NCBI GenBank assembly: GCA_016793325.1
Contig: JAEUKI010000055.1
Coordinates: forward strand, 186,001 to 250,000
Source: Myxococcales bacterium
Lineage (GTDB): Bacteria; Myxococcota_A; Polyangia; Polyangiales; Ga0077539
Direction of reading: 5' to 3'
Length of the DNA stretch: 64,000 bases
Both the position numbers and the translations under genes were made by a program. The notes beneath the pieces are model-generated. The model ran no database searches, had not been told where the DNA came from, and saw only the letters and a program-made list of their open reading frames with translations. Positions 1-64,000 of this stretch are shown here, piece by piece. The first letter of the stretch is position 1; the number at the start of each line of letters is the position of its first letter.

Positions 1-248
1 AAGTTCGTCGCGGCGAAGGCGCGCGGCAGCGAGGAAAGATCGAGCTCGTGCTGCTCTTCAACGAAGGGCAAGCGAGCGAGCGCATCGAGCGCCGCACGCT
101 CGAGTTCGACGGGACCGTCTCGAGGCACGTGTTCGACCTCGCGGGCACGACGCTCACGGCGCGGCCCCAGGGCACCTCGCTCGTGGCCGACCCGACGGTG
201 GCCGCGGGCGTCGCAGCGCAGGGCGTCCGTGCGGGAGGTGCGCGATGA
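1..248 (+). CDS. C-terminal end of an unidentified protein (truncated by window edge) or small gene
   Basis: An open frame ends with TGA at 246-248, overlapping the ATG of the next gene as ATGA. The frame is open back to base 3, so it may be the tail of a longer gene. A GTG at 48 preceded by a GAGGAAAG-like ribosome binding site at 31-38 is a possible internal start, which would give 66 residues. The C-terminal part has no motif I recognise. The tight ATGA overlap suggests translation coupled to the lipoprotein gene that follows. The function is unknown. Confidence 0.4.
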   Translation, partial: VRRGEGARQRGKIELVLLFNEGQASERIERRTLEFDGTVSRHVFDLAGTTLTARPQGTSLVADPTVAAGVAAQGVRAGGAR

Positions 249-3200
249 TCCGCGCCGAACGCAAGCGCTCGTCCGTTGGTGGCGCGCTCTCGCTCTCGAT
301 TTTGTGTGCGCTCGGATCGCCCCTCGTCGCGTGCGGCGCGCAGTCGTCCGCGGGCGATCGGCTCGCCGCGCGACTGCAGGAGACGACCGCGTCGGTCGAG
401 GTCCTTCACGTCGGCGTGACGGTGAAGGACAAGTCCGGCGCGGAGCAATCTCCGACGACCTCGGCGCGCATGGAGCGCGACGGATCGATGCGCACGTCCG
501 CCGCGGGCCGCGCGGTGATTCGCACGGACGACGGCCTCGAGCTGCGCGTCGCTGGCGACAGCGAAGTGCTCTCGCGCGACGCGGTGTTGTCGCTCACCAA
601 GGGTCGCGTGTTCGTCAGCTCGTGGGGCGCGGACGAGCGCACGATTCGCATCGGTGATGACCTCACCATCGCGATCGGCGACGCGGCGCTCGAGCTCGAG
701 CGCGACGCGAACGGAGCGATCCGCGCGATCGGCGTCCGCGGAGAAGTCGGCTATCGCACGGCGCGATCGAACGGGCGGCTCGCGCAAGGGCAGATGCTCG
801 CGGGCCGAGGCGAGCTCGAGCTGCAGCCCGCGGCCGTGTGGGAAGACTGGACCGGCGGCGCGGCGAGCCCGCAGGGCGTCGCGGTGCGCGGCGCGGTGGG
901 CGCTGGCGTCGCGGTGAGCCACGTGAACAACGGCGAGGCTCCGCAAGCGCTCGCGACGAACGAGCACAAAGTCTCGGTGCGCGTCGACGGCGACTCGGCG
1001 ACGACCGAGGTGATGCAGACGTTCTTCAACGGCTCGGATCACACCTCGCCGGTCGAGTACCGCATTCGTCTCCCCGACGGCGCGATGGTCTCGCGGTTCA
1101 CGTACTGGCAGATGAACCGCGGAACGACGATGTACTCGGTCGAGTTCGGCCCCGCGACGGTCTCGGGGACGGGCGACTACGAGGGCTCGCGACAAGCGCT
1201 CTTGCGCGCGCCCGACGGCTCGCTCTTCGCGCGTCTGCCTGCGATCGCGCCGGGTCAATCGCTGCGCGTTCGCCTCGAGTACAGCGAGTGGCTCCATCGT
1301 GACGGAGCGCGACGGACGTATACGTACCCGCTGGGTGACGCGCAGCGGCCGCCGTTCGTCGGTGAGTTCTTGTTCGACCTGCGTGTCGATCGCGGTGGTG
1401 TTGCTGCGCTGCGCGGGCCGTCGGGCTCGATGATCCAAGGCGCAGAGCGCTTGCGGATCACCAAGAGCGACTATCGCCCTCGCGGTGACGTCGTCGTCGA
1501 GCTCTTCGACGCTCGCGCCCCGAGCGCCAACGAAGCGCACGCTCGCGTGTGGCGCTCGCGCAACGTCATCGCGGGCCAGCAGTTCGCGATGGTCGACCTC
1601 GCGTTGCCGACCACCGCCGCGCGAGGAACAGACCTCGTGCTCGTCGTCGACGACTCGGCCGCGACGGACCCCGGTTCGCTCACGACCGCGAGCGCGGCGG
1701 TCAACGCGATCCTGCAGTCCCTCGGGCCCGACGACCGCGTGCAGCTCGTCTTCGGAGACCTTCGCGCGCGACCCGCGGACGGCGTCGCGGGGCAGCTCGG
1801 CGCTGTGGACGACGCGCGTCGCCGCGCGATCCTCGAGTCGATCTCGCGCGTGCGGCCGGCGGGCGCGACGGACATTGGACGTATTCTGTCCGATGCGTAC
1901 GACAAGCTGGATCCCACGCGAAACGGCGCTGTCGTGTACCTCGGCGACGCGCTTCCGACGATGGGGACGCTCGACCCCGCGCGGCTCGTCGACGAGACGC
2001 TTCGCGTGGCGCCGGACCTTCGCTTGTACGTGATCGCGCTCGGCGCGGACGCGCACCCCGAGGTGCTCGCGCCGCTCAGCGCGCGGGGCGGCTTGTCGAT
2101 GCGCGCGTCGGACCAGTCCGAAGCGGTGCTCGCGGCGCATCGGGTCGTCGCGCACGCGACGCGCCCTGTGCTGCGCGACGTCGTGGTGGACGTCGGCGGG
2201 GCGCTGACGAGCGCGCTGCCCGCGAGGATCGATCAGTGGGTGGTGGGCGAGCCGCTGCGCGTGTTCGGGCCGATCGCCGAGGATGTCCCGAAGGTGCTTC
2301 GCGTTCGCGCGCGGGACGGTCGCGAGGCGCGTCAGTGGACGATCACGCCGACCGTTCAATCGATCGCGGACTACGGCGACCTGCGTCGTCGGTGGGCGCG
2401 CGCGAGGCTCGACGCGCTCGAGTCGCAGGGCGCGTCGCTCGCGGCGCTCGCGGACCTCGGCGTTCGCTACGGGTTGATCACGGCGACGAGCGCGTTCGTG
2501 GCCAACGGCGCGGCGGACTACACGGGCGGCGTTCGCGTGGCGCAGAGCCCGTGGCCCGACCCGGGGCTGCGCACGCGGCTGCCGTCGCTCGGCGTGGGCG
2601 ACGTGCTCGAGCCGCGCGGGATTCGAACGCTGTTTCAGCCGGACGACTATCCGCTCTTCACCGACGACGAGTCCGGCTGGAGCCCGCACACGATCGACGA
2701 AGAGATCGACGGCCGCGAGATGCTCTCGGAGCTGCTCGCCTTGGCCGAGCCCGAGGCGCGCGCGTGCGTCGAGCGCTCTCGATCCGCCAAGCCTCAGCTC
2801 TTCGGAACGCTGCAAATCCAGGCAAAAATCAGCGCCGAAGGCACGCTCAGCGAGGTCACGATCCCGTACTCGACGCTCTCGGACATCAGCTCCGAGGCGT
2901 GCATTCGTCGCGCGGTCGCTTCGCTTCGCGTCCCGCGTCCTGCGCTCTTCGACGCGACGCCCGGCGTGGTCACGTACACGTATCAGTTCGCGCCTGCGTG
3001 GGAGCGCCCCCGCGGCGCGTGCCCTGCGACCTCGCGGCTCGACCGCTCGGCCAAGCTCGTCCTCTGGCGCGAGCGCATGGTGAACAACGGCGGCGAGCCT
3101 GCCCTTCAGTGGTCGACCGCGTACGGCCGCTGCGAGCTTCGCTTGTGGGAAGACCGCGCGGCGATGATCGACCTGCTCGTTCGACACACGACCGACGCGT

Positions 3201-4342
3201 CGAACCTCGGCGCGCTGCGAGGGCAGTTGCCCTCGGACGCGTCTGCGTACCTCGACCGCGCCGTCGCGCGTCGCTTCGGTCCATCCAACGTGTGGCGCGC
3301 GTACATGGCCGGTCGCGGCCACGTGAACTGGGCCTCGCTCGTGCGCTTCCTCGCGAAGCCGAACGAGACGATTGAGCGCAAGATCGAAGTGACGCAAGCG
3401 TTCGTGCGCATCGCGCCGTACGACATCGACGCGCGGCTGAAGCTCCTCTCGCTCTACGAGCAAGCGGGGCGTCGCGACGAGGCGCGGCACCTCGGCGAGC
3501 AGCTTCGAAAGGACCCGTGGGCGGACTCGCGCGTGCGCGCGGTCGTCGGCGAGTCGCTCATTCGCATGGGCGATCGCAACGAAGGGCTCCGCGTGTTTTC
3601 GGAGATCGCCGAGCACGCGCCGTACGACACCAACGCGCGCGGGCGGCTCGGTGATTTGCTGCTCACCTACGGCGGCGCTGAGTACGCCGAAGAAGCGTAT
3701 CGACAGTTTCGAACGCTCGTGGCGCTTCGTCCCGGCGACGCGCTCCCGCGCGTTCGGATGGGCCTCGCGGCGCTCGCGGCGGGGCGCGAAGACGAGGCGC
3801 TCCGCGTGTTTCGCTCGGCGAGCGAGGACGCGCGCGGAGACGAATCGGGGCAGAGCATCGAGGCGCTCATCGTGCTCGAGGTGACCCGCCTCGCCAACGC
3901 GCGGCCGACGGACGCCGCGGTGCAAGCGTGGCTTCGGGTCGCACAACTATTCGAGCTCTCGCGCGAGGGCGGCGTGGTCCTTCGTTGGACGCACCCGGAC
4001 GCGGGGGTCGAGCTGCGCGCGATGCCCGCGGGAGACAGCGAGTTCGCGGAGGTGGGCACGAGCTCGTCGCTCAAGGTTCGTGTGTTTCGTCCGGGATCCG
4101 CGCTCGAAGGGTCGCGGCTCATCGTGCGCGCGCCGCGAGGCGTCGCCGGTCGGCGTTCGGTGAGCGTCCGCGTGACGCTCGTGCGGCCGGGCGAGGGGCG
4201 ACCGACGTTGGTCGAGCGGACGCTCACGCTCGACGCTGCGCATCGGTTGATCCCGTTGATCGTGCGCGGCGGTCAGCTCGTCGACGACGCGACGGCGCTG
4301 CCTCAGGGTGAAGCGCTCGAGCCCGACGGCGCGATGTACTGA
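245..4342 (+). CDS. Large lipoprotein with FecR-like, VIT, vWA-like and TPR regions
   Basis: The 1365-residue product has a lipoprotein signal with lipobox LVAC, so it is probably anchored in an envelope membrane. A FecR-like region follows at about residues 60-190, then a VIT domain (about 220-330) and a von Willebrand A domain (about 455-620), the arrangement of inter-alpha-trypsin-inhibitor-like proteins. The metal site reads DDSAA instead of DxSxS, so metal binding may be impaired. Residues about 850-910 resemble the TonB-C/AgmX-type tail of myxobacterial proteins, and the C-terminal half contains TPR-like helices. The start is fixed by the ATGA overlap with the upstream frame. A role in envelope assembly or protein contacts is inferred, not shown. 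Confidence 0.85.
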   Translation: MIRAERKRSSVGGALSLSILCALGSPLVACGAQSSAGDRLAARLQETTASVEVLHVGVTVKDKSGAEQSPTTSARMERDGSMRTSAAGRAVIRTDDGLELRVAGDSEVLSRDAVLSLTKGRVFVSSWGADERTIRIGDDLTIAIGDAALELERDANGAIRAIGVRGEVGYRTARSNGRLAQGQMLAGRGELELQPAAVWEDWTGGAASPQGVAVRGAVGAGVAVSHVNNGEAPQALATNEHKVSVRVDGDSATTEVMQTFFNGSDHTSPVEYRIRLPDGAMVSRFTYWQMNRGTTMYSVEFGPATVSGTGDYEGSRQALLRAPDGSLFARLPAIAPGQSLRVRLEYSEWLHRDGARRTYTYPLGDAQRPPFVGEFLFDLRVDRGGVAALRGPSGSMIQGAERLRITKSDYRPRGDVVVELFDARAPSANEAHARVWRSRNVIAGQQFAMVDLALPTTAARGTDLVLVVDDSAATDPGSLTTASAAVNAILQSLGPDDRVQLVFGDLRARPADGVAGQLGAVDDARRRAILESISRVRPAGATDIGRILSDAYDKLDPTRNGAVVYLGDALPTMGTLDPARLVDETLRVAPDLRLYVIALGADAHPEVLAPLSARGGLSMRASDQSEAVLAAHRVVAHATRPVLRDVVVDVGGALTSALPARIDQWVVGEPLRVFGPIAEDVPKVLRVRARDGREARQWTITPTVQSIADYGDLRRRWARARLDALESQGASLAALADLGVRYGLITATSAFVANGAADYTGGVRVAQSPWPDPGLRTRLPSLGVGDVLEPRGIRTLFQPDDYPLFTDDESGWSPHTIDEEIDGREMLSELLALAEPEARACVERSRSAKPQLFGTLQIQAKISAEGTLSEVTIPYSTLSDISSEACIRRAVASLRVPRPALFDATPGVVTYTYQFAPAWERPRGACPATSRLDRSAKLVLWRERMVNNGGEPALQWSTAYGRCELRLWEDRAAMIDLLVRHTTDASNLGALRGQLPSDASAYLDRAVARRFGPSNVWRAYMAGRGHVNWASLVRFLAKPNETIERKIEVTQAFVRIAPYDIDARLKLLSLYEQAGRRDEARHLGEQLRKDPWADSRVRAVVGESLIRMGDRNEGLRVFSEIAEHAPYDTNARGRLGDLLLTYGGAEYAEEAYRQFRTLVALRPGDALPRVRMGLAALAAGREDEALRVFRSASEDARGDESGQSIEALIVLEVTRLANARPTDAAVQAWLRVAQLFELSREGGVVLRWTHPDAGVELRAMPAGDSEFAEVGTSSSLKVRVFRPGSALEGSRLIVRAPRGVAGRRSVSVRVTLVRPGEGRPTLVERTLTLDAAHRLIPLIVRGGQLVDDATALPQGEALEPDGAMY

Positions 4343-4362
4343 AGCACGCCGCGCGCCCGCGC

Positions 4363-5931
4363 TCACCCGCGCACGAGCACCCAGACGGACGCTGCATCTC
4401 CGTCGAGGAACATCGCGACGTCGACGTTGCGCGCTCCGTGCTCGAAGGGAAATCGAAACCGCAGCGTCGCGTCGAGCGCCCGTCGCGTCACGCCGTCCAA
4501 GAACCGCCCGTAGAAGCGCTTCACGCTCGTGCACGGGGCGACGTCGCGGAAGAAGTTCTTTCCGAGGACGTCGCTGACTTCACGCCTCGCGAGGCGCGAC
4601 TCGTACGCGTTGTACGCGAGCACGGTCCCGCGCGTGTCGAGCTTGACCACGCCGAACGGCAGCTCTTCGATCGAGTCCGCCGTGAGCTGTCCCTCGCGGA
4701 GCGAGAAGCTCGTGAGCGCGCGGCTCGGGCGTCGACCGTCGAGGCTCCGCACGAACGCGAGCTGCTCGTCGCTCTCGATGTACCGCTCGAAGAGCGAACG
4801 AAGCAGCGTGACGGCGTCCTCGCTGTGGTGCCCGCGTGCGACGAGGTAGATCGCGAGCGCGGTCCCTGTGCGGCCCTGGCCGCCGCGGCAGTGAACGGCG
4901 ATCACCTCGCCGCGATCGACGCGCTTGCAGAGCTCGTCTGCGAGCGCGACGGTCGTCGCGTGATCGGGCGCCTTCATGTCCGTGATCGCGAAGTGGAGCT
5001 GCTCGAACCCCGCCCGCGCGATCGCGTCACGGTCGTGCGCGGTCTCTTCGAGGGTCACGATCGTGGTGATCCCTCGACGCCGGAGGGAGGCGAGGTCTTC
5101 GTCGAGCGATCGCACGAGCCCCGGCCGTGACATCCCTCCGATTTGCCCCGGAACGAGCCACTGAAATCCGTTGGACTCTCGCTCGCGCGCGCCCTCGAGG
5201 CGGCTCTCGGCGACGGGCGCTGACGCGTCGAGCCGGAGCGTGCTCACCGCGAGCGCGTCGCGGGGCGCGTGAGGCTCGCTCGCGACGAGCACGAGCTGCG
5301 TCTCGGCCACGCGACGAACGAGCGCGATCGCGGCCGCGGTTTCGAGCGCGTCTGCGCCCACGAAGTACGCGGCGAGCGTGATGATCGGCGCGTCGGACGC
5401 GTACGCTCCGGCGACCGCCACGGCCCATCGCTGCATCGCGCTAAGCGACGACAGCTCTGCGTCGATCGAGATGTCGTCGAGGCCGAGGCTCCGGAGGATT
5501 GCACGGCCCCATCGCTCGGCGCGCTCGTTGTTGAACGACTCGTGCCGCGCCATCTCGACGAACATCGCGTGCGGCATCGAGCGAAGCAGCGCGGAGAGCA
5601 CCGACGCTCCGCCGTCAGCCTCGGGCGAGAGCGCGTCGCCCGACCGATCACCGCTGCCTTCGATCTGCGCCGCGGCCGGAGTGAGTCGCCAGTCGACGCC
5701 GTCGATCATCAAGCCGCCGCACCAATGCACAGACGGTCCGCTCGTGCGCGCGAGCAGGCGAAACAAGGTGGTCGTCGCCGCGCGGTCGCCGACGACCGCG
5801 ACCACCCCAGATGACGGCGCGTCGAAGTCGATCGGGCCCGCGAGCCTCTCGCTGTCCGTCCCGAGTTCGAAGCGGCGAAGGGACAGTCGAGGTGCGGCGT
5901 TGCTCGGGCTCACCCTTCGGTACGATGCCAA
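4363..5931 (-). CDS. Fusion: degenerate ABC-ATPase-like domain, dual-specificity phosphatase, photoactive yellow protein domain
   Basis: The 522-residue product has three parts. Residues about 15-235 look like an ABC ATPase: the Walker A region (GDRAATTT, 48-55) lacks the Lys, and a signature-like LSSLSAMQR lies at 160-168, so it is probably catalytically dead. Residues about 255-400 are a Cys-dependent phosphatase with P-loop HCRGGQGRT (nucleophile C348, R354, likely general acid D318). Residues about 413-522 align without gaps over the chromophore region of Halorhodospira PYP: Y440, E444, R450 and C467 match Tyr42, Glu46, Arg52 and Cys69, with FFRDVAPCT around the Cys; Thr50 is Ala448. The inference is a light- or ligand-regulated phosphatase. 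The longest frame begins at TTG 5931; GTG at 5913 is an alternative start. No p-coumarate enzyme is visible nearby. Confidence 0.85.
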   Translation of the reverse strand: MASYRRVSPSNAAPRLSLRRFELGTDSERLAGPIDFDAPSSGVVAVVGDRAATTTLFRLLARTSGPSVHWCGGLMIDGVDWRLTPAAAQIEGSGDRSGDALSPEADGGASVLSALLRSMPHAMFVEMARHESFNNERAERWGRAILRSLGLDDISIDAELSSLSAMQRWAVAVAGAYASDAPIITLAAYFVGADALETAAAIALVRRVAETQLVLVASEPHAPRDALAVSTLRLDASAPVAESRLEGARERESNGFQWLVPGQIGGMSRPGLVRSLDEDLASLRRRGITTIVTLEETAHDRDAIARAGFEQLHFAITDMKAPDHATTVALADELCKRVDRGEVIAVHCRGGQGRTGTALAIYLVARGHHSEDAVTLLRSLFERYIESDEQLAFVRSLDGRRPSRALTSFSLREGQLTADSIEELPFGVVKLDTRGTVLAYNAYESRLARREVSDVLGKNFFRDVAPCTSVKRFYGRFLDGVTRRALDATLRFRFPFEHGARNVDVAMFLDGDAASVWVLVRG

Positions 5932-6134
5932 GAACCGGAATCGGTTGTTCGGTTTTTCACAAGACTCGCCGCCGAGATCTTCGGGGGATCCGCGGGGGAG
6001 AGGGGCGATCGTGACGCACAGTGTGCTCCGCGCCCTCGGTGTCCTTGGCGAACGCGCGCTCGTGCCGAAGCTGCCGCCGCTCTGTCGTGCGTGCGCTCTG
6101 CGGCGTACGTCCTCGCTCGCTCCCCAACCTGGAC

Positions 6135-6496
6135 CTCACGATTGACCTCATCTCGAAGTCGTCGAGCGCGAGCGAAATTGCGAGGGAAATGCGTGGTCAC
6201 TTCGCACCTCGGCTGCACCCACCTTCAGTTGGGAGCAGCGAGGAGTTGCTCGTGCGCCGCACGCGGCGCACTGCGTGATCCGCGGCTGTGGCGGGGCGAT
6301 CTTCGTGTTTGCGCTGCGCGATTGCGACGCGACGCAGCTTCGTCGTCCTTCGCTGCTTTGTGCGCTGCTTGCGGCGCACAGCCTTGCCTTCGCTGACCCC
6401 AACTGAAGGTGGGGGTCAGCCATCGAGCGCACTAGATTGGAAATTCACTGGACTTTCTGAGGCGCCCGCCAACTTCGAGATGAGGTCAATCCAGAG
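6135..6496. mobile_element. MITE-like palindromic element with target-site duplication
   Basis: A 362-bp noncoding segment carries perfect 18-bp terminal inverted repeats (ATTGACCTCATCTCGAAG at 6141-6158, its reverse complement at 6473-6490). Both are preceded on the outside by six bases that pair at four positions. The element is flanked by a perfect 9-bp direct repeat, AACCTGGAC, at 6126-6134 and 6497-6505, the hallmark of a transposition target duplication. It has no transposase. Inner sequences continue the symmetry in register, so it is one large imperfect palindrome centred near 6315 that could fold into a long hairpin. A nine-base duplication is known for several transposase families; which one mobilised this element is unknown. 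It lies between the phosphatase/PYP gene start and the lipoprotein gene end. Confidence 0.7.
6218..6413. repeat. Internal inverted repeat of the palindromic element
   Basis: CCCACCTTCAGTTGGG at 6218-6233 is the exact reverse complement of 6398-6413. Each copy lies 77 bases inside its terminal repeat, so the arms are in register. Further in, GTGCGCCGCA-type matches continue the dyad. This shows that the element is a fold-back structure rather than just two short terminal repeats. Confidence 0.75.
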
Positions 6497-6590
6497 AACC
6501 TGGACGTGCCCGTCTCGTTGTGACGGCTTGGTGGGTCGCTGCGGGCGCGCTCGCGGACGGCACCCGCGACAGGCGCGGTCACGATCGGAA

Positions 6591-7244
6591 TCAGTCTCGC
6601 GCGTCGTCGGGCTGCGCGTCGCTGCTGTCGGTCGCGCCCGCGTCGCTGCCCGCGCAGTCCGAGCAGCGCGTCACGCCGAACACCGCCTCGCCGGGTCGAG
6701 CGCTGCAGGTCCAGCCCGCGGGCAGCGACGCGGGGCAAGACTGCCGCTCGACGTCGCACTCGACGCGGTTGTTGATGCAGCGACACCGAAGCAGCGCGCG
6801 TCGATCGGGCTGCGCACACGCGCGACCCATGGCGGTGTGCTCGACGTCGAGCTCGACCTCGAAGAGGCAGTCGGCGAAGTAGTCGCAGCAGGGCTCGATC
6901 GTTCCACACGCACGAAGCGCGGACGCCGTGGCGCTGACGCGGACGCGATCGGGGCATCGACCGTCGGGACGCGTGGCTTCGACGCGCGTCGTCGTCCACG
7001 CATCTGCGCTCGACCGAACGCAGTCGCGCGAGGTCATCGCCCTCATCGCCCCGTCGTTTTCAGCGGCGTCGAGCAGGCCTGTGTCGAGCAGGCTGACGTC
7101 GGGCCTGCTCACGATCACGTCGACGCCGCTGTCGGGGCGGCCCGTCGTGCTGTCGGGCGCAGCGTCCGCCATCGCGCCAGGGGGAGCGCACGCTGCGAGC
7201 GACACGGCCGCGAGCGACCCCCAGCGAGCGAATGCGTTGATCAT
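6591..7244 (-). CDS. Cys-rich secreted lipoprotein of unknown function
   Basis: The 217-residue product starts at ATG 7244 behind a good GGAGG site. It has a lipoprotein signal ending LAAC, an Asp/Pro/Ser-rich linker typical of myxobacterial surface lipoproteins, and a C-terminal region with about a dozen cysteines that is probably disulfide-bonded outside the cytoplasm. No enzymatic motif is seen. It lies 179 bp downstream of the lycopene cyclase gene in the same direction, so it may be transcribed on its own. Its function is unknown. Confidence 0.7.
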   Translation of the reverse strand: MINAFARWGSLAAVSLAACAPPGAMADAAPDSTTGRPDSGVDVIVSRPDVSLLDTGLLDAAENDGAMRAMTSRDCVRSSADAWTTTRVEATRPDGRCPDRVRVSATASALRACGTIEPCCDYFADCLFEVELDVEHTAMGRACAQPDRRALLRCRCINNRVECDVERQSCPASLPAGWTCSARPGEAVFGVTRCSDCAGSDAGATDSSDAQPDDARD

Positions 7245-7423
7245 CGGAGCCTCCGAGCCACCTGTGGAGAGAGTCGCGCCCGTCGCGCGACGACAGAGTC
7301 CCCGACTGTAAACCGTGATCGCGGCGGGCTTCGCGACTTTTTTGTGCGACGCGGTCGCGCTGCGCGTCTCGGCCGGCTCGTGATCCGGCGACCCGTTGAA
7401 AAGATGTGCGCACGAGCCAGGGC

Positions 7424-8611
7424 TCATCGCTCGCTCGAGGCGCGATCGGGCAGCGCGCCGTCCAAGCGCCGTCCGATCCACCGGAGCATCGCTCGGATGA
7501 ACGGCGCCGGAGGCAGGGGCGCGATGAGCGCGAGCACCTCGCGGAGCGACGCGCGCTCGTCGAGAAATCGCAGCGCGCGATCGGGGCTTCGGCTGAACAT
7601 CGCCTCGAAGATCGCCGGCACCCGCGCGGGCTCTCGCTGCCAGAGCTCGAGCATCACCGCGTCGAGCGCGCGATAGAACGACGAGTCGTCCTGGCGCTCG
7701 AACGGGTGACCGAAGACCGAGAGCGAGCGGACGATCGCCGCGTTGTCCTCGAGGATCCGCGTGAGCGCGTAGCCTGTGGACGCCTTGAGTCGACCGGCGG
7801 GGATCCCGATCGCGCGAACGTGCTCGGACACGCGTAGGTCGAACGGCTGTTCGGTCATCGGGCTCACGCCCGCTTCGCGCGCGACGATCTCGTACCAATC
7901 GAGCCCGAGGACCGACGCGAGGTACTTCTCGAAGACGGGCTCGGGGTCGACCGGGTCGAGCGTCACGAGCTCGACGAGGGCTTCGCGCGGCGAGAACGGA
8001 AGGACGTAGAAGAACGCCGTTCCTGCGGGGAGGCCGGTGCGAAAGTCCATGAGCGTCGCGCGCTCGGGCTCGAAGTGATCTCGCTCGGCGCGCACGACCC
8101 AACCGCGAAATCGCTGCTCGAGCGCGTGCCACTTTGTCGTGTCGACCGAGAGCTCTCCGCGCTTGAAGCGGCTGTCGAAGACCCAACGGGCGCGATAGAT
8201 CGCCCCGTTGACGTGGATCTCGCAGTGATCGCCGCGCTCTTCGACGCGCTCTGCGCGGCCCTCGATCACGAGGTGCGCCGAGCGCTCGGCGAGTCGACGC
8301 TTGGCCTCGCGCTGAAGGTCCGCGAAAAAGAGCGTTTGATACTGCTCGGACGCGAGCTCGATGCGCGCGGGGCCGTCGTTCGACTGCAGCACGAGCGAGC
8401 TCCATCGGTGACGAACGAGCGCGTCGAGCGCGGTCGGCCGCGGGCTCCAGAAGGACAAGGTCCGCAGCGCGTCGTCGTCGTGCGCTCCGTCGACGAGCAA
8501 AATCGATCGATCGGACAGCGCGCTGTCCATCATCTGCAACGCTAGCGCGAGGCCCGAAACTCCTGCGCCAACGATGCAGTAATCGAACAGCGACGAGGGA
8601 CGATCGTTCAT
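7424..8611 (-). CDS. crtY: Lycopene cyclase (CrtY-type flavoprotein)
   Basis: The 395-residue product carries the N-terminal dinucleotide-binding motif GAGVSGLALAL of FAD-dependent lycopene cyclases, the family motif RTLSFW near residue 60 (compare R-T-x-x-F-W), and a family-typical C-terminal half. In this family the enzyme cyclises the ends of lycopene to beta rings at the membrane without net redox change. The start is placed at ATG 8611, which begins just before the nucleotide-binding strand; a longer frame to 8647 would add 12 poor residues. It diverges from the aldo/keto reductase gene with only 52 bp between the two starts. No other carotenoid gene is in the window, although polyprenyl and mevalonate genes occur at 30-33 kb. 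Confidence 0.85.
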   Translation of the reverse strand: MNDRPSSLFDYCIVGAGVSGLALALQMMDSALSDRSILLVDGAHDDDALRTLSFWSPRPTALDALVRHRWSSLVLQSNDGPARIELASEQYQTLFFADLQREAKRRLAERSAHLVIEGRAERVEERGDHCEIHVNGAIYRARWVFDSRFKRGELSVDTTKWHALEQRFRGWVVRAERDHFEPERATLMDFRTGLPAGTAFFYVLPFSPREALVELVTLDPVDPEPVFEKYLASVLGLDWYEIVAREAGVSPMTEQPFDLRVSEHVRAIGIPAGRLKASTGYALTRILEDNAAIVRSLSVFGHPFERQDDSSFYRALDAVMLELWQREPARVPAIFEAMFSRSPDRALRFLDERASLREVLALIAPLPPAPFIRAMLRWIGRRLDGALPDRASSER

Positions 8612-8663
8612 GGCTCTGCGTGGGTCGTCGAGCGTACGCTCGCGCACGAAAGGATCATCTGCG

Positions 8664-9449
8664 ATGGCGTTCGAGCGAAGGGTAACTCTCGGCAGAAGCG
8701 GCTTGTCGGTCTGTCCGCTCGCAGTGTCTGGTGGCTACGGCGTCGACGCGCGCTCGCTCCGCGAGGCCTTCGAACGCGGGGTCAACTATTGGTACCACGG
8801 CTCGTTTCGGCGGCCCGCGATGACGACCGCGATCCGCGAGATCATCGCCGCCAAGCAGCGCGACGACCTCGTGATCGTGCTGCAGAGCTACACGCGCTGG
8901 AGCTGGTTTCTCGAGAAGTCCGTCGAGCGCGGGCTTCGAAAGCTCGGCGCCGATCGCGCGGATGTGCTGCTCCTCGGCTGGTTCAACAGCGCCCCGTCCG
9001 AGCGGCTGATGGAGCGCGTCGAGCGCCTGCGCGCGCGCGGGCTCTTTCGCTTCGTCGCGATCTCGTCCCACGAGCGAACGCTGTTTCCGAAGCTCGCCGC
9101 GGACCCGCGCTTCGACATCCTTCACCTTCGCTACAACGCTGCGCACAGCGGCGCGGAGCGAGACGTCTTTCCCTCGATGCCCGCGGGCCCTCGACCGGGA
9201 ACGGTCGCGTACACGGCCACGAGCTGGGGCCAGCTGCTCGATCCCAAGAAGACTCCGCCCGGCGAAGCGCCGCTGCGCGCGAGGGACTGCTACCGCTTCG
9301 CGCTGAGCAACCCCGACATCAACGTCTGCATGACCGGCCCTGCGGACGGCGCGCAAATGCGCGAAGCGCTCGCGGCGCTCGATGACGGACCGCTCGACGC
9401 CGACGAAATGGCTCGCGCGCGACGCATCGGCGCCCACGTGCGCGGGTAA
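8664..9449 (+). CDS. Aldo/keto reductase family protein
   Basis: The 261-residue product resembles the aldo/keto reductase TIM barrel: it opens with LGRSGLSVCPLAVSGGYG, continues with the helix-strand pattern DLVIVLQSY...DVLLLGWFNS, and ends with the family-like NPDINVCMTGP. It is shorter than most members (about 300 residues) and the canonical catalytic Asp/Tyr/Lys/His set is hard to place: Tyr is present in NYWYHG but the Lys position is unclear. The start at ATG 8664 has an AGGA site 9 bases upstream; the earlier ATG at 8610 lies inside the divergent promoter. The substrate is unknown; divergence from crtY is its only contextual hint. Confidence 0.75.
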   Translation: MAFERRVTLGRSGLSVCPLAVSGGYGVDARSLREAFERGVNYWYHGSFRRPAMTTAIREIIAAKQRDDLVIVLQSYTRWSWFLEKSVERGLRKLGADRADVLLLGWFNSAPSERLMERVERLRARGLFRFVAISSHERTLFPKLAADPRFDILHLRYNAAHSGAERDVFPSMPAGPRPGTVAYTATSWGQLLDPKKTPPGEAPLRARDCYRFALSNPDINVCMTGPADGAQMREALAALDDGPLDADEMARARRIGAHVRG

Positions 9450-9540
9450 GTCAGCGGGGAGCGAGCGTAGTCGCGGGGGGACGACCAGCGTGGCCGTCGC
9501 GGCGACGTGCGTTCGGGGGCTTGACGCGCTCGATGCGATA

Positions 9541-9566
9541 GTTCATTTAAATGAACGAAAGTTCAT
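9541..9566. promoter_or_regulatory. Three phased GTTCAT/ATGAAC half-sites upstream of the TonB locus
   Basis: GTTCATTTAAATGAAC at 9541-9556 is a perfect 16-bp palindrome, and ATGAAC-GAAA-GTTCAT (9551-9566) is a second overlapping inverted repeat. Three alternating half-sites therefore sit at an exact 10-base period, ending four bases before the ATG of the binding-protein gene. In such a GC-rich context this AT-rich dyad cluster is a strong operator candidate for the whole rightward locus. It does not match a canonical Fur box; the regulator is unknown. Confidence 0.6.
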
Positions 9567-9570
9567 TTTG

Positions 9571-10761
9571 ATGACGAACTCTACTCGTTCGAGACGACTG
9601 CTTTTCGCGACTGTTGTCGCGCTCTTGTGCGCCCGGTCGGCCGCCGCGCAGACCGTCGATTGCGCGACGCTCCCCAACCCGGTCTACGGGCTCGGCGGCA
9701 GCGCGCAGCGGCCGTTCATCGCGCGCGTCGCGGCCCGACTCGCGGCGGCCACTCCGGCGACGACCGTGATTCATCAGGCTCCCGGCGCGTGCAACGGGAT
9801 CAACGCGCTCATCGCCAACACCCGCATCAACGGAACGGCCACCTACTGGCTCGCCGATGGCACCGAGCGCCAGTGCAACCTGCCCGTCACGGGTCAGGTC
9901 GTCGACTGGGCGAACATGGGCAACGGCGCCACCAACTGCCCGGGGGTCACCGCGCTGCCCGCGGACATCGGTGACTTCACGACCTCGGTGACGTCGTGGA
10001 ACCTCATCGTTCCCCTCGCGTCGTCGCAGCAGGCGATCAGCGCCGAGGCGCTCTATTTCGTGTACGGCTTCGGGGCGCAGAGCCAGGTCGCGCCGTGGAC
10101 CGATGAGTCTGCGCTGATTCGCCGCGACGCCAACTCGGCCGCGGCGCTCTTCATCTCGCTCGCCTCGGGCGTCCCCGTCGATCGACAGCGAGGGACCGAC
10201 GCGCGCACCAACGGAAACACCGTCACGCTCGTCGCTGGCGCCGCCAACGCCAACGCCGCGATCGGCTACGTCTCGGGCGAGGTCGCCGACGCCAACCGCG
10301 CGCGCGTTCGAACGCTCGCGTACCAGCACTTCGGTCAGCGCTGCGGCTACTGGCCCGACTCGAGCGCCACGGCCCTCGACAAGCGCGGCGTTCGCGAGGG
10401 CACGTACTGGCTCTGGTCGGTCAATCACTGGTTCGCCAAGCTCGACGCCGGCGGGCGCATCGCCAACGCGCGAACGCGCGACTTCATCGGCTACCTCACG
10501 GGCGCCGTCGCGCCTCCTTCGACGCTCAACGTGATCGAGTCCGAGATCGCCACGGGAAACATCCCTCGCTGCGCGATGCACGTCTGGCGCGACGGAGACC
10601 TGGCGCCGCTCTATTCGTTTCAGCCCGAGGAGCCCTGCGGCTGCTACTTCGAGCAGACCGCGACCGGTCGCGTCCCGAGCTCGTGCGTCGCGTGCGCGAC
10701 GTCCTCGACGTGCCCATCCACCGCGCCGATGTGCCGCCGCGGATTCTGCGAGGTGCTGTGA
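9571..10761 (+). CDS. Secreted PstS-like substrate-binding protein
   Basis: The 396-residue product begins at ATG 9571 with a signal peptide (LLFATVVALLCARSAAA, cleavage probably before QT). The body resembles phosphate-type periplasmic binding proteins, with a GSxxQRPF strand-helix start, a GTATYWLADGTE stretch and an IGYVSGE element; the C-terminus adds a Cys-rich tail (residues about 350-396) unusual for PstS. It is the first gene of a run reaching an OprP-like porin and a TonB system, so it probably captures the imported ligand outside the inner membrane. Phosphate as ligand is a family inference only; no ABC permease is seen here. Confidence 0.7.
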   Translation: MTNSTRSRRLLFATVVALLCARSAAAQTVDCATLPNPVYGLGGSAQRPFIARVAARLAAATPATTVIHQAPGACNGINALIANTRINGTATYWLADGTERQCNLPVTGQVVDWANMGNGATNCPGVTALPADIGDFTTSVTSWNLIVPLASSQQAISAEALYFVYGFGAQSQVAPWTDESALIRRDANSAAALFISLASGVPVDRQRGTDARTNGNTVTLVAGAANANAAIGYVSGEVADANRARVRTLAYQHFGQRCGYWPDSSATALDKRGVREGTYWLWSVNHWFAKLDAGGRIANARTRDFIGYLTGAVAPPSTLNVIESEIATGNIPRCAMHVWRDGDLAPLYSFQPEEPCGCYFEQTATGRVPSSCVACATSSTCPSTAPMCRRGFCEVL

Positions 10762-11183
10762 TGCGACGGACGATCGTGACATCGCTCGCAGCGCTCGCGC
10801 TGCTCGGCTGCCCTTCGCGTCCGTCGAACCCCGACGCGACCGCGGACGTGACCCTCGCGCCCATCGACACGGGCGTAGACGCGCTCGATCGCGACGCGAA
10901 CGACGTCGTCGCGCCGGACGCCGCGGACGTGACGGACTCTGGCGTCGCCAACGACGCGGACGCGAGCGCGCCGGACGGTTCGGACGGGGCCGCTGAGGGA
11001 GGCCGCCCCGACGTCGCCCCCCGCTGCGATCCCGACGCAGGTACGGGTGACGGCGGCTGCGTGCTCTGCCCTGTGAACTCCGCGGGATTTCTCAATCAGT
11101 GCACGGGGGCGAGCTGCGCGCGCTTCGACAACAGCCGCTGCGGTCGCCTGCTCCCGGACGGCGGCCTTCCTCTACTTCCGTGA
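10761..11183 (+). CDS. Small Asp-rich lipoprotein
   Basis: The 140-residue product starts at an ATG overlapping the preceding TGA by one base. It has a lipobox (ALLGC) after a short signal, then an Asp/Ala-rich linker and a C-terminal Cys cluster (CVLCPVNSAGF...CTGASC). This matches a tethered surface protein, but no domain is recognisable. The overlap indicates co-translation with the binding-protein gene, so it may be a partner in ligand capture. Confidence 0.7.
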   Translation: MRRTIVTSLAALALLGCPSRPSNPDATADVTLAPIDTGVDALDRDANDVVAPDAADVTDSGVANDADASAPDGSDGAAEGGRPDVAPRCDPDAGTGDGGCVLCPVNSAGFLNQCTGASCARFDNSRCGRLLPDGGLPLLP

Positions 11184-11216
11184 AACATCTCTTTAAATAG
11201 AGCATCTTTCACCAAA
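11184..11216 (+). promoter_or_regulatory. AT-rich leader with imperfect dyad before the dioxygenase gene
   Basis: The 33-bp gap holds CTCTTTAAATAGAG, an imperfect palindrome, between two CATCT direct repeats, with CACCAAA before the ATG. Like the 9541 operator it has a TTTAAAT core in an otherwise GC-rich region. It may be a second regulated promoter within the locus; the evidence is only compositional. Confidence 0.35.
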
Positions 11217-12296
11217 ATGAACACGTCTTCGGTCGTCCTCCGTGATCGTTGGCTGCGCGTGAACTTCGGCGCGGGCCGCCCAGCGCACGCGGACTTTCAC
11301 TATCTCTGGCTTCGCCACAACTGCGCGCTGGATCTTCACCCGACGACGCGCGAGCGCTTGGTGGACGCCTCGGAGATCGACGAGCGAATCGCGCCGACGA
11401 GCGCCCGGATCGACGGCGACTCGCTCGTCGTGTCGTGGAACGACGCGGTCCGCCGCGAGAGCCGCTACCCGCTCGCGTGGCTGCGCGCCCACGCCTACGC
11501 TGCAGAGCGCGAAGAACCCCCGCGGCCCGTGACGGCGCTCGACGCGCTCACGCTCGACGCGCGTTCGCTCGACCGAGTTGCGCTCTTTCGCGCGGCGCTC
11601 GAGGGGGTCGAGCGGCACGGCGTCGTGCGCGTCGTTCACTTTCGACCGAGCGGCGACCCGCGGCCCGAAGACACCGAAGCGATCATCGACGCGCTCTCCG
11701 ACGCGGGGCTCTCTGTCGTCGGAACGCACTTCGGTCGCATCGAAGACCTCCGCGTCGACAACAGCACCAACCAGAACACCGACCAGCTCGGCTACACCGA
11801 CGCCGCGGTCCACCTGCACACGGATCAACCGTTTCTCGAAGCGCCGCCCACGTTTCAAGCGCTGCACTGCATCGCTCCTGCGCCGCGCGGCGGCGAGTCG
11901 TTTCTCGTCGACGCGCGTGCGCTCGCGGAAATCCTCCGCGCAGAGGACGCCGACGCGTACGAGCTCCTGCGCACCGTCCCCGTCACGTTTCACCGCAAGC
12001 AGAAGAGCTTCGAGAAGATCCTGAGCGCGCCGATCCTCGGCGAAGACGGGCCCGCAGGATTTCGTGTGCGGTATTCGTATTTCACCCTCGCGCCCTACCG
12101 CGTCCCGTTCGCGCAGATGGAGCGCTGGTACCGCGCGCACCGTCGCTTCGCTGAGCTCGTCCGCGACGAGCGCCATCACGTCCGCTTCCTCCTCGGCGCG
12201 GGCGACTTCGTCCTCTACGACAACCACCGGATGCTCCACGCCCGCACGAGCTTCGAGGGGCATCGCTGGCTGCGCGGCGTCTATTTCGACCGGTGA
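11217..12296 (+). CDS. Gamma-butyrobetaine hydroxylase-like Fe(II)/2-oxoglutarate dioxygenase
   Basis: The 359-residue product has the two-part layout of gamma-butyrobetaine/trimethyllysine hydroxylases: an N-terminal DUF971-like domain (about 1-90, with LRVNFGAG and LWLRHNCALD) and a TauD-type double-stranded beta-helix. The iron triad is visible as HTD in VHLHTDQPF (about 201-203) and a distal His in NHRMLH near residue 340. The N-terminal Cys cluster that binds zinc in the human enzyme is reduced to one Cys. Such enzymes hydroxylate betaine-like or sulfonate substrates. Its placement inside a TonB uptake locus suggests that it processes the imported compound. Confidence 0.8.
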   Translation: MNTSSVVLRDRWLRVNFGAGRPAHADFHYLWLRHNCALDLHPTTRERLVDASEIDERIAPTSARIDGDSLVVSWNDAVRRESRYPLAWLRAHAYAAEREEPPRPVTALDALTLDARSLDRVALFRAALEGVERHGVVRVVHFRPSGDPRPEDTEAIIDALSDAGLSVVGTHFGRIEDLRVDNSTNQNTDQLGYTDAAVHLHTDQPFLEAPPTFQALHCIAPAPRGGESFLVDARALAEILRAEDADAYELLRTVPVTFHRKQKSFEKILSAPILGEDGPAGFRVRYSYFTLAPYRVPFAQMERWYRAHRRFAELVRDERHHVRFLLGAGDFVLYDNHRMLHARTSFEGHRWLRGVYFDR

Positions 12297-12313
12297 ATCT
12301 TCGAGAGCTCACG

Positions 12314-13918
12314 ATGAATCGACGCGACACAGAGACCCAGCGCGCGGCGCTCTTGCTCGCGCTCAGCCTGAGCGCGGCCGCGGTTCCCGCGAGCGCTCAG
12401 CAGCGCGCTGCGCCGACGGACGACGTCGACGTCGAGGTCCCCGCGCGCGCAGCGACGCAACCAACGCCCACACCAGCGCAAGCGCCGTCGCAAGAGCCGC
12501 CGCGCGCTTCGAACGACGAGCTCGTTCGCGCGCTGCAGCAGCGCCTCGATCGACTCGAAGCGCGGCTCGCCGAGGCCGAGCGTCGCAGCGCGACAACGGC
12601 GCAAGCCACTCCGCCGACGCCACCAACAACAACAACAACGACGCCCGCGCAATCGACCCGCGACGAGGCTCCACGGTACGCGGCCATCGGCGCGTCTGTC
12701 GTGCAGACGACGACGGCGCGCCCCGACGCGTACTCGGTGCTCGACCCCGTGGGGCTCGTGTTGTCGGGCTTCGTTCAAGCGCAGTACGAGACGAGCCAGC
12801 TGTCGCAAGACCAGCTCGTGCAGGGGATGGCGCTCAATCGCGATCGGTTCGTGCTCCGCCGCTCGCGTCTGCGGGTGGACGGGTCGTGGCGTTGGTTCGC
12901 GATGGCGTTCGAGCTCGACGCGAACACGGTGCGCGGACCGGTCGTGGGGGTGCGACGCGCCGAGGCGACGTTTCTCTGGAGAAATTCAGGTAATCGCGCG
13001 GTTCCATGGCTCGCTGTGACCGCGGGCGTCACCGAGCCGGCGTTCGGCGCAGAGCTCGGCGAGGGCGTGCGACGACGGTGGTTCATGGAGCGCACGACCG
13101 GGTCGCTCGCGTTCTTCGGCGGCGAGGCTGACATCGGCGTGCGCGCGTGGGGAGGCGTCGGCGCGCTGCGCTATGCGCTCGGCGTGTTCAACGGCGTTCC
13201 CCTCGACGATCGCGGCGTGCAGTCGGGGCTGCGCGGAATCGACCCGAGCCGTCACCTCGACCTCTCGGGCCGCTTCGGCGTCGACACGAGCGCTGCCTCG
13301 CGATCGTGGAGCGTCACCGCGGGCGTCTCGTTTCTCGCGGGCTCTGGATTTCACCCCGGCGACGACGGAACCAAGCCGAGCGTCGAGTGGCGCGACAACA
13401 ACCAGAACTCGATGATCGACGCGGGCGAGCTCGTCGCCATCGCCGGTCGCGCGCCGACGCCCTCGTTCACCTTCGGGCGATGGGCCGTCAACGCGGACGT
13501 CGCGCTCCGCGTTCGAACCCGCGCGGGGACGACCCGCGTGTTCGCCGAAGCCACGATGGCCACCAACCTCGACCGAGGCGTGCTCGCGCCGGACCCCATC
13601 GCGACGGGCTACGACGTGCGACAGCTCCACGGGGTCGCAGGCTTCACCCAAGAGATCACGCAGTACGGGATCGTCGGGTTTCGCTGGGACATCTACAACG
13701 CCAACAGCGACCTCTTCGAAGAGCGTCGCGGCGCGCTCGAGCCGAAGAACCAGTCCGTTCACACGCTCTCGCCGCTCGTCGGGCTCACGTGGCCGGGCTA
13801 CGCGAGGCTCGTCTTTCAGTACGACATCGTGCTCGACGCGCTCGCCCGCGACGCGCGCGGGATCCCCACGGACCTCGCGAACAACCAGGCCACCGTCCGC
13901 GTGCAGGGGGACTTCTGA
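12314..13918 (+). CDS. OprP/OprO-like outer-membrane porin
   Basis: The product (534 residues from ATG 12314) has a signal peptide ending AVPASAQ, then a low-complexity Pro/Thr linker and a short coiled coil (LVRALQQRLDRLEARLAEAE, about 75-95) typical of trimeric periplasmic stalks. From about residue 150 it matches phosphate-selective porins, starting SGFVQAQYETSQ, with alternating beta strands to the C-terminal Phe. A GTG at 12293 overlapping the preceding stop is an alternative start, but the later ATG gives a cleaner signal peptide. It probably forms a pore for an anionic solute handled by the PstS-like protein. Confidence 0.8.
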   Translation: MNRRDTETQRAALLLALSLSAAAVPASAQQRAAPTDDVDVEVPARAATQPTPTPAQAPSQEPPRASNDELVRALQQRLDRLEARLAEAERRSATTAQATPPTPPTTTTTTPAQSTRDEAPRYAAIGASVVQTTTARPDAYSVLDPVGLVLSGFVQAQYETSQLSQDQLVQGMALNRDRFVLRRSRLRVDGSWRWFAMAFELDANTVRGPVVGVRRAEATFLWRNSGNRAVPWLAVTAGVTEPAFGAELGEGVRRRWFMERTTGSLAFFGGEADIGVRAWGGVGALRYALGVFNGVPLDDRGVQSGLRGIDPSRHLDLSGRFGVDTSAASRSWSVTAGVSFLAGSGFHPGDDGTKPSVEWRDNNQNSMIDAGELVAIAGRAPTPSFTFGRWAVNADVALRVRTRAGTTRVFAEATMATNLDRGVLAPDPIATGYDVRQLHGVAGFTQEITQYGIVGFRWDIYNANSDLFEERRGALEPKNQSVHTLSPLVGLTWPGYARLVFQYDIVLDALARDARGIPTDLANNQATVRVQGDF

Positions 13919-14823
13919 TGCGACGGTCGTCGGCTTGCGCGCTCGCCCTCGTCGCCGCGATCGTAGCCTCGTGCGGGGTCCCGAGCCCGCTCGGGCTCGA
14001 AGAGCCCATCCGCGTCGAGCGCGCGATGCTCGTGAGCGACCTCGCGACGCGCGACTCGAGCACGACGGCGATCACCGCGTTCGAGAACCCGAGCGCCCTC
14101 GTCGCGCACCAACAGCGCGGGAAGCTCGTCTCGGGCCGCGCCACGCGGGACGCGTTCGCCGTCGCGATGCGTCTGCAAAATCGCGGAACGGGATACTGGG
14201 TGCTCCCGCTCTCGACGCCCGACCCGAGCGCCAACGACGAGCTCACGTTCGAAGCGATGCTCTCGTTCGCGGGCGACGTCACGCCAGGGCCCGCGGTGGC
14301 GGAGGTTCGCGCGGTGGGGCGGGACGGCGTCGCGGGTCCGGCGAGCTTCTTTCCGTTGTGTTTGCTGGGGCCTATTCCAGACAACTTGAATGTGTGTGAT
14401 CCATCGCTCGCGCCGCCGCTCTTGGTGGTCTCGCTCGGCTGGGACACCGACGCCGACCTCGACCTCGAGGTCGAGCTGCCCGACGGCCGAAGGATCGGAC
14501 CCAAGCGTCCCTCCGCCGGCGTCGCGGGGGCGATCGACATCGACGCTGGCGCTTCGTGCCGCCACGACGGCGCGCGCCGAGAGAACTTCGTCGTCGCTGA
14601 CGCGCCGCTGCTCGGGCGCTACCGCGTGTACGCGAGCTTGTTCGACGCCTGCGGGCAATCGCACGTGTACACGAGGGCGACGGTGCACCGGCGGGCGCTC
14701 GGCGCGCGCGAAGGGACGTTTTCGCAGGCCGAGACCGCGCGCGCGGACGCGCAGCTGACGGCGTTCAACGTGGGAGCGGGCGAGCGCGGCGCGCAGCTCG
14801 TCCTCGAGTTTTCGCTGCCCTGA
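13918..14823 (+). CDS. Lipoprotein with a YfaP/DUF2135-like domain
   Basis: The 301-residue product starts with ATG at 13918, overlapping the porin stop. It has a lipobox (IVASC). The second half contains LGWDTDADLDLEVELPDG followed by a Cys and a turn-rich stretch, resembling the DUF2135/YfaP beta-sandwich found in surface proteins. There is no catalytic motif. Coupling to the porin suggests an envelope accessory role. Confidence 0.65.
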   Translation: MRRSSACALALVAAIVASCGVPSPLGLEEPIRVERAMLVSDLATRDSSTTAITAFENPSALVAHQQRGKLVSGRATRDAFAVAMRLQNRGTGYWVLPLSTPDPSANDELTFEAMLSFAGDVTPGPAVAEVRAVGRDGVAGPASFFPLCLLGPIPDNLNVCDPSLAPPLLVVSLGWDTDADLDLEVELPDGRRIGPKRPSAGVAGAIDIDAGASCRHDGARRENFVVADAPLLGRYRVYASLFDACGQSHVYTRATVHRRALGAREGTFSQAETARADAQLTAFNVGAGERGAQLVLEFSLP

Positions 14824-14850
14824 ACGGCGCAGCACAGAAGAGGTGTACCG

Positions 14851-15588
14851 ATGATCGTCGAACGATTGCTCAGGGTCGCGCTGCTCGGAAGCGCGTGGGT
14901 TCTCTGGCTCTTGATCGGGCTGTCGATCGTGTCGCTCGGGGCGATCTTCGAGCGAGCGCTGTTCTTTCGACGCCGGCGCGGCGGTGACGCGCTGCGCGCG
15001 CTCGTTCACGCGAGGGCGCGCAACGGCGAGTGGGACGCGCTCGAGCGCGGACTGGCTGGAGACGCCTCGGTCGAAGCCGAGGTGCTGCGCGGGGCGCTCC
15101 CGTGGCGCGACGGCGGACCGGCGGCCTTCGCAGACGCGGTCGACAGCGAGCTCGGCCGCGTCCGCACCGCGCTCGACCGCGGCGCCAATCTCCTGGGAAC
15201 CTTGGGAAACAACGCTCCGTTCATCGGTCTGTTCGGCACCGTCATCGGCGTCATCGAGGCGTTTCAGCACCTCGGCTCGACCACCGCCCGCGCGGGCAAC
15301 ATGACCAACGTGATGAGCGGCATCGCCGAGGCGCTCATCGCGACCGCCGTCGGCATCTTCGTGGCCATCCCCGCGGTCGTCGCGTTCAACGTGGCGCAGA
15401 AGCGCGCGGGCGAGATCGAAGCCAACGCCCTCGCGCTCGCGAAGCTCGTCACCGCGCGCCTGCACAGCGACGAGCGCCGCCGCAGCGTCGATCGAAGCGC
15501 GACCGAGCGCAACGGCAAGAGCAGCGCTCACTCGATAAGCGCACACGAATTCGACGGGCCCGAGCTGTCGCTGAGCACCGAGGCTTGA
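14851..15588 (+). CDS. exbB: ExbB/TolQ-type proton channel subunit
   Basis: The 245-residue product has three predicted membrane helices: about 10-32 (VLWLLIGLSIVSLGAIFE), about 115-140 and about 165-185. It also has the MotA/TolQ/ExbB signature around NNAPFIGLFGTVIGVIEAF and GIAEALIATAVGIFVAIPAVVA. With ExbD it uses the proton gradient to energise TonB. The next genes are exbD and tonB in order, spaced 10 and 1 bases. The C-terminal tail (about 200-245) is charged and poorly conserved. Confidence 0.92.
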   Translation: MIVERLLRVALLGSAWVLWLLIGLSIVSLGAIFERALFFRRRRGGDALRALVHARARNGEWDALERGLAGDASVEAEVLRGALPWRDGGPAAFADAVDSELGRVRTALDRGANLLGTLGNNAPFIGLFGTVIGVIEAFQHLGSTTARAGNMTNVMSGIAEALIATAVGIFVAIPAVVAFNVAQKRAGEIEANALALAKLVTARLHSDERRRSVDRSATERNGKSSAHSISAHEFDGPELSLSTEA

Positions 15589-15598
15589 GGAGGACGCT

Positions 15599-16021
15599 GT
15601 GGCAGGCACAACGAGTCAGTCGAGCCGAGGGCGCGGAGCGATCGTGGGCATCAACGTCACGCCGATGGTGGACGTCGTGCTCGTGCTCCTCGTCATCATG
15701 ATGGTCTCGGCGCAGTACATCGTCTCGCAGTCGATTCGCGTCGAGCTTCCGCGCGCGTCCAACAGCGACGAGGGCGCCGCGTCGCCCGTGAGCGTCTCGA
15801 TCACGCGCGATCGCGGCCTGCACTTCGGAACACGCCGCGTGACAGAGCCCGAGCTCGAGTCGCTGCTCCGCCGCGCGCTCGAACAAAACCGCGATCTCTC
15901 GCTCATCGTCAGCGCCGATCGTGACGTCAATCACGGGACCGTGATGCGCGTCGTCGACCTCGCGCGCGGCGCGGGGATCACGAAGTTCGCCATCAACGTC
16001 GAGCGATCGGAGCAGCGCTGA
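15599..16021 (+). CDS. exbD: ExbD/TolR-type proton channel subunit
   Basis: The 140-residue product starts at GTG 15599 with a strong GAGGAGG site. It has the family motif INVTPMVDVVLVLLVIMMV, containing the single membrane helix and the proton-carrying Asp (D25), then a periplasmic domain ending TKFAINVE. It pairs with ExbB just upstream and is followed after one base by tonB. Confidence 0.92.
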   Translation: MAGTTSQSSRGRGAIVGINVTPMVDVVLVLLVIMMVSAQYIVSQSIRVELPRASNSDEGAASPVSVSITRDRGLHFGTRRVTEPELESLLRRALEQNRDLSLIVSADRDVNHGTVMRVVDLARGAGITKFAINVERSEQR

Positions 16022-16022
16022 C

Positions 16023-16772
16023 GTGGCGATCGACCCTCGATCGTGGCTGCTCGTCGCGAGCGTGCTCGTGCACGGCGGGCTCGCGATCGGCGTCGGCGCC
16101 GTGAAGCGTCCCGCGCGACGCGAGGTGGTCTCTGTGACGTTTCGCGCGGCCCGCGCTGCGCCGCGTGCGCCCGAGCCCCCGCGGACCGCGCCCGCGCCGG
16201 TCGCAGAAGCTCCAGCGCCCGCGACGACACAAGCCCCACGCGCACAGCGAGCGGCCCCGCGCGCTGCCCGCGCGTTGCCTCGCGCAGCCGCGCAACCAGC
16301 GCCGCCGACGCCCGCGGCGGCCGCTCCGTCGAGCAGCGGTTCTGCGGCGCCGGACTTTGGGCTGACGTTGTCCAACGGTGGCGCGGGCTCGGGGCTCGCG
16401 GTCAACGCGGGCGGCGGCGGGGGCGGCGGTGATGGGGCGGCGCGCCCGACGCAACGGGCGTCTGCGCGACAGCTCGAGCCCGCGCGCGAGCAGGGGTGCA
16501 CCGAAGAGATCACCCGGGCACGGCCTGTCGAAATTGCGCAGCCCGAGTATCCCGACGCCGCGCGCGAGGCGGCGATCGAGGGGAGGGTGCGCGTCGAGGT
16601 CACGATCGACGAGCAGGGGCGCGTGGCTTCGGCGCGGGTGCTCCAAGCGCTCGGTCACGGGTGCGACGAGGCTGCGCTCGCGGTCGCGCGCGCGGCGCGG
16701 TTCGATGCGGCGACCCGCTGCGGACGCCCGGTGCGATCGACGCTCACGATCGGAATTCGGTTCACGCTATGA
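16023..16772 (+). CDS. tonB: TonB energy-transducer protein
   Basis: The 249-residue product starts at GTG 16023. It has one N-terminal membrane anchor (SWLLVASVLVHGGLAIGVGA), a long Pro/Ala-rich periplasm-spanning linker, a Gly-rich stretch, and a C-terminal TonB domain from about residue 165: PEYPDAAREAAIEGRVRVEVTI, then QALGHGCDEAALAVARAARF. It couples the ExbBD motor to the receptor encoded next, with which it overlaps by ATGA. Confidence 0.9.
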   Translation: MAIDPRSWLLVASVLVHGGLAIGVGAVKRPARREVVSVTFRAARAAPRAPEPPRTAPAPVAEAPAPATTQAPRAQRAAPRAARALPRAAAQPAPPTPAAAAPSSSGSAAPDFGLTLSNGGAGSGLAVNAGGGGGGGDGAARPTQRASARQLEPAREQGCTEEITRARPVEIAQPEYPDAAREAAIEGRVRVEVTIDEQGRVASARVLQALGHGCDEAALAVARAARFDAATRCGRPVRSTLTIGIRFTL

Positions 16773-19408
16773 GCCTCGCGCGCGCGCTCCGAAGCTCGCT
16801 CTTTGTTGCAGTGGTCCTCGCCGCGCGCCCCGCGCGTGCGCAGCGCGCAGAGCAACCCGCTCGCACACCGACGTTGACCCGCGCGCCGACGCTGCTTCGC
16901 TTCGTCGAAGCGACGCACCCCGAGTCCGAGCGCGGGCGCGCTGCGACCGTCGTGCTTCAGCTTCGCGTCAACGAGCAGGGGCGCGTGGACGAGGCGCGCG
17001 TGACAGAGAGCGCGGGCGCCGCCTTCGATCGCGCGGCGCTCGAAGCCGTGCGGCAGTTTGTGTTTTCGCCGGCCGAGATCGACGGACGACCGTCGGCAGT
17101 GCGCCTCGCGTACCGCTATCAGTTCACGATTCGCGTCGAGGCGCCGACGACGGCGGAGTTCGTCGGGGTCGTTCGGAGCCGCAACGCACGGGCGCCGCTC
17201 GCGGGCGTGACGGTCTCGATCGATCCGACAGAATCCACGGTGACCGACGGTCAGGGACGGTTTCGTTTCGCGCGGGTCGCGCCTGGCGCGAGGGTCGTCT
17301 CGCTCTCGGGCGAGCGCGTGGTGGTCCAGCGCGTCACCGAGCACTTCGAAGCGGGTCAGCGCGTGGAGGCCACGTACGACGTGAGCGTCACGCCGCCGCG
17401 AGGCGCGCCGCGCAGCGAAGACGAGGACGACGTCGAGCTGGTCGTGACGGCGCCGCCCGTGCGTCGACAAGCGGTGACGACGGACGTGTCGGCCGAGCAA
17501 GCGCGACGCGTTCCGGGAACGCAAGGCGACGTGCTGCGCGTGGTCGAGAGCCTCCCGGGCGTGGCGCGCGCGACGGCGGGCTCGGGCGCGCTGGTTGTGT
17601 GGGGCGCTGCGCCCGAAGACACGCGGGTGCTCGTCGATGGCGTGCCTGTTCCGCGGCTGTATCACGATGGGGGCTTTCGCTCGGTGCTCTCGGGCGAGCT
17701 CGTCTCGAACGTCGAGCTCGCGCCGGGTGCGTACGGAGCGGCCTACGGGCGAGCGCTCGGCGGGCTCGTTCGAGTCGAGACCCGCGGCCTCGAAGAGCGC
17801 GGAACGCACGGCGCGCTCTCGATCGACGCCTTCGACGCCTCGGCCTCGATGCGCGCGTCGATCGGCGAGCGCGCGCGGGTCTTCGCGGCCGTGCGCCGCG
17901 CGCATCTGTGGCAGATCTTGGGCGCAGCGGGGATCGACGCTGGGGGATTCGTCCCGATCCCGCGCTACGGCGACGCGCAGCTGCGCGTCGGGTGGATCTT
18001 CTCGCCGCGCGAGCGAGTCGATTTCACCGTGCTCTTGTCCACGGATTTTACAGAGCGATCGGTGAGCGCCGCGGACCCGAGCCGCGATCGGCGCGAGCGT
18101 CGCACGCTCGATGTGCTGCGCGTGTACGGGCGCTACACGCGCCGCGACGACGGATTCGAAGTGTCGATCGTCCCGTACTTCGGGGCGGACGCGAGCGCGT
18201 CGCGCGCGCAGACGAGCGGCGTCGCGACGGGCGTCGACAACGTGACGCTGCGCGCGGGCCTTCGGGCGAGCATGCGCGCGCGCGTCCGATCGTGGCTCTC
18301 GCTCGAAGCGGGGATCGACGCAGAAATCTCGCGGAGCGAGCTCTCGCGCGACGGCTCGGTGTCGCTCCCTGCGCGCGAGGGCGACGTGCGCGTGTTCGGC
18401 CAACCTCCGCCCGATCAGAGCAACGCCGATCGATGGTCCGTGTGGCACGCGGGGCTGGCGCCGTACGCCGAGGCCACGGTGTCGCTCGCCTCGGGCGCGG
18501 TCGAGCTCGTGTCCGGCGTTCGCGTGGACCCGTACGCGCGCGCGGTCAGCCGTCGCGCGCCGCCCGAGGGGATCTCTCCGTCGATCGGCTTGTTTGCCCA
18601 GGATTTTCGCGCCGAACCTCGCTTCGCTGCCCGCTTTCGTCCGCACCGTCGCGTCACGCTCCGCGCTGCGTTCGGGGCAGTGGGCCAGCCCCCCGCGGCC
18701 GACGACCTCTCGTCGATCTTCGGAACTCCCTCGCTCCTCGCCCCCCGCGGAACACAGTGGGCCGCCAGCGCTGCGGTCTCGATCACCGACACGCTCTCGG
18801 CCGAAGCGACAGGCTTCTTCACCGAGTCGACGCAGCTCGCGATGCGCAGCGCGTTGACGGCGCCGCTGCGCGCCGAAGCCCTCGTCTCGCGGGGCGAAGG
18901 TCGCGCGTACGGGCTCCAGGTGCTCTTGCGGCAAGCGTTGTTTCGCAACTTCTTCGGGTGGGTCACGTACTCGTTCTCGCGAAGCGAGCGAAAGAACAGC
19001 CCCGAGTCCGAGTGGCGACTGTTCGACTTCGACCAGACCCACGTGCTCGGGCTCGTCGCGTCGTACACGCTCCCGTTCGGCTTCGAGCTCGGCGCGCGCG
19101 CGCGATTGTCCTCGGGCTTCGTTCGAACCCCCGTCACGGGCTCGTACTACGACGCGCGTCGCGACCGCTACGAGCCGCTCTTCGGCCCGCAGAACAGCGA
19201 TCGTTTGCCGCTCTTTTTTCAGCTCGACCTGCGCGCCTCGAAGAAGTTTCGCATCGGCGTGTCCGAGCTCGAGCTCAGCCTCGATGTGCAAAACGTCACC
19301 GCGCAGCGCAACGCCGAGGAGTTCGTCTTCGACGAGTCCTTCGCGCGCCGCGAGGTGATCGCCGGACTGCCGATCCTGCCGAGCCTGGGCGCGCGATGGA
19401 CGTTCTAG
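16769..19408 (+). CDS. TonB-dependent outer-membrane receptor with N-terminal TonB-C-like domain
   Basis: The 879-residue product has a signal peptide (VVLAARPARAQ), then a second TonB-C-type domain at about 30-115 (ATHPESERGRAATVVLQLRV...FDRAALEAVRQFVFSPAEIDGRP). A carboxypeptidase-regulatory-like beta sandwich (about 130-195), a plug domain (about 225-330, with VLVDGVPVPRLYHDGG) and a 22-strand-type barrel ending in ...GARWTF follow. The terminal Phe is the usual barrel-insertion signal. ATGA overlap with tonB fixes the start. A TonB-like domain on the receptor itself is an architecture seen in myxobacteria; here it duplicates the domain of the upstream tonB. Confidence 0.88.
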   Translation: MSLARALRSSLFVAVVLAARPARAQRAEQPARTPTLTRAPTLLRFVEATHPESERGRAATVVLQLRVNEQGRVDEARVTESAGAAFDRAALEAVRQFVFSPAEIDGRPSAVRLAYRYQFTIRVEAPTTAEFVGVVRSRNARAPLAGVTVSIDPTESTVTDGQGRFRFARVAPGARVVSLSGERVVVQRVTEHFEAGQRVEATYDVSVTPPRGAPRSEDEDDVELVVTAPPVRRQAVTTDVSAEQARRVPGTQGDVLRVVESLPGVARATAGSGALVVWGAAPEDTRVLVDGVPVPRLYHDGGFRSVLSGELVSNVELAPGAYGAAYGRALGGLVRVETRGLEERGTHGALSIDAFDASASMRASIGERARVFAAVRRAHLWQILGAAGIDAGGFVPIPRYGDAQLRVGWIFSPRERVDFTVLLSTDFTERSVSAADPSRDRRERRTLDVLRVYGRYTRRDDGFEVSIVPYFGADASASRAQTSGVATGVDNVTLRAGLRASMRARVRSWLSLEAGIDAEISRSELSRDGSVSLPAREGDVRVFGQPPPDQSNADRWSVWHAGLAPYAEATVSLASGAVELVSGVRVDPYARAVSRRAPPEGISPSIGLFAQDFRAEPRFAARFRPHRRVTLRAAFGAVGQPPAADDLSSIFGTPSLLAPRGTQWAASAAVSITDTLSAEATGFFTESTQLAMRSALTAPLRAEALVSRGEGRAYGLQVLLRQALFRNFFGWVTYSFSRSERKNSPESEWRLFDFDQTHVLGLVASYTLPFGFELGARARLSSGFVRTPVTGSYYDARRDRYEPLFGPQNSDRLPLFFQLDLRASKKFRIGVSELELSLDVQNVTAQRNAEEFVFDESFARREVIAGLPILPSLGARWTF

Positions 19409-19410
19409 CT

Positions 19411-20484
19411 ATGAGAATCACTCGGTCGTTGATCGAACGCGCGCTCGCCGCGCTGCGAAGGGCTCTCGAGCGGTGGGCGAAGGCGGCGCCGCTGTGGATG
19501 TTGATTTCGTGTGTTCCGACGCTGGACGCCGGGCTCTCGACGATCACCGCGCCGCGCGTGCTCGCGGTGCGCGTCGAGCCCGCGGAGGTGGGGCCCGGCG
19601 AGGCCGTCTCGCTCGTGACCCTCGTCGCGTCGAGCAACGGCGCGGCGCCGGTGCCCCGCGTCTGGCGCTGCGACGCGCGAAGGACGCTCTCGGAGTCAGC
19701 CTCGGTGTCCCAGCGGTGCACGGGCGATCGCGACGCTGCTGCGCTCGCGTTCGTGGGCGAGGGTGAGCGCGTTCGCGCGAACATCCCCGCCAACGCCTGC
19801 GAGCTGTTCGGGCCCAATCCGCCCGAGCCCGAGCCCGGCGAGCCCGCGGGCAGACCCGTCGACCCCGATCCCACGGGGGGCTACTTCGTCCCGTTTCGCG
19901 TCGCGATCGAAGGCGGCGCCGATGCGTTCGCCGAGGTTCGCGTGCGCTGTCCGCTCGCCGGCGCGCCGCCGTCCGAGGTCGTCGCGTTCAACCGCGCTGA
20001 TCGCGGCAACGAGAACACCGAAATCGCCGCGGTCGAGCTTCGATCGGGCGGCGAGCTTCGGCCCATCGAGGGCGATCTCTTTCGCGTTCGAACGGGCGAA
20101 ACCGTGCAGCTCTCGCTCCGCTGGCCGTCGTGTCCCGCCGTCGATCGCTGCGGCGACGGGGTGTGCGGTCCCGACGACGAGCGAAGCTGCTCGGCGGATT
20201 GCGCGACGGTCGAGCGCTGCCGAGGCGCCGAACGCTACGTCTTCTTCGACCGCGCCACGCGCGCGGTGATCGTCCGTCGCGAGTCGATGCGCGCGGCGTT
20301 CTACCAGAGCGCGGGGACGCTGAAGTACGAGCGCGTCGGCCGCGCCGAAGCGGACACGAGCGCGTTCGTTCAAAACGACTGGACGGCGCCCGCGCAGCCG
20401 GGTGAGCAACGGCTGTGGTTCGTGCTCCGCGACGACCGCGGCGGAGCGTCGTGGGTGACCCTGCGCGCGATGGTCGAGCGCTGA
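19411..20484 (+). CDS. Secreted Cys-containing protein at the end of the TonB locus
   Basis: The 357-residue product begins two bases after the receptor stop. An amphipathic N-terminus precedes LWMLISCVPTLDAG, possibly a lipobox near residue 35. The body is beta-rich with Ig-like features, and a DRCGDGVCGPDDE...CSAD motif (about 230-250) resembles the Cys-rich calcium-loop repeats common in myxobacterial surface proteins. It is probably exported and co-expressed with the receptor; no specific function can be read. Confidence 0.6.
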   Translation: MRITRSLIERALAALRRALERWAKAAPLWMLISCVPTLDAGLSTITAPRVLAVRVEPAEVGPGEAVSLVTLVASSNGAAPVPRVWRCDARRTLSESASVSQRCTGDRDAAALAFVGEGERVRANIPANACELFGPNPPEPEPGEPAGRPVDPDPTGGYFVPFRVAIEGGADAFAEVRVRCPLAGAPPSEVVAFNRADRGNENTEIAAVELRSGGELRPIEGDLFRVRTGETVQLSLRWPSCPAVDRCGDGVCGPDDERSCSADCATVERCRGAERYVFFDRATRAVIVRRESMRAAFYQSAGTLKYERVGRAEADTSAFVQNDWTAPAQPGEQRLWFVLRDDRGGASWVTLRAMVER

Positions 20485-20590
20485 CGCACAGCGTCGCTCG
20501 CCGAAATGACGCCATAGACCGCCGCAGTATCGATAGATTTCGACCAACCAAAGCGCAGCGCGTGCTGCACGAACGGGAGACAACCACTCG

Positions 20591-21496
20591 ATGACAGACC
20601 CAGCAAAATTCATCGGTGAGCGAGCGGCGCGGCAGCTCTCGAACACCACGAAGACCCCGCCGCAGTGGCGCGGCGCGACGCCGCGGTGGCTCGTGCAACT
20701 GCTGCCATGGGTCCCGACCGAGGCCGGTGTGTACCGCGTCAATCAAGCGCTCGACGAGAAGTTCGCCGTGCGCTGCACGCCCGACCCCAACGACGTTCTG
20801 CCCGTGGGCTTCTCGGACTACGAAGCGCAGCCGCGCGAATACGTGCTGAGCTCGGTCACGACGACGGTGGCGGTGCACACCCGCGTCTCGGACCTCTATC
20901 GAAGCCCGATGGACCAGGTGAAGGAGCAGCTCACGCTCGCGGTCGACAAGCTCAAAGAGAAGCAAGAAGACGAGCTCATCAACAACAAGAACTACGGGCT
21001 CGTTCACAACGCGGACCCCGAGCAGCGCATCAAGCCGCGCAAGGGACCGCCGACGCCGGACGACCTCGACGAGCTGATCTCGCTCGTGTGGAAGGAGCCG
21101 TCGTTCTTCTTGGCGCACCCGAAGGCGATCGCGGCGTTCGGGCGCGAGTGCACGCGTCGCGGTGTTCCACCGCCCACGATGACGCTGTTCGGCGCGCCGT
21201 TTCTCACGTGGCGCGGGCTGCCCTTGATTCCGTGTGACAAGCTTCGCGTGCAGGACAACAAGAGCGACATCTTGTTGTTGCGCACCGGCGAGCGAAAGCG
21301 CGGCGTGGTCGGGCTGTTTCAGCCGGGCCTTCCGGGCGAGGTGAGCCCGAGCCTCTCGGTCCGAATGATGGGGATCAACGCCCAGGGGGCCGCGCAGTAC
21401 CTGCTCGCGCTCTACTGCTCGACCGCCGTGCTCGTGCACGACGCGCTCGGCGTCCTCGAAGGCGTCACGATCAACCACTACCATGAGTACCCCTGA
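20591..21496 (+). CDS. Family 2A encapsulin shell protein
   Basis: The 301-residue product matches the HK97-fold shell proteins of family 2 encapsulins (SrpI-like). It has an N-terminal arm with AARQLSNTTKTPPQ, then LPWVPTEAGVYRVNQ, E-loop and P-domain segments, and a C-terminal QYLLALYCSTAVLVHDALGVLEGV. There is no cyclic-nucleotide-binding insertion, which places it in subgroup 2A, not 2B. Subgroup 2A shells are known to enclose a cysteine desulfurase with a long disordered N-terminus, and exactly that gene follows with a 14-bp overlap. The likely product is a protein nanocompartment for sulfur handling in the cytoplasm. The GGGAGA site precedes ATG 20591. Confidence 0.9.
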   Translation: MTDPAKFIGERAARQLSNTTKTPPQWRGATPRWLVQLLPWVPTEAGVYRVNQALDEKFAVRCTPDPNDVLPVGFSDYEAQPREYVLSSVTTTVAVHTRVSDLYRSPMDQVKEQLTLAVDKLKEKQEDELINNKNYGLVHNADPEQRIKPRKGPPTPDDLDELISLVWKEPSFFLAHPKAIAAFGRECTRRGVPPPTMTLFGAPFLTWRGLPLIPCDKLRVQDNKSDILLLRTGERKRGVVGLFQPGLPGEVSPSLSVRMMGINAQGAAQYLLALYCSTAVLVHDALGVLEGVTINHYHEYP

Positions 21497-23309
21497 GCGC
21501 CCGCTGCCCGGCGAGCTCTCGCTCGTCTCGGTGGGCCCCGCGTCTGCGACGCAGGGGGCCTCTCCGCCCGCAGCGTCACCGGGCGTTGGAATGGCTGCGA
21601 CGCGCGTCCCGTCCGGGCCCACGGTCCCCGACGCGGATCACGCGAACCTCACGCTCGCGGTCAGTCGGTACGTCAACGAGCTGTTCGGCGCTCCTGCGGT
21701 GACACCTCCGGCATCGCCGTCGTCGTCACCCACCGCGAGCGACGCTTCGGGCGCGAGCCCAGCGCCATCGTTGCCCGATCGACCAGAGAGCGTCGACGCT
21801 CCGTCGCAGATGCCCACCACGGCGCCGACTTCTCTACCCGCAACGCCGACGCGACCCGAGCGCTACGAGGGCGAAAACCCGTTCTTCACAGCGCCGCGGT
21901 TCGACGCCGTGGCGCTCGAGTCGCCGGTCGAGTTCAGGGTCGATCTGCTCGATCACGGGCAGAGACCACCGCACGCGCCGAGCCCGCCGAGCGCTCCGAG
22001 CGCGCCCGCCGAGCCGAGCCCGCGGTCGCCCGCGATCGCACACGAAATCAACCCGATCACGGACGTCACCGTCCCTTCGACGGGCGGACCGATCGACGGT
22101 CACGTGTTGAAGCGCGAGTTTCCGATCCTGTCCGAGCGCGTCCACGGAAAGCAGCTCGTCTGGCTCGACAACGCGGCCACCACGCAGAAGCCTCGCACGG
22201 TCATCGAGCGCCTGCAGACCTACTACGAGCGAGAGAACTCGAACATCCATCGCGCTGCGCACGCGCTCGCCGCGCGCGCGACGGACGCGTACGAAGCCGC
22301 TCGCGAGAGCGTGCGCCGCTTCGTCAACGCCACGAGCGTCCGAGACGTCGTCTTCGTTCGAGGGACGACCGAGGGCATCAACCTCGTCGCGCAGAGCTGG
22401 GGCCGACGCAACGTCTCCGCCGGGGACGAGATCGTCCTGACGCACCTCGAGCACCACGCGAACATCGTCCCGTGGCAGATGTTGTGCGCCGAGACGGGGG
22501 CGAAGCTCCGCGTCGCGCCCGTCGACGATCGCGGCGACATCGTGCTCGACGCGTACGAGCGGCTCCTCAACGATCGGACGAAGATCGTCGCGCTCCCGCA
22601 GGTGTCCAACGCGCTCGGGACCGTGACGCCAGCGCGCGAGATGATCGCGATGGCCCACCGTCACGGCGCGAAGGTGCTGCTCGACGGAGCGCAGTCCGTC
22701 TCGCACATGCGGCAAGACGTGCAGCAGCTCGGGTGCGACTTCTTTGTGTTCTCGGGGCACAAGGTCTTCGCGCCCACGGGGATCGGCGCGGTCATCGCGC
22801 GCGCAGACCTCCTCGACGAGATGCCGCCGTGGCAGGGCGGCGGAAACATGATCGCCGACGTCACCTTCGAGAAGACCGTGTTCCAGCCGGCGCCTGCGCG
22901 CTTCGAGGCAGGCACTGGCAACATCGCGGACGCGGTGGGGCTCGGCGCGGCGCTCGACTGGCTCACGCGACTCGGAATCGAGAACGTCGAGCGCTACGAG
23001 CACTCGCTGCTCGAGTACGGAACGCAACGATTGCTCGAGGTCCCAGGGCTTCGCATCATCGGCTGCGCCCGAGAGAAGGCCGGCGTCCTCTCGTTCGTCA
23101 TCGACGGTCACTCGACGCACGACCTGTCGACGTACCTCGACAAGCAGGGCATCGCCGTGCGCGGCGGACACCACTGCGCGCAGCCGATCCTTCGGCGCTT
23201 CGGGCTCGAGAGCACCGTCCGCGCGTCGCTCGCGCCGTACAACACGCGCGAGGACCTCGACGCGCTCGTCGAGGCGCTCTTGCGACGAACGGGAGGCGGC
23301 GGATGGTGA
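21483..23309 (+). CDS. Encapsulated cysteine desulfurase (SufS-like) with disordered cargo-loading N-terminus
   Basis: The 608-residue product splits at about residue 205. The N-terminal 200 residues are Pro/Ser/Ala-rich and predicted disordered, with short conserved-looking islands LTLAVSRYVNELFG (56-69) and RYEGENPFFTAPRFD (127-141) that are candidates for shell binding. The rest is a group II cysteine desulfurase: PLP Lys K427 in FSGHK, and catalytic Cys C565 in RGGHHCAQP. It removes sulfur from cysteine to give alanine and an enzyme persulfide. It overlaps the shell gene by 14 bp and the rhodanese gene by 7 bp, so the three are translationally coupled. Confidence 0.92.
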   Translation: MSTPERPLPGELSLVSVGPASATQGASPPAASPGVGMAATRVPSGPTVPDADHANLTLAVSRYVNELFGAPAVTPPASPSSSPTASDASGASPAPSLPDRPESVDAPSQMPTTAPTSLPATPTRPERYEGENPFFTAPRFDAVALESPVEFRVDLLDHGQRPPHAPSPPSAPSAPAEPSPRSPAIAHEINPITDVTVPSTGGPIDGHVLKREFPILSERVHGKQLVWLDNAATTQKPRTVIERLQTYYERENSNIHRAAHALAARATDAYEAARESVRRFVNATSVRDVVFVRGTTEGINLVAQSWGRRNVSAGDEIVLTHLEHHANIVPWQMLCAETGAKLRVAPVDDRGDIVLDAYERLLNDRTKIVALPQVSNALGTVTPAREMIAMAHRHGAKVLLDGAQSVSHMRQDVQQLGCDFFVFSGHKVFAPTGIGAVIARADLLDEMPPWQGGGNMIADVTFEKTVFQPAPARFEAGTGNIADAVGLGAALDWLTRLGIENVERYEHSLLEYGTQRLLEVPGLRIIGCAREKAGVLSFVIDGHSTHDLSTYLDKQGIAVRGGHHCAQPILRRFGLESTVRASLAPYNTREDLDALVEALLRRTGGGGW

Positions 23310-24259
23310 CGACCATCACGCCGCACGAGCTTCAGCTGCTCGCGGCAGAGGAGCCCCTCGACATCATCGACGTGCGAGAGCCTTCGGAGTGGGCGACGGG
23401 CCACGTCCCGGGGGCGAGGCTCGTGCCGCTCGCGCAGCTCCGCGCGGACCCGGTCGGAGCGCTCCCGCGCGATCGGGTTGTTTTTGTGTGCGCAAAGGGC
23501 GGACGCAGCGCGCAGGCCGCGGCGCTCGCCGAGCAGCACGGAAAGCGATCGGTCTACAACCTGGCCGGCGGCACGGATGGGTGGCGCGTGGCGGGGCTCG
23601 CGGTGGTGGTTCCGTCGACGAGCGCGCCTGCGGGGGAGTCGAAGGCGCCGCCCGTGGTGGGGCCGGACGCGACCGAGCTCGTCGAGCCGTCGCTCGATGG
23701 TATCGTCGCTCACAACCTGCGGCTCGCTCGAGCCGCACGAGGCTTGTCGCTCGATGAGCTCTCGCGTGAAGCTGGCGTGTCGCGAACGCTCCTCGGGCAG
23801 ATCGAGCTCGGTCGCACGCCAGCGAGCATCGGCGTCGTGTGGAAGATCGCGCAGGCGATGGGCGTTCCGTTCTCGGCGCTGCTCTCGACGATGCCGGTCA
23901 ACGGATCGACCGTGTCGACGCGCGAGGGAGCGAAGCGGCTCTTGTCTGCGGACGGTCGGTTCTCGTCGCGCGCGCTCTTCGCGCTCGGCGACCCGACGGC
24001 GGCCGAGTTCTACGAGCTGCGACTGGCGCCCCACAGCCGCGAAGACGCCGAAGCCCACCGCCCCGGAACGCGCGAAAACCTCGTCGTCTCCGCGGGCCGG
24101 CTCGAGCTCAAGGTCGGCGCCGAGTCGTTTCTCCTCGGGACCGGCGACGCGATCAATTTCGCCGCCGATCGACCCCACAGCTACATCAACGCCTCGCACG
24201 AAGAGTGCTGGATGTATCTCGTGATGAACTACTCGGACGAAGTGCGCCGCCTTCGCTGA
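23303..24259 (+). CDS. Rhodanese - HTH (XRE) - cupin fusion protein
   Basis: The 318-residue product has three domains. Residues 1-105 are a rhodanese domain with active-site loop CAKGGRS (C63), able in principle to accept a persulfide. Residues about 130-195 are an XRE-type helix-turn-helix (NLRLARAARGLSLDELSREAGVS). Residues about 215-318 are a cupin barrel. HTH-cupin proteins are usually small-molecule-responsive repressors; joining a rhodanese suggests a regulator that senses persulfide or sulfur flux from the encapsulated desulfurase. It overlaps the desulfurase gene by 7 bp. Confidence 0.85.
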   Translation: MVTTITPHELQLLAAEEPLDIIDVREPSEWATGHVPGARLVPLAQLRADPVGALPRDRVVFVCAKGGRSAQAAALAEQHGKRSVYNLAGGTDGWRVAGLAVVVPSTSAPAGESKAPPVVGPDATELVEPSLDGIVAHNLRLARAARGLSLDELSREAGVSRTLLGQIELGRTPASIGVVWKIAQAMGVPFSALLSTMPVNGSTVSTREGAKRLLSADGRFSSRALFALGDPTAAEFYELRLAPHSREDAEAHRPGTRENLVVSAGRLELKVGAESFLLGTGDAINFAADRPHSYINASHEECWMYLVMNYSDEVRRLR

Positions 24260-24299
24260 ACCGCAGAGCGCGTCGTCGCCAAATCCGAGCTCTCGTCCG

Positions 24300-26990
24300 A
24301 TGGCGTACGATCACCGGACGAGGAGCGACGTTTTCTTGCCGCAGACATCACCGCTCGAATCCGAGCGAACGGTCGAGGGCTTCGCGCGCGGCGCGCTGCT
24401 CGACGATCGGTTCGAGCTCGAGTCCGTCGTGGGGAGCGGCGCAGCGGGCGTCGTGTTTCGCGCTGTCGATCGACGCGATGGACAGCAGTGCGCCGTCAAA
24501 GTGCTGCGAAGCCCGCAGGTCGAAGACGTCGAGCGCTTCCAACGCGAAGTCCAAGCGCTCACGAGGTTGTCTCACGACGCGATCGTCCGACTGATCTCGC
24601 GAGGAACGACCGCCGAAGGACAGCCGTACCTCGCGATGCAGTGGCTCGATGGCGAATCGCTCGCCGAGCGCCTGGCCCGAGGGCCGCTGTCCGAGGCCGA
24701 GACGCTCTCGCTCGCGCAGCGCCTCGCCGCCGCGCTCGCCGCCTCGCACGCCGCGGGCGTGTTGCATCGCGACGTCAAGCCCGCGAACGTGATGCTCGTC
24801 GGAGGCGCCACCGATCGCGCGACGCTCGTTGATTTCGGGCTCGTTCGACTGCGGCAAGATCCCGTGCGGACGCGCGCGGGCGTTCCGCTCGGGACGCCGG
24901 CGTACATGGCCCCCGAGCAAGTGCGCGGCGAGTCGGACATCGACGCGCGGGCAGACGTCTTCGGGCTCGGCGCGACGCTCTACGAGTGCCTCACGGGAGA
25001 GCGCGCGTTCATGGGCGCGGGCATCGTCGACGTGTTGACCGCGGTCATGCTCGATGAACCTGCGTCCCTCCGCGAGCGCGCGCCCGCGGTGTCGCCCGCG
25101 TTCGCGAGGCTGATCGAGCGAATGCTCTCGAAGGATCGCGAGGCTCGCCCCGAGAGCGGCAGCGCCGTCGCGACAGCGCTCGACGAGCTCACCCGCGCGG
25201 CGGTGCTCGCGACGCGCGCGGCGAGCGCGAGCGAGACACACGTATTCGAGCACGCTCGCGCCGCTTCGGTGCGCGGCGATCGAAAGCTCGTCTGGGCGCT
25301 CTTCGCGGACACTGATCGATGGGATCGATACTGCCGAGCGCCGCGGACGGACTACCACGCGCGCGACGACGACCGCGCAGACGGCGGCGTGCTGCGCGTC
25401 GGCGTCGCGGAGATCGCAGCGCACCCGTCGCGGTGGATCGAGGTGGGCGAGGGGATCGAGGGGTCGCGGCTGCGCGCGGCGCGTCGGTTCTTGGACGGGC
25501 GATTCGCAGAGATCGCGTTCGACGTGGACGTCGAGCGAGACCCGGAGGCTCCGTCGCGATCGAGGGTTCGTTGCGTCGTTCGCGTGGTCGACGACGGGCG
25601 CGCGCCCGAGGGCGGCGCGGCGATGATGCTGGCGTTTCTCGCGGACCGCCTCGAGCGATACGTCGACGCGCTCGCCGCGCTGCTCGAAGGCGCACCGGAG
25701 GCTGTGCTCTCGGGACACGGCAACGAGAGCGGCTCGTCGCATGCGCGGCGCGTGTTGCTCGCGCTCGCGTGGGACGACGTCGCGCTCGCCGGGCGCGCGA
25801 CGGGCGTCGACGCAGACGGGATGGCCGTGCGGCTCGCGCGGTGGAGCGATCCGATCGACGGCGTGGGCGCTTCGCTGCAATCGAAGCTCGCGCAGTTCGC
25901 CGAGCGCGGGGCCGACGACCTCGTCCGACGCATTCGTCCCGCCGAGCTCGCCCACGCGTGGAACGTCGATCGCGCCGAGATGCTCCGCGCGTTGCTCGCG
26001 GGCGCGACGCTCGGGCTCTTCGAGCTTCGGTGGGAGCTTCGTTGCCGCAACTGCCGTACGTCCGCGGCGACCGCGCCGTCGCTCGACGCGATCACGCCGT
26101 CCGTTCACTGCGCGGAGTGCGCGATCGACACGACCGTAGACCTCTCGAGCAACGTCGAAGCGGTGTTCTCGGTCGCTGCCGCCGCGCGCAAGGTGAGCCC
26201 GAAGTTCTACTGCGGAGCCTCTGCGACGCATCGCCCGCACGTCGCAGCGTTTGTCTCGGTCGACGCTGGCGCAGCGAGCGAGATCGCGATCGCGTTGCCC
26301 GAGGGCGCGTGCGTGTTTCGCGTGCCGAGGCGCGCCAAGAGCGCGCGGCTCGCGTACGCCGAACGCCCAGCGATCGTGCGGCTTCGCGAGCGATCGAACG
26401 AGCTCGAGTGCGTCGCCGAGGGCGCTGCGTCCGAGGACGGAGCCACGCGCGTGCTCTTCGAAAACGCCGACGATCGCCCGGTGGAGTTGCAGGTCGAGTA
26501 CCCCGCGGACGGCGCCGAGACGACGGCCGTCTCTGTGCTCGCGCTTCCGGAGTTCGCGCGGTGGTTCGCTGGCGATGCGCCGGTGCGCGGGGCGGAGCTC
26601 TCGCTCAGCCGCTGCGCGGTGTTGCACATCGAGTGCGCTGCGCAGGACGAGCTGTTCGCGCGGCACGGCGACGCTGGAGCGTGCGCGCGGCTCGAAGCGG
26701 CGCTGCGCGCGATCGAACGAGCGCTCGAAGCGAGCGGCGTGGGGGCGGTCTTTCGACGTTCGATCGGCGCGGTGGGCGCGATGTACCTCGACGGCGCGAG
26801 CGCGAAGGCCGCCTTCGATCGCGCGCACATCGAGGCGCTGCGCGAGGGCGTCGAGATCGCTGGAGCGGTCTTCGAGGGCGCGTGCGTCGCGGTTCGCCGC
26901 GACGAGCGGCTCGAGATCTACGGCGCTGGCGCCCACCGCGCGGTGACGACCGCGCGACGCTCTGCGCCGGGTGCGTGCGCGATCGTGTGA
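24300..26990 (+). CDS. Ser/Thr kinase fused to SRPBCC, DUF5939 and degenerate adenylate cyclase domains
   Basis: The 896-residue product starts with a complete Hanks kinase (about 38-305): Gly loop GSGAAG, K67, HRDVKPAN (D158), DFG 178-180, APE 204-206. Then comes an SRPBCC-like region (about 315-460), a DUF5939-like segment with two zinc-ribbon-like pairs (CRNC and CAEC, about 585-610), and a C-terminal region from about 745 that resembles a class III nucleotide cyclase (GAVFRRSIGAVGAMYLDG corresponds to the usual GD-containing motif) but lacks the metal-binding Asp residues. SRPBCC-DUF5939-cyclase is a known adenylate cyclase layout; here a kinase is added and the cyclase looks inactive. 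No membrane segment is evident. Confidence 0.8.
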   Translation: MAYDHRTRSDVFLPQTSPLESERTVEGFARGALLDDRFELESVVGSGAAGVVFRAVDRRDGQQCAVKVLRSPQVEDVERFQREVQALTRLSHDAIVRLISRGTTAEGQPYLAMQWLDGESLAERLARGPLSEAETLSLAQRLAAALAASHAAGVLHRDVKPANVMLVGGATDRATLVDFGLVRLRQDPVRTRAGVPLGTPAYMAPEQVRGESDIDARADVFGLGATLYECLTGERAFMGAGIVDVLTAVMLDEPASLRERAPAVSPAFARLIERMLSKDREARPESGSAVATALDELTRAAVLATRAASASETHVFEHARAASVRGDRKLVWALFADTDRWDRYCRAPRTDYHARDDDRADGGVLRVGVAEIAAHPSRWIEVGEGIEGSRLRAARRFLDGRFAEIAFDVDVERDPEAPSRSRVRCVVRVVDDGRAPEGGAAMMLAFLADRLERYVDALAALLEGAPEAVLSGHGNESGSSHARRVLLALAWDDVALAGRATGVDADGMAVRLARWSDPIDGVGASLQSKLAQFAERGADDLVRRIRPAELAHAWNVDRAEMLRALLAGATLGLFELRWELRCRNCRTSAATAPSLDAITPSVHCAECAIDTTVDLSSNVEAVFSVAAAARKVSPKFYCGASATHRPHVAAFVSVDAGAASEIAIALPEGACVFRVPRRAKSARLAYAERPAIVRLRERSNELECVAEGAASEDGATRVLFENADDRPVELQVEYPADGAETTAVSVLALPEFARWFAGDAPVRGAELSLSRCAVLHIECAAQDELFARHGDAGACARLEAALRAIERALEASGVGAVFRRSIGAVGAMYLDGASAKAAFDRAHIEALREGVEIAGAVFEGACVAVRRDERLEIYGAGAHRAVTTARRSAPGACAIV

Positions 26991-27029
26991 GGGCCCCCTC
27001 GTTCGCTGCCGCGCGCGCCTCGCGCGCGA

Positions 27030-28523
27030 CTACTGCAGCGACGGATTGGCGCCGAGCACCGTGGTGAGCTGATACGCGCCCGCGGCCGCTCCGCCGCCGA
27101 AGGTGCTCACTTGCACCACGCACTGCGTGCTCACTTGGGGCGTGATCACGAGCCGCGCGTTTTGGTTGCCCGCGCTGTCGTCATCGTGCCCGACAGCCTG
27201 ACCGTTGCAGAGGAGGTCGAGCGTGACGTCGGGCCGCGTTTGCATGCGACGCATGGGGTCCCAGCCAGGGATCCCGCGGGCGACGATCGTGATCGGCTGC
27301 CCGGCTTGCAGCGTCACCATGTACTGGTCGATGAACGACCCGCGCGGCGAGAGCATGTCGCCCTGCTGGAGCGCGCCTTGAATTGTGGTGTTGAGCTGGA
27401 TCGCCTGCGCGAGCGTCGACTGCGGCTGCATGGGCTGCGGCTGCATCGGCTGCGGAAAGACCACCGGCTGCGGCTGCATGGGCTGCGGCTGCATGGGCTG
27501 CGGTTGAACGCCGCCGCCCCAGCCCCAGGTTCCGCCGGGGTTGAAGGGTTGCGCGTTGTTGACCATGCCGGCCCAGCTCTGGACCGTGTAGCTGCCCATG
27601 TCGAAGCGCGCGCCGTAGCTGGCGACGCGGAGCGCGTACACGCCGCTCACTTGCGGCGTAAACGTGAGCCTCGCGTGGGGAAAGCCCGCGCCATCGTCGT
27701 CACTCGCGAGCTCGCGGCCCTGGAAGTGAATCGACGCGACGACGTCGAGGAGCTGTCCGCCCTGTGTTGTCTGACCGCCGGTCACCACGAAAGTGACGGG
27801 CTGTCCTGCTTGCAGAAACACAGCGTAGTCGTCCGCGTAGCCGCCTTCGGGGCGATGGAAGTCGCGGCTGTCGAGGCTGCCCGTGACGATCTGCCCGACT
27901 TGCAGGGGGGAGACCTGCGCTTGAATTCCGAACGCGCCGGGCTGGAGGTATTGACCGCCGATTTGCTGCGGCTGGCCCCAGTAGCCGGGGCGATACCACG
28001 CGCGGCGACCGCGGCGGCCGTACTGCGGCTGCACCCACACTTGCCCAGCTTGCGGCGGCGTCTCCCAGTGGCCGGGGATCCACTGCTGCGAGCCGTTGAT
28101 CCAGTGCCATCGGCCGGGGATCCAAACCTGACCCGGCTGCGACGGAGGAACGAATCGATCCGGCTGTTGCGGCTGCGGGATGTTGGGGATCTGGAGGTTG
28201 ATCGTCGCTTGCGGCCCGACGGGCCCCGTGACGGGAACGGCCACGGGCTGCGCGTACGGCTGCGGCATCGGGCGCGGGCCCATCCACCCTTGCGGCTGCA
28301 TCGGCGCGCCTTGCGCGACGACGACTTGTCCGCCGACGACCTGCGTCGCGACGTTGGTGTTTGCTGTCGCAGTGGTGGTCGTAGTCGTGGCGGAGGCGCT
28401 TCCGTTGGCGCTGCCGGTGACGACGACTGCTCCTTGAAACTGCGCGGAGGCCGTGAGCGACAGGGTAGAGACCGCGGCGAAGAGGGCGGTCGAGACGAGG
28501 GTTCGTGAGCGTTGGTCGGGCAT
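27030..28523 (-). CDS. Secreted YXWGXW-repeat / PPC-domain protein
   Basis: The 497-residue product has a signal peptide (STLSLTASAQ), a Thr/Ala-rich stretch, and a Pro/Gln/Trp-rich region with IPGRWHWINGSQQWIPGHWE, resembling YXWGXW-type repeats of envelope proteins. Two pre-peptidase-C-like beta domains follow (about 205-310 and about 385-490), each with DDDGAG or DDDSAG turns that could bind calcium. Between them are QPQPM repeats. The protein probably acts outside the inner membrane. An inverted repeat lies 122 bp upstream of the start. Confidence 0.75.
   Translation of the reverse strand: MPDQRSRTLVSTALFAAVSTLSLTASAQFQGAVVVTGSANGSASATTTTTTATANTNVATQVVGGQVVVAQGAPMQPQGWMGPRPMPQPYAQPVAVPVTGPVGPQATINLQIPNIPQPQQPDRFVPPSQPGQVWIPGRWHWINGSQQWIPGHWETPPQAGQVWVQPQYGRRGRRAWYRPGYWGQPQQIGGQYLQPGAFGIQAQVSPLQVGQIVTGSLDSRDFHRPEGGYADDYAVFLQAGQPVTFVVTGGQTTQGGQLLDVVASIHFQGRELASDDDGAGFPHARLTFTPQVSGVYALRVASYGARFDMGSYTVQSWAGMVNNAQPFNPGGTWGWGGGVQPQPMQPQPMQPQPVVFPQPMQPQPMQPQSTLAQAIQLNTTIQGALQQGDMLSPRGSFIDQYMVTLQAGQPITIVARGIPGWDPMRRMQTRPDVTLDLLCNGQAVGHDDDSAGNQNARLVITPQVSTQCVVQVSTFGGGAAAGAYQLTTVLGANPSLQ
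27414..27512. repeat. Tandem repeat coding for Gln-Pro-Met units
   Basis: Units close to GGCTGCGGCTGCAT recur about six times, encoding MQPQPMQPQP on the leftward strand, interrupted by a VVF insertion. It forms the linker between the two beta domains of the secreted protein. Copy number is likely to vary between strains. Confidence 0.7.
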
Positions 28524-28644
28524 GGAGGCCTCCAGTAGGCGATCGCGAGCGTCTTGCTCGGGACAGTGTGTTCTACGTGCGGTCGGGGCGTTCGCTTCAA
28601 AGGGAAATACTTGGATTTCGCTCGGAGAAATACGGCCGTTCGGT

Positions 28645-28660
28645 GAGAACGACCGTTCTC
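28645..28660. promoter_or_regulatory. Inverted repeat in the 336-bp gap 28524-28859
   Basis: GAGAACG-AC-CGTTCTC is a perfect 7-bp inverted repeat with a 2-bp centre, 122 bp upstream of the start of the leftward secreted-protein gene. The rest of the 336-bp gap (28524-28859) has no coding-like frame and several AT-richer patches such as AAAGGGAAATACTTGGATTT at 28600-28619, consistent with a promoter region. A regulator cannot be named. Confidence 0.4.
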
Positions 28661-28859
28661 GCGGCGCTGTGCGATTGTGTTCACAGCGCGCGGTTTCGCG
28701 CGAGCGCCGCCCGCACGAACGACGGACGAGCCAAGCGGAGCGCGGGCAGAAATTCCTGCACGGTGCGCGGACCGTCGGTGGCTCCCCGAGCTTCCGGCCT
28801 CGCCGTTCGGGGGACGAAGGGGCGACGAGGCGCTCTCCGCCAGACGACGGTCGCGCGGT

Positions 28860-29363
28860 TTAGTGCCGCTCGAACGTGTGGTGAAACGCGGTGTGGAGCG
28901 CGGTGAGCTTTCCGTTGACGTCCGCGCGAGCGCCCGAGCACTCGTCGACGAGCGCCTGCGCCGCCTGAACGAGCGCCGCGCGCGTCTCTGCGGAGTTGGC
29001 CGGCGCGTCCGCCGGGAGCGTCTCGGTCTGCGCGGCGCCAGCGCGCTCGCGGAGCGTCGCGGCTTGCTCGCATGCGCGCGCGTCGCGTCCCGGCCCGGGC
29101 TCGCTGTGCCACACGGGTCGAAGCACCTCGTGCATCGCGTGCAGCGCGGGGCTGAGCTGATGGTGCTCGCCCTGGCCGTGGTGTTCACCGTGGTGCTCGC
29201 CGCCCGTCGAGGCCGCGCTCGCCGTGGTCTGCGTGGTGGTTGTCGGATTGGCGTTCGACTGCGTCGATCCGCCGCACGCTGCGATGACGAGCGCCGCGAT
29301 GCCGCAGAGCGCGGCTCCGATGGCGGCCGATGAACGAACCGATGACTTTTGTCCGTGCTTCAT
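28860..29363 (-). CDS. His-rich lipoprotein
   Basis: The 167-residue product from ATG 29363 has a lipobox (VIAAC), a Ser/Thr linker and a His-rich motif EHHGEHHGQGEHH (about 55-67) that could bind a transition metal. The C-terminal half is helical. A GGAG site precedes the ATG; an ATG at 29390 gives a longer but poorer signal. It is divergent from the GbsR/MarR regulator gene, 175 bp away, so that regulator is a candidate controller. Confidence 0.65.
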   Translation of the reverse strand: MKHGQKSSVRSSAAIGAALCGIAALVIAACGGSTQSNANPTTTTQTTASAASTGGEHHGEHHGQGEHHQLSPALHAMHEVLRPVWHSEPGPGRDARACEQAATLRERAGAAQTETLPADAPANSAETRAALVQAAQALVDECSGARADVNGKLTALHTAFHHTFERH

Positions 29364-29505
29364 GGCTCCGGGGTTACCTCGCGGTGTCATGGGATGTCAC
29401 TCGCATGATTTGCAGTTCGTTGGAGCCTCTGCAGCATCTGCGTGGAGCACATCCATGGAGGTCCGGCTTGACGATCGGCGTCGCGTCACCTATTCACCTT
29501 CCAAC

Positions 29506-29525
29506 CTTTCAGAAACTTCTGAAAG
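29506..29525. promoter_or_regulatory. 20-bp palindrome just before the GbsR/MarR gene
   Basis: CTTTCAGAA-AC-TTCTGAAAG is a perfect 9-bp inverted repeat with a 2-bp centre, ending 13 bases before the regulator ATG at 29539. Its position over the promoter/leader of a MarR-type gene is typical of an autoregulatory operator. It also lies in the 175-bp divergent gap shared with the His-rich lipoprotein gene. Confidence 0.6.
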
Positions 29526-29538
29526 TTCGGAGCAACCA

Positions 29539-30087
29539 ATGGGCGTTGAACTCTGGCGCGAAGCTGAGCTCCTGGCGGCCGACGCCGTCGGGGACGTGAT
29601 CGAGCACTGGGGCTTTCGCAAGGTCCTCGGGCGCGTGTGGACGATCTTGTACCTCTCTGGCGAGACGCTCTCGGCCGCAGAGCTGGCCGAGCGTCTGTCG
29701 ATGTCCGCCGGTTCGGCGAGCACGACGCTGACCGAGCTGCAGCGCTGGGCGGTCGTTCGCCGCGTGTGGAAGCCGGGCGAGCGCAAGGAGTTCTTCGAGG
29801 CCGAGACGGACTTCTGGAAGATGATCAGCAAGGTCGTCGCCGAGCGCGAGCGCTTCGTCGCGCGGAGCGTTCGGGACCGCCTCGAGCGCGCGGCAGAGAT
29901 CCTCGCGCGCGGTCGCGACGCGGGCTCGCGCGAGCGACTCGAGCGCGTCCAACGCCTGCTCGCGTTTACGTCCGCCGCCGAAAAGGTGATCGACACGTTC
30001 GTGTCGTCGCGACGGGCGGATTTCGGGGCGTTCGGCGATCTGCTCGCGCTGCCGCGGACGCTCGGCGCGCGGCTCCGACGGGCGTAG
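29539..30087 (+). CDS. GbsR/MarR-family transcriptional regulator
   Basis: The 182-residue product matches GbsR-like regulators: an N-terminal helix (WREAELLAADAVGDVIEHWGF), then a winged helix-turn-helix (LSGETLSAAELAERLSMSAGSASTTLTELQRWAVVRRVWKPGERK) and a helical dimerisation tail. The start ATG 29539 has a GGAG site at 7 bases; an upstream ATG at 29455 would add 28 residues and overlap the palindrome. It precedes the isoprenoid/menaquinone operon by 72 bp and diverges from the His-rich lipoprotein; either could be its target. Confidence 0.8.
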   Translation: MGVELWREAELLAADAVGDVIEHWGFRKVLGRVWTILYLSGETLSAAELAERLSMSAGSASTTLTELQRWAVVRRVWKPGERKEFFEAETDFWKMISKVVAERERFVARSVRDRLERAAEILARGRDAGSRERLERVQRLLAFTSAAEKVIDTFVSSRRADFGAFGDLLALPRTLGARLRRA

Positions 30088-30159
30088 TCGCCGAAGCCAC
30101 ACACATTGATTCAACATGCACTACGGGACGATTCGAGACACGCACAGGGAGGCACGAAC

Positions 30160-31233
30160 ATGACCACGGTCGATGCTCCGCACACGCGGGCCGAAGAGGG
30201 CGCTGAGACGATGGCGCGCTTGCAATCCATCGCCGCCGACCACGGCGCCAGCGCGCTCGCAGAGAAGCTGCACGCGCTCCGGTCCTTCATCGACGACGAC
30301 TTGAAGCAGGTCGAGTCGGACCTCGAGGGAATCGACCACGGCGAGACGCCGCTGCATCGCTCGGCGCACCACCTGCTCGCCGTCGGAGGCAAGCGCCTTC
30401 GACCGATGTGCGTCGCGCTCGCGGCGCGCGTGGGCACGGGCTTCAACAGCGCGGCGCGCGCGATGGCTGTGGCGGTCGAGGTCGTTCACAACGCCACGCT
30501 CCTTCACGATGACGTCGTCGACCTCGGCGACGTTCGAAGGGGAATCCCCGCGGCGCGGATGGTGTACGGCAACGCGGCGAGCATCTTCGCGGGCGACTGG
30601 CTCCTCGTCGAGGCGCTGCGGCGCATTCAAGTGGCCGGCAAGGGCGAGCTGCTCGAGCGCATGCTCGTCACGCTCCGAGAGATGCTCGACGCCGAGAGCC
30701 TTCAGCTCGCGAACCGCGGGTCGATGCGCGGCTCGGTGGGCGACTACTTTCGCGTCGTCGAGGGAAAGACCGCGTCGCTCTTCGGCTGGGGACTCTATGC
30801 CGGAGCGCGCGCCGCGGACGTGTCCGTCCCGCACGCCGAGGCGCTCGAGCGCTTCGGTCGCAAAGTCGGCGTGTGCTTCCAGCTCGTCGACGACGTCCTC
30901 GACGTGGGCGGCGACGCTGCGCACGTGGGCAAATCCGTCTTCTCGGACCTCCGCGAGGGCAAGGCCACGTATCCGTTGTTGCTCGCGGTCGAAAAAGACC
31001 CAGACCTCGCCGCGATGATCGAGCGAGGCGTCGTCGACAGCGTGACGCTCGACCCCGAGCTCGAGCGCCGCGCCGCGAGGGCGATCCGCGAGGGCGCCGT
31101 GCTCGAACAATGCCGAGCGCTCGCGCAGAAGCTCACGGACGAGGGCCTCGCCGAGCTCGACAAGCTCCCACCGAGCCGCGCGCGCGACTCCCTCGCGGGC
31201 GTCGCGATCACCCTCCTGCACCGCACGAAGTGA
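30160..31233 (+). CDS. Trans-polyprenyl diphosphate synthase
   Basis: The 357-residue product has both Asp-rich motifs of E-prenyl synthases: LLHDDVVD (D117, D118, D121) and QLVDDVLD (D244, D245, D248), plus GGKRLRP near 77-82. It elongates an allylic diphosphate with isopentenyl diphosphate. Being first in a menaquinone operon, it probably makes the quinone side chain (hepta- to nonaprenyl); chain length cannot be read reliably. The start ATG 30160 has a GGGAGG site at 8 bases. The N-terminal 35 residues extend beyond the usual family start. Confidence 0.9.
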   Translation: MTTVDAPHTRAEEGAETMARLQSIAADHGASALAEKLHALRSFIDDDLKQVESDLEGIDHGETPLHRSAHHLLAVGGKRLRPMCVALAARVGTGFNSAARAMAVAVEVVHNATLLHDDVVDLGDVRRGIPAARMVYGNAASIFAGDWLLVEALRRIQVAGKGELLERMLVTLREMLDAESLQLANRGSMRGSVGDYFRVVEGKTASLFGWGLYAGARAADVSVPHAEALERFGRKVGVCFQLVDDVLDVGGDAAHVGKSVFSDLREGKATYPLLLAVEKDPDLAAMIERGVVDSVTLDPELERRAARAIREGAVLEQCRALAQKLTDEGLAELDKLPPSRARDSLAGVAITLLHRTK

Positions 31234-31247
31234 ATCGAGGCACAGCC

Positions 31248-32207
31248 ATGTGGATGGTTCTCATTGATTCGAGCGCCGATGCGGATGCGGTCAAGCGTGA
31301 GCTGATCGCGCGCGGCCAGTGGGTGCGCCCCACGGATCGAGGGTTCGTGCTCGAGCCCCACTCGTCGAGGGTCAGCGCGGACGAGCTCGCGAAGATTCCA
31401 GGCGTCGTGCAAGTGGTCTCGCCCAAGTCGTCGCACCCCAAGATCGACGCCCAGGGCCCGGTCGTCGACGTCGCCGGCGTCAAAGTCGGCGTGGGAAACA
31501 AGCCCGTGCTCATGTCCGGCCCCTGCGCGGTCGAGAGCGAAGAGCGGATTCAACAGATCGCCAAGAAGCTCGCGCCGCGCGGCGCGCTCTTTCTTCGCGG
31601 CGGCGCCTTCAAGCCTCGCACGAGCCCGTACGCGTTTCAGGGCCACGGCGAGGTCGCGCTCCAATGGATGCGCCGCGCCGCGGATCACAACGGCATGCGC
31701 GTGGTGACCGAAGCGATGGCCGAGAGCGAGGTTCCCCTCGTGGCCGAGTACGCAGATCTCCTGCAAATTGGCTCGCGAAACATGGCCAACTACGCCCTGC
31801 TCAAGGCCGCGGGCAAGGCGCGAAAGCCGGTGCTCCTCAAGCGATCGATGTCCGCGACGGTGAGCGAGTGGCTCCAGGCCGGCGAGTACCTGCTCGTCCA
31901 CGGAGCGTCCGGCGTGATCTTCTGCGAGCGCGGGATCCGCGGCTTCGACGAGAGCACGCGCAACCTCCTCGACCTCGGGGCGGTCGCGCTGCTCTCGCAC
32001 GTTCACCGCCTCCCGGTGGTCGTCGACCCCTCGCATGGAACCGGTCGGCGCGATCTCGTCCTCCCGCTCGCGCGCGCTGCGCTAAGCGCAGGAGCGGCAG
32101 GCGTCATGATCGAGACTCACGATGACCCAGGTCGCGCGCTCAGCGACGGACCGCAGGCGCTTCGTCCCGAAGAGCTCGACGCGCTCGCCTCAGAGGTGTT
32201 GCGATGA
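31248..32207 (+). CDS. aroF: 3-deoxy-7-phosphoheptulonate (DAHP) synthase, type I beta
   Basis: The 319-residue product joins an N-terminal ferredoxin-like regulatory domain (1-65) to the AroF/KdsA-type barrel with MSGPCAVESEE, RGGAFKPRTSPYAFQG, LLKRSMSAT and DPSHGTGRRD. It condenses phosphoenolpyruvate and erythrose 4-phosphate as the first step to chorismate. The N-terminal domain in this subtype confers feedback control by aromatic amino acids. In this operon it would supply chorismate for menaquinone. Its stop overlaps the next ATG. Confidence 0.93.
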   Translation: MWMVLIDSSADADAVKRELIARGQWVRPTDRGFVLEPHSSRVSADELAKIPGVVQVVSPKSSHPKIDAQGPVVDVAGVKVGVGNKPVLMSGPCAVESEERIQQIAKKLAPRGALFLRGGAFKPRTSPYAFQGHGEVALQWMRRAADHNGMRVVTEAMAESEVPLVAEYADLLQIGSRNMANYALLKAAGKARKPVLLKRSMSATVSEWLQAGEYLLVHGASGVIFCERGIRGFDESTRNLLDLGAVALLSHVHRLPVVVDPSHGTGRRDLVLPLARAALSAGAAGVMIETHDDPGRALSDGPQALRPEELDALASEVLR

Positions 32208-33493
32208 CGAATTCGACGGGACCCAAGGGTCCGACGAGGCGCGTGAACGCGCGGATTCCCGGGCTCTTCAAGCACTCGGTCGAAGAGCGCGCGCGCATCG
32301 TCGCAGAGAGCGCCGACGTGTCCGACCGCGCTCGCGCGTTCTTCGCGCGCGGCGGCGGGATCGACGTCACGAGCGCCGATGCGATGAGCGAGAACGTCGT
32401 GGCGACGTTCGGACTTCCCTTCTCGGTCGCGACAAACTTCGCGATCAATCAACGCGACTACCTCGTTCCGATGGCGGTCGAAGAGCCGAGCGTCGTCGCC
32501 GCGGCCTCCAACGCCGCGCGCATGGTCCGCGAATCGGGCGGGTTCTTCGCCGACGCCGACGCCTCGATCATGACCGCGCAAGTGCAGCTCGACGACGTCC
32601 CGGACGCCGCGAGCGTCGTGGCGAAGCTCGAGGGCGCGCGCGACGCGCTCTTCGACGCGGGCGATCGCTCGATCCCCAAGATGGTCGAGCGCGGCTTCGG
32701 CTGCCGCGACCTCGCGGTGCGCGTCCTCTCGGTCGAGCACGGCGTGGTCGTTGTCGACCTGTTCGTCGACGTGGGCGACGCGATGGGCGCCAACTGCGTC
32801 GACACGGTGGCCGAGGCGGTCGCGCCGGTCGTTCAGTCCCTCATCGGCGGGCGAATCGGCCTGCGAATCCTCTCGAACTTGCCGCTTCGCCGCCGCGTTC
32901 GCGCGTTTTGTCGCGTCGACGCGAGCGCCATTGGCGGCGCTGAAATCGCCGACGGAATCGCGCGGGCCTCGCGCTTCGCCGAGCTCGATATGTTTCGCGC
33001 GGTCACGCACAACAAGGGCTTCATGAACGGCGTCGACGCCGCCGCGGTGGCCCTCGGTCAAGACTGGCGATCGATCGAAGCCGGAGCGCACGCGTTTTGC
33101 GCGCTCGACGGCGGCTACAAACCGCTCTCCACGTGGAAGCGCACCGAGCAAGGGCTCGAAGGCCGCTGCGATCTTCCGCTCGCCGTCGGGTCCGTCGGCG
33201 GGAGCACTTCTGCCAACGACGCGATTCGCACGGCGTTCGAGCTCGTTCGCGTCGAGAGCGCCCGAGAGCTCGCGGGCGTCCTCGCGTGCGTCGGGCTCGC
33301 CTCCAACCTCGCGGCCCTCCGCGCGCTCGCGTCCGAGGGAATCCAAAAGGGTCACATGAAGCTCCACCATCGCAAGACCGAGGCGGCCGACCAACGCCGC
33401 CGCGAAGAAGTTCGCTCCGAGCCCCCGCGCTCCGAGCCCCCCGCGGCCGAAGAAGCGACCGCCGTCGCCTCCGCACGGACGGTGACGCGATGA
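32204..33493 (+). CDS. mvaA: Hydroxymethylglutaryl-CoA reductase, class II
   Basis: The 429-residue product has the class II signature ENVVATFGLPFSVATNF...DYLVPMAVEEPSVVAAAS with catalytic Glu at 93-94, DAMGAN at 192-197, K271 in NKGFMNG, Asp D287, and the C-terminal His H384 in KGHMKLH. It makes mevalonate from HMG-CoA, feeding isopentenyl diphosphate to the prenyl synthase two genes upstream. The tail after 390 is a charged, Ala/Pro-rich extension. ATGA overlaps on both sides show tight coupling with aroF and menG. Confidence 0.93.
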   Translation: MTNSTGPKGPTRRVNARIPGLFKHSVEERARIVAESADVSDRARAFFARGGGIDVTSADAMSENVVATFGLPFSVATNFAINQRDYLVPMAVEEPSVVAAASNAARMVRESGGFFADADASIMTAQVQLDDVPDAASVVAKLEGARDALFDAGDRSIPKMVERGFGCRDLAVRVLSVEHGVVVVDLFVDVGDAMGANCVDTVAEAVAPVVQSLIGGRIGLRILSNLPLRRRVRAFCRVDASAIGGAEIADGIARASRFAELDMFRAVTHNKGFMNGVDAAAVALGQDWRSIEAGAHAFCALDGGYKPLSTWKRTEQGLEGRCDLPLAVGSVGGSTSANDAIRTAFELVRVESARELAGVLACVGLASNLAALRALASEGIQKGHMKLHHRKTEAADQRRREEVRSEPPRSEPPAAEEATAVASARTVTR

Positions 33494-34221
33494 GCGACGC
33501 AAGCAACGTGCGCATGGGCTCGGGCGCGATGTTCGACCGCATCGCGTCTCGCTACGACGCGCTCAACCGCGTGATCTCGCTCGGGATCGACCAGCGCTGG
33601 CGGCGACGCACGGTCGAGTCGCTGCAACTGACCGCGGGTCACCGTGTATTGGACCTAGCGACGGGCACCGGCGACCTCGCCGTGATGATCGCCAAGACGC
33701 ACCCCGGCGTGACCGTCGTCGGCTCGGATCCCAGCGAGGGAATGCTCTCGGTCGGGCGCGACAAAGTGCGCGATCGATCGCTCGACGGCCGCGTCGTGAT
33801 GGAGGTCGGCGACGCGCAGTCGCTTCCGTACGAAGACGCGAGCTTCGACGCGTTGACCATGGCCTTCGGCATTCGAAACGTCCCCGATCGCGCGAGGGCC
33901 CTTCGCGAGATGGCGCGCGTGGTCAAGCCGGGGGGCCGCGTCGCGATCCTCGAGCTCAGCGAGCCGCGCGGCGGGCTCATCGCGCCGCTCGCGCGCTTCC
34001 ACGTGCACACCGTGGTGCCCGTGCTCGGCGCGCTGCTCTCGGGCGAAAAAGAGTACCGATATCTTCAAGAGTCGATCGCGAAGTTCCCTCCGCCCGAGAC
34101 GTTCGCTTCGCTGATGCGAGAGTGCGGGCACGACGTCCTCTCGATCGAACCCATGACCTTCGGTACCGTGTGCCTGTTCGTCTCGACGCCGAGCGCGAAG
34201 GCCCGCCCGACCGGCGCGTGA
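33490..34221 (+). CDS. menG: Demethylmenaquinone methyltransferase (MenG/UbiE)
   Basis: The 243-residue product has the UbiE/MenG hallmarks: FDRIASRYDALNRVISLGIDQRWRR at the start, the SAM-binding DLATGTGDLA, the FDALTMAFGIRNVPDR motif and KPGGRVAILELSEP. It methylates the ring in the last step of menaquinone synthesis. ATGA overlap with mvaA fixes the start. Given the menaquinone genes around it, the menaquinone role is preferred over the ubiquinone one. Confidence 0.93.
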   Translation: MSDASNVRMGSGAMFDRIASRYDALNRVISLGIDQRWRRRTVESLQLTAGHRVLDLATGTGDLAVMIAKTHPGVTVVGSDPSEGMLSVGRDKVRDRSLDGRVVMEVGDAQSLPYEDASFDALTMAFGIRNVPDRARALREMARVVKPGGRVAILELSEPRGGLIAPLARFHVHTVVPVLGALLSGEKEYRYLQESIAKFPPPETFASLMRECGHDVLSIEPMTFGTVCLFVSTPSAKARPTGA

Positions 34222-34229
34222 GCCGCTCC

Positions 34230-34255
34230 GATGACCGCTGGTCATCCTGATTTTT
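34230..34255 (+). terminator. Hairpin plus T-run between menG and menD
   Basis: GATGACC-GCT-GGTCATC (34230-34246) can form a 7-bp stem, followed after four bases by TTTTT (34251-34255). On the coding strand this resembles a weak intrinsic terminator or attenuator, or an operator, in the only sizeable gap of the upper operon. The T-run leads straight into the menD leader. Confidence 0.4.
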
Positions 34256-34274
34256 GACGGAGATTTATCTCATC

Positions 34275-36038
34275 ATGGGTGGAGCCAACCTGCACATCGC
34301 CTGGTCGACGCTCTTCGCGCGCGCGCTCGCTCGCGCGGGCGTTCGACGCGTGGTGGTCTCGCCCGGCTCGCGCTCGACGCCGCTCGTGATCGGGCTCGCG
34401 TCCGAGCCGTCGATCGAGCTCTCGTCGGTGATCGACGAGCGAAGCGCCGCGTTCTTCGCGCTGGGGATCGCCAAGCTCACCGGCGAGCCCGTCGCCCTTC
34501 TCTGCACCTCGGGAACAGCCGCTGGCCACTATCTCCCCGCGGTCATGGAGGCCTCGCTCGCGCGCGCTCCGCTCGTCGTGATCACCGCGGATCGCCCCTG
34601 GGACGCGTACGACTGCGCCGCGCCGCAGACCGTCGATCAAGTGAAGCTCTACGGCGCGTACGTGAGGCACTACGCCGAGCTCGGGCTGCCCGACGCGGAC
34701 GCGTTCGCCGCGGTCTCGCGCGTCGCCGTGCAGAGCGTCGCCCGCGCGCTCGGCCCCGACCCGGGACCCGTTCACATCAACGCGCGCTTTCGAAAGCCGC
34801 TCGAGCCACAGCCGCCGGGCCCACCCGCGCCGTGGGAGCCCTCGTTCGCGCGCGCGATGGACCAGATCACGACGCTCGCCCCGCGCGAGCGCGCCCCGGT
34901 CAGCGCCGCCTCGATTCGATCGAGCGGGATCGCTTCGCGCGAGCGCGTCGTGATCGCCTGCGGCCCCTCGCTCGGAGCGACGTCCCCCGATGCGCGACGG
35001 CGCTTTCTCGAAGCGTGCGACAGCCTCGGCGTGTGCGTGCTCGCCGAGGCGACGAGCGGTCTTCGCTTCGCGGGCGCGCGCGTGCTCCGCGCGATCGAGC
35101 CCATCGTCTCGAGCGCCATGTGGCAGACGCACGGGCCCACGACGGTCGTCGAGGTCGGCGCGCCCATGGTGTCCGCTGCGTACGCGCGGTGGGCGCTCGC
35201 CGCGAGCGCGCCGATCGAGCGCTTCGTGTTCACGCGCCACGGCTACAACGACGCGTCCAACAACGCCGCGCTCGCGATCGACGAAGACCCGTACGCGTGG
35301 GTCGAGGCGTGGGCCGAGTACGAGCGATCGAACCCTTCGCCCGCGGCGCGCGCCGAACGTTCGCGCTTCGCGTCGCGATGGGCCTCCGCGGATCTACGCG
35401 CGTGCTCGGTGATCGAGCGCTCGCTCGCCGCGCCCGAGCTCACCGAGGGAAGGACGATCGCGTCGGTGCGCGACGCGCTGCCGAGGGACGCGACGCTCTT
35501 TGTGGCCAACAGCTCCGCGGTTCGCGACGTGGACGTGTTCGCGCTCGAAGCCGAGCCTTCGGTCCGCGTCGTTCACCAGCGGGGCGCGAGCGGGATCGAC
35601 GGGCTCGTGGCGGGCGCCATCGGAGCGCGAACGGTGAGCAAAACACCGGTCGTCTTGATTCTTGGTGACGTCGCGATGTGGCACGACGTCGGCTCGCTCC
35701 AGCTCGCGCGCGACCTCGACGAGCCGCTCGTGATCGTCGTGCTGCAAAACCGCGGCGGACGGATCTTCGATCGGCTCCCGCTCGCCAAGAATCAAGCGGT
35801 GCGCGCCGAGTACGAGCGCTATTTTCTCACGGACCGCGGGGGCTCGTTCGAGCCTGTCGTGCGCGGGTTTTCGCTCGCGTACGCCAAGGCGGACTCGCGC
35901 GCGTCGCTCGAGAGCGCGCTCTCGCGGGCGCTCTCGCATCGAGGCGCGACGGTGATCGAGAGCGAGTGCGTCCCTGGCAACGCCGAGCGCTTCGCGTCCG
36001 TCGTGCGCGCTGGGGTCGAGGCGATCGACGGTGTGTGA
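34275..36038 (+). CDS. menD: SEPHCHC synthase (MenD)
   Basis: The 587-residue product is a thiamine-diphosphate enzyme with VVSPGSRSTPL, the activating Glu in VIDERSAAFFALG, CTSGTAAGHYLPAVMEA, and the cofactor motif GDVAMWHDVGSLQLA...NRGGRIFDRLP. It joins isochorismate and 2-oxoglutarate-derived succinic semialdehyde. ATG 34275 is the first start after the T-run; an in-frame TTG at 34254 is possible. Its partners menH, menA and menC follow; its substrate supplier menF is at 50.4 kb. Confidence 0.93.
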   Translation: MGGANLHIAWSTLFARALARAGVRRVVVSPGSRSTPLVIGLASEPSIELSSVIDERSAAFFALGIAKLTGEPVALLCTSGTAAGHYLPAVMEASLARAPLVVITADRPWDAYDCAAPQTVDQVKLYGAYVRHYAELGLPDADAFAAVSRVAVQSVARALGPDPGPVHINARFRKPLEPQPPGPPAPWEPSFARAMDQITTLAPRERAPVSAASIRSSGIASRERVVIACGPSLGATSPDARRRFLEACDSLGVCVLAEATSGLRFAGARVLRAIEPIVSSAMWQTHGPTTVVEVGAPMVSAAYARWALAASAPIERFVFTRHGYNDASNNAALAIDEDPYAWVEAWAEYERSNPSPAARAERSRFASRWASADLRACSVIERSLAAPELTEGRTIASVRDALPRDATLFVANSSAVRDVDVFALEAEPSVRVVHQRGASGIDGLVAGAIGARTVSKTPVVLILGDVAMWHDVGSLQLARDLDEPLVIVVLQNRGGRIFDRLPLAKNQAVRAEYERYFLTDRGGSFEPVVRGFSLAYAKADSRASLESALSRALSHRGATVIESECVPGNAERFASVVRAGVEAIDGV

Positions 36039-36153
36039 ATGAGCCAGCGAGCGCGCCGATGGACTACCTGACGTTTCGCGAGCGACCCGAGCGCGACGGA
36101 GCGCTCGACAGCGGAGTCGCGGTTCGAAGGATGACAGGCAAGATCGAGAACTC

Positions 36154-36963
36154 ATGAGTTTACGAGCTGTAAGCGTTCGCGCCTGTCACGAACCCGAAGC
36201 GGAGCTGCTGTACGTGCTCCACGGGTTTCTCGGGGACGAGACCGCGCTCGACGGCGTGACGTCGCGGATCGCGTCGCGATTTGCGCGGGTCGAGCGGTGG
36301 GTCCTTCCGGGGCACAAACGAGAGCCGTGGAGCGCCTCGTGGACGTTCGACGCCGTCGTGGATCGGCTCATCGAGCGGTGCTCTGCGGTCGAGCCCGGGG
36401 TGATCGTCGGCTACTCGATGGGGGCTCGGATCGCGCTCGCGATGATCCTCCGGGCGCCCGAGCGGTTTTCGTGCGCGGCGCTCGTCGGGGTCGACCCAGG
36501 GATCGACGACGCTCCGACGCGCGAGGCGCGACTGCGTTGGGAGCGCGCGATGGCGGACGAGCTCTTGCGCGACGGGACCCAGGCGTTCGCCGCGCGATGG
36601 AGCGAGCTGGAGATCTTTGCGTCCCAACGATCGCTGCCAGGGCCCGTGCGCGAGGCGCTCTCGCTTCGAAGGAGCCAGCACGATCCCGAGGGAATCGCCT
36701 GGGCGATGCGCGCGCTCGGGACCGGCTCGATGCCCTCGCGCTGGGGCGCGCTCGCGGGGCTCGCGGTGCCCACCGTTGTTGTGACAGGCGAGCTCGACAA
36801 GAAATTCACGGCGATTTCGGCGACGATGGCCGAGCGATCACCGCGCGTCGCGCGCTGTGTGGTCGAGGGCGTCGGGCACGACGTCACGCTCGAAGCGCCC
36901 GAAGCCGTGGTAGACGCGCTGCAAACGTTGATCGCGAGGAGCTCGGTCGATGCAGAGAAGTGA
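36154..36963 (+). CDS. menH: SHCHC synthase-like alpha/beta hydrolase (MenH)
   Basis: The 269-residue product has an alpha/beta hydrolase fold with LHGFLGDE, nucleophile S88 in GYSMGAR, D215 in GELDKKF and H242 in GVGHD. MenH eliminates pyruvate from the MenD product. The 115-bp gap after menD holds only a possible 32-codon frame that ends in ATGA at the menH start. The gene overlaps menA by 14 bp. Confidence 0.88.
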   Translation: MSLRAVSVRACHEPEAELLYVLHGFLGDETALDGVTSRIASRFARVERWVLPGHKREPWSASWTFDAVVDRLIERCSAVEPGVIVGYSMGARIALAMILRAPERFSCAALVGVDPGIDDAPTREARLRWERAMADELLRDGTQAFAARWSELEIFASQRSLPGPVREALSLRRSQHDPEGIAWAMRALGTGSMPSRWGALAGLAVPTVVVTGELDKKFTAISATMAERSPRVARCVVEGVGHDVTLEAPEAVVDALQTLIARSSVDAEK

Positions 36964-37879
36964 ACAGGGCCACGCCCCCTCGGTCGAGCGCGGGAGCCTC
37001 GGAGCGTACGTGCTCGGCGCGCGGCCGAAGACGCTCTTGATCGCCGTGGCGCCGGTGCTCGTCGGGGTCGCGACTGCCATCGCCACCGTGGGCGCGAGCG
37101 CCGTTCGTTGGCCCGCGGCGATCGCGGCGCTCTTCGGCGCGGTGTGGATCACGATCGGGACGAACTTCGCGAACGACGTGTTCGACTACGAGAAGGGCGC
37201 GGACACCAAGGAGCGGCTCGGCCCGATGCGCGTCACGCAAGCGGGCTTGCTCGAGCCGAGGCAAGTGCGCGTCGCGATGATCGTCTCGTTCGCGATCGCG
37301 ATGCTCTGCGGCGCGTATCTCTTGTCGGTCGCGGGTTGGCCCGTGCTCGCGATCGGCCTCACGTCGATCGCCGCGGGAATCGCCTATACGGGAGGCCCCT
37401 ATCCCCTCGGATACAACGGGCTCGGCGAGGTCTTCGTCTTCGTCTTCTTCGGCCTCGTCGCCGTGTGTGGAACGGTCTTCGTCTCGGCCTCGACGCTCAC
37501 GACGCTCCCGATGATCACCGCGATTCCGAGCGGCGCGCTGGCCTCGTGCGTGCTGCTCGTCAACAACGTGCGCGACGTCGAGACGGACACCCGCGCGAAC
37601 AAGCGAACGCTCGCCGTGCGATTCGGTCGCGACTTCGGCGTGGCGCTCTACCGCGCGTGCCTCGTCGCCGCGTACGCAGCCCCGTGGCTGGCGTGGCTCG
37701 TGTGTCACGTGTCCGTGTTCGCCGCGGTGCTTCCGCTCGCGTCGCTTCCGCTCGCGATCAAGCTCGCGCGGGCGCTCGGCGCCGAGCGAGGCGAGATCCT
37801 CAACGCGAGGCTCGGGCAGACCGCGGCGCTCTTGCTCGTGCACAGCGTGCTCTTCTCGATCGGCTTGGTGCTTCGCTGA
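36950..37879 (+). CDS. menA: 1,4-dihydroxy-2-naphthoate polyprenyltransferase (MenA)
   Basis: The 309-residue product is a UbiA-family membrane protein with eight to nine hydrophobic helices and the prenyl-diphosphate-binding motif NFANDVFDYEKGAD, with a second Asp-rich loop NNVRDVETDTRANKRT. It attaches the polyprenyl chain to dihydroxynaphthoate in the inner membrane. Its stop overlaps the menC start as TGATG. Confidence 0.93.
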   Translation: MQRSEQGHAPSVERGSLGAYVLGARPKTLLIAVAPVLVGVATAIATVGASAVRWPAAIAALFGAVWITIGTNFANDVFDYEKGADTKERLGPMRVTQAGLLEPRQVRVAMIVSFAIAMLCGAYLLSVAGWPVLAIGLTSIAAGIAYTGGPYPLGYNGLGEVFVFVFFGLVAVCGTVFVSASTLTTLPMITAIPSGALASCVLLVNNVRDVETDTRANKRTLAVRFGRDFGVALYRACLVAAYAAPWLAWLVCHVSVFAAVLPLASLPLAIKLARALGAERGEILNARLGQTAALLLVHSVLFSIGLVLR

Positions 37880-39015
37880 TGGCGCGCTGGATCGCTCGGA
37901 CGCGGCTCGCGCGATTCCGCGGAGAGCTCCCTGCAAATGTGGCGAATCGCTCGCAGAAATGGAGCGTTCGCGACGCGGTCATCGTCGCGCTCGACGACGG
38001 CGCGCACGTCGGGCTCGGCGAGGCCTCTCCGCTGCCGGGCTTCTCGACGGACACCGTCGAGGCGTGCGAGCGCGCGTTGCGAGACGTGCATCTCACGCTC
38101 GGGCCCGCGCCGGACGCTGGCTCGATCGAGCACGCGGTGCGCTCGATGGTGCGGCCGGTCGAAGAGCGATTGAGGGCGGTTCCCGCCGCGAGATTCGCGC
38201 TCGAAACAGCGCTGTGGTCCTACGTGAAGCTCTCGACGACAGACGGGTCGACCTCCGCCGAGCGAAGGCTCGAGGTGTCCAATCGATCCGCGCTCCGAAG
38301 CGTCCTGCTCGGCGGGGGAAACGTCGATCCCGAGTCGTGGGCCGAGCTCGCGCGCGACCGCGTCGAACGCTCGCAAATCGCCGGAGGAAACCTCGGCGGC
38401 TTCAAAGTGAAGGCGGGCCGCGCGGACCTGTCGTTCGAGCGCGAGCTCGCGGGCGTTCGTGCGCTTCGTGCTGTGCTGCCCTCGGAGTTCGAGCTGCGCG
38501 TCGATTGCAACGGCGCGTGGTCGCTCGATCAAGCGAAGGCCAACGTTCCGCGCCTCGCCGACGCGGGGGCGAACGTGGTCGAAGAGCCGTGCTCGGGCTC
38601 GGCGCTGCTCGCGCTCGGCGCGCAGCCCATCCCGTGGCTCGCGGACGAGTCGCTGGTGGATCCAGCGTTTTCGAAGGCCGTTCTCGACGCGCCCGGCTGC
38701 GGCGGGCTCGTGCTCAAGCCGATGCTCCTCGGCGGGTTGATCGTGTGCTTGGACCTCATGCGCGCGGCGTCGTCGCGCGGGATGCGGTACGCGCTCTCGC
38801 ACGTGTTCGATGGTCCGATCGCGCTCAAAGCGATGAACGACCTCGCCGCGCTCGCGCCAGACCTCTTGTTGCCGTCCGCGCTCGGGTGGCACGAGGGGCT
38901 CGATGCTTGGCCGAAGCGGCCTCGGCGGTCGGCGCCGGACCTCCTCGGATCCGCGCCGCCGTGGCTCTTCTATGCGATTTCTCCGGCCGAATGGGGGCTC
39001 TCGGTCGACGCCTGA
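37879..39015 (+). CDS. menC: o-Succinylbenzoate synthase (MenC)
   Basis: The 378-residue product belongs to the enolase superfamily: N-terminal capping domain, then a barrel with the catalytic Lys pair in FKVKAG (K176, K178), metal ligands D209 (DCNGAW), E235 (VEEP) and D257 (ADES), and the second Lys K280 (LKPM). It dehydrates SHCHC to o-succinylbenzoate. It is the last gene of the menaquinone operon; menE and menB, which act next, are missing from the window. Confidence 0.93.
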   Translation: MARWIARTRLARFRGELPANVANRSQKWSVRDAVIVALDDGAHVGLGEASPLPGFSTDTVEACERALRDVHLTLGPAPDAGSIEHAVRSMVRPVEERLRAVPAARFALETALWSYVKLSTTDGSTSAERRLEVSNRSALRSVLLGGGNVDPESWAELARDRVERSQIAGGNLGGFKVKAGRADLSFERELAGVRALRAVLPSEFELRVDCNGAWSLDQAKANVPRLADAGANVVEEPCSGSALLALGAQPIPWLADESLVDPAFSKAVLDAPGCGGLVLKPMLLGGLIVCLDLMRAASSRGMRYALSHVFDGPIALKAMNDLAALAPDLLLPSALGWHEGLDAWPKRPRRSAPDLLGSAPPWLFYAISPAEWGLSVDA

Positions 39016-39054
39016 CGCGCCGGGCAACAGCTCGGCAACAGCGCGACGGGGGAT

Positions 39055-39085
39055 TTGGCGTGTTTGCTCGGGATCGGCGTATACT
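39055..39085 (+). promoter_or_regulatory. Sigma-70-like promoter before the TPR/kinase operon
   Basis: TTGGCG (39055-39060) and TATACT (39080-39085) are separated by 19 bases, ending 8 bases before the ATG of the TPR gene. The -10 element is a good match; the spacing is on the long side. The short leader leaves little room for a ribosome binding site. Confidence 0.4.
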
Positions 39086-39093
39086 TTTCCTGA

Positions 39094-39879
39094 ATGAGTG
39101 TTCGTCGATCGAGCTCGCGCCGTCGTGCGTGGTGGGGAGGCGCGTTCGCGTGCAGCCTCGCGCTGGCCGCGCTCGGAACGGACGCGCACGGTCAGGCGCG
39201 CAATCGCGGGCGCTTTCAACGGCTCGTTCAGCAAGCCGCCGAGGCGTACAACCGCAGCGAGCCCGACGTCGCGATCAACCTGCTCGAGCAGGCGTACACG
39301 CTCAATCCCAACCCGCTGCTGCTCTACAACATCGGCCGCGCGCACGAGCTCGCGGGACGCTTGGAGCGAGCGCTCGAGTACTACTCGCGCTTTCTCGCAG
39401 AGCACCCCGATGAGGCGCAAGCGCAGCTCGGCCGCGAAGCGCGCGCGAGCGTGCAAGCGCAGCTCGACGCGCGAACCGCGGCGGCGAACCGGACCAACGC
39501 CAACAACAACACGTCGCAAGGACCGACGCGCTCGAACGCGAACACCAATCAGAACAACGGGCCGCGGATTCGCTGGGTCGATCAGCCTCGGAGGTTCACC
39601 GGCGCGCACGCCACCTTGGTGATCTCGGGCGCCGTCCTCGCGGTCGCCGGAGGCGTGTTGGGAGGGCTCGCGCTCGCGCAGAGCGGAGGGTTCGCCGGCA
39701 CCGCGGACCCTGCGCAGCGCGCGGGCTTTCAAGACCGCGGCAACGCCTTCGCGTGGAGCGCCAACATCGGGATCGGCGTCGGCGTCGCCCTCGCTGGAAC
39801 AGGGCTCATCTGGTACGCCGCGCAGCCGACGCGGATCGCTGTCGAAGAGCCGCCGAGCAGCGGCGGAGGCGCGCAGTGA
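39094..39879 (+). CDS. Membrane-associated TPR protein
   Basis: The 261-residue product has a signal-like N-terminus (FACSLALAALGTDAHGQA), two TPR-type helix pairs (about 45-125, with AINLLEQAYTLNPNPLLLYNIGRAHELAG), an Asn/Thr-rich linker and two C-terminal hydrophobic segments (about 172-198 and about 218-243). It is probably a periplasmic or envelope scaffold. Its stop overlaps the GTG of the kinase gene, suggesting that the two work together. Confidence 0.75.
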   Translation: MSVRRSSSRRRAWWGGAFACSLALAALGTDAHGQARNRGRFQRLVQQAAEAYNRSEPDVAINLLEQAYTLNPNPLLLYNIGRAHELAGRLERALEYYSRFLAEHPDEAQAQLGREARASVQAQLDARTAAANRTNANNNTSQGPTRSNANTNQNNGPRIRWVDQPRRFTGAHATLVISGAVLAVAGGVLGGLALAQSGGFAGTADPAQRAGFQDRGNAFAWSANIGIGVGVALAGTGLIWYAAQPTRIAVEEPPSSGGGAQ

Positions 39880-41642
39880 ACACCTCGAGTCACCCGTCGT
39901 TGCGCAACCCACCGGAGCTCCCGGTGCTGGGCGCGGACCGGTTCGAGATCCTCGAGCGCATCGGCGCGGGCGGGATGGGGACGGTCTACAAGGCCGTGCA
40001 GAAGTCCGTCGGGCGCCTCGTGGCCGTGAAGGTGTTGTCGAGCGAATACGCTGCAAATGCAGCGGGCGTCGCGAGGTTCGTCCGAGAGGCTACGGTCGTC
40101 TCGCGGCTCGTTCACCCGAACATCGTCTCGATGATCGAGTTCGGGCGCGACCCCGAGAACAACCTCCTGCTCGTGATGGAGCTGCTCGAAGGCGAGCCCT
40201 TGCGACAGACGTTGCGTCGCGAGCGTCGACTGCCCGTGTGGCGCGCGGTGCAAATCTCGATGCAAGTGCTCGCCGCGCTGCGCATCGCGCACGGCGCAGG
40301 CGTGGTTCACCGCGACCTCAAGCCCGAGAACATCTTCATCACCAACGTCGACGGCGCGGACCACGCGAAGGTCCTCGACTTCGGCGTCGCGAAGATGCTC
40401 TCGCACGAGGTCGGCCACGAGACCACCGCGGGCTCGCTCGTCGGGACGCTCAAGTACATGGCGCCCGAGCAAATCGCGGGCGATCCGCCGGACGCGCGCG
40501 TCGATCTGTACGCGCTCGGGGTGCTGCTCTACGAGATGCTCGCGGGCACGCTGCCCTACGAGCACAAAGAGCGCGTGGCGCTGCTCCGCGCGATCTTGAA
40601 CGACCCGCCCGTGCCGATCACGCAGCGCGCTCCCGAGGTCCCGCAGCCGCTCGCGGAGCTCGTGATGCGCGCGATCTCGAAGCTCACGATCGACCGCTTT
40701 CAGAGCGCCGAAGAGTTTCGCGCCGCCCTCGCGCCGTTCGCGATGGCGGGCCCGGACGCGCGGCCGCCGGCGTTTCCGATCACGCAAGAGATCCGATTGC
40801 CTCCGAAGGCGCCCTCGACGGATCGCGACAACAACACGCGCGCATCGACGCCCAACGCGATCTCGGCGCGGCAGAGCTATCCCGCGGGGGATCAGTCGGG
40901 CGCGAAGATCCTCGCGGCGCCGCCGCCCAACCCGTCGGGGATCAGCTCGGGCGGATTGCTCTCGTCGGACATCGCGCCGCCCGTGGCGATCCCCGGAGGT
41001 CCTGCGTTCAACGCGGGCGTTCAGCAGGGATCGGACTCGAACTACACGACCGGCGCGGGGCTCAGCGCGGCGACGCATCGCTCGCAAGCGCTCTCGCCGA
41101 AGCGGTCCAACGTCGTGTACGTGATCGGCGCTGTCGTGATCGCGGCGATCGCCGCGAGCGCGGGCGTCGTGATCGCGCGCGGGTCGACCAGCACGACGCC
41201 CAACGCAGATCGCCAGGGATCCACCACGGGAAACGCGAGCAGCGGCTCGACCGTGATGGTCACCGTGCGCACGACGCCCGCGGGCGCTTCGCTTCGCGAC
41301 ACGGCGACGGGCGAGCAGCTCTGCGCGCAGACGCCGTGCATGGTCCCCGTGCGCGCAGGAGGCAATCGCCACGTGCGCGCGTCGCTCGGAGCCTCGTCGA
41401 TGGAGGTCGTGCTCGATACGACGTCGGGTCCGATCGATGTTCCGCTCGGGGCGTCGGGGCCCGAGATCATCCCGACGCAGCCCATCGACGCGGGGGTGTT
41501 CGCTGCGTCGACGGACGCGGGCGTGCGGCGCAGCAACAACGGTCGCGTGATTCGCCGCAACACCAACAGCAACAACGGCTCGAGCGGGAGCGGCAACAAC
41601 AACGGAGCGATTCCGATGTTCGGAGTCAGGCCGGGGCAGTGA
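39876..41642 (+). CDS. Transmembrane Ser/Thr protein kinase with PEGA-like domain
   Basis: The 588-residue product begins at GTG 39876 with a GGAGG site. The kinase domain (about 22-285) has GAGGMG, Lys in VAVKVL, HRDLKPEN, DFG and APE motifs, all intact. A long disordered linker, one membrane helix (VVYVIGAVVIAAIAASAGVVIA, about 410-432) and an external PEGA-like beta domain (VTVRTTPAGASLRD...) follow, then an Asn/Ser-rich tail. It probably relays an envelope signal to cytoplasmic targets. GTGA overlaps join it to both neighbours. Confidence 0.9.
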   Translation: MNTSSHPSLRNPPELPVLGADRFEILERIGAGGMGTVYKAVQKSVGRLVAVKVLSSEYAANAAGVARFVREATVVSRLVHPNIVSMIEFGRDPENNLLLVMELLEGEPLRQTLRRERRLPVWRAVQISMQVLAALRIAHGAGVVHRDLKPENIFITNVDGADHAKVLDFGVAKMLSHEVGHETTAGSLVGTLKYMAPEQIAGDPPDARVDLYALGVLLYEMLAGTLPYEHKERVALLRAILNDPPVPITQRAPEVPQPLAELVMRAISKLTIDRFQSAEEFRAALAPFAMAGPDARPPAFPITQEIRLPPKAPSTDRDNNTRASTPNAISARQSYPAGDQSGAKILAAPPPNPSGISSGGLLSSDIAPPVAIPGGPAFNAGVQQGSDSNYTTGAGLSAATHRSQALSPKRSNVVYVIGAVVIAAIAASAGVVIARGSTSTTPNADRQGSTTGNASSGSTVMVTVRTTPAGASLRDTATGEQLCAQTPCMVPVRAGGNRHVRASLGASSMEVVLDTTSGPIDVPLGASGPEIIPTQPIDAGVFAASTDAGVRRSNNGRVIRRNTNSNNGSSGSGNNNGAIPMFGVRPGQ

Positions 41643-42748
41643 GCGGGCTGCGGCCGATCGTGGCTGCCCGCCGCGCGCTGCCTGCGCTCGTCGCGAGCGC
41701 TCTGCTCGTGGCGTCGCGAGCCCACGCGCAAGACGCGGGCGTCGCAGACGCGAGCGCGACGAGTCGAACGACGACGAGCGCGACGGCGCAGACCGACACG
41801 GCGATCCGTTGGCCGCTTCGGTTGCCGGGGCTCGACGCGACCATCAACGACCCGCGCGACGGTCGTGCGTGGGGCGTCACGACGCGCATCAACGCGACGA
41901 GCGTGACCGTCATCGCGGCCGTGCAAAATGGCCAGCTCGCGCTCGTGTTCGAGCAGCGGCGCACGGGGCCGACGAGCTGCGCTGCGACGCTCGTGGCCGA
42001 AGCGCGCACGCAACAAGCGGTGTACACGCTGCGCGCGGAGTCGGCGCTCGCGCTGCGGGGGCCAGGGTTCGACCCCGAGGCGGCCTTTCAATTGCGGGCG
42101 GGCGGGTTCGATCTCGAATACGGGTGCGTCGAAGCCAACGGGCGTCCGTGGCTCGTGACGGCGATGTCCAACGCGCGCACGGGCTACACGCTCGCGGACG
42201 CGACGGCGATGAACGGGCGCGTGGCCGAAGCGCTCCGCGGCCGCGGCGCACGCGGCGACGGAACCGTGCGGCTCGAGACAACGGGCCTCGATCTCGGCGC
42301 GCTCGACATCGAGGGACCGTGGCTGTTCACGGGGGACGCTGTCGGGTTTCCGCTCGCGGGAGACGTGGTGAGCTCGCGCGCGGGCGACCGCGGAGGCGTG
42401 ACGCTCACCGTGGCGATGCGCGCGGGGCGCTGCATCGAAGCGTGGGACGCGCTGCGCGCGTGGCTGACGAGCGAAGGGCAGCGGCTCGATCGACCGGCGT
42501 ACGTTCCAAACGGGTACGGACCGAGGATTCGGCGGGTTCCGAGCGGCGAACGCGTGCGCGAGGTGTACTGCGCGCAGCCGACGCCCGAGCGAGCGCTCAT
42601 CGTGTCCGCGGTGTTCGCGCAGAACGACGCGGATGCGACGGCGCGAACGAGCGCGATGCTCGAGCGGCTCCTTCGCGCAGCGACCCCGGCGCGACTCGCG
42701 TCCCCGACGCAATCGCAGCGTCGCGCGCCGGCCGCGTCGAGCAACTAA
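41639..42748 (+). CDS. Secreted protein of unknown function
   Basis: The 369-residue product starts at GTG 41639, overlapping the kinase stop as GTGA. It has a signal peptide (ALPALVASALLVASRAHAQ), a Thr/Ala-rich linker and a beta-rich body with two conserved-looking Cys (in TSCAATL and LEYGCVE). No family was recognised. Being coupled to the kinase and TPR genes, it may be the extracellular partner of that kinase. The stop overlaps the convergent dioxygenase stop. Confidence 0.65.
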   Translation: MSGLRPIVAARRALPALVASALLVASRAHAQDAGVADASATSRTTTSATAQTDTAIRWPLRLPGLDATINDPRDGRAWGVTTRINATSVTVIAAVQNGQLALVFEQRRTGPTSCAATLVAEARTQQAVYTLRAESALALRGPGFDPEAAFQLRAGGFDLEYGCVEANGRPWLVTAMSNARTGYTLADATAMNGRVAEALRGRGARGDGTVRLETTGLDLGALDIEGPWLFTGDAVGFPLAGDVVSSRAGDRGGVTLTVAMRAGRCIEAWDALRAWLTSEGQRLDRPAYVPNGYGPRIRRVPSGERVREVYCAQPTPERALIVSAVFAQNDADATARTSAMLERLLRAATPARLASPTQSQRRAPAASSN

Positions 42749-43320
42749 GCTCGCACCACTGCGTCGAAGCGCGCGCTGAACCCGTCGCGACCGTGGACGA
42801 GCGACACCGCGCGCTCGCGTCGGTACCACGGGTCGTTGGCGTTGTAGGGGTCGCCGTCGAAGTAGATCTGCGTCGTAAGCACTCCGCGCGGGCCGTGAAT
42901 CTTGCAGTGGATGTGCGCCGGTCGATACGTCGCTCCGTTGAGGTACCGCCCCGGAACGATCGTTCGCACCGTGAACCGCCCGCGCGCGTCGGTCTCGAGC
43001 GTCGCGCGAAGCCGCGATCCCGCCGTGTCGTACCGCCCTCGCGCGTCGCACTGCCAGAGCTCGACGCGGGCGCGCGCCAGACCGATGCAACGCGTGTCGC
43101 GCACGGTGGCTTCGAGCTCGAGCGGCGTCCCGGACATTCCGGGCTCGATGAGCGTCGTTCGGCGCGGGGCGTTCGCGAGGTAGTAGGGACCTTCGATGTC
43201 TTCGCCGGTGAGCGCGCAGCGAGGGGCCTCAGCGAAGGCGAGCGCAGAGGAGGGGGCCACCGCAGAGAGCGCGGCCCATTGCGCGAGAAATCTACGACGG
43301 TCGACCTGCTCGTTCTTCAT
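42745..43320 (-). CDS. Tat-exported intradiol ring-cleavage dioxygenase-like protein
   Basis: The 191-residue product has a twin-Arg signal (DRRRFLAQWAALSAVA), then an intradiol dioxygenase fold with GPYYLAN, VELWQCDARGRYD and YRPAHIHCKIHG. Candidate iron ligands are Y97, Y126, H136 and H138. Family members cleave catechols between the hydroxyls using Fe(III). Export is unusual for catabolic members but known for secreted ones. It shares a 50-bp upstream element with the small secreted protein gene at 47 kb, on the other side of a sigma factor/kinase pair. Confidence 0.82.
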   Translation of the reverse strand: MKNEQVDRRRFLAQWAALSAVAPSSALAFAEAPRCALTGEDIEGPYYLANAPRRTTLIEPGMSGTPLELEATVRDTRCIGLARARVELWQCDARGRYDTAGSRLRATLETDARGRFTVRTIVPGRYLNGATYRPAHIHCKIHGPRGVLTTQIYFDGDPYNANDPWYRRERAVSLVHGRDGFSARFDAVVRA

Positions 43321-43331
43321 GGGTTCGAATC

Positions 43332-43381
43332 CCTTTCGAACCGAGAACGAGCGCGGAGCCCGACCGGCGCACGAAATCGAC
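43332..43381 (-). promoter_or_regulatory. Shared 50-bp promoter-like element, copy 1 (dioxygenase gene)
   Basis: On the leftward strand it reads a 21-bp block starting GTCGATTTCG and ending CGCCGGTCG (43361-43381), nine variable bases, CTCGTTCTCGG (43341-43351), two variable bases and CGAAAGG (43332-43338), which serves as ribosome binding site 11 bases before the ATG. The same blocks with the same spacing occur at 47548-47597. The inferred role is a promoter read by the adjacent sigma factor. Confidence 0.7.
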
Positions 43382-43412
43382 GACCCTCCGCCGGACGCAG
43401 TTCGAGCGCGAT

Positions 43413-46325
43413 TTACGGCGTCCAGCGCTGCGACGGCCCGTAGCTCCCCGAGCCGCTGCCCGACGGAACGTACCTCTGCGGCGCGACGCTCACCGGCGTT
43501 GTGCGCGTCGCGACGCCCGCGTCTCGAAGCGCAGGCGCGATCGCCACGGTCCCTGCGTCGCGCTCCGTCGCTGCGTCGGACGAAGGCGCGATCGCGTGCG
43601 CATCGGGGAGCGCCGTCGATCGCGTCGTCGTGACCGTGGGCGCCGTTGGCTGCGCCCGGGGTCGCGACGGAGCCTCTCGCGACGCGAGGGCGCGCTCGCA
43701 CTCGTCTCGCACGGCGATGGACTCGGCGTCGGTCCGAGACGCGACGATCGCGCGCGAGGCTTCGAGCTCCGCGCGTCCTTCGCGGGTCGAGCCGCTCGCG
43801 ACGAGGGCGAGGCCGAGGACCTTGCGCGCGCGGGCCACGCGGAGGTGATTCGCTCCGAATGTGTTCGTGTCGCGGGCGAGGGCGCGTCGCGCGCGTTCGA
43901 TCGCGACCGAGTGCGCTCCACGAGAGAGCGCGACGAGCGCGAGGTTGAGCGTCGCGAGGGGCGCGTCGAGGGTCGCCCCGAGGATCGATTCGGCTTCGAG
44001 GAGCCTGCGCTCGGCTTCGTCGAACGAGCGCGCTTCGAGCGCGAGCAGCCCGAGGCTGTTCAGCTCGAGGCCTCGCTCGATCGATCGCGGACCGAGCCAA
44101 CGCTCTTCGAGCTCGAGCGCTTGCAAATAGTGCTCGCGCGCTTCTGCGCGGCGCTCGGCGCGGCGAAGGACGCCCGCGATGTTGTGGAGGTGCCGCGCGC
44201 GATCGGGGTGATCGAGGCCGGTTCGAGCGCGATCGAGCTCCATCGCTTCGCGGTGCAGGGCGAGGGCGCGATCGAGCTCGCCGCGTTCGCGGGCGACGTT
44301 GGCCAACGCCGTGAGCACAGGAGAGCGATCACCGCCGTGCTGCGCGCGGAGCGCGAGCGCCCGATCGAGCGCGGTCGTCGCGCGATCGAGGTGGCCGAGG
44401 TTCGAGAGCGCGAGGCCGTTCAACAACGCGAGCGACGACTCGAGCGCGGGGTCGCCCACGCGACGCACGGACGCCTCGGCCTGATCGATCGCCGCGATGG
44501 TCTCGCTCCACGCGCCGCGCGCTCCCTCGGAGGCGACGAGCTCGAGCCACGCCCGTGCGGCGCCATCGTCGTCACGCCCCGCCTCGGCGACCAGCGCTGC
44601 TCTTCGCGCCGCGCGGCTCGCTTCGACGTGCGACCCCAACGCGCGAAGCGCCTTCGCGAGCGCTCGGCTCGCCCGCGATCGAACGGGAGCCCACTGCGAC
44701 GCGTCCGCCGCCCGCTCGGCCTCGGCCGCACGCGCGGAGGCGTCCCTATAATGACCCGTGGTCATATTGGAAATCGACTCGCGAACAAGCACTTCGGCCC
44801 GCGTGACTTCTCGCGCGCGCGAAGGGTCCGTCGGCGGGGCTTCGGTCGCGACCAGCGCGCGCGTGTCCGCACACCGTTCGATCGGAGGGAGCTCGAACGC
44901 GATCGACGACGAGGCCAACACGACGCTTCGATTGGCGCGCGCGAGGGACGCGACGACCGCGTCGAAGTCTCCCCGCGCGTGATCGAGGCACCGTCGCTGC
45001 GCCGCGCGAAGCTCGGGGGACGGCGCGGGCGCGGCGGTCGTCGGACCCACGCGACACACAGCCTCGCTCGCGGCGAACCAGCGATCGGCCCAGCGGTCGA
45101 GGGCGGCGTTCAACTCTCGCGCGAGCGCGGCTCCGACCCGGGGCTCTTCGCGCACGAACGCGCGCTCGATCGCGTCGCGCGCGTCCCTCGTGAGCGGCCT
45201 CGCGCCGGCGCTGCACGCGGCGACGCTCGGCGCGTGCGACGCGCGATTCGTTCGAGCCCACGCGCCCGCAGAGAGCGCCACCGTCGCAGTCGCGATCACC
45301 GCGAGTACCGCCGCGCGAGGCGACGCGCGCGACGCGCGATCGAGCTCGGCGAGCCACGCCGCGACCGACGATGGACGCCTCTCGGGGTTTGCTTCGAGCG
45401 CGCGCGCGATCACGCGAAGCACCGGAGCGCTCACCGGCGAACCCCGCAGCGAAGGGCCCTGTGCGATCGACGCCCGGAGCTCTGCGAGCGTCGCGGCGAC
45501 GAACGGACGGCGGCCGACGAGGGCTTCGTACGCGACGACGCCCAGCGAAAAGAGGTCCGAACGCTCGGTCGCTTGCGCGCCGTCGAGCGTCTCGGGGGCC
45601 ATGTAGAGCGGCGTTCCGAGCAGGGCGCCGGTCTGGGTGAGCGCGTGCGAGAGCGCGCCTTCGTCCAGCGATCCGCGCGGGATCGTCGGCGCCGCGAGGC
45701 CGAAGTCCGCGAGCCGCACGCGGTCTTCGCCGATCACGATGTTCTCGGGTTTGACGTCGCGATGGAGCACGCTCCGCGCGTGCGCCGCCGCGAGCCCGCG
45801 CCCCGCGGCGATCACCACCGCGAGCGCCTCGCGCCACGGCCGCGATCGCGCGTCGAGCCACGCGCGGAGCGTCGGGCCGCGAACGACCTCCATCGCCACG
45901 TAGAGCTGCCCGTCCGCCTCGCCGACGTCGAAGACCGTCACGATGTTTTCGTGTGTCAATTTGGCGAGCGCCGACGCCTCGCGCCGCGCGCGCTCGCGCT
46001 GAACGGGGTCCCTCGCGCGCTCGGGTCGAAGGACCTTCAGCGCGACTTCGCGCTCGAGGCGCGGATCCCACGCGAGGTACACGAGCCCCGAGGCGCCTTC
46101 GCCGAGCAGCGACCGAAGGACGTACGGGCCGACCTCTGCGCCGCGCTCGAGCGTCGCGCCCGAGTGTGTGTCACTTCGATGCGAGCGAGCGAGGAGCCCC
46201 ACGAGCTCCGAGCAGCTCGGGCAGCGGTCCATGTGCGCGTCGATCGATCGCGTCGTGGTGGCGTCGAGCTCGCCGCGCACGAACTCGTCGAGCACGAGGT
46301 CATCGGGGCACTCGGACGCGTTCAC
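43413..46325 (-). CDS. Zinc-finger anti-sigma-like / Ser-Thr kinase / TPR protein
   Basis: The 970-residue product (GTG start 46325) opens with a zf-HC2-type motif: C6, H31, C35, C38 in HMDRCPSC, as in zinc-binding anti-sigma factors. A complete kinase follows (about 66-330: GEGASG, K97, HRDVKPEN with D190, DFG 207-209), then a membrane helix (about 345-365) and TPR repeats to about 880, ending in a disordered tail. It diverges from the sigma factor gene with only 42 bp between starts. The layout suggests that it holds or phosphorylates that sigma factor in response to a signal sensed by the TPR part. The longer frame to 46907 is antisense to the sigma gene and not real. Confidence 0.88.
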   Translation of the reverse strand: MNASECPDDLVLDEFVRGELDATTTRSIDAHMDRCPSCSELVGLLARSHRSDTHSGATLERGAEVGPYVLRSLLGEGASGLVYLAWDPRLEREVALKVLRPERARDPVQRERARREASALAKLTHENIVTVFDVGEADGQLYVAMEVVRGPTLRAWLDARSRPWREALAVVIAAGRGLAAAHARSVLHRDVKPENIVIGEDRVRLADFGLAAPTIPRGSLDEGALSHALTQTGALLGTPLYMAPETLDGAQATERSDLFSLGVVAYEALVGRRPFVAATLAELRASIAQGPSLRGSPVSAPVLRVIARALEANPERRPSSVAAWLAELDRASRASPRAAVLAVIATATVALSAGAWARTNRASHAPSVAACSAGARPLTRDARDAIERAFVREEPRVGAALARELNAALDRWADRWFAASEAVCRVGPTTAAPAPSPELRAAQRRCLDHARGDFDAVVASLARANRSVVLASSSIAFELPPIERCADTRALVATEAPPTDPSRAREVTRAEVLVRESISNMTTGHYRDASARAAEAERAADASQWAPVRSRASRALAKALRALGSHVEASRAARRAALVAEAGRDDDGAARAWLELVASEGARGAWSETIAAIDQAEASVRRVGDPALESSLALLNGLALSNLGHLDRATTALDRALALRAQHGGDRSPVLTALANVARERGELDRALALHREAMELDRARTGLDHPDRARHLHNIAGVLRRAERRAEAREHYLQALELEERWLGPRSIERGLELNSLGLLALEARSFDEAERRLLEAESILGATLDAPLATLNLALVALSRGAHSVAIERARRALARDTNTFGANHLRVARARKVLGLALVASGSTREGRAELEASRAIVASRTDAESIAVRDECERALASREAPSRPRAQPTAPTVTTTRSTALPDAHAIAPSSDAATERDAGTVAIAPALRDAGVATRTTPVSVAPQRYVPSGSGSGSYGPSQRWTP

Positions 46326-46367
46326 GGCAGGCTCCAGGGTAGCAAGTTCGCGTACAATCGCCTCGTG

Positions 46368-47075
46368 ATGGACGAGCCGATCGACGAGGGCGAGGTCGAG
46401 TTTGCCCGCGCCGTCGCGCGCGGCGAGCCCGCGGCGGTGGCGCGATTCGAGCGAGAAATCCTCGCGTCGATCGACAAGGCGCTCGCGACGATGCGCCTCG
46501 ATCCCGCGGCGCTCGACGAGGTCAAGCAGCGCGTCCGTGTTCGGTTGCTCGTCGCAGAAGAGGGCGCGCCTCCGCGCCTCGTCGCGTACGCAGGGCGCGG
46601 TCGGCTCGAAGGGCTCGCGTGCGTGACGGCCTCGCGCATCGCGCTCGATCTGTTGCGGGCGAGCAAGAGCAACGCCGCGGCCCCGGTCGATCGCCTCGCC
46701 GACGATTTCGGCGTCGATGCGGCGCGCGCGACGGGCACAGGTGCGGATCCCGAGGACGCGCTCGTTCGCGAGGACGTGAAGCAGCGATTTCGCGTGGCGT
46801 TCGCCGCGGCAGTGGACGCGCTCGACGCGCGAGAGCGCGCGGTGCTCAAGCTGCACTTGCTCGAGGGCGTGACGCTCGATCGTCTCGCGGGGATGTACTC
46901 GGTCCATCGCGCGACGGTGGTCCGGTGGCTCGCGGACGCGCGATCGAAGGTGCTCTCGCGAACGCGCCGCGAGCTCGCGGAGTCGCTCGGGGCCACGGAC
47001 GTCGACAGCACGATCGCGCTGCTCGAGAGCAAGCTCGACGCGAGCATCGAGCGCCTATTTCGCACGCGTAGCTGA
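46368..47075 (+). CDS. ECF-like sigma factor (Myxococcales gmx1 type)
   Basis: The 235-residue product has a region-2-like segment (RLEGLACVTASRIALDLLRASKSN, about 82-105) and a region 4 helix-turn-helix (LDARERAVLKLHLLEGVTLDRLAGMYSVHRATVVRWLADARSKV, about 150-195). It resembles the Myxococcales-specific sigma-70 group often paired with kinases. ATG 46368 is used; GTG 46365 is equally possible. It diverges from a kinase carrying a zinc-finger anti-sigma-like domain, and two nearby genes share one promoter-like element. Confidence 0.87.
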   Translation: MDEPIDEGEVEFARAVARGEPAAVARFEREILASIDKALATMRLDPAALDEVKQRVRVRLLVAEEGAPPRLVAYAGRGRLEGLACVTASRIALDLLRASKSNAAAPVDRLADDFGVDAARATGTGADPEDALVREDVKQRFRVAFAAAVDALDARERAVLKLHLLEGVTLDRLAGMYSVHRATVVRWLADARSKVLSRTRRELAESLGATDVDSTIALLESKLDASIERLFRTRS

Positions 47076-47537
47076 GTTGCGCGCGAACAAGCTCGCGATG
47101 CGCCACGCGTCGTCGGCGAAGCGAACCGTGATGGTCTCGGACCATCGTCCCTGCGCGCCCTCGCTCGTCGCTTCGATGGTGACGCCGTCGTCCGTCGCGC
47201 TCACGGGGGTCACGCTGACGATGCGATACCTGCGGTCTGCGAGGCGTTGCGAGACCCACTCCGCGCCGCTCCAGGTGGGAGGCTGGCAGCAGCCGTTGTA
47301 CTCGAAGTGCGCCCGCGCAGACGCGTGCCATGCGCTCGCTGCATGGGAGGCGTTTCGCTGGGAGATCGCTTGGACGTAGCTCGAGACGACCGCCATCGCG
47401 GCGTTCGTGCGGCGCTGCGTGAGCGAGGGGCCTCGAGCGCCACCGTAGAAGTCTCCGCATGCGAGCGCGGGCTGTGCGGCGACGAAGAGCGAGAGGGCGA
47501 GGGCGAGCGAGCAGTGCGCGAGGCGGAGGGTGTTCAT
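47055..47537 (-). CDS. Small secreted protein, SnoaL/NTF2-like
   Basis: The 160-residue product has a signal peptide ending PALAC, then a domain with VSSYVQAISQRNASHAASAWHASA...RYRIVSVTPVSATDDGVTIEATSEG...WRIASLF, which looks like an NTF2/SnoaL-type cone fold (tentative). Start ATG 47537; a longer frame to 47588 runs through the promoter element. It overlaps the convergent sigma gene end by 21 bp and shares its upstream element with the dioxygenase gene. Confidence 0.65.
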   Translation of the reverse strand: MNTLRLAHCSLALALSLFVAAQPALACGDFYGGARGPSLTQRRTNAAMAVVSSYVQAISQRNASHAASAWHASARAHFEYNGCCQPPTWSGAEWVSQRLADRRYRIVSVTPVSATDDGVTIEATSEGAQGRWSETITVRFADDAWRIASLFARNSATRAK

Positions 47538-47547
47538 GGTGGAGGGT

Positions 47548-47597
47548 CCTTTCGCTCCGAGAACGAGAGGCTCGACCGACCGGCGCACGAAATCGAC
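47548..47597 (-). promoter_or_regulatory. Shared 50-bp promoter-like element, copy 2 (secreted protein gene)
   Basis: The three blocks (21, 11 and 7 bases) described at 43332-43381 recur here without any change at 47577-47597, 47557-47567 and 47548-47554, with identical 9- and 2-base gaps, while the gap bases differ. The element ends 10 bases before the ATG. Conservation of blocks but not of gaps points to a selected promoter rather than a recent duplication. Confidence 0.7.
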
Positions 47598-47655
47598 ACG
47601 CGGCGCGAGAGACTTCTGTTCGCCTGTGAAAAAGCAGGCGAAACAGCGTCGCTCT

Positions 47656-50316
47656 CTACTGGGGGGCGCCCGCGTCGGGCGGTGTCCAGCCGCGAATGGG
47701 GACGACCACGGGCGTTCCGCCGATGATGTTCACGCGCATGGTGCCCTCTTGCTCGGGGTTGCGCTCGTAGCGGACGCGGCGCTGCATGGGCGGGGTCCAC
47801 ACCGATGGGCTCACGGGCGTGACCTCGGGGAAGATCCTTCGCGCGCCGTTCCACGCGCGGGCGGTGAGCGAGAGCGTGGGGACCGACGTCGCGGGAGCGC
47901 TCTCGCCGAGGACGCCCTGTCCCGTGGGGAGCACGAGCACGCTGTCCCCGAGGGCGATGCGCGTGGGGCCGCAGCCCGCGAGGTCGAGCGCGCGCTGCAC
48001 GAGGTCGGGCGTCGCTCGATCCGTGACGGCGATGACGAGAAAGCCCTCGCCGTCGATGCCGGCGCCGCGAAGGACGCTCATCCCGGGGCGCAGCGCTTCG
48101 CCCGCGAGCCCGTCGCCGTCGTTCGCGATGCTCCAGCGAGGACCGCTGCCGCCGGTGGTCATCGTGAGCCGCGGAGCGCCTGCGCCGCGCGCGATTGTTC
48201 CCCCGACGAAGCGCGCGACGAGCGAGTCGTGCGCGTCGGGGGCCGCGAAGTTCACGCGGCGCGCGTCGACGCGAACGAGGTTGACCCATCGATCCGCCCG
48301 CGCAGGGTCGGGTCGAATTCGTGTGCGCGCCATCGGCCACGGAAACGGGTGCGCCCCGAGCCCGTTGACGTGCCACGTCCCTTCTCCGGTTTGCGCCGGC
48401 GAAACCGCAGGTCGCAGCGGCTCTCCAGGGAGCACCGAGCGCAGCAAGAGATAGAAGAAATCTCGCGGATCGCGCCGGATGTACCGCGGGAGATTGTGGC
48501 TCATTCGACGGACGAGCTTGCGGCCGCGGAACGTCACGTTGGGCAAGCCCGAGATCGTCCCCTCGGCTTCGAAGCCGCCGACGAGCGCGTGCTCGAGCGG
48601 CGGATGCTGCGCCGGAGGCGAGACGCGATAGAGCTCGAAGCCGGTGTTCGAGCCGTTCATGTCGAGGTGCACGGCGTACGAGCAGCGCGCGGCGATGAGG
48701 GCGCGGCCGAGCGTCTGCGGCTCGAGGTGATCGCCCCACGCGTACAACACGTGGTTGTCGCGCGTGAGGCAGATCGCCGTGCGCGTCGTGTGCGTGTCCG
48801 TGGTCTGCCCGTGAATTCCGCCCCAGTAGCCGCGACGCCACGGGTTGTACGTCCCGTCGTCGACGACGGCGGTCATGTTCTGGCGAAACTCGACGACGTC
48901 CTGCGGGATCTGTCGCAGGCCGCGCGGCCATGAGCCGAAGCCGAGGTCGCCGTCGGCCATGAGCGCGAGCGTCGCGGCGTAGGGCTTCGCGGGCAGCAGC
49001 ACCATGCCCTCTGCGAACACGCCGAACTCGCCGTGGATCGCTTGAAACGCGCCGTTGAACGCGCCCACGAGCCTCGACATCGTCCGCTCGTCGCGCGGGA
49101 TCGCGCCGGTGCCCGTCTCGCCGGTCGCACCAATGGGCTCTTCGCTCCCGGGAACGACGTGCAGCTCGATCTGCCTCGGGTCCCACGCGGCGAAGAACGT
49201 GCGCCCGTCCAACCGCTCGGGATCGGGCCGTAGAAACGTGATGTACATCGGCGGAGGAGCGCCCGGATTCGCGCGCGAAAACGGGTCCCCCTCGCGCACG
49301 AGCGGCGACCACTCGCCTTCGCGCGGGAGCGCGGGCTGCACGAGCGGCGTGATCCTTTGTGGGGGCCAGTTTTCAACAGGGCCCTCGAGCGCCGCGCCGT
49401 TTGCGTTGGTTCCGCCCGAGAGAACGTCGGCGAGGTCCTGCGCGTCGTCCTGGCGATTGCTCGTCCCCACCGTGGACTGTCGCAGCCTCGCGAGCTGGTG
49501 CTCCGCGCCGAACGCGATCGACTCGAGCAGCTCGATGGGCTCGGCTCCGATCCACGGCACCGCGCGCACCGTGTTGACCGCCCACGGAACCCACGCGTCC
49601 ATCTGCGCCGCGACGCGCGCGCGATGGCGCACGAGCTCGCGGTGCGCGCCGAGCGCGAAGTCTCGCGACGGTTCGATGGTGACCCTCGCGCGTCCCTCGA
49701 TCGTGGCGGCGAGGCTGGTTCCCTCGAACGCGAGGGTGACCTCGCGCGCGGGGCGAACGAGCTCGAAGCGCTCGATCCCGTAGCCCGAAGGTCGCCCCGA
49801 GCGTTGCCAGCGCGTGACGGCGAGGCGCAGTCGAGCGCCGGTCTCTGCGGCCACTTCGGCGCGCTCGCCGCGGCCATCGATGATCGAGATCGCGTCTGCG
49901 CGGCCGTCGACGCGCGTGACGAACGCTGCGTACGTGGCGGATGGATCGACGGTGAGCGCGCTCTCTTCGGCGGCGTTGGACTGCGTGAGGTTGTAGAGCC
50001 CGCTCAGCGAGATCACGCGATCGTCGGGGCCGGTGCGCACTTGCGCGACGAACACGTCGTCGAGCGCGCCCGCGGGCTGCGCGGACTTCGCGAGAAAAAT
50101 CGCCCGCCTCGGAACGACGTCCGCTCCATCGAGCCACCGCATCGACCCTTCGCGGAGCACCAAGCCCTTTCGCGCGAGCACCTCGGGCAGCGGTCGAAAC
50201 TCGCCGTTGACCAAGGAGACGATCGCGCCGACCGCGGTGAGCGCGGCGATCGATCGAAGGAGCGCTCGCGACGTGCGCGCGCGCGGCGGTGCGGTGTTGG
50301 CGGACACAGACGACAC
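47656..50316 (-). CDS. Membrane-anchored phosphodiester glycosidase (NAGPA)-like protein
   Basis: The 886-residue product has one N-terminal membrane anchor (about 20-38). Residues about 420-610 match the NAGPA/DUF2233 family: GAFNGAFQAIHGEFGVF, TRTAICLTRDNHVLYAWGD and YAVHLDMNGSNTGFELY, where the Asp/Asn cluster is the probable active site. Family members remove capping sugars from phosphodiesters, as in polysaccharide or teichoic-like material. N- and C-terminal parts are unassigned. It starts 123 bp from the divergent menF gene. Confidence 0.75.
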   Translation of the reverse strand: MSSVSANTAPPRARTSRALLRSIAALTAVGAIVSLVNGEFRPLPEVLARKGLVLREGSMRWLDGADVVPRRAIFLAKSAQPAGALDDVFVAQVRTGPDDRVISLSGLYNLTQSNAAEESALTVDPSATYAAFVTRVDGRADAISIIDGRGERAEVAAETGARLRLAVTRWQRSGRPSGYGIERFELVRPAREVTLAFEGTSLAATIEGRARVTIEPSRDFALGAHRELVRHRARVAAQMDAWVPWAVNTVRAVPWIGAEPIELLESIAFGAEHQLARLRQSTVGTSNRQDDAQDLADVLSGGTNANGAALEGPVENWPPQRITPLVQPALPREGEWSPLVREGDPFSRANPGAPPPMYITFLRPDPERLDGRTFFAAWDPRQIELHVVPGSEEPIGATGETGTGAIPRDERTMSRLVGAFNGAFQAIHGEFGVFAEGMVLLPAKPYAATLALMADGDLGFGSWPRGLRQIPQDVVEFRQNMTAVVDDGTYNPWRRGYWGGIHGQTTDTHTTRTAICLTRDNHVLYAWGDHLEPQTLGRALIAARCSYAVHLDMNGSNTGFELYRVSPPAQHPPLEHALVGGFEAEGTISGLPNVTFRGRKLVRRMSHNLPRYIRRDPRDFFYLLLRSVLPGEPLRPAVSPAQTGEGTWHVNGLGAHPFPWPMARTRIRPDPARADRWVNLVRVDARRVNFAAPDAHDSLVARFVGGTIARGAGAPRLTMTTGGSGPRWSIANDGDGLAGEALRPGMSVLRGAGIDGEGFLVIAVTDRATPDLVQRALDLAGCGPTRIALGDSVLVLPTGQGVLGESAPATSVPTLSLTARAWNGARRIFPEVTPVSPSVWTPPMQRRVRYERNPEQEGTMRVNIIGGTPVVVPIRGWTPPDAGAPQ

Positions 50317-50439
50317 GGCGGATGGCTACAGAGGGCGTCTATACAACGTCCAGCCGCGCCCGTCGCATTGCATGTCGAGCGCGCAAAAAGTCGAAGGGTG
50401 GGCAACGGGCGGCGCGGCGGGGTATGACCCTTGGGGCCA

Positions 50440-51843
50440 ATGCGGTTTCCGTTGATGGATCCGGCCTTCGTCGAGAGGGCGCTCGCGTCGATTCGGCCTG
50501 TTGCGTATCGAGACGCGTTCGTCGCGCTCACGTCGCGGTGCGCGCCGCAGGCGTTCGAGCGGCTGGCGAGCAGCGACATGCTCGGCGAGCGAACGATCTG
50601 GGATCCGCGCGGCGTCGCAGAGGACCTCGGCCCCGCGATGGCGGGCGCAGGCGTGGCCCTCCGCGAGATCAACGGCGGAGGAACGCCTCGCTTGTCGGGC
50701 CTCGTCCCCCGCGCCGCTGCGGTGTTTCGCGGGCTCATCGAGTTTCGCGACGACGGGTGCGAGGACGCTCCGCCGCCGGCGTTCATGGGCGGCGCTTCGT
50801 TCGCGCCGAAGATCCCGACGGACGTCGAGTGGGGCTGGTTCGGCGACGACATGTTCGTCCTGCCTCGGTGGCGCGCGGCGCTCACGAGCTCGGGCGCGTT
50901 TTCGACCTGGGTTTTCACAGTCGAAGAGCTCGCGGACCGCGCGGCGCTCTTGCGCGAGCTCTCGACGGCCAACGACGTGATCATGCGCAGCCCCACGATG
51001 CGCATCTACAGCACCAACGTTCGTGTTCGCGAGGACCTCTCGCGCGAGCGTTGGCGCGCGCTCGTCGAGAAGGCCATCCAAGCCGTGAGCGGGAGCGCTG
51101 CAAATTCACTGCGAAAGCTCGTTCCTGCGCGGCGGACGCACATCGAGTTCGAGAGCACGATCGACCCCGTGGCGTGCGTGGCGCGCGCGGGGGCGAAGTT
51201 TCGTAGCTGCACGCGCTTCATGGTCGAGCGCGAAGAGCGCGCGTTCGTCGGCGCGACGCCCGAGCGGTTGATCCGCGTGAAGGGGCGCGAGATCGAGACC
51301 GACGCGCTCGCAGGGAGCCTCCCTCGCGCGGCGGACAGCGTCGTCGACGCGCTCTCGCGCGAGCTTCTCGCGAGCGACAAGAACCGTCGCGAACACGAGG
51401 CCGTCGTCGCTGCGATCCGCGCGGCGCTCGCGACGGTGTGCGAGTCGATGGACGTGCCTTCGGCGCCGACGGTTCGCGCGCTGCCGAACCTCGTGCACCT
51501 CTGGACGCCCATTCGGGCGACGCTCCGCTCGACGCTCCACCCGCTCGACCTCGTGGGCCTCCTCCACCCGACGCCCGCCGTCGCAGGAACGCCCCGCGAG
51601 CTTGCGGTCCAATGGCTCGTCCGCAACGAGCCACACCCGCGCGGCTGGTTCACCGGTCCCGTGGGCTGGTTCGACGCGCGCGGCGACGGCGCGTTCGTCG
51701 TGGGGCTTCGTTCGATGCTGCTCTACCGCAACCACGCGTGGCTCTACGCGGGCGCGGGCGTCGTCGCGGGGTCCGATCCCGACGCCGAGTACGAAGAGAC
51801 CAGCGCGAAGCTCACCGCGATGACCGCTGCGCTCGGGTTGTAG
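50440..51843 (+). CDS. menF: Isochorismate synthase (MenF)
   Basis: The 467-residue product has the chorismate-binding-enzyme C-terminal fold: ERAFVGATPERLIRVKGREIETDALAGSLPRA (about 268-300), SDKNRREHEAVV, and FTGPVGWFDARGDGAFVVGLRSML with the final AGAGVVAGSDPDAEYEET. It isomerises chorismate to isochorismate for MenD. Starts at TTG 50431 and ATG 50455 are alternatives to ATG 50440. It lies 11 kb from the menaquinone operon. Confidence 0.9.
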   Translation: MRFPLMDPAFVERALASIRPVAYRDAFVALTSRCAPQAFERLASSDMLGERTIWDPRGVAEDLGPAMAGAGVALREINGGGTPRLSGLVPRAAAVFRGLIEFRDDGCEDAPPPAFMGGASFAPKIPTDVEWGWFGDDMFVLPRWRAALTSSGAFSTWVFTVEELADRAALLRELSTANDVIMRSPTMRIYSTNVRVREDLSRERWRALVEKAIQAVSGSAANSLRKLVPARRTHIEFESTIDPVACVARAGAKFRSCTRFMVEREERAFVGATPERLIRVKGREIETDALAGSLPRAADSVVDALSRELLASDKNRREHEAVVAAIRAALATVCESMDVPSAPTVRALPNLVHLWTPIRATLRSTLHPLDLVGLLHPTPAVAGTPRELAVQWLVRNEPHPRGWFTGPVGWFDARGDGAFVVGLRSMLLYRNHAWLYAGAGVVAGSDPDAEYEETSAKLTAMTAALGL

Positions 51844-52093
51844 CGGGCTTCGCGCGCGCCGGCTTCACAGCGCTCGAGCGCGGTGGCGCTTCTTGTACTT
51901 CTTGCCGCTCGCGCACGTCTGCCCAGACCGCCGTGCCGTACGCGAGCACTTCGGAGACGTTTGCGCCCACCGCAGTCGTGTCGTCGCGCACTCCGATGAT
52001 GCCGTTGGCGCCGCGTGAACGAGCATCTGCGCGAATGCGTCCGCTGCGGGTCGAGCCACGAATGGCGAAGGTCTGAGTGTGACTTTCTCTCTC
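51812..52093 (-). pseudogene. Remnant of a YbjQ/UPF0145-like heavy-metal-binding domain
   Basis: On the leftward strand one frame reads ...RADARSRGANGIIGVRDDT, then TAVGANVSEVLAYGTAVW, closely resembling the C-terminal half of YbjQ-type domains (E. coli has ARALGADAVVGIDIDYETV...GTAV). The frame is open from a TGA at 52094-52096 to a TGA at 51812 but has no ATG, GTG or TTG ahead of the similarity, and the N-terminal half of the domain is missing. It overlaps the menF 3' end. A decayed gene is the best explanation; a rare start codon is the alternative. Confidence 0.5.
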
Positions 52094-52133
52094 TCAATTT
52101 GCAGGGGGAATGCGCCTTGCTTCGCTCGGTCCC

Positions 52134-52619
52134 ATGAGCCCTCGAACGAAGATCTCGCTCGCGCTGTTTGGCGGAAGTTTGCTGGTGTTCTTGCTGATGC
52201 AGCTCGTCCCGGTCGAGCGCAGCAACCCGACGGGCAGCGCGAGGATTGCGTGGGACTCGCCGGCGACCGAGGCCCTCGCGCGGCGAGCGTGCATGGACTG
52301 CCACTCGAACGAGACCGTTTGGCCTGGACACGCTCGGGTCGCGCCCGTCTCGTGGTTCGTCGCGAATCACGTCAACGAAGGGCGTCGCGAGATGAACTTC
52401 TCGACGGGCCACGAGGTCGAGATCGACGAGTGCTCTCGCGAAATGCAGCGGGGAACGATGCCGATGGCTTCGTACACGTGGCTTCACCCCGAGGCGAAGC
52501 TCTCTGCCACCGAGCAACAAGCGCTGATCGCCGGGCTGCGCCGCACGTTTGCGCGCGCTCGTAGCGGCGACGGCGCGGGTGACGGGCACGAACGCCGCGG
52601 TGATCACGACGACGATTGA
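52134..52619 (+). CDS. Membrane-anchored c-type heme-binding protein
   Basis: The 161-residue product has an N-terminal membrane helix (ISLALFGGSLLVFLLMQLVP), then ACMDCHSNETVWPGHARVAPVSWFVANHVNEGR, which is the heme-binding-domain family with a CxxCH motif, and REMQRGTMPMASYTWLHPEAKLS near the C-terminus (a Met or His is the second ligand). It acts in the periplasm, probably in electron transfer. ATG 52110 is an alternative start; neither has a clear ribosome binding site. It stands alone, near menF and the YbjQ remnant. Confidence 0.78.
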   Translation: MSPRTKISLALFGGSLLVFLLMQLVPVERSNPTGSARIAWDSPATEALARRACMDCHSNETVWPGHARVAPVSWFVANHVNEGRREMNFSTGHEVEIDECSREMQRGTMPMASYTWLHPEAKLSATEQQALIAGLRRTFARARSGDGAGDGHERRGDHDDD

Positions 52620-52716
52620 GCCGCGCGTTCGACGAAAGCGAGACTCCTACTTCGACGTGGCCCTGCTCGACGCCGGCTCGTCTGGGCGCGCGGCGCTTCG
52701 TTCGATCGAACTTGCG

Positions 52717-53247
52717 TCACCGCGCTGCGAGCACGGCGGCTTCGAGCGCGAACACGTGCGGGTCGCGATCGCCCAATGACCGCAGCGCGTCGGCGAGGCG
52801 CAAGAGGTACTCGACGTTGCTTCCGCTGGGTCCGTGCGCGCGGAGGATCGTCGCGGCGATGTCCTCGTCGCGCTCGTCGCCGGCGTCCCACGCGTTGCCC
52901 CGGGGAGCGATGTACACGTACGCGCTCGCGAGGGCGCCGTGATCGAGCTCGATCTCGACCGCGGAGCGCTCGTACCCCGCGCGCTCGCGGTGATCGAGCG
53001 CGACGAAGGTCGCCTCGGCCTGCGCTGCGTCGAAGCGATACGCGATCCCTCGCACGCTCGCTCCTTCACGAGCGACGAGCGTGACGACGCGGCCGGGGAG
53101 CGAGGGCGTTCCGCGGTGGTCGTCGCTGCGCTGCGAGAAGCGCCGCGCGAAGCCGCGCAGCGTGGCGGGCCGGGACTCGACGAACTCGAAGCTCGGTCGA
53201 TAGATCACCGAGCCGTAGCCGAACAACCAGACGCTCTGCTCGTCCAT
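52717..53247 (-). CDS. chaC: Gamma-glutamylcyclotransferase (ChaC-type)
   Basis: The 176-residue product starts MDEQSVWLFGYGSVIYRPSFEF, the ChaC signature with the GYGS substrate loop, and has the catalytic Glu in LDHRERAGYER. The enzyme cleaves glutathione to 5-oxoproline and Cys-Gly in the cytoplasm. The longer frame to 53427 crosses the palindromic operator and is rejected. It diverges from the Uma2 gene. Confidence 0.85.
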   Translation of the reverse strand: MDEQSVWLFGYGSVIYRPSFEFVESRPATLRGFARRFSQRSDDHRGTPSLPGRVVTLVAREGASVRGIAYRFDAAQAEATFVALDHRERAGYERSAVEIELDHGALASAYVYIAPRGNAWDAGDERDEDIAATILRAHGPSGSNVEYLLRLADALRSLGDRDPHVFALEAAVLAAR

Positions 53248-53319
53248 GAACGCCCGTGTTGATCGCGCACCTTCGCCGCGACCGCAATCGGGTGCATCGA
53301 TACCCAACGAGTCTCCTTT

Positions 53320-53341
53320 CACCGACAGTGCACTGTCGGTG
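53320..53341. promoter_or_regulatory. Perfect 22-bp palindrome between chaC and the Uma2 gene
   Basis: The sequence CACCGACAGTG is followed at once by its reverse complement CACTGTCGGTG. The ACAGTGCACTGT core looks like a TetR-type operator. It lies 73 bp upstream of the chaC start and 84 bp upstream of the Uma2 start in the 178-bp divergent gap. No TetR gene is in the window, so the binding protein is unknown. Confidence 0.6.
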
Positions 53342-53425
53342 GCGGCACGATGCACGCGCTCGCGCTCGGCTGTTCGTGCGGCGCCGAGGCTGCTTCGAGT
53401 GACCGTGCTAACGTCTCGGCTCGTC

Positions 53426-54253
53426 ATGGCCGACGCGAAGCGAACACCCGAGCACGGTCCGTTTCGCGCAGAGCAACTGCGCGAGGGCGACCGCTACGAG
53501 CTGTCCAAGGGGCACGCGATCTACTGCGCTCCCTCGGGGGGAAGACACGGCGGAGCGAACGCGATCGGAGCGCTCGTGCTCGGGTCCGATCCGAAGGTGA
53601 CCGAGGTGGGCATCGACGTGGGCTACAGCCCAGCGAGCGACGAGCTGCGGTCGCCGGATGTCTCCGTCGGCAACGTCCCGAACGCGCCCGGTTGGGTCGC
53701 TGGCGCGCCCGCGCTCGCCCTCGAGTACGCCGACCGGGGAACGGACGAGGGCGAGCTCCAAGAGAAGATCGCGTCGCTGCTCACCGCGGGCACGCGCTGG
53801 GTGTGGGTCGTGCGGCTCGTCGGCGTTCGGCGGGTCGAAGTGTACGAGCAGGGACAGCCGCCCCGCGTGCGGGCCGACGGAGAGCAGCTCGAGGCGCCCG
53901 ATGTGTTGGCGAACCCCGTTCCGGTCGCAGCCCTGTTCGACCGCGATGCGGCCCTCGACGCGTCGCTACGCAACATGGTTCAGCGTCAGGGCTTCGCCTC
54001 GCTCCCCGACGCGCTCGCCCGGAGTCGCGAGCAAGGTGTCGAAGAAGGCATCGAGAAGGGCATCGAGAAGGGCATCGAGAAGGGCATCGAGACTGGCGAA
54101 GCGCTCGCCATGCGCCGCTCGATCGAGACCTTGTGCGCGACGTTCGAGATCGACGTCGACGACGCGCGACGCGCAGCCCTTCGCGATGCTTCTGTCGTTG
54201 AGCTCCGCGCCCTCTTCGACGCGATCTTGCGCGACAGGGCTTGGCCGCGCTGA
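53426..54253 (+). CDS. Uma2-family (DUF820) restriction-endonuclease-like protein
   Basis: The 275-residue product has the PD-(D/E)XK-type core of Uma2 proteins: D in RSPDVSVGN, E in LALEYADRG, and K in ELQEKIASLLTAGTRWVWVV. A charged repeat (GIEKGIEKGIEKGIETGE, about 207-224) leads to a short helical tail. Uma2 proteins are abundant in some genomes; their biological role is not settled. Start ATG 53426; upstream codons to 53246 belong to the divergent promoter region. Confidence 0.8.
   Translation: MADAKRTPEHGPFRAEQLREGDRYELSKGHAIYCAPSGGRHGGANAIGALVLGSDPKVTEVGIDVGYSPASDELRSPDVSVGNVPNAPGWVAGAPALALEYADRGTDEGELQEKIASLLTAGTRWVWVVRLVGVRRVEVYEQGQPPRVRADGEQLEAPDVLANPVPVAALFDRDAALDASLRNMVQRQGFASLPDALARSREQGVEEGIEKGIEKGIEKGIETGEALAMRRSIETLCATFEIDVDDARRAALRDASVVELRALFDAILRDRAWPR
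54047..54094 (+). repeat. Four 12-bp tandem repeats in the Uma2 gene
   Basis: GGCATCGAGAAG is repeated three times exactly, then once as GGCATCGAGACT, encoding four Gly-Ile-Glu-Lys-like units. The length keeps the reading frame, so unit number can change without disrupting the protein. Confidence 0.85.
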
Positions 54254-54275
54254 GCGACCTTCGATCGCGACGCAA

Positions 54276-55331
54276 TCAATCGTGCGTCGTGGGCATGGCG
54301 CTCTCGCCGTCGCGCGCGTTTGCGCCGAGGTAGTACAACTGTGAGCGCCCGCCGCTGACGAGGGCCTCGATCACGTCGCCGGGCGTGAGCACGAAGGACG
54401 AGGTCTCGGCGCCGTTGCGAAGCAGCGACGCGCGCTTGGTCACTTGAACGACGTAGCGCTTGAAGCCGTTGTTCGCCGCGCCGCCGTCGCTCTCCATCAC
54501 AGCGCGTTGGTACGTGAGCGCGGCGATCGCGTCGTCCGTGGCCGACGAGCTCCCTTGGCTGACGCTGCCCGACGCCGTGATGATGCTCTTGGCGGACAAC
54601 GGTTGAACCCACATCGAGTTGTTGCGCACCGTCAGGATGATCCCGAGTCGGCCCGGGGGGAGGTGTTCGCCGCCGTAGAGCATTCCGGGGTCGATCTTGC
54701 GCGGCTCGTCGCTGGCGACGTCGGCGTCGGCCACGATCTCGCCGTCGCGGCTCGCGGGAACCCACACAATCAACTCGCCCGACGCGCACAACACCGGCCA
54801 GCATCCGCGCGCCCACAGCGCCGCGAGGGGGCCCCACGGAGACGGGCCTCGGTGCTCGACCTTCTCGAGCACTCGACCGATGTGAACGTGTCGGTACAGC
54901 GTGAAGAACCCTGGCAACAGCAGGTTCCACGCAGGGCGCCACGACGCGGGGAGCGGGACCGCGCTCTCTTCGAGCCTCGCGCGAAACGACGCGAGCGCGT
55001 CGGGGATCGACGCGGCGTGCGGCTCGAGGCGCATCCGGTGCTCCATCACGCGGGTCATCGCGTTGCGCCAGTCGGCGTTCTCGGGGTCCGGGTTGCTGTG
55101 CGCGCCTTCGGCGATGACCTTCGTCCATCGCGCGCTCGCCTCGCGCGCCGATCGCGTGACGAACAGCCGCGCCGGACGAAGCTCTTTGGACGCGTAGCGC
55201 TCGAAGCACGCCGTGAGCTCGTCGGCGTACCCCGCGAGCGTGACCTCTGCGTCTCGATCGAGCCTCGTGATCGCCGCTTCGGGACGAAGCCACTGCGCCT
55301 CGTCGAGTGCCTGTTGCAGCTCGTCGCTCAT
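54276..55331 (-). CDS. Unrecognised cytoplasmic protein
   Basis: The 351-residue product (ATG 55331; GTG 55337 also possible) has no signal or membrane segment. The N-terminal half is helical; the C-terminal half is beta-rich with RLGIILTVRNNSMWVQPLSAKS and LTPGDVIEALVSGGRSQLYYLGA. I cannot assign a family. Codon usage fits a real gene. It is the last of three leftward genes (57600 to 54276). Confidence 0.6.
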   Translation of the reverse strand: MSDELQQALDEAQWLRPEAAITRLDRDAEVTLAGYADELTACFERYASKELRPARLFVTRSAREASARWTKVIAEGAHSNPDPENADWRNAMTRVMEHRMRLEPHAASIPDALASFRARLEESAVPLPASWRPAWNLLLPGFFTLYRHVHIGRVLEKVEHRGPSPWGPLAALWARGCWPVLCASGELIVWVPASRDGEIVADADVASDEPRKIDPGMLYGGEHLPPGRLGIILTVRNNSMWVQPLSAKSIITASGSVSQGSSSATDDAIAALTYQRAVMESDGGAANNGFKRYVVQVTKRASLLRNGAETSSFVLTPGDVIEALVSGGRSQLYYLGANARDGESAMPTTHD

Positions 55332-55362
55332 CGCCACAGAGGATAGCGCGGATCGACAACGC

Positions 55363-56085
55363 TCACCGCAGACGGCGGGGCGCGATCCCGAGCGCGCCGT
55401 AGCGCTCGTCGCGCTCGCGCAGAATGTCGTCGAGGATCGCCGTGATCTCGTCGACGCCGCGCGTTCGAACGGTCTGCAAATTCGCCCGCGCGATGCGCTC
55501 GGCCAGCGGGAGCCGCTCTTCTTCGGTCCGCGCGGCGAGCGATCGCACGTACGCCTCGAGCTGGTCCGGCGGGACGTACTTCGTCTCGGCCGGGTCGCGA
55601 GACCGCATGCGAACCAGCACCGAGTGCCGGACGAGTTGAATTGTGGGGTCCGGCGTTCGGCGGATGTACGAGACGAGCCGCGCGGGCGACCCGAGGTCTG
55701 GCTCTGCGTCGGGATGAAAAGCCGCTGCTGCGAACTGCTTGGACAACGGCCGCGGGGTCTTCGCGTCGAGGTCGTGCAGCTCGGCCACGAATCGATGCCA
55801 ATCGGTTCGTCCCAGCGTGACCCGCGGAAACAGCACGAGGCCGATTTCGATCTGCTCGTCCGCCGCGAGCTCGTCGGCGATCGCGAGGACCGACGCGTGC
55901 GTGGGGTCTCGCTGCGCGCACACCGTCACACGAACAGCGCCGTCGAGCCGTGCTCTTTCGGCGTACGGACAGAAGTCCATCGCCTCGACGATCTCGTGTT
56001 GGTACCGCGCGTAGACGAGCCTCGCGGCGCGATCGAGCGCTGGGTTGCTGTCGTCGGTCTCGTCGGGATCGCGCGCGGCGGACAA
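55363..56085 (-). CDS. DUF1415-like protein
   Basis: The 240-residue product contains EIVEAMDFCPYAERARLDGAVRVTVC, matching the family motif with a conserved Cys-Pro, followed by IEIGLVLFPRVTLGRTDWHRFVAELHD and a C-terminal helical part. The function of the family is not established. It starts 3 bases after the stop of the leftward upstream gene, so the two are coupled. Confidence 0.65.
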   Translation of the reverse strand: MSAARDPDETDDSNPALDRAARLVYARYQHEIVEAMDFCPYAERARLDGAVRVTVCAQRDPTHASVLAIADELAADEQIEIGLVLFPRVTLGRTDWHRFVAELHDLDAKTPRPLSKQFAAAAFHPDAEPDLGSPARLVSYIRRTPDPTIQLVRHSVLVRMRSRDPAETKYVPPDQLEAYVRSLAARTEEERLPLAERIARANLQTVRTRGVDEITAILDDILRERDERYGALGIAPRRLR

Positions 56086-56088
56086 CGG

Positions 56089-57600
56089 TCAACCCTCGGG
56101 GGGCACCAGCGCTTCGGCGTCGAAGAGCGAGAGCTGCGACCAGGGTTCGACGTTTCCGCCGGCGAGGCGCTGGGCGAGCTGCGCGGCGTGCTTGTAGAGG
56201 CGGCCCAGCTGGCGCGTGCGCGCGGTGCGTTCGCGCTGGGGTTCGACGCGGAATTTCCACATGGTGGACCCGGCGTCGTCGCGCGCGGGCTTGAGCCAGT
56301 CGGACCACTCGTACGCCGCGGCCTCCGAGAGGACCTTTCGAACGAGGTCCGCGTGGCCCTGCGTCGCGCGGCCTTCGCCGAGCATCCCGTCGAGCAGCGA
56401 GGACACGCTCACCGTCGCTGCGCCGCGGAGCCACTGGGCCACGGTCTCGGCGAGGATCGCCGCGGCGACGCGGTCGAGCGCGTCGCGCTCTTCGAAGGGC
56501 GGCTCGGGCTTCGCAGGCACGCCGCCTGCGCGGATCTGCAGCAACGGGTCGAGCGAGAAGTCCGCGTGAACGTGAAACTGCACATTGGACAAGAAGCGTA
56601 GCGCGACGCAGGCGGGCGTCCCGGGCGCGAGCTCGATCGCGAGGCCGTCGCGCGAGAGCTCGACCACGGCCGTGCGCGCGGTGTCGAGATCCACCACGCG
56701 CGCGCGAAACGTGTGATCACCGACGCGCTCGGGCAGCCCCCACAGCGCAAACGGATCGGCGCCGACGAACATGCGCGCCGCCGCCGGCTCGATCGCGTCC
56801 GCCCTCCACGGAACCGGAACGAACACCCGCCGTCCCTTCTGCGCGATCGCGTCGACGAGCGAGCGCAGCGCCTCGTACTCCGCGAAGATCGCGTCGAGGA
56901 GCTTCTCGTACTGGGCGAACGAGTTGCCCACCGCGGTGCACTTTCCGTCGTGATAGACCTCGACGCGCGCGTAGCTCTCGTCTTCGCCCACGCGAAGCTG
57001 CACCGAGCTCACGCTCGTCGCGCCCGGAAGGACGTCTTTTTCGCGCAGCGCAGCGAGGGTCTTGGCCGCGGTCGCCGCCCAGAATCGCAGCGTCACGACG
57101 TCGATCCCGTCGCGCTTGTCCGCGCCTTCGCTCCCGCCTCGCAGCGGCCTCCGGTCGTGCTTGAGCGAAAACAGCACGAGCGGAGAGCCTGTCGCGAGCG
57201 CCAGCGACTCGAGCCGCGACGGCAACAGCCTCAACGGCGTGAGAAACGGCGTCGCTGTGGTGAGCAGCTCGTGCACGCGGTCGGCGTCCTTGACGCTCGC
57301 GGCGACGTGGAGCCTCCACGGGCGACCCGGGGTCGCGTCGAGCCAGGACACTTGCTCCCCTGCGACGAGCGCCACGAGCTCGGGCTCGTCCGTCGCTTCG
57401 ACGGCGATGCCCTGCGTCGCGAGCGCGCTCGCGAGGTGCGATCGAAGATCCGTGAGCACGGGGCCGTGCGCTTCGAGGAGGTACGTCTTGAGCGCTGCGC
57501 GTCCTTCGATGTCTTCGTCTCCGCTCGAAGCGCGGACAGAAGCGGACATCTGCCGCGCCAAGAGCACCGAGAGGTCTGCGCGAGTTCGTACGATGGCCAT
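56089..57600 (-). CDS. Unrecognised 503-residue protein
   Basis: The product starts MAIVRTRADLSVLLARQ at ATG 57600. It has no signal or membrane helix. The middle (about 200-330) is beta-rich with VSSVQLRVGEDESYARVEVYHDGKCTAVG and FVPVPWRADAIEP, resembling PilZ-like or carrier modules but not convincingly so; the C-terminus is helical. It diverges from the vWA/MoxR genes with 85 bp between starts and may belong to the same system. A longer frame to 58224 is antisense. Confidence 0.6.
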   Translation of the reverse strand: MAIVRTRADLSVLLARQMSASVRASSGDEDIEGRAALKTYLLEAHGPVLTDLRSHLASALATQGIAVEATDEPELVALVAGEQVSWLDATPGRPWRLHVAASVKDADRVHELLTTATPFLTPLRLLPSRLESLALATGSPLVLFSLKHDRRPLRGGSEGADKRDGIDVVTLRFWAATAAKTLAALREKDVLPGATSVSSVQLRVGEDESYARVEVYHDGKCTAVGNSFAQYEKLLDAIFAEYEALRSLVDAIAQKGRRVFVPVPWRADAIEPAAARMFVGADPFALWGLPERVGDHTFRARVVDLDTARTAVVELSRDGLAIELAPGTPACVALRFLSNVQFHVHADFSLDPLLQIRAGGVPAKPEPPFEERDALDRVAAAILAETVAQWLRGAATVSVSSLLDGMLGEGRATQGHADLVRKVLSEAAAYEWSDWLKPARDDAGSTMWKFRVEPQRERTARTRQLGRLYKHAAQLAQRLAGGNVEPWSQLSLFDAEALVPPEG

Positions 57601-57685
57601 GGGCGCGCGGACGATACCCGCGATCGATGCGATCACGCCAAAACGATGCCGTCTTTCGTCGTACGCTCCGTGCCCGTAAGGCTGA

Positions 57686-59074
57686 ATGGCAAAGCTCCAG
57701 CTCCACACGCACGCGGCGCGGCTACCCGAGATCGGAACCTCGCCCCGCCACGCGTTCGCGCTCATCGAAATCGGCGGCGAAATGACCGCGTCCGAGCTCG
57801 CGGAGTCCACGCGGGCCCCGCTGTGCATGGCGCTCGCGATCGACGCGTCGAGCTCGATGCGCGGCGCGCGGTTCGCGTTGGCCGTCCAGGCCGCGAGGGA
57901 CGTGATCGACGCCCTCGGTCCCGAGGATCGCTTCGCCGTGGTGACGTTCGACCGCGTCGCCCGCGTCGTGTGCGCGCCCACCGCGGCGGATCCCGAGAGC
58001 AAAGCGGACGCGCGTCGCGCCCTCGACCACATCGCGACCGCGACGGGGACCAACATCTCCGCCGCGTGGCGCGAGTGCGACGACGCGCTCTCTCGCTGGA
58101 TGATCCCCGACGCGGCGCGACGGATCGTGATCCTGACCGATGGGCTTCCGTCGCACGGCGAGATCGAGCCCGAGGCGCTCCGAAGGCTCGTCCGCGCGGG
58201 GCTCGATCGCGGGGTCGAGACCAACGTCGTCGGCGTAGGGGACGCGATCGACGAGCGGCTGTGCGCGCTGATCGCCGCCGCGGGCGGAGGGCGGTTTCAC
58301 TTCTTGCGCGACGCAGCGCAAGTGGCGCCCGTGATCGCGTACGAAGTCGAGGGCGCCCGGAGGCTCGTCGCGACGGACGTCTCGCTGTTCATCACGTTTA
58401 CGCCGCGCGTGACGCGCGCAGAGGTGATGCACAAGCTCCCGTGCCGACCGGACAAGCGCACGATGGAGGTCTCGATCGGGCCCGTGAGCGCGGGCTCGCC
58501 GCGCGTCGTGCTCTTGCAGTTCGAGCTCGACGACCCCACGACAGAGGCCCCTGTGTTCGAAGCCTTCGCTCGAGGAAACTGGGCTGCCCCGAGACCCGCT
58601 CGCGCCACGAGCACGGGCTTCGCCCTCGGCGCGCGCGCGCTGCTCGAGGGCCCTGGCGGCGATCCGCGCGAGGGCATGGCGGCTCCGTCCGTCGTGACGC
58701 TCCCAGAGGGTTTCGGGACGCCAGAGTCCCGTAGGCGCATCGCCAAGGCGGTCTTGTGGATGCGCACCGTGGCCGAGATTCGCTCGGCGTGGGACGCAGT
58801 CGAGGCCAACGACGAGGGCGCGGTGCGGCGCCGGATGGGCCGCGCGCAGTCGTTGCGAAGGCAGCTCTCGGACGCGGGCCTGCTCGACAAATCCGAGCTC
58901 GACGCGCTGCCGGACTTGAGCGCGCTCGAGCGCGTGATGCTCGGTCCGAAGAACGCGCAGCAAGAAGTCCTTCGGCGGACGTGGCACGCGATCGATCACA
59001 ACACCAACGCGTCGCTCGTCGTCGAGCGCGGCGGGAGCGTGATCGATCCGAGCGAGGGCGAGCCGAAGCCCTGA
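57686..59074 (+). CDS. vWA domain protein
   Basis: The 462-residue product carries a von Willebrand A domain (about 45-215) with an intact metal site: DASSS at 54-58 in LAIDASSSM, then the Thr loop TGTN and the Asp loop in VILTDGLPSHGE. The C-terminal 240 residues form a beta-rich and then helical region. Proteins of this kind work with MoxR-type ATPases; one follows 55 bp downstream. Confidence 0.88.
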   Translation: MAKLQLHTHAARLPEIGTSPRHAFALIEIGGEMTASELAESTRAPLCMALAIDASSSMRGARFALAVQAARDVIDALGPEDRFAVVTFDRVARVVCAPTAADPESKADARRALDHIATATGTNISAAWRECDDALSRWMIPDAARRIVILTDGLPSHGEIEPEALRRLVRAGLDRGVETNVVGVGDAIDERLCALIAAAGGGRFHFLRDAAQVAPVIAYEVEGARRLVATDVSLFITFTPRVTRAEVMHKLPCRPDKRTMEVSIGPVSAGSPRVVLLQFELDDPTTEAPVFEAFARGNWAAPRPARATSTGFALGARALLEGPGGDPREGMAAPSVVTLPEGFGTPESRRRIAKAVLWMRTVAEIRSAWDAVEANDEGAVRRRMGRAQSLRRQLSDAGLLDKSELDALPDLSALERVMLGPKNAQQEVLRRTWHAIDHNTNASLVVERGGSVIDPSEGEPKP

Positions 59075-59129
59075 GCGCTCGCGAGCGCACACCCACTTCA
59101 TCCATCACCCACGAAATCAAAGAGAACTC

Positions 59130-60155
59130 ATGGCTTCAGTGCGCGAATCGAAAGACATGATCCGATCGATGCTCGACGGATCGCACGACCCTTCGGGCCC
59201 CCTCACGCTCATGCTCTGGGGCGCCCCCGGGATCGGAAAGACGTCGCTCGTCGCGCAGGCCGCGCGCGAAGCCGGCGTGGGATTTCGCTCGGTGATCTCG
59301 CACTTGTACCAGCCCGTCGACGTCCTCGGGCTGCCGTACATCGTCGAGGGGCGCTGCGAGTACGCGCCGCCGGCGGCGTTTCCCGAAGTGGCCCGCGACG
59401 GAGAGCGCGGGGTGTTCTTCTTGGACGAGCTGCCCAACTGCGTCCCGGCGATGCAGTCCGCGTGGGGCATCGTCGTGCTCGAGCGGAGCACGAAGCATTT
59501 CAAGTTTCCCCCGGGCTGGTTGATTGTGTGTGCGGGAAACCGCGAGGGCGACCGCGCCGGCGCCTCGCGCCTCGTGTCCGCGCTCGAAAACCGCCTGTGT
59601 CACGTGCAGGTCGAGCCGTCGCGGGACGAGTTTCTCAACTACGCGGTCGCGCGCGGGATGCACCCGAGCGTCCCTGCGTTTCTGCAAGAGCGGCCGGACA
59701 TGCTGCTCAAGTTCGACCCGAAGAGCGCCGAGCGGGCCTTCGCGTCGCCGCGCGCGTGGGAGCGCGTGTCCGACGTGATGAAGCTTCGGATCAACGAAGC
59801 GGCGCGGGTCGAGATGCTGAAGGGCTGCATCGGCTCGGGCGCAGCGGTGGAGTTCAACGCGTTTTGCAAGGTGTTCGACGAGCTCCCGCGGCTCGAGGAC
59901 GTGCTCGCGGGCAACGTTGATTTGCGAGCGATTCTCCGGCCCGATTTGCTGCGCGCGATCGTGTACTCCGTGCTCGCCTGGGTGGGCACCGCCCCCAAGG
60001 AGCGCATGAATACTGGCTCAGCGGTCGCGCTCAACATGTCCGACGAGTGGGCGATGCTGCTCGTCACGAGGCTCTACGAGCTCGACCGCGGCGGGTTCGT
60101 GAAGACCGAGTCGTGGCCGAAGATCTCCGCGCGGCTCGGGAGGTTTCTCACGTGA
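59130..60155 (+). CDS. MoxR-type AAA ATPase
   Basis: The 341-residue product has Walker A GAPGIGKTS (about 31-39), Walker B VFFLDELPN (about 91-99) and the sensor-1 region LIVCAGNREGD. MoxR ATPases remodel or activate vWA-containing partners. It overlaps the next gene as GTGA and follows a vWA gene, giving the usual vWA-MoxR-vWA layout. Confidence 0.9.
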   Translation: MASVRESKDMIRSMLDGSHDPSGPLTLMLWGAPGIGKTSLVAQAAREAGVGFRSVISHLYQPVDVLGLPYIVEGRCEYAPPAAFPEVARDGERGVFFLDELPNCVPAMQSAWGIVVLERSTKHFKFPPGWLIVCAGNREGDRAGASRLVSALENRLCHVQVEPSRDEFLNYAVARGMHPSVPAFLQERPDMLLKFDPKSAERAFASPRAWERVSDVMKLRINEAARVEMLKGCIGSGAAVEFNAFCKVFDELPRLEDVLAGNVDLRAILRPDLLRAIVYSVLAWVGTAPKERMNTGSAVALNMSDEWAMLLVTRLYELDRGGFVKTESWPKISARLGRFLT

Positions 60156-61279
60156 GCGAAAACAAGAACGGACCCAAGGGCGAGCCCGTCCCCGCGGCGC
60201 TGCGCGAGAAGCTGCTCGAGGCGCGGGCGCGGCTGCTGTTGCGGTTTCCGTTCTTCGGCTACCTCGTCGCGCACTTGGAAGATCGCGTCGGCGAGCATTC
60301 GCTCGAGAGCTCGTCGACCGACGGACGACACGTGTTTTGGTCGGAGAAATACCTGGCGTCCCTCAACAACGACGACGCGCAGTTCGTCCTGGCGCACCAA
60401 GCGCTGCACTCGGCCCTCGCGCACTTGTCGCGCCGCGCCGAGCGCAACAAGGACAACTGGGACCTCGCCGCGGACGCCACCGTCAACGCGATCCTCTTCG
60501 ACGCAGGAATCAAGACGCGCCGCGAAATCGTGAAGGGCGACCCGCAGAAGTCCGCCGAGGAGCAGTACGTCTACGCGGATCAGCTCGCGAAGCAAAAGGG
60601 CGCCAAGGCTCCCATCGACGATCACTCGGATTGGGACGAGCCCAAGGACCCCAACGACCCCGAAGAGCGCCAGCTCGCGGACCTGTGGCGCGCGGTGATC
60701 GCGCAAGCCAAGCAGTTCGGGAGCGTCCCGAAGTCCATGCAGCGCGCGATCGAGCTGCTCGAGCCCAAGCGCGATTGGCGCGATCTCTTGCGGCAGGGGC
60801 TGCAGTTTCCCGAGGACTACAAGTGGACCCCGACGGACCGTCGCTTCCGCGACGTGCTCTTGCCCACGCTCACGGGCGAGAAGCACCGCGTCGTGATCGC
60901 CGTGGACACCTCGGGCTCGATCTTGGGACAGCAGCTCAACGAGTTTTGGGCGGAGCTCGTCGCGATCCTGCGCAACAACCAGTGCGAAGCGCGCGTTCTC
61001 GCGTGCGACGCCGAGATCCAAAACGAGTGGGACGAGAATCAATTCGACCCGCAAATGCTGCGAGAAGTTCGAGGTGGGGGAGGGACGAGCTTCGTCCCCG
61101 TGTTCGACCGGGTCGCCGAGTATGCGGTGACGGGGTGGAGGCCCGAGGCCGTCGTGTACCTCACGGACTTGGACGGGAGCTTTCCCGACGAAGAGCCCGA
61201 CGTGCGGACGATCTGGGTCGTCGGCCCCAAGGACGCGAAGAAGAGCGCGCCGTTCGGCGAAGTGGTCAGCGTGGAGTGA
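60152..61279 (+). CDS. vWA-like/metallopeptidase-like protein (DUF2201 type)
   Basis: The 375-residue product starts at GTG 60152. The N-terminal half has AHQALHSALAHLSRRAERNKDNWDLAADATVNAIL, which fits the putative metallopeptidase domain of this family, except that the usual HExxH is HQALH, so the catalytic Glu is missing. The C-terminal half is vWA-like with VIAVDTSGSI and YLTDLDGSFPD. It is coupled to the MoxR ATPase gene and is probably its substrate. Confidence 0.85.
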   Translation: MSENKNGPKGEPVPAALREKLLEARARLLLRFPFFGYLVAHLEDRVGEHSLESSSTDGRHVFWSEKYLASLNNDDAQFVLAHQALHSALAHLSRRAERNKDNWDLAADATVNAILFDAGIKTRREIVKGDPQKSAEEQYVYADQLAKQKGAKAPIDDHSDWDEPKDPNDPEERQLADLWRAVIAQAKQFGSVPKSMQRAIELLEPKRDWRDLLRQGLQFPEDYKWTPTDRRFRDVLLPTLTGEKHRVVIAVDTSGSILGQQLNEFWAELVAILRNNQCEARVLACDAEIQNEWDENQFDPQMLREVRGGGGTSFVPVFDRVAEYAVTGWRPEAVVYLTDLDGSFPDEEPDVRTIWVVGPKDAKKSAPFGEVVSVE

Positions 61280-61295
61280 GCGGGGGGGGGAGTGC

Positions 61296-62237
61296 TCAGC
61301 GCGTACACGCAGTTCGCGATCGAGCGACCCACTCGGGCATCGGGTCTCGCCGCAGTTCTCTGCCGAAGATCACGGTGAACGCAGCGCCCACGAGCAGCGC
61401 GGCTACGAGCGTCGATGTGGGCCATCCCTTCGCGCCCCGCGGTTCGCCCGACAACGCGAGGTTCACCCGCTTCACCACCTCGTTGCGCGCCAGGGGCGAC
61501 AGACGCGCGTCTCTGTGAATCTCGAACGTGGCGCCGCCCTCGCTCGAGACAACGATGCGATGGTCGACAACGCCTCCCGCCGTAGCGAGCGCCTCGCCGG
61601 GTGCGAGCTGAAAATTCAACGGCGTTTCCCACAGAAAAGCGATCGAGACGCGTCGCGTGCGCGCGTCGACGGCGACGCGATGGGTGCGCAGCAGCAGCTC
61701 GGCCGTCACAGCAATCAACCCGACGAGCGTGAGCAACAGCGGAACGAACCCAGCGAACGGCATCACGATCGAGCCGAGGTCGTTGTCGTTGAGCCGGAGC
61801 GCGAGACGCGGACCCGCGCGTCCCGCGAAGAACGCGTCCGCGGCATCGTGGGCATGGGTGACGCAGCCTCCGTTCGACGCGAGGATCGGGGCGACGATCA
61901 CTCCGCGCGGGCTTCGGCCGGTGACGAGCGTCGCGCTGTGCGCATCGCCGAAGTAGAGACCCTCCCTCCGCGTGTCGCTCGTCGGCGCGACGCGGATCGT
62001 GACCCCGTCGAGCGAGCGCACCGAGGGAAAGTACGCAGCGTCATCGTCGTACCAGCACCGCGTCGTCGACCCCGTTCGCTCGCAGAAGAGCGTCGGGTAC
62101 GGCTCTCGAAGCCCACACGAGCCGACGAGCAACCACGCGCTGATCACGAGAAACCACAGGCTCGCCGCGCGCACGGACCACCACGCGTGCGCGCCGCCCG
62201 AACGCGCAGCGTCGTTGCTTCGATAGGGAGCGCTCAT
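61296..62237 (-). CDS. Membrane protein, paralog A
   Basis: The 313-residue product has an N-terminal helix (ASLWFLVISAWLLVGSCGL), an external domain with Cys residues and CVTHAHDAADAFFAGRAGPRLALRL, a helix pair near 150-175, a cytoplasmic domain and a C-terminal helix. It aligns over its length with the product of the next upstream gene (62390-63358). No known family was recognised. ATG 62237; an alternative start at 62255. Confidence 0.65.
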   Translation of the reverse strand: MSAPYRSNDAARSGGAHAWWSVRAASLWFLVISAWLLVGSCGLREPYPTLFCERTGSTTRCWYDDDAAYFPSVRSLDGVTIRVAPTSDTRREGLYFGDAHSATLVTGRSPRGVIVAPILASNGGCVTHAHDAADAFFAGRAGPRLALRLNDNDLGSIVMPFAGFVPLLLTLVGLIAVTAELLLRTHRVAVDARTRRVSIAFLWETPLNFQLAPGEALATAGGVVDHRIVVSSEGGATFEIHRDARLSPLARNEVVKRVNLALSGEPRGAKGWPTSTLVAALLVGAAFTVIFGRELRRDPMPEWVARSRTACTR

Positions 62238-62348
62238 GGTTCGCGAACGTGCCACCCCGAGCGCGTGTCGAACTCTGCGGAGGGGGCAACGGCGCAGCGT
62301 CCAGGGCGAGCGGCTCGGGGAGCGCGCGAGCGGCGCTAGGTCGCTATG

Positions 62349-62362
62349 AATACAGGTGTATT
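62349..62362. promoter_or_regulatory. AT-rich palindrome in the gap between the two paralogs
   Basis: AATACA-GG-TGTATT is a perfect inverted repeat inside the AT-rich stretch 62346-62368, 112 bp upstream of paralog A and just after the paralog B stop. It is a plausible promoter/operator for paralog A. The remaining gap is GC-rich and featureless. Confidence 0.35.
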
Positions 62363-62389
62363 AATTCAACACGCCCCGCGATTGGCCCA

Positions 62390-63358
62390 TCAACGCGATG
62401 GCGCCGCGTCGGTTCCGCTTTGCGCTGCTGGACGCACGCACTCGCGTCGGGGCTGCGCGTCGCGCGCTGCGGGTGGCGGACGGCTCGCGACCGCGTGATG
62501 AACCACCGCCAACGCCACCAGCGCGAGCGCCGCGGGAACGATCGCCACTACGCCGACGCGACGCGGTCGCGCGCCAGCGAGCGCGCGGTTGCTCGCATCG
62601 ACGATCGCCGCGCACGCGCGTGTTCCGAGGCCGTCGCCCAGCGCTGTGGCCATCGGTCGCCCCTCTGCGTCGACCGCGACGATCGCCACGTCGTCCGCGT
62701 TTCGCACGACAGCGAGCGTCTCTCCAAGCCCGAGCGCGACCTCGACCCGCTTCGTCAACGAGCGCAGCGAGACGCGCCGTCGGTTCGCGTCGATCACGAT
62801 TCGGCGCGTCCTCACGAAGAGCTCGGCCAACGCAACGAGCAAGCCCGCGCCCGTCATCAGCGCGGGGATCGCCCCCGCGAGCACCGAGACGTCCATCCCG
62901 TACCCTTCGTTGAACCGCAACACCATGCGCGGACCTGCGTTGCCAGCGAAGAACGCTCGCACAGCGGCCCGCGTGTCCGTGACGCACTCGTTCGATCCCC
63001 GGATCGGCCCGAGCACGGTGTCGAGGTAGATGGGGCCGGGCACCAAGCGCACGCGACGCGCGTCGATGGGGAAGATCCCTTCGCGCTCGTCCGAGGGGCC
63101 GGCGCTTATTTGAATATCAGCCCCATGAATCATTTGCGTCTGTGGAAACAGCGCCGCATCGTCGTGGTATGCGCACCGCGTCTCGTCGGCCACGCGCTCG
63201 CACGCGAGCGTCGGAGAGGCGCTCCGCAGCGAACACGAGCCCACGAGCAGCCACGCGCTCAGCGCGAGAAACCAGAGCCCGACCGTCGGTACGTACCAAC
63301 GCACGTGCGCGAGCACGAGCGGGTCGCTGTTGGCGTGTCGGTAAGGAGCGCCGTTCAT
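62390..63358 (-). CDS. Membrane protein, paralog B
   Basis: The 322-residue product shares with paralog A the start (APYR), the first helix (VGLWFLALSAWLLVGSCSL), the CxxxTRC external motif, the AFFAGNAGPRMVLRFN stretch and the internal helix. The similarity is strong in the N-terminal two thirds and weak at the C-terminus. The pair arose by tandem duplication. The function is unknown. Confidence 0.65.
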   Translation of the reverse strand: MNGAPYRHANSDPLVLAHVRWYVPTVGLWFLALSAWLLVGSCSLRSASPTLACERVADETRCAYHDDAALFPQTQMIHGADIQISAGPSDEREGIFPIDARRVRLVPGPIYLDTVLGPIRGSNECVTDTRAAVRAFFAGNAGPRMVLRFNEGYGMDVSVLAGAIPALMTGAGLLVALAELFVRTRRIVIDANRRRVSLRSLTKRVEVALGLGETLAVVRNADDVAIVAVDAEGRPMATALGDGLGTRACAAIVDASNRALAGARPRRVGVVAIVPAALALVALAVVHHAVASRPPPAARDAQPRRECVRPAAQSGTDAAPSR

Positions 63359-63372
63359 CCCCCCTCAGCGTG

Positions 63373-64000
63373 TCACATGCAGCACGCGAGGCACGCGCTC
63401 GGAGTGCACCGTCCGCTGTTCATGCCCGTGCCGCAGCACGAGTAGCCCGAGCCGCACGTGACGCCCGTGCACGGATCGGTCGGACAACGCGCGGCGCAGA
63501 AGCCAGCGCTCCCTCCGATGCCGGGGCAGCACTGTTGTCCGCGCGAGCACATTGGCATGCACGTCGGAGGCGGCGTCGTGCTGCACGTCTCGCTGTTCGG
63601 GATGCACGCGCGGCGCGCTTCGCAGCAGAACGTCGTGTCCGTGCAGCGCGCGGTCGCGCAGAACGAGGTCCCGACGCCGCTGTCCGGAGTTCCTCCGGGG
63701 CATCGACCACGCGGAACGCAGAACATCCCGAACATGCTGTTGCAGCACTCTTGATCGCTGCTGCACATCGCGGTTCCGCAGCGGACGCCCGTCCCGCCGT
63801 CGGTGCCTGTGGGGCAGAAGCGAGGCTCGAGGCAGAGCGACACACCGAAGCCACTGCAGCAAATCTGCGTGCCAGAGCAGATCATTCCGCCGCACGTGGG
63901 GCCTGCGTCGGGCGGAGGCGTCGAGCACGTCCCGCGCGGCGCGCAGAACTGTCGTCCGCCCGACGTGCAGCACTCCTGCGCGGACGAACACATGGCGCCG
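63373..64000 (-). CDS. Cys-rich secreted protein, N-terminus beyond the window
   Basis: At least 209 residues of C-terminal sequence, open to the window edge. It consists of about five repeats of roughly 40 residues with the pattern C-x-x-x-QxCC, e.g. CSGTQICC, CSSDQECC, CSRGQQCC, CGSGYSCC, resembling granulin- or EGF-like disulfide modules common in myxobacterial secreted proteins. The start and any signal peptide lie outside. Confidence 0.7.
   Translation of the reverse strand, partial: GAMCSSAQECCTSGGRQFCAPRGTCSTPPPDAGPTCGGMICSGTQICCSGFGVSLCLEPRFCPTGTDGGTGVRCGTAMCSSDQECCNSMFGMFCVPRGRCPGGTPDSGVGTSFCATARCTDTTFCCEARRACIPNSETCSTTPPPTCMPMCSRGQQCCPGIGGSAGFCAARCPTDPCTGVTCGSGYSCCGTGMNSGRCTPSACLACCM

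Follow-up and report, generated by a model that had tools for sequence, protein, structure and literature searches.

The stretch of DNA analysed here (the window) comprises 64,000 nucleotides from the genome of a Myxococcales bacterium (G000). At 4363–5931 (-) it contains an open reading frame of 522 residues whose product joins a degenerate ABC-ATPase, a dual-specificity phosphatase and a photoactive yellow protein (PYP) domain. The stop codon is at 4363–4365 and the start is uncertain, being either TTG at 5931 or GTG at 5913. The gene is backed by profile and PDB matches and by two orthologs (L040 and L083). A sequence-only reading had placed all three parts in this one frame, and independent profile matches found each of them there. 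As the two orthologs lie in other genomes, the fusion gene is not an artefact of frame or assembly.

Around the fusion, we found no conserved neighbour gene hinting at light signalling. A lycopene cyclase gene (7424–8647 (-), PF05834, E 1.8e-46) lies on the same strand about 1.5 kb upstream. This is suggestive of a light-related operon, but the surroundings are not conserved at the ortholog in G284, and we therefore did not use the cyclase as evidence. Elsewhere in the window, a type 2A encapsulin shell gene (SrpI-like, E 4e-100) adjoins a class-V aminotransferase at 20537–23306 (+); the aminotransferase family includes cysteine desulfurases, a known encapsulin cargo. A Ser/Thr protein kinase with a DUF5939 region (24228–26987 (+)) has no tie to the phosphatase, and isoprenoid/quinone genes at 30088–37876 (+) encode a polyprenyl synthetase, an HMG-CoA reductase, a MenD-like TPP enzyme and a UbiA prenyltransferase.

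The phosphatase domain (residues 254–396; 4744–5172 (-)) is of the PTP-SAK type. Its Pfam profile (PF22784) matched residues 254–389 with E 1.1e-22 and 81.1 bits, against a cut-off of 27, and in a PDB search the phosphatase part matched 25xa (E 2.2e-19) and DUSP23 (E 2.7e-10). The signature loop HCRGGQGRT, described as intact in the earlier reading, is indeed present at residues 347–355 (4867–4893 (-)) and includes Cys348 and Arg354. Both the HCX5R(S/T) loop and the general-acid Asp region are there, with H347, C348, R354, T355 and D318 conserved. Like the PTP-SAK and Tc-R-P dual-specificity phosphatases (PF22784 and PF22785) and DUSP23, the domain has a Cys-X5-Arg loop and a general-acid Asp region, and its profile match is near full length. 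It differs from them in being joined to a PYP domain and in the distinct GGQ form of its loop.

The PYP domain occupies residues 419–522 (4366–4677 (-)). The NCBIfam profile TIGR02373 (photo_yellow) matched residues 419–521 with E 1.2e-28. At 99.7 bits this match falls short of the profile's equivalog cut-off of 143.05 bits; we therefore count the protein as belonging to the PYP family and not, on this model, as an equivalog. Only one of the 62 matching Myxococcota genomes passed this cut-off and, according to the main text of a family survey, the share of PYP homologs that the profile recovers is only about 20% (PMC9664959). The same text describes family members as homologs with Cys69 and usually Tyr42 and Glu46, and the window protein has all three. 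When searched against the PDB with phmmer, the domain matched the PYP of Ppr (1mzu, E 1e-19) and Hhal PYP (E about 1e-18), with no gaps through the chromophore pocket. From this ungapped alignment, the pocket residues named in the sequence-only reading proved correct: Tyr440, Glu444, Ala448, Arg450 and Cys467 correspond to Tyr42, Glu46, Thr50, Arg52 and Cys69. The codon for Cys467, the equivalent of the p-coumarate-binding Cys69, is at 4531–4533 (-).

Of the nine pocket residues that have been published, eight are the same as in Hhal PYP, the sole change being Ile31 to Val. The window protein keeps Tyr42, Glu46, Cys69, Phe62, Val66, Ala67, Pro68, Phe96 and Arg52, with 36% identity and the same predicted fold. 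It differs from Hhal PYP in being the C-terminal domain of a 522-residue protein, in having Ala for Thr50 and His for Met100, and in that its chromophore is putative. Judging by known mutants of Met100, this His would make recovery slow. AlphaFold modelled the PYP part with a pLDDT of 77 as the PYP variant of the PAS fold, and the first 40 Foldseek matches to the model were all PYP or PYP-derived, with TM scores (query) of 0.68–0.80. Thus, both the profile search and the structure prediction, proposed earlier as checks, recovered PYP. The Thr50 to Ala change, which the earlier reading thought might shift the absorption, is no special feature: Ala is present in 28 of 53 relatives compared here and is the family consensus in the main text of a second survey (PMC12826048), so we rejected it as a spectral peculiarity. 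That text gives Ala50 with Leu52 as the consensus and absorption maxima of 435–465 nm for Ala50 members. Arg52 is retained in the fusions and in most of their sister PYPs, as shown by alignment.

The N-terminal part (residues 17–240; 5212–5883 (-)) gave ABC profile matches that, within the first 240 residues, were real but very weak, and it aligns to the PstB-like ABC-ATPases of relatives that combine ABC and phosphatase parts. Its Walker A (VVGDRAATTTL), its Walker B with the catalytic Glu and its signature motif are all degenerate; compared with relatives, the former Walker A at residues 48–55 (5767–5790 (-)) reads GDRAATTT, not GPxGxGKS. The protein should therefore not be called an active ABC-ATPase, and its descent from ABC-ATPases is shown by its relatives.

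These relatives, PstB-like ABC-ATPase/phosphatase proteins that lack PYP, are widespread in Polyangia, and one is encoded in the window's own genome (G000:C20). We found no published description of them. Their ABC part scored best against PstB, far below that model's cut-off. In these proteins (L041–L044, L061, L062, L084 and L118), the order of domains is the same as in the fusions, ABC then phosphatase. The phosphatase is homologous to that of the fusions, and the ABC part is homologous by weak but direct matches (L044, L083 and L118). Unlike the fusions, they keep Walker A and B, have no PYP and often have a small conserved partner gene adjacent. Walker A was retained in at least 22 of the 24 with a readable ABC part, and all 24 had an acidic pair at Walker B, Asp-Glu in 23 of them and Glu-Glu in one, whereas the catalytic Walker B Glu was lost in all three PYP fusions and Walker A in two of the three.

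The partner gene encodes a highly conserved protein of about 134 residues (VPECVAxGYVDMSTGMLLGVKTVDSHP...) and lies next after the ABC-ATPase/phosphatase gene in about half of the Polyangia loci (for example L118:8292-8696, L061:9813-10214 and L119:9845-10276; alignment A4). It had no PDB match, and its lone Pfam match was a weak one to MAPKK1_Int (5.8e-4). The two genes may form an undescribed two-gene system, possibly Roadblock/LC7-like.

In phylogenies, the phosphatase domains of the three fusions formed one clade (support 100/99), and their PYP domains together with five stand-alone PYPs formed an eight-member clade (support 95/85). These data fit a single event that joined PYP to an ABC-phosphatase, followed by decay of the ATPase. 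The decayed part probably now serves as a scaffold, and control by ATP may have been replaced by control by PYP.

Could the phosphatase be catalytically dead or able only to bind phosphorylated ligands, in a protein that as a whole acts as a scaffold and derives from an ABC-phosphatase? The ATPase is defunct already, and the phosphatase loop of the fusions, HC[RK]GGQGRT, departs from the HCxAGLGRT that is usual in the ABC-phosphatase relatives, the GGQ form being confined to the fusions among 27 proteins compared. However, the Cys, the Arg, the Thr after it and the Asp of the general-acid loop were invariant in all 27, and conservation of the domain across the three fusions is good. We consider a dead phosphatase very improbable.

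Searched with a whole-fusion profile, 318 genomes of the class yielded three full-length fusions and no more: that of the window, one in G284, which belongs to the same genus (49% identity), and one in G482, which belongs to another family (full length, E 2.1e-128). With three genomes and two families represented, a one-off fusion in a single strain is ruled out. The same search found no fusion in a further congener, G285, whose assembly is incomplete. The frame in G482 (L083/L111:176-2368) runs on stop-free beyond PYP into what looks by eye like an FxsA-like membrane protein; either a stop has been lost or this is another natural fusion.

PYP-like domains themselves are common in Myxococcota, where 62 of 284 genomes matched at E <= 0.001, about half of these strongly, and the phosphatase loop was absent from all other PYP frames retrieved from this sample. 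The window's genome has two further PYP-like domains (L031:9543-10736, G000:C78; L032:8024-9715, G000:C26), one N-terminal to what looks by eye like a V4R region and the other C-terminal in a coiled-coil-like protein. A scan by pattern across 84,980 species genomes, which reaches close relatives only, picked up only stand-alone PYPs, in Sorangium cellulosum and an acidobacterium, and viral contigs held no relatives of the fusion. Among the nearest PYP relatives, and in the same clade, is the PYP of S. cellulosum So ce26 (L058; 52% identity over the aligned region). Unlike the fusion, it is a stand-alone protein of about 130 residues with no phosphatase gene nearby.

Alignment of the three fusions showed which parts are conserved. 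Invariant positions made up 42% of the phosphatase, 49% of the PYP domain, 32% of the linker and 16% of the ABC part, which points to constraint on the phosphatase and PYP domains and to far weaker constraint on the ABC part. The phosphatase Cys, Arg, Thr and acid-loop Asp-Met were the same in all three, as were Tyr42, Glu46, Phe62, Val66, Ala67, Pro68, Cys69 and Phe96 of the PYP domain. The phosphatase and linker aligned without gaps, with two gap cells in a C-terminal loop of PYP. The linker (residues 397–418; 4678–4743 (-)) has equal length in all three and keeps RA(L/M)TSF, and the distance from the catalytic Cys to the chromophore Cys is exactly 119 residues in each.

What might this arrangement do? 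We propose that the C-terminal PYP domain controls the adjacent Cys-based dual-specificity-type phosphatase in response to blue light, as a one-protein switch, and give this about an even chance of being right. Direct coupling is suggested by the spacing, which is identical in three divergent orthologs, and by the linker, which aligns without gaps among them. From the architecture, then, we infer that the two domains are coupled; an AlphaFold model of both together had a pLDDT of 46 and was discarded as low-confidence. Alternatively, PYP could recruit or position the phosphatase, by dimerisation or by contact with a partner in one of the light states; the output would then depend on location while catalysis is unchanged. 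The sister PYPs of the fusion clade are stand-alone, as are most PYPs, which are thought to signal via partners according to the main text of PMC12826048. As the constant 119-residue spacing speaks instead for direct coupling, we judge recruitment to be improbable.

Blue-light control by the PYP domain would require a supply of p-coumarate. Of the genes named for this in the sequence-only reading, tyrosine ammonia-lyase was not found in the window's genome, in its congeners G284 and G285 or in G482, and a candidate was found for the ligase. The window's genome has a single aromatic lyase, which comparison with solved structures marks as a histidine ammonia-lyase (E 1.7e-128 to HAL versus 2.7e-82 to the Rhodobacter enzyme 2o6y), and G284, G285 and G482 have one lyase each, of the histidine type by score and, for G284 and G285, also by active-site motif. 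As the window's genome is 94% complete, a tyrosine ammonia-lyase may sit in a gap. The p-coumarate might otherwise be taken up from plant matter or come from a side activity of another lyase. Among ten CoA/AMP ligases checked, one (L139) was above the cut-off of the benzoate-CoA-ligase family (435 bits versus 375), making it a candidate aryl-CoA ligase for p-coumarate activation.

These results bear on a further possibility, that the PYP fold is intact but is not a light sensor here, and that another ligand, or redox or electrophile sensing via Cys467, controls the phosphatase. The missing lyase is in keeping with this, the organism is not known as a phototroph, and a shift to redox sensing has been proposed for some PYP homologs in the main text of PMC9664959. 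However, published redox-type cases have changed Tyr42 and Cys69, whereas the three orthologs all retain the Tyr, Glu and Cys along with the entire pocket, and redox control of the phosphatase has no specific support. Moreover, most PYP carriers tested also have no tyrosine ammonia-lyase: complete genomes with sister stand-alone PYPs, those of the Sorangium group included, likewise have just one lyase of the histidine type, and a second lyase was present in a few carriers (G178, G150 and G457). By the main text of the 2022 survey, tyrosine ammonia-lyase adjoins only about 10% of PYP genes, a lower bound (PMC9664959). Since complete sister-PYP genomes lack the enzyme too, its absence alone is no argument for a non-photoactive role and is weak evidence against photoactivity. 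We therefore regard a PYP domain that does not sense light as unlikely.

The PYP family has been surveyed twice, with 789 homologs (PMC9664959) and with 984, of which 153 were multidomain (PMC12826048). The partners of PYP described in the main texts are phytochrome, histidine kinase, GGDEF/EAL, V4R, REC and chemoreceptor domains (PMC9664959, PMC12826048); the sequence-only reading was right about phytochrome and GGDEF but too narrow in naming mostly these. That it knew of no described PYP–phosphatase fusion agrees with both main texts, where the word phosphatase does not occur. As in Ppr (PYP–phytochrome–histidine kinase), Ppd (PYP–phytochrome–GGDEF/EAL), MCP-PYP, PYP-V4R and REC-PYP, the window protein combines PYP with a signalling output, and as in MCP-PYP the PYP is C-terminal (main text of PMC12826048). 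It differs in that its output is a Cys-based phosphatase, which, as far as the main texts of the two surveys go, makes it a multidomain PYP with an output domain unreported before.

The proposed blue-light switch would work as follows. Cys467 would carry a p-coumaroyl thioester, its phenolate held by Tyr440 and Glu444, and would thereby allow the domain to absorb blue light. Light would isomerise the chromophore, Glu444 would lose its proton and the domain would partly unfold, as is known for PYP. The fixed-length linker could relay this change to the phosphatase, altering its activity or substrate access, and phosphate would be removed by the usual Cys348/Arg354/Asp chemistry, for which the motif is present, from a phosphoprotein or a small phospho-compound. 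The starting point would have been the ABC-ATPase/phosphatase fusion common in Polyangia, with the ATPase of the PYP-bearing branch losing its catalytic residues. Natural light-regulated phosphatases with LOV/PAS sensors do exist, in PP2C enzymes of the RsbP type, where a PAS-class sensor controls a phosphatase as proposed here. They differ in pairing a flavin LOV domain with a PP2C that is metal-dependent, and have no relation to Cys-based phosphatases or to PYP; we know of no Cys-based phosphatase that is controlled by light in nature.

Tentatively, and with somewhat less than an even chance, the fusion may represent a natural blue-light-switched Cys-based phosphatase derived from an older ABC-ATPase/phosphatase, with PYP now in the place of ATP as its input. 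Its output would be directly coupled and neither a kinase, a cyclase nor a chemoreceptor, and it could serve as a ready-made optogenetic phosphatase. Forty years after the discovery of PYP, the way in which it hands over its signal is still being sought. Here PYP is linked covalently, and at a constant distance, to an enzyme for which simple colour assays exist, so that this hand-over can be tested directly. If the proposal is true, it would link light to bacterial dephosphorylation and provide a single-chain optogenetic phosphatase. In addition, the ATPase has decayed in each of the three fusions, a neat example of an input module that seems to have been replaced by another.

Follow-up and report, generated by a model that had tools for sequence, protein, structure and literature searches.

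The window considered here, that is, the whole stretch of DNA analysed, comprises 64,000 nucleotides from the genome of a Myxococcales bacterium. It contains a divergent gene pair, coding for a sigma factor and a kinase, and the genes on both sides of this pair are preceded by copies of one and the same element. Judged from its sequence, this locus is very probably the small regulon of an ECF-type sigma factor. Its features are as follows:

42745..43320, minus strand: predicted target gene A, a Tat-type exported intradiol ring-cleavage dioxygenase of 191 aa (PF00775, RRRFL leader)
43332..43381, minus strand: element copy A, with blocks 1 and 2 as predicted ECF promoter and block 3 as predicted ribosome-binding site
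43413..46325, minus strand: predicted anti-sigma kinase partner of 970 aa, with zinc finger, Ser-Thr kinase, TM and TPR parts (zf-HC2, Pkinase, TPR_12, HMDRCPSC)
46368..47075, plus strand: ECF-like sigma factor of 235 aa (TIGR03001 Sig-70_gmx1; sigma-70 region 4 matches)
47055..47537, minus strand: predicted target gene B, a small exported 'ACG' protein of 160 aa (weak Lumazine_bd_2/NTF2-like match; found at the same position in relatives)
47548..47597, minus strand: element copy B, read like copy A and facing the sigma gene from its 3' side

The sigma factor is a member of the TIGR03001 Sig-70_gmx1 family, with a score of 191.4 bits against a cut-off of 154.6. Its gene has an alternative in-frame GTG start at 46365, and its open reading frame overlaps that of gene B tail-to-tail by 21 bp (47055-47075). 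The product of gene A contains an intradiol domain (PF00775, 74.9 bits against a cut-off of 27.3) and a twin-arginine motif, RRRFL, at its N-terminus. The motifs EGPYY, GRYLNG and AHIH, kept in relatives, may supply the iron ligands Tyr, Tyr, His and His that mark such enzymes. The nearest solved structures are 4ilv/4ilt, and the enzyme shares with these, and with the secreted mite intradiol dioxygenases (6bdj; PMC9167512), a single-domain intradiol fold and export; regulation by an ECF sigma factor is not described in the text consulted on these enzymes. In the product of gene B, the signal peptide ends in ALA and is followed by CGD, and the mature N-terminal Cys-Gly is conserved among the ACG proteins. 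The Lumazine_bd_2 match is weak for this protein and lies above the family cut-off in some relatives. Both target products would thus work outside the cytoplasm. No Rfam match reaches the gathering level at the locus, the one weak match being mcrA (18.9 against 57.6 bits), and therefore no known RNA family is present. A scan of the locus for generic sigma-70 promoters and intrinsic terminators detected none.

A preliminary description of this DNA had pointed to an upstream element of three invariant blocks shared by the two outer genes. In copy A, read on the minus strand, block 1 (GTCGATTTCGTGCGCCGGTCGG, 43360-43381) is followed by a gap of 8 nt, block 2 (CTCGTTCTCGG, 43341-43351) by 2 nt, and block 3 (CGAAAGG, 43332-43338) by 11 nt up to the ATG (43318-43320). 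Copy B has identical blocks at 47576-47597, 47557-47567 and 47548-47554, with 10 nt to its ATG (47535-47537). The identical spacing, the near-equal distance to the ATG and the differing gap bases were thus described correctly, but block 1 has 22 bases and not 21. The two copies are identical at 42 of 52 positions, against 32 for the best of 150 random window pairs. The 20-mer CGATTTCGTGCGCCGGTCGG occurs twice in the window, where shuffling gives a mean of 0.05, and its exact occurrences across the genome (10.4 Mb, 93.7% complete) are copies A and B only; the genomic matches with 1-3 mismatches all lack the second block and are apparently coding. The scan of the genome for the blocks at fixed spacing, which had been proposed as a check, returned the same pair: for the core TTTCGTGCGCCGGTC-N12-CGTTC there are two sites without a mismatch, none with one or two, and five with three. 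These five are taken as chance, since a reversed version of the pattern is matched about as often across genomes. When the genome is searched with a model trained without the window's family, copy A ranks first (E 4e-5), an apparently coding match second (E 0.0011) and copy B third (0.002). At the sigma gene, an element in the sense direction is absent, so positive autoregulation is not indicated.

Across relatives, the conserved part of the element is TGCGCCGGTC-N12-CGTT. In the training set of the element model, T-G-C-G-C-C-G-G-T and C-G-T-T are invariant (the latter at 18/18 sites), and GTGCGCC is separated from CGTT by 16 bases, a spacing of boxes that is normal for ECF promoters. Blocks 1 and 2 are read as a predicted ECF promoter, with GTGCGCC as its -35 box and CGTT as its -10 box. 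ECF -10 boxes are of the CGT(C/T) type and lie a short way upstream of the transcript start. The -35 box is GC-rich and is without the AAC typical of ECF promoters at this place. In many targets of one family (f23), the ATG lies exactly 7 nt past CGTTC, and thus transcription would start at or near the ATG itself. In the genus of the window, CGAAAGG (block 3) sits in a leader some 20 bases long. This block is Shine-Dalgarno-like, and in distant relatives the element does not include it; it is a predicted ribosome-binding site. Of the three-block promoter element as originally described, the two conserved blocks therefore remain.

Orthologues of the sigma factor occur in the same genus at 76 and 68% identity, with further ones beyond the genus. 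At sigma loci where the flanks have changed, the element is found before the gene B homologue in six genomes (G001, G002, G006, G039, G023 and G029) and before the dioxygenase in two (G006 and G029), and the distance from GGTC to CGTTC is 12 bases at every one of these loci. The same 12-nt spacing is seen in genomes of the same genus, family, order and class, and a search of contigs found the same element in MAGs labelled Myxococcales, Kofleriaceae and Deltaproteobacteria. The genes downstream form two recurrent classes. One comprises exported ACG proteins, with A-C-G at the end of the signal peptide (HACGGYG, EACGGY, DACGPY and similar); the other consists of exported intradiol dioxygenases, whose leaders are of Tat or lipoprotein-like type. 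Less often, the target is a SIMPL protein (G120) or a protein without a family assignment (G280, G220, G039 and G276). Targets that are unlinked to the sigma gene still bear the element (G193, G218, G227, G199 and G001), and several element-bearing dioxygenases and the sigma gene are on separate contigs; linkage thus does not explain the association between element and sigma factor. The regulon had also been called self-contained. This is true of its own genome, but the relatives have unlinked targets and also a promoter aimed at the sigma gene.

The association was measured in 289 Polyangia genomes, most of them draft MAGs, of which the 27 with a profile score of at least 217 bits were counted as sigma-positive (the next score was 208). 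The core with at most one mismatch is present in 12 of the 289, and each of these 12 belongs to the 27 (hypergeometric p 3e-14); it was found in none of about 220 sampled Myxococcota genomes outside the class. The element model, which has 41 columns and 18 training sites, all outside the window's family, gives E < 1e-4 in 18 genomes. Seventeen are sigma-positive, the exception being the fragmented G208. Counted at 16 bits or more, the element lies upstream of a dioxygenase in 17/21 of the sigma-positive genomes and 2/30 of the sigma-negative ones (Fisher 5e-8), and in 12/16 against 1/29 once the genomes used for training are removed (p 7e-7). The sigma-positive genomes without a recognisable element at this position are G275, G285 and G276, along with G220, where it is weak; the sigma-negative ones that have it are the fragmented G208 and also G082, whose sigma factor scores just under the cut. 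In a tree of 46 sigma factors, all the element-bearing ones fall on one side of a branch with 98/97 support. That side also includes a few sigma factors for which no element was recognised, and three rows initially put down as paralogues, one of which, L101, has the element before an ACG gene. Within TIGR03001, this clade stands beside many other paralogous lineages, and it is the one to which the promoter is tied. The earlier proposal, in which the sigma factor lying between the outer genes drives them both, thus finds strong support in phylogenetic footprinting, in the co-occurrence with one sigma clade and in the unlinked targets that carry the element; the sigma factor very probably acts through the element.

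It may be argued that a separate repressor or activator binds the element as its operator, and that the genes depend on a different sigma factor. For a -35 box, TTTCGTGCGCCGGTC is long and conserved to an unusual degree, and the CGATTTCG part is weakly palindromic in appearance. However, a gap to CGTT that stays at 12 nt in every genome, an ATG as close as 7 nt to CGTT and the tight co-occurrence with the sigma clade all fit a promoter, and an unsystematic look found no other regulator gene common to the loci, which leaves an operator very unlikely. Another proposal concerns the origin of the two copies. As near-identical direct repeats, 4.2 kb apart, that flank the sigma/kinase pair, they could be the product of a recent duplication or gene conversion, or the remnant ends of a mobile element. 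Their blocks are invariant, though, whereas the gap bases differ, and the element precedes the same genes in other genera and families, amid unrelated flanks and on other contigs too. Given this recurrence with the same genes elsewhere, the mobile-element or duplication reading was rejected, its probability being negligible.

The promoter reading leaves the divergent kinase to be placed. The kinase of the window has a zf-HC2 match (26.0 bits against a cut-off of 22.2), the motifs HMDRCPSC, HRD and DFG, and a hydrophobic segment past the kinase domain. It thus has the layout of ZAS-type anti-sigma factors, that is, HxxxCxxC near the N-terminus and a membrane segment. The divergent pair is kept in all 25 loci examined; HxxxCxxC lies shortly before the kinase domain in 25/25 partner kinases, HRD is found in 24/25, and a hydrophobic segment follows the kinase domain in 24/25 (G203 not computed). 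As in the ZAS-type proteins, H-x3-C-x2-C near the N-terminus is predicted to be cytoplasmic and is followed by a membrane segment. Unlike in them, a full kinase domain is placed between the two, and the kinase gene is divergent from the sigma gene, with no shared operon.

The known ECF43 pairs, EcfK-PknS of Xanthomonas citri and EcfP-PknT of Vibrio parahaemolyticus, offer a second comparison, as there too an ECF sigma gene adjoins that of a transmembrane Hanks-type kinase. According to the accessible text of PMC13147305, PknS is a cytoplasmic kinase with one TM and periplasmic TPRs, and the same order of kinase, TM and TPR is seen here; the N-terminal HxxxCxxC zinc finger of the present kinase is unmentioned for PknS in that text. 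In the ECF43 sigma factors, uncharged residues, together with a Thr that is phosphorylated, take the place of the acidic DxxD in region 2.2 (accessible parts of PMC13147305 and PMC8999054), the conserved-Thr replacement being QTTA (PMC13147305). The corresponding segment here is AALDEVKQ, with Ala at the first DxxD position. Across the clade, the second position is acidic (D/E) in 27/27, and the first is mixed, without a conserved Thr, unlike in ECF43; the promoter and targets differ as well. By the criterion of the second acidic position, the sigma factor is not an ECF43 member. That the kinase controls the sigma factor, its sign and chemistry being left free, is probable from the sequence comparisons. 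Sequestration by the zinc finger, phosphorylation, or both may be the mode.

The element has a further relation to the sigma gene itself. A scan of the 800 bp downstream of each sigma stop, for elements of 8 bits or more that face the sigma 3' end, was positive at 24/27 loci, against 1/19 paralogue loci; the lone positive among the latter is L101, itself in the element clade. As a background, a score of 8 bits is reached in about 0.5% of 130-bp strand windows, a figure in which true sites are counted. At 12 loci, including the window, the sigma-facing element is the promoter of the convergent gene. Where a locus has no convergent ACG gene, the element stands on its own, in most cases 30-55 bp beyond the sigma stop (G120, G226, G204, G193, G148, G218, G276, G285 and G199; weak in G153, and at 99 bp in G034), and in two orders it is found at 30-35 bp. 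Loci with the convergent gene have no near-stop element. The long open frames (268-304 aa) downstream of the near-stop elements were rejected as genes, as they are the reverse strand of the sigma gene. In the window, the ACG mRNA must overlap the sigma mRNA by at least 21 nt. The convergent gene and the near-stop element thus look like alternative routes to sigma-dependent transcription against the sigma mRNA.

Two doubts bear on this wider picture. One holds that the sigma factor drives the genes but is not regulated by the kinase, whose zinc finger and adjacency would be incidental. The sigma factor does keep the acidic second DxxD position, unlike the phosphorylation-activated ECF43 proteins (PMC13147305, accessible text), but the divergent pair and HxxxCxxC persist at all the loci examined, and an incidental kinase is unlikely. 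The other doubt, that the sigma-facing element has no regulatory role and is a by-product of gene order, has a considerable chance of being right, if somewhat under an even one. The convergent order could have been inherited once, the near-stop elements of genus g102 share ancestry, and the overlap here is just 21 bp. On the other hand, near-stop elements are present where the convergent ACG gene is missing and absent where it exists, they recur in two orders at nearly the same distance from the stop, and the sigma-facing element is common at the sigma loci and rare at those of the paralogues.

In the mechanism proposed for the regulon, the sigma factor (46368-47075) would recognise TGCGCCGGTC-N12-CGTT and transcribe genes A and B as single genes. 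The divergent kinase, in which an N-terminal zinc-finger anti-sigma-like motif precedes the kinase domain, a single membrane segment and TPRs with a predicted outside location, would hold or phosphorylate the sigma factor, and an envelope or extracellular signal would lead it to free or activate the latter. The active sigma factor would then also act at promoter B to yield an RNA antisense to its own mRNA, which is expected because this promoter faces the sigma gene and gene B overlaps the 3' end of that gene. It is tentatively suggested that such sigma-driven antisense transcription across the sigma mRNA limits the response, with the zinc-finger/kinase fusion as gatekeeper. The effect on the sigma factor might, just as tentatively, be seen most simply as negative feedback. 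As for the stimulus, we infer that the substrate of the dioxygenase is an extracellular catechol-like aromatic, and from the enzyme family one may guess that the regulon answers extracellular aromatics or catecholates.

The large genomes of Polyangia, soil-type bacteria related to the myxobacteria, have many sigma factors of the TIGR03001 family. As the literature search found no paper naming this family, we know of no member with a published promoter or regulon; in the literature searched, no description of antisense feedback for ECF sigma factors was found either. Here, the promoter, the targets and the regulator can be named from sequence and traced through a number of families, so that the system is open to test. 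The zinc-finger/kinase/TPR partner would bring together in one protein sequestration and phosphorylation, two textbook controls of ECF sigma factors, and the recurrent promoter directed against the sigma gene suggests an antisense feedback built into the regulon itself.

The distance separating the CGTTC box of the sigma-type promoter from the start codon is not uniform among relatives. In many targets of the f23 family of genomes (loci L208, L207, L205, L206 and L214-L219), the ATG lies only 7 nt past the box, which suggests, from sequence, that their mRNAs are leaderless. Unlike in f23, a leader is present in the window's genus, and it carries the Shine-Dalgarno-like CGAAAGG. A TACAAT-like hexamer was also noticed ~7 nt upstream of a GTG start of the sigma gene (window 46352-46368 and its equivalents in L047, L048 and L049). 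Its variants (TACAAT, TACCAT, TACACT and TACGCT) are conserved across the genus and family, and it is possibly a housekeeping promoter yielding a leaderless sigma mRNA.

The exported ACG proteins, which include the product of gene B, differ greatly from one another and range from 107 to 246 aa. Common to them is a signal peptide whose last residue is A, with the mature part starting C-G-(G/P/N/D/S), and most are without a lipobox. The Cys-Gly N-terminus may be a functional tag or a metal site. Outside the two recurrent classes, the predicted targets also include a SIMPL-domain protein, along with exported proteins of unknown family.

Extra predicted targets in loci of relatives
L050, 13019
L209, 4827
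L211, 4653
L215, 4383
L202, 8153

Adjoining gene B is an 886-aa protein (window 47656-50316, minus strand); it gave no Pfam match and is 70-90% conserved at the same locus in three Polyangia genomes (G001, G002 and G006). Elsewhere, ORFs at window 37959-39015 and 50431-51843 resemble, judged by eye only, an o-succinylbenzoate synthase-type enolase and an isochorismate synthase-type enzyme; parts of the menaquinone pathway may lie within the window.

In nearly all loci, the sigma gene is faced at its 3' end by a sigma-type promoter, belonging either to a convergent target gene or to a separate element directly past the sigma stop.

Predicted promoters facing the sigma gene, in the window and in loci of relatives
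window, 47055-47075, where gene B overlaps the sigma gene
L198, +549
L205, +4670
L206, +5060
L201, -2334
L191, -7188
L202, -8135
L199, +8757

This recurrent placement suggests that the sigma gene is subject to antisense feedback.
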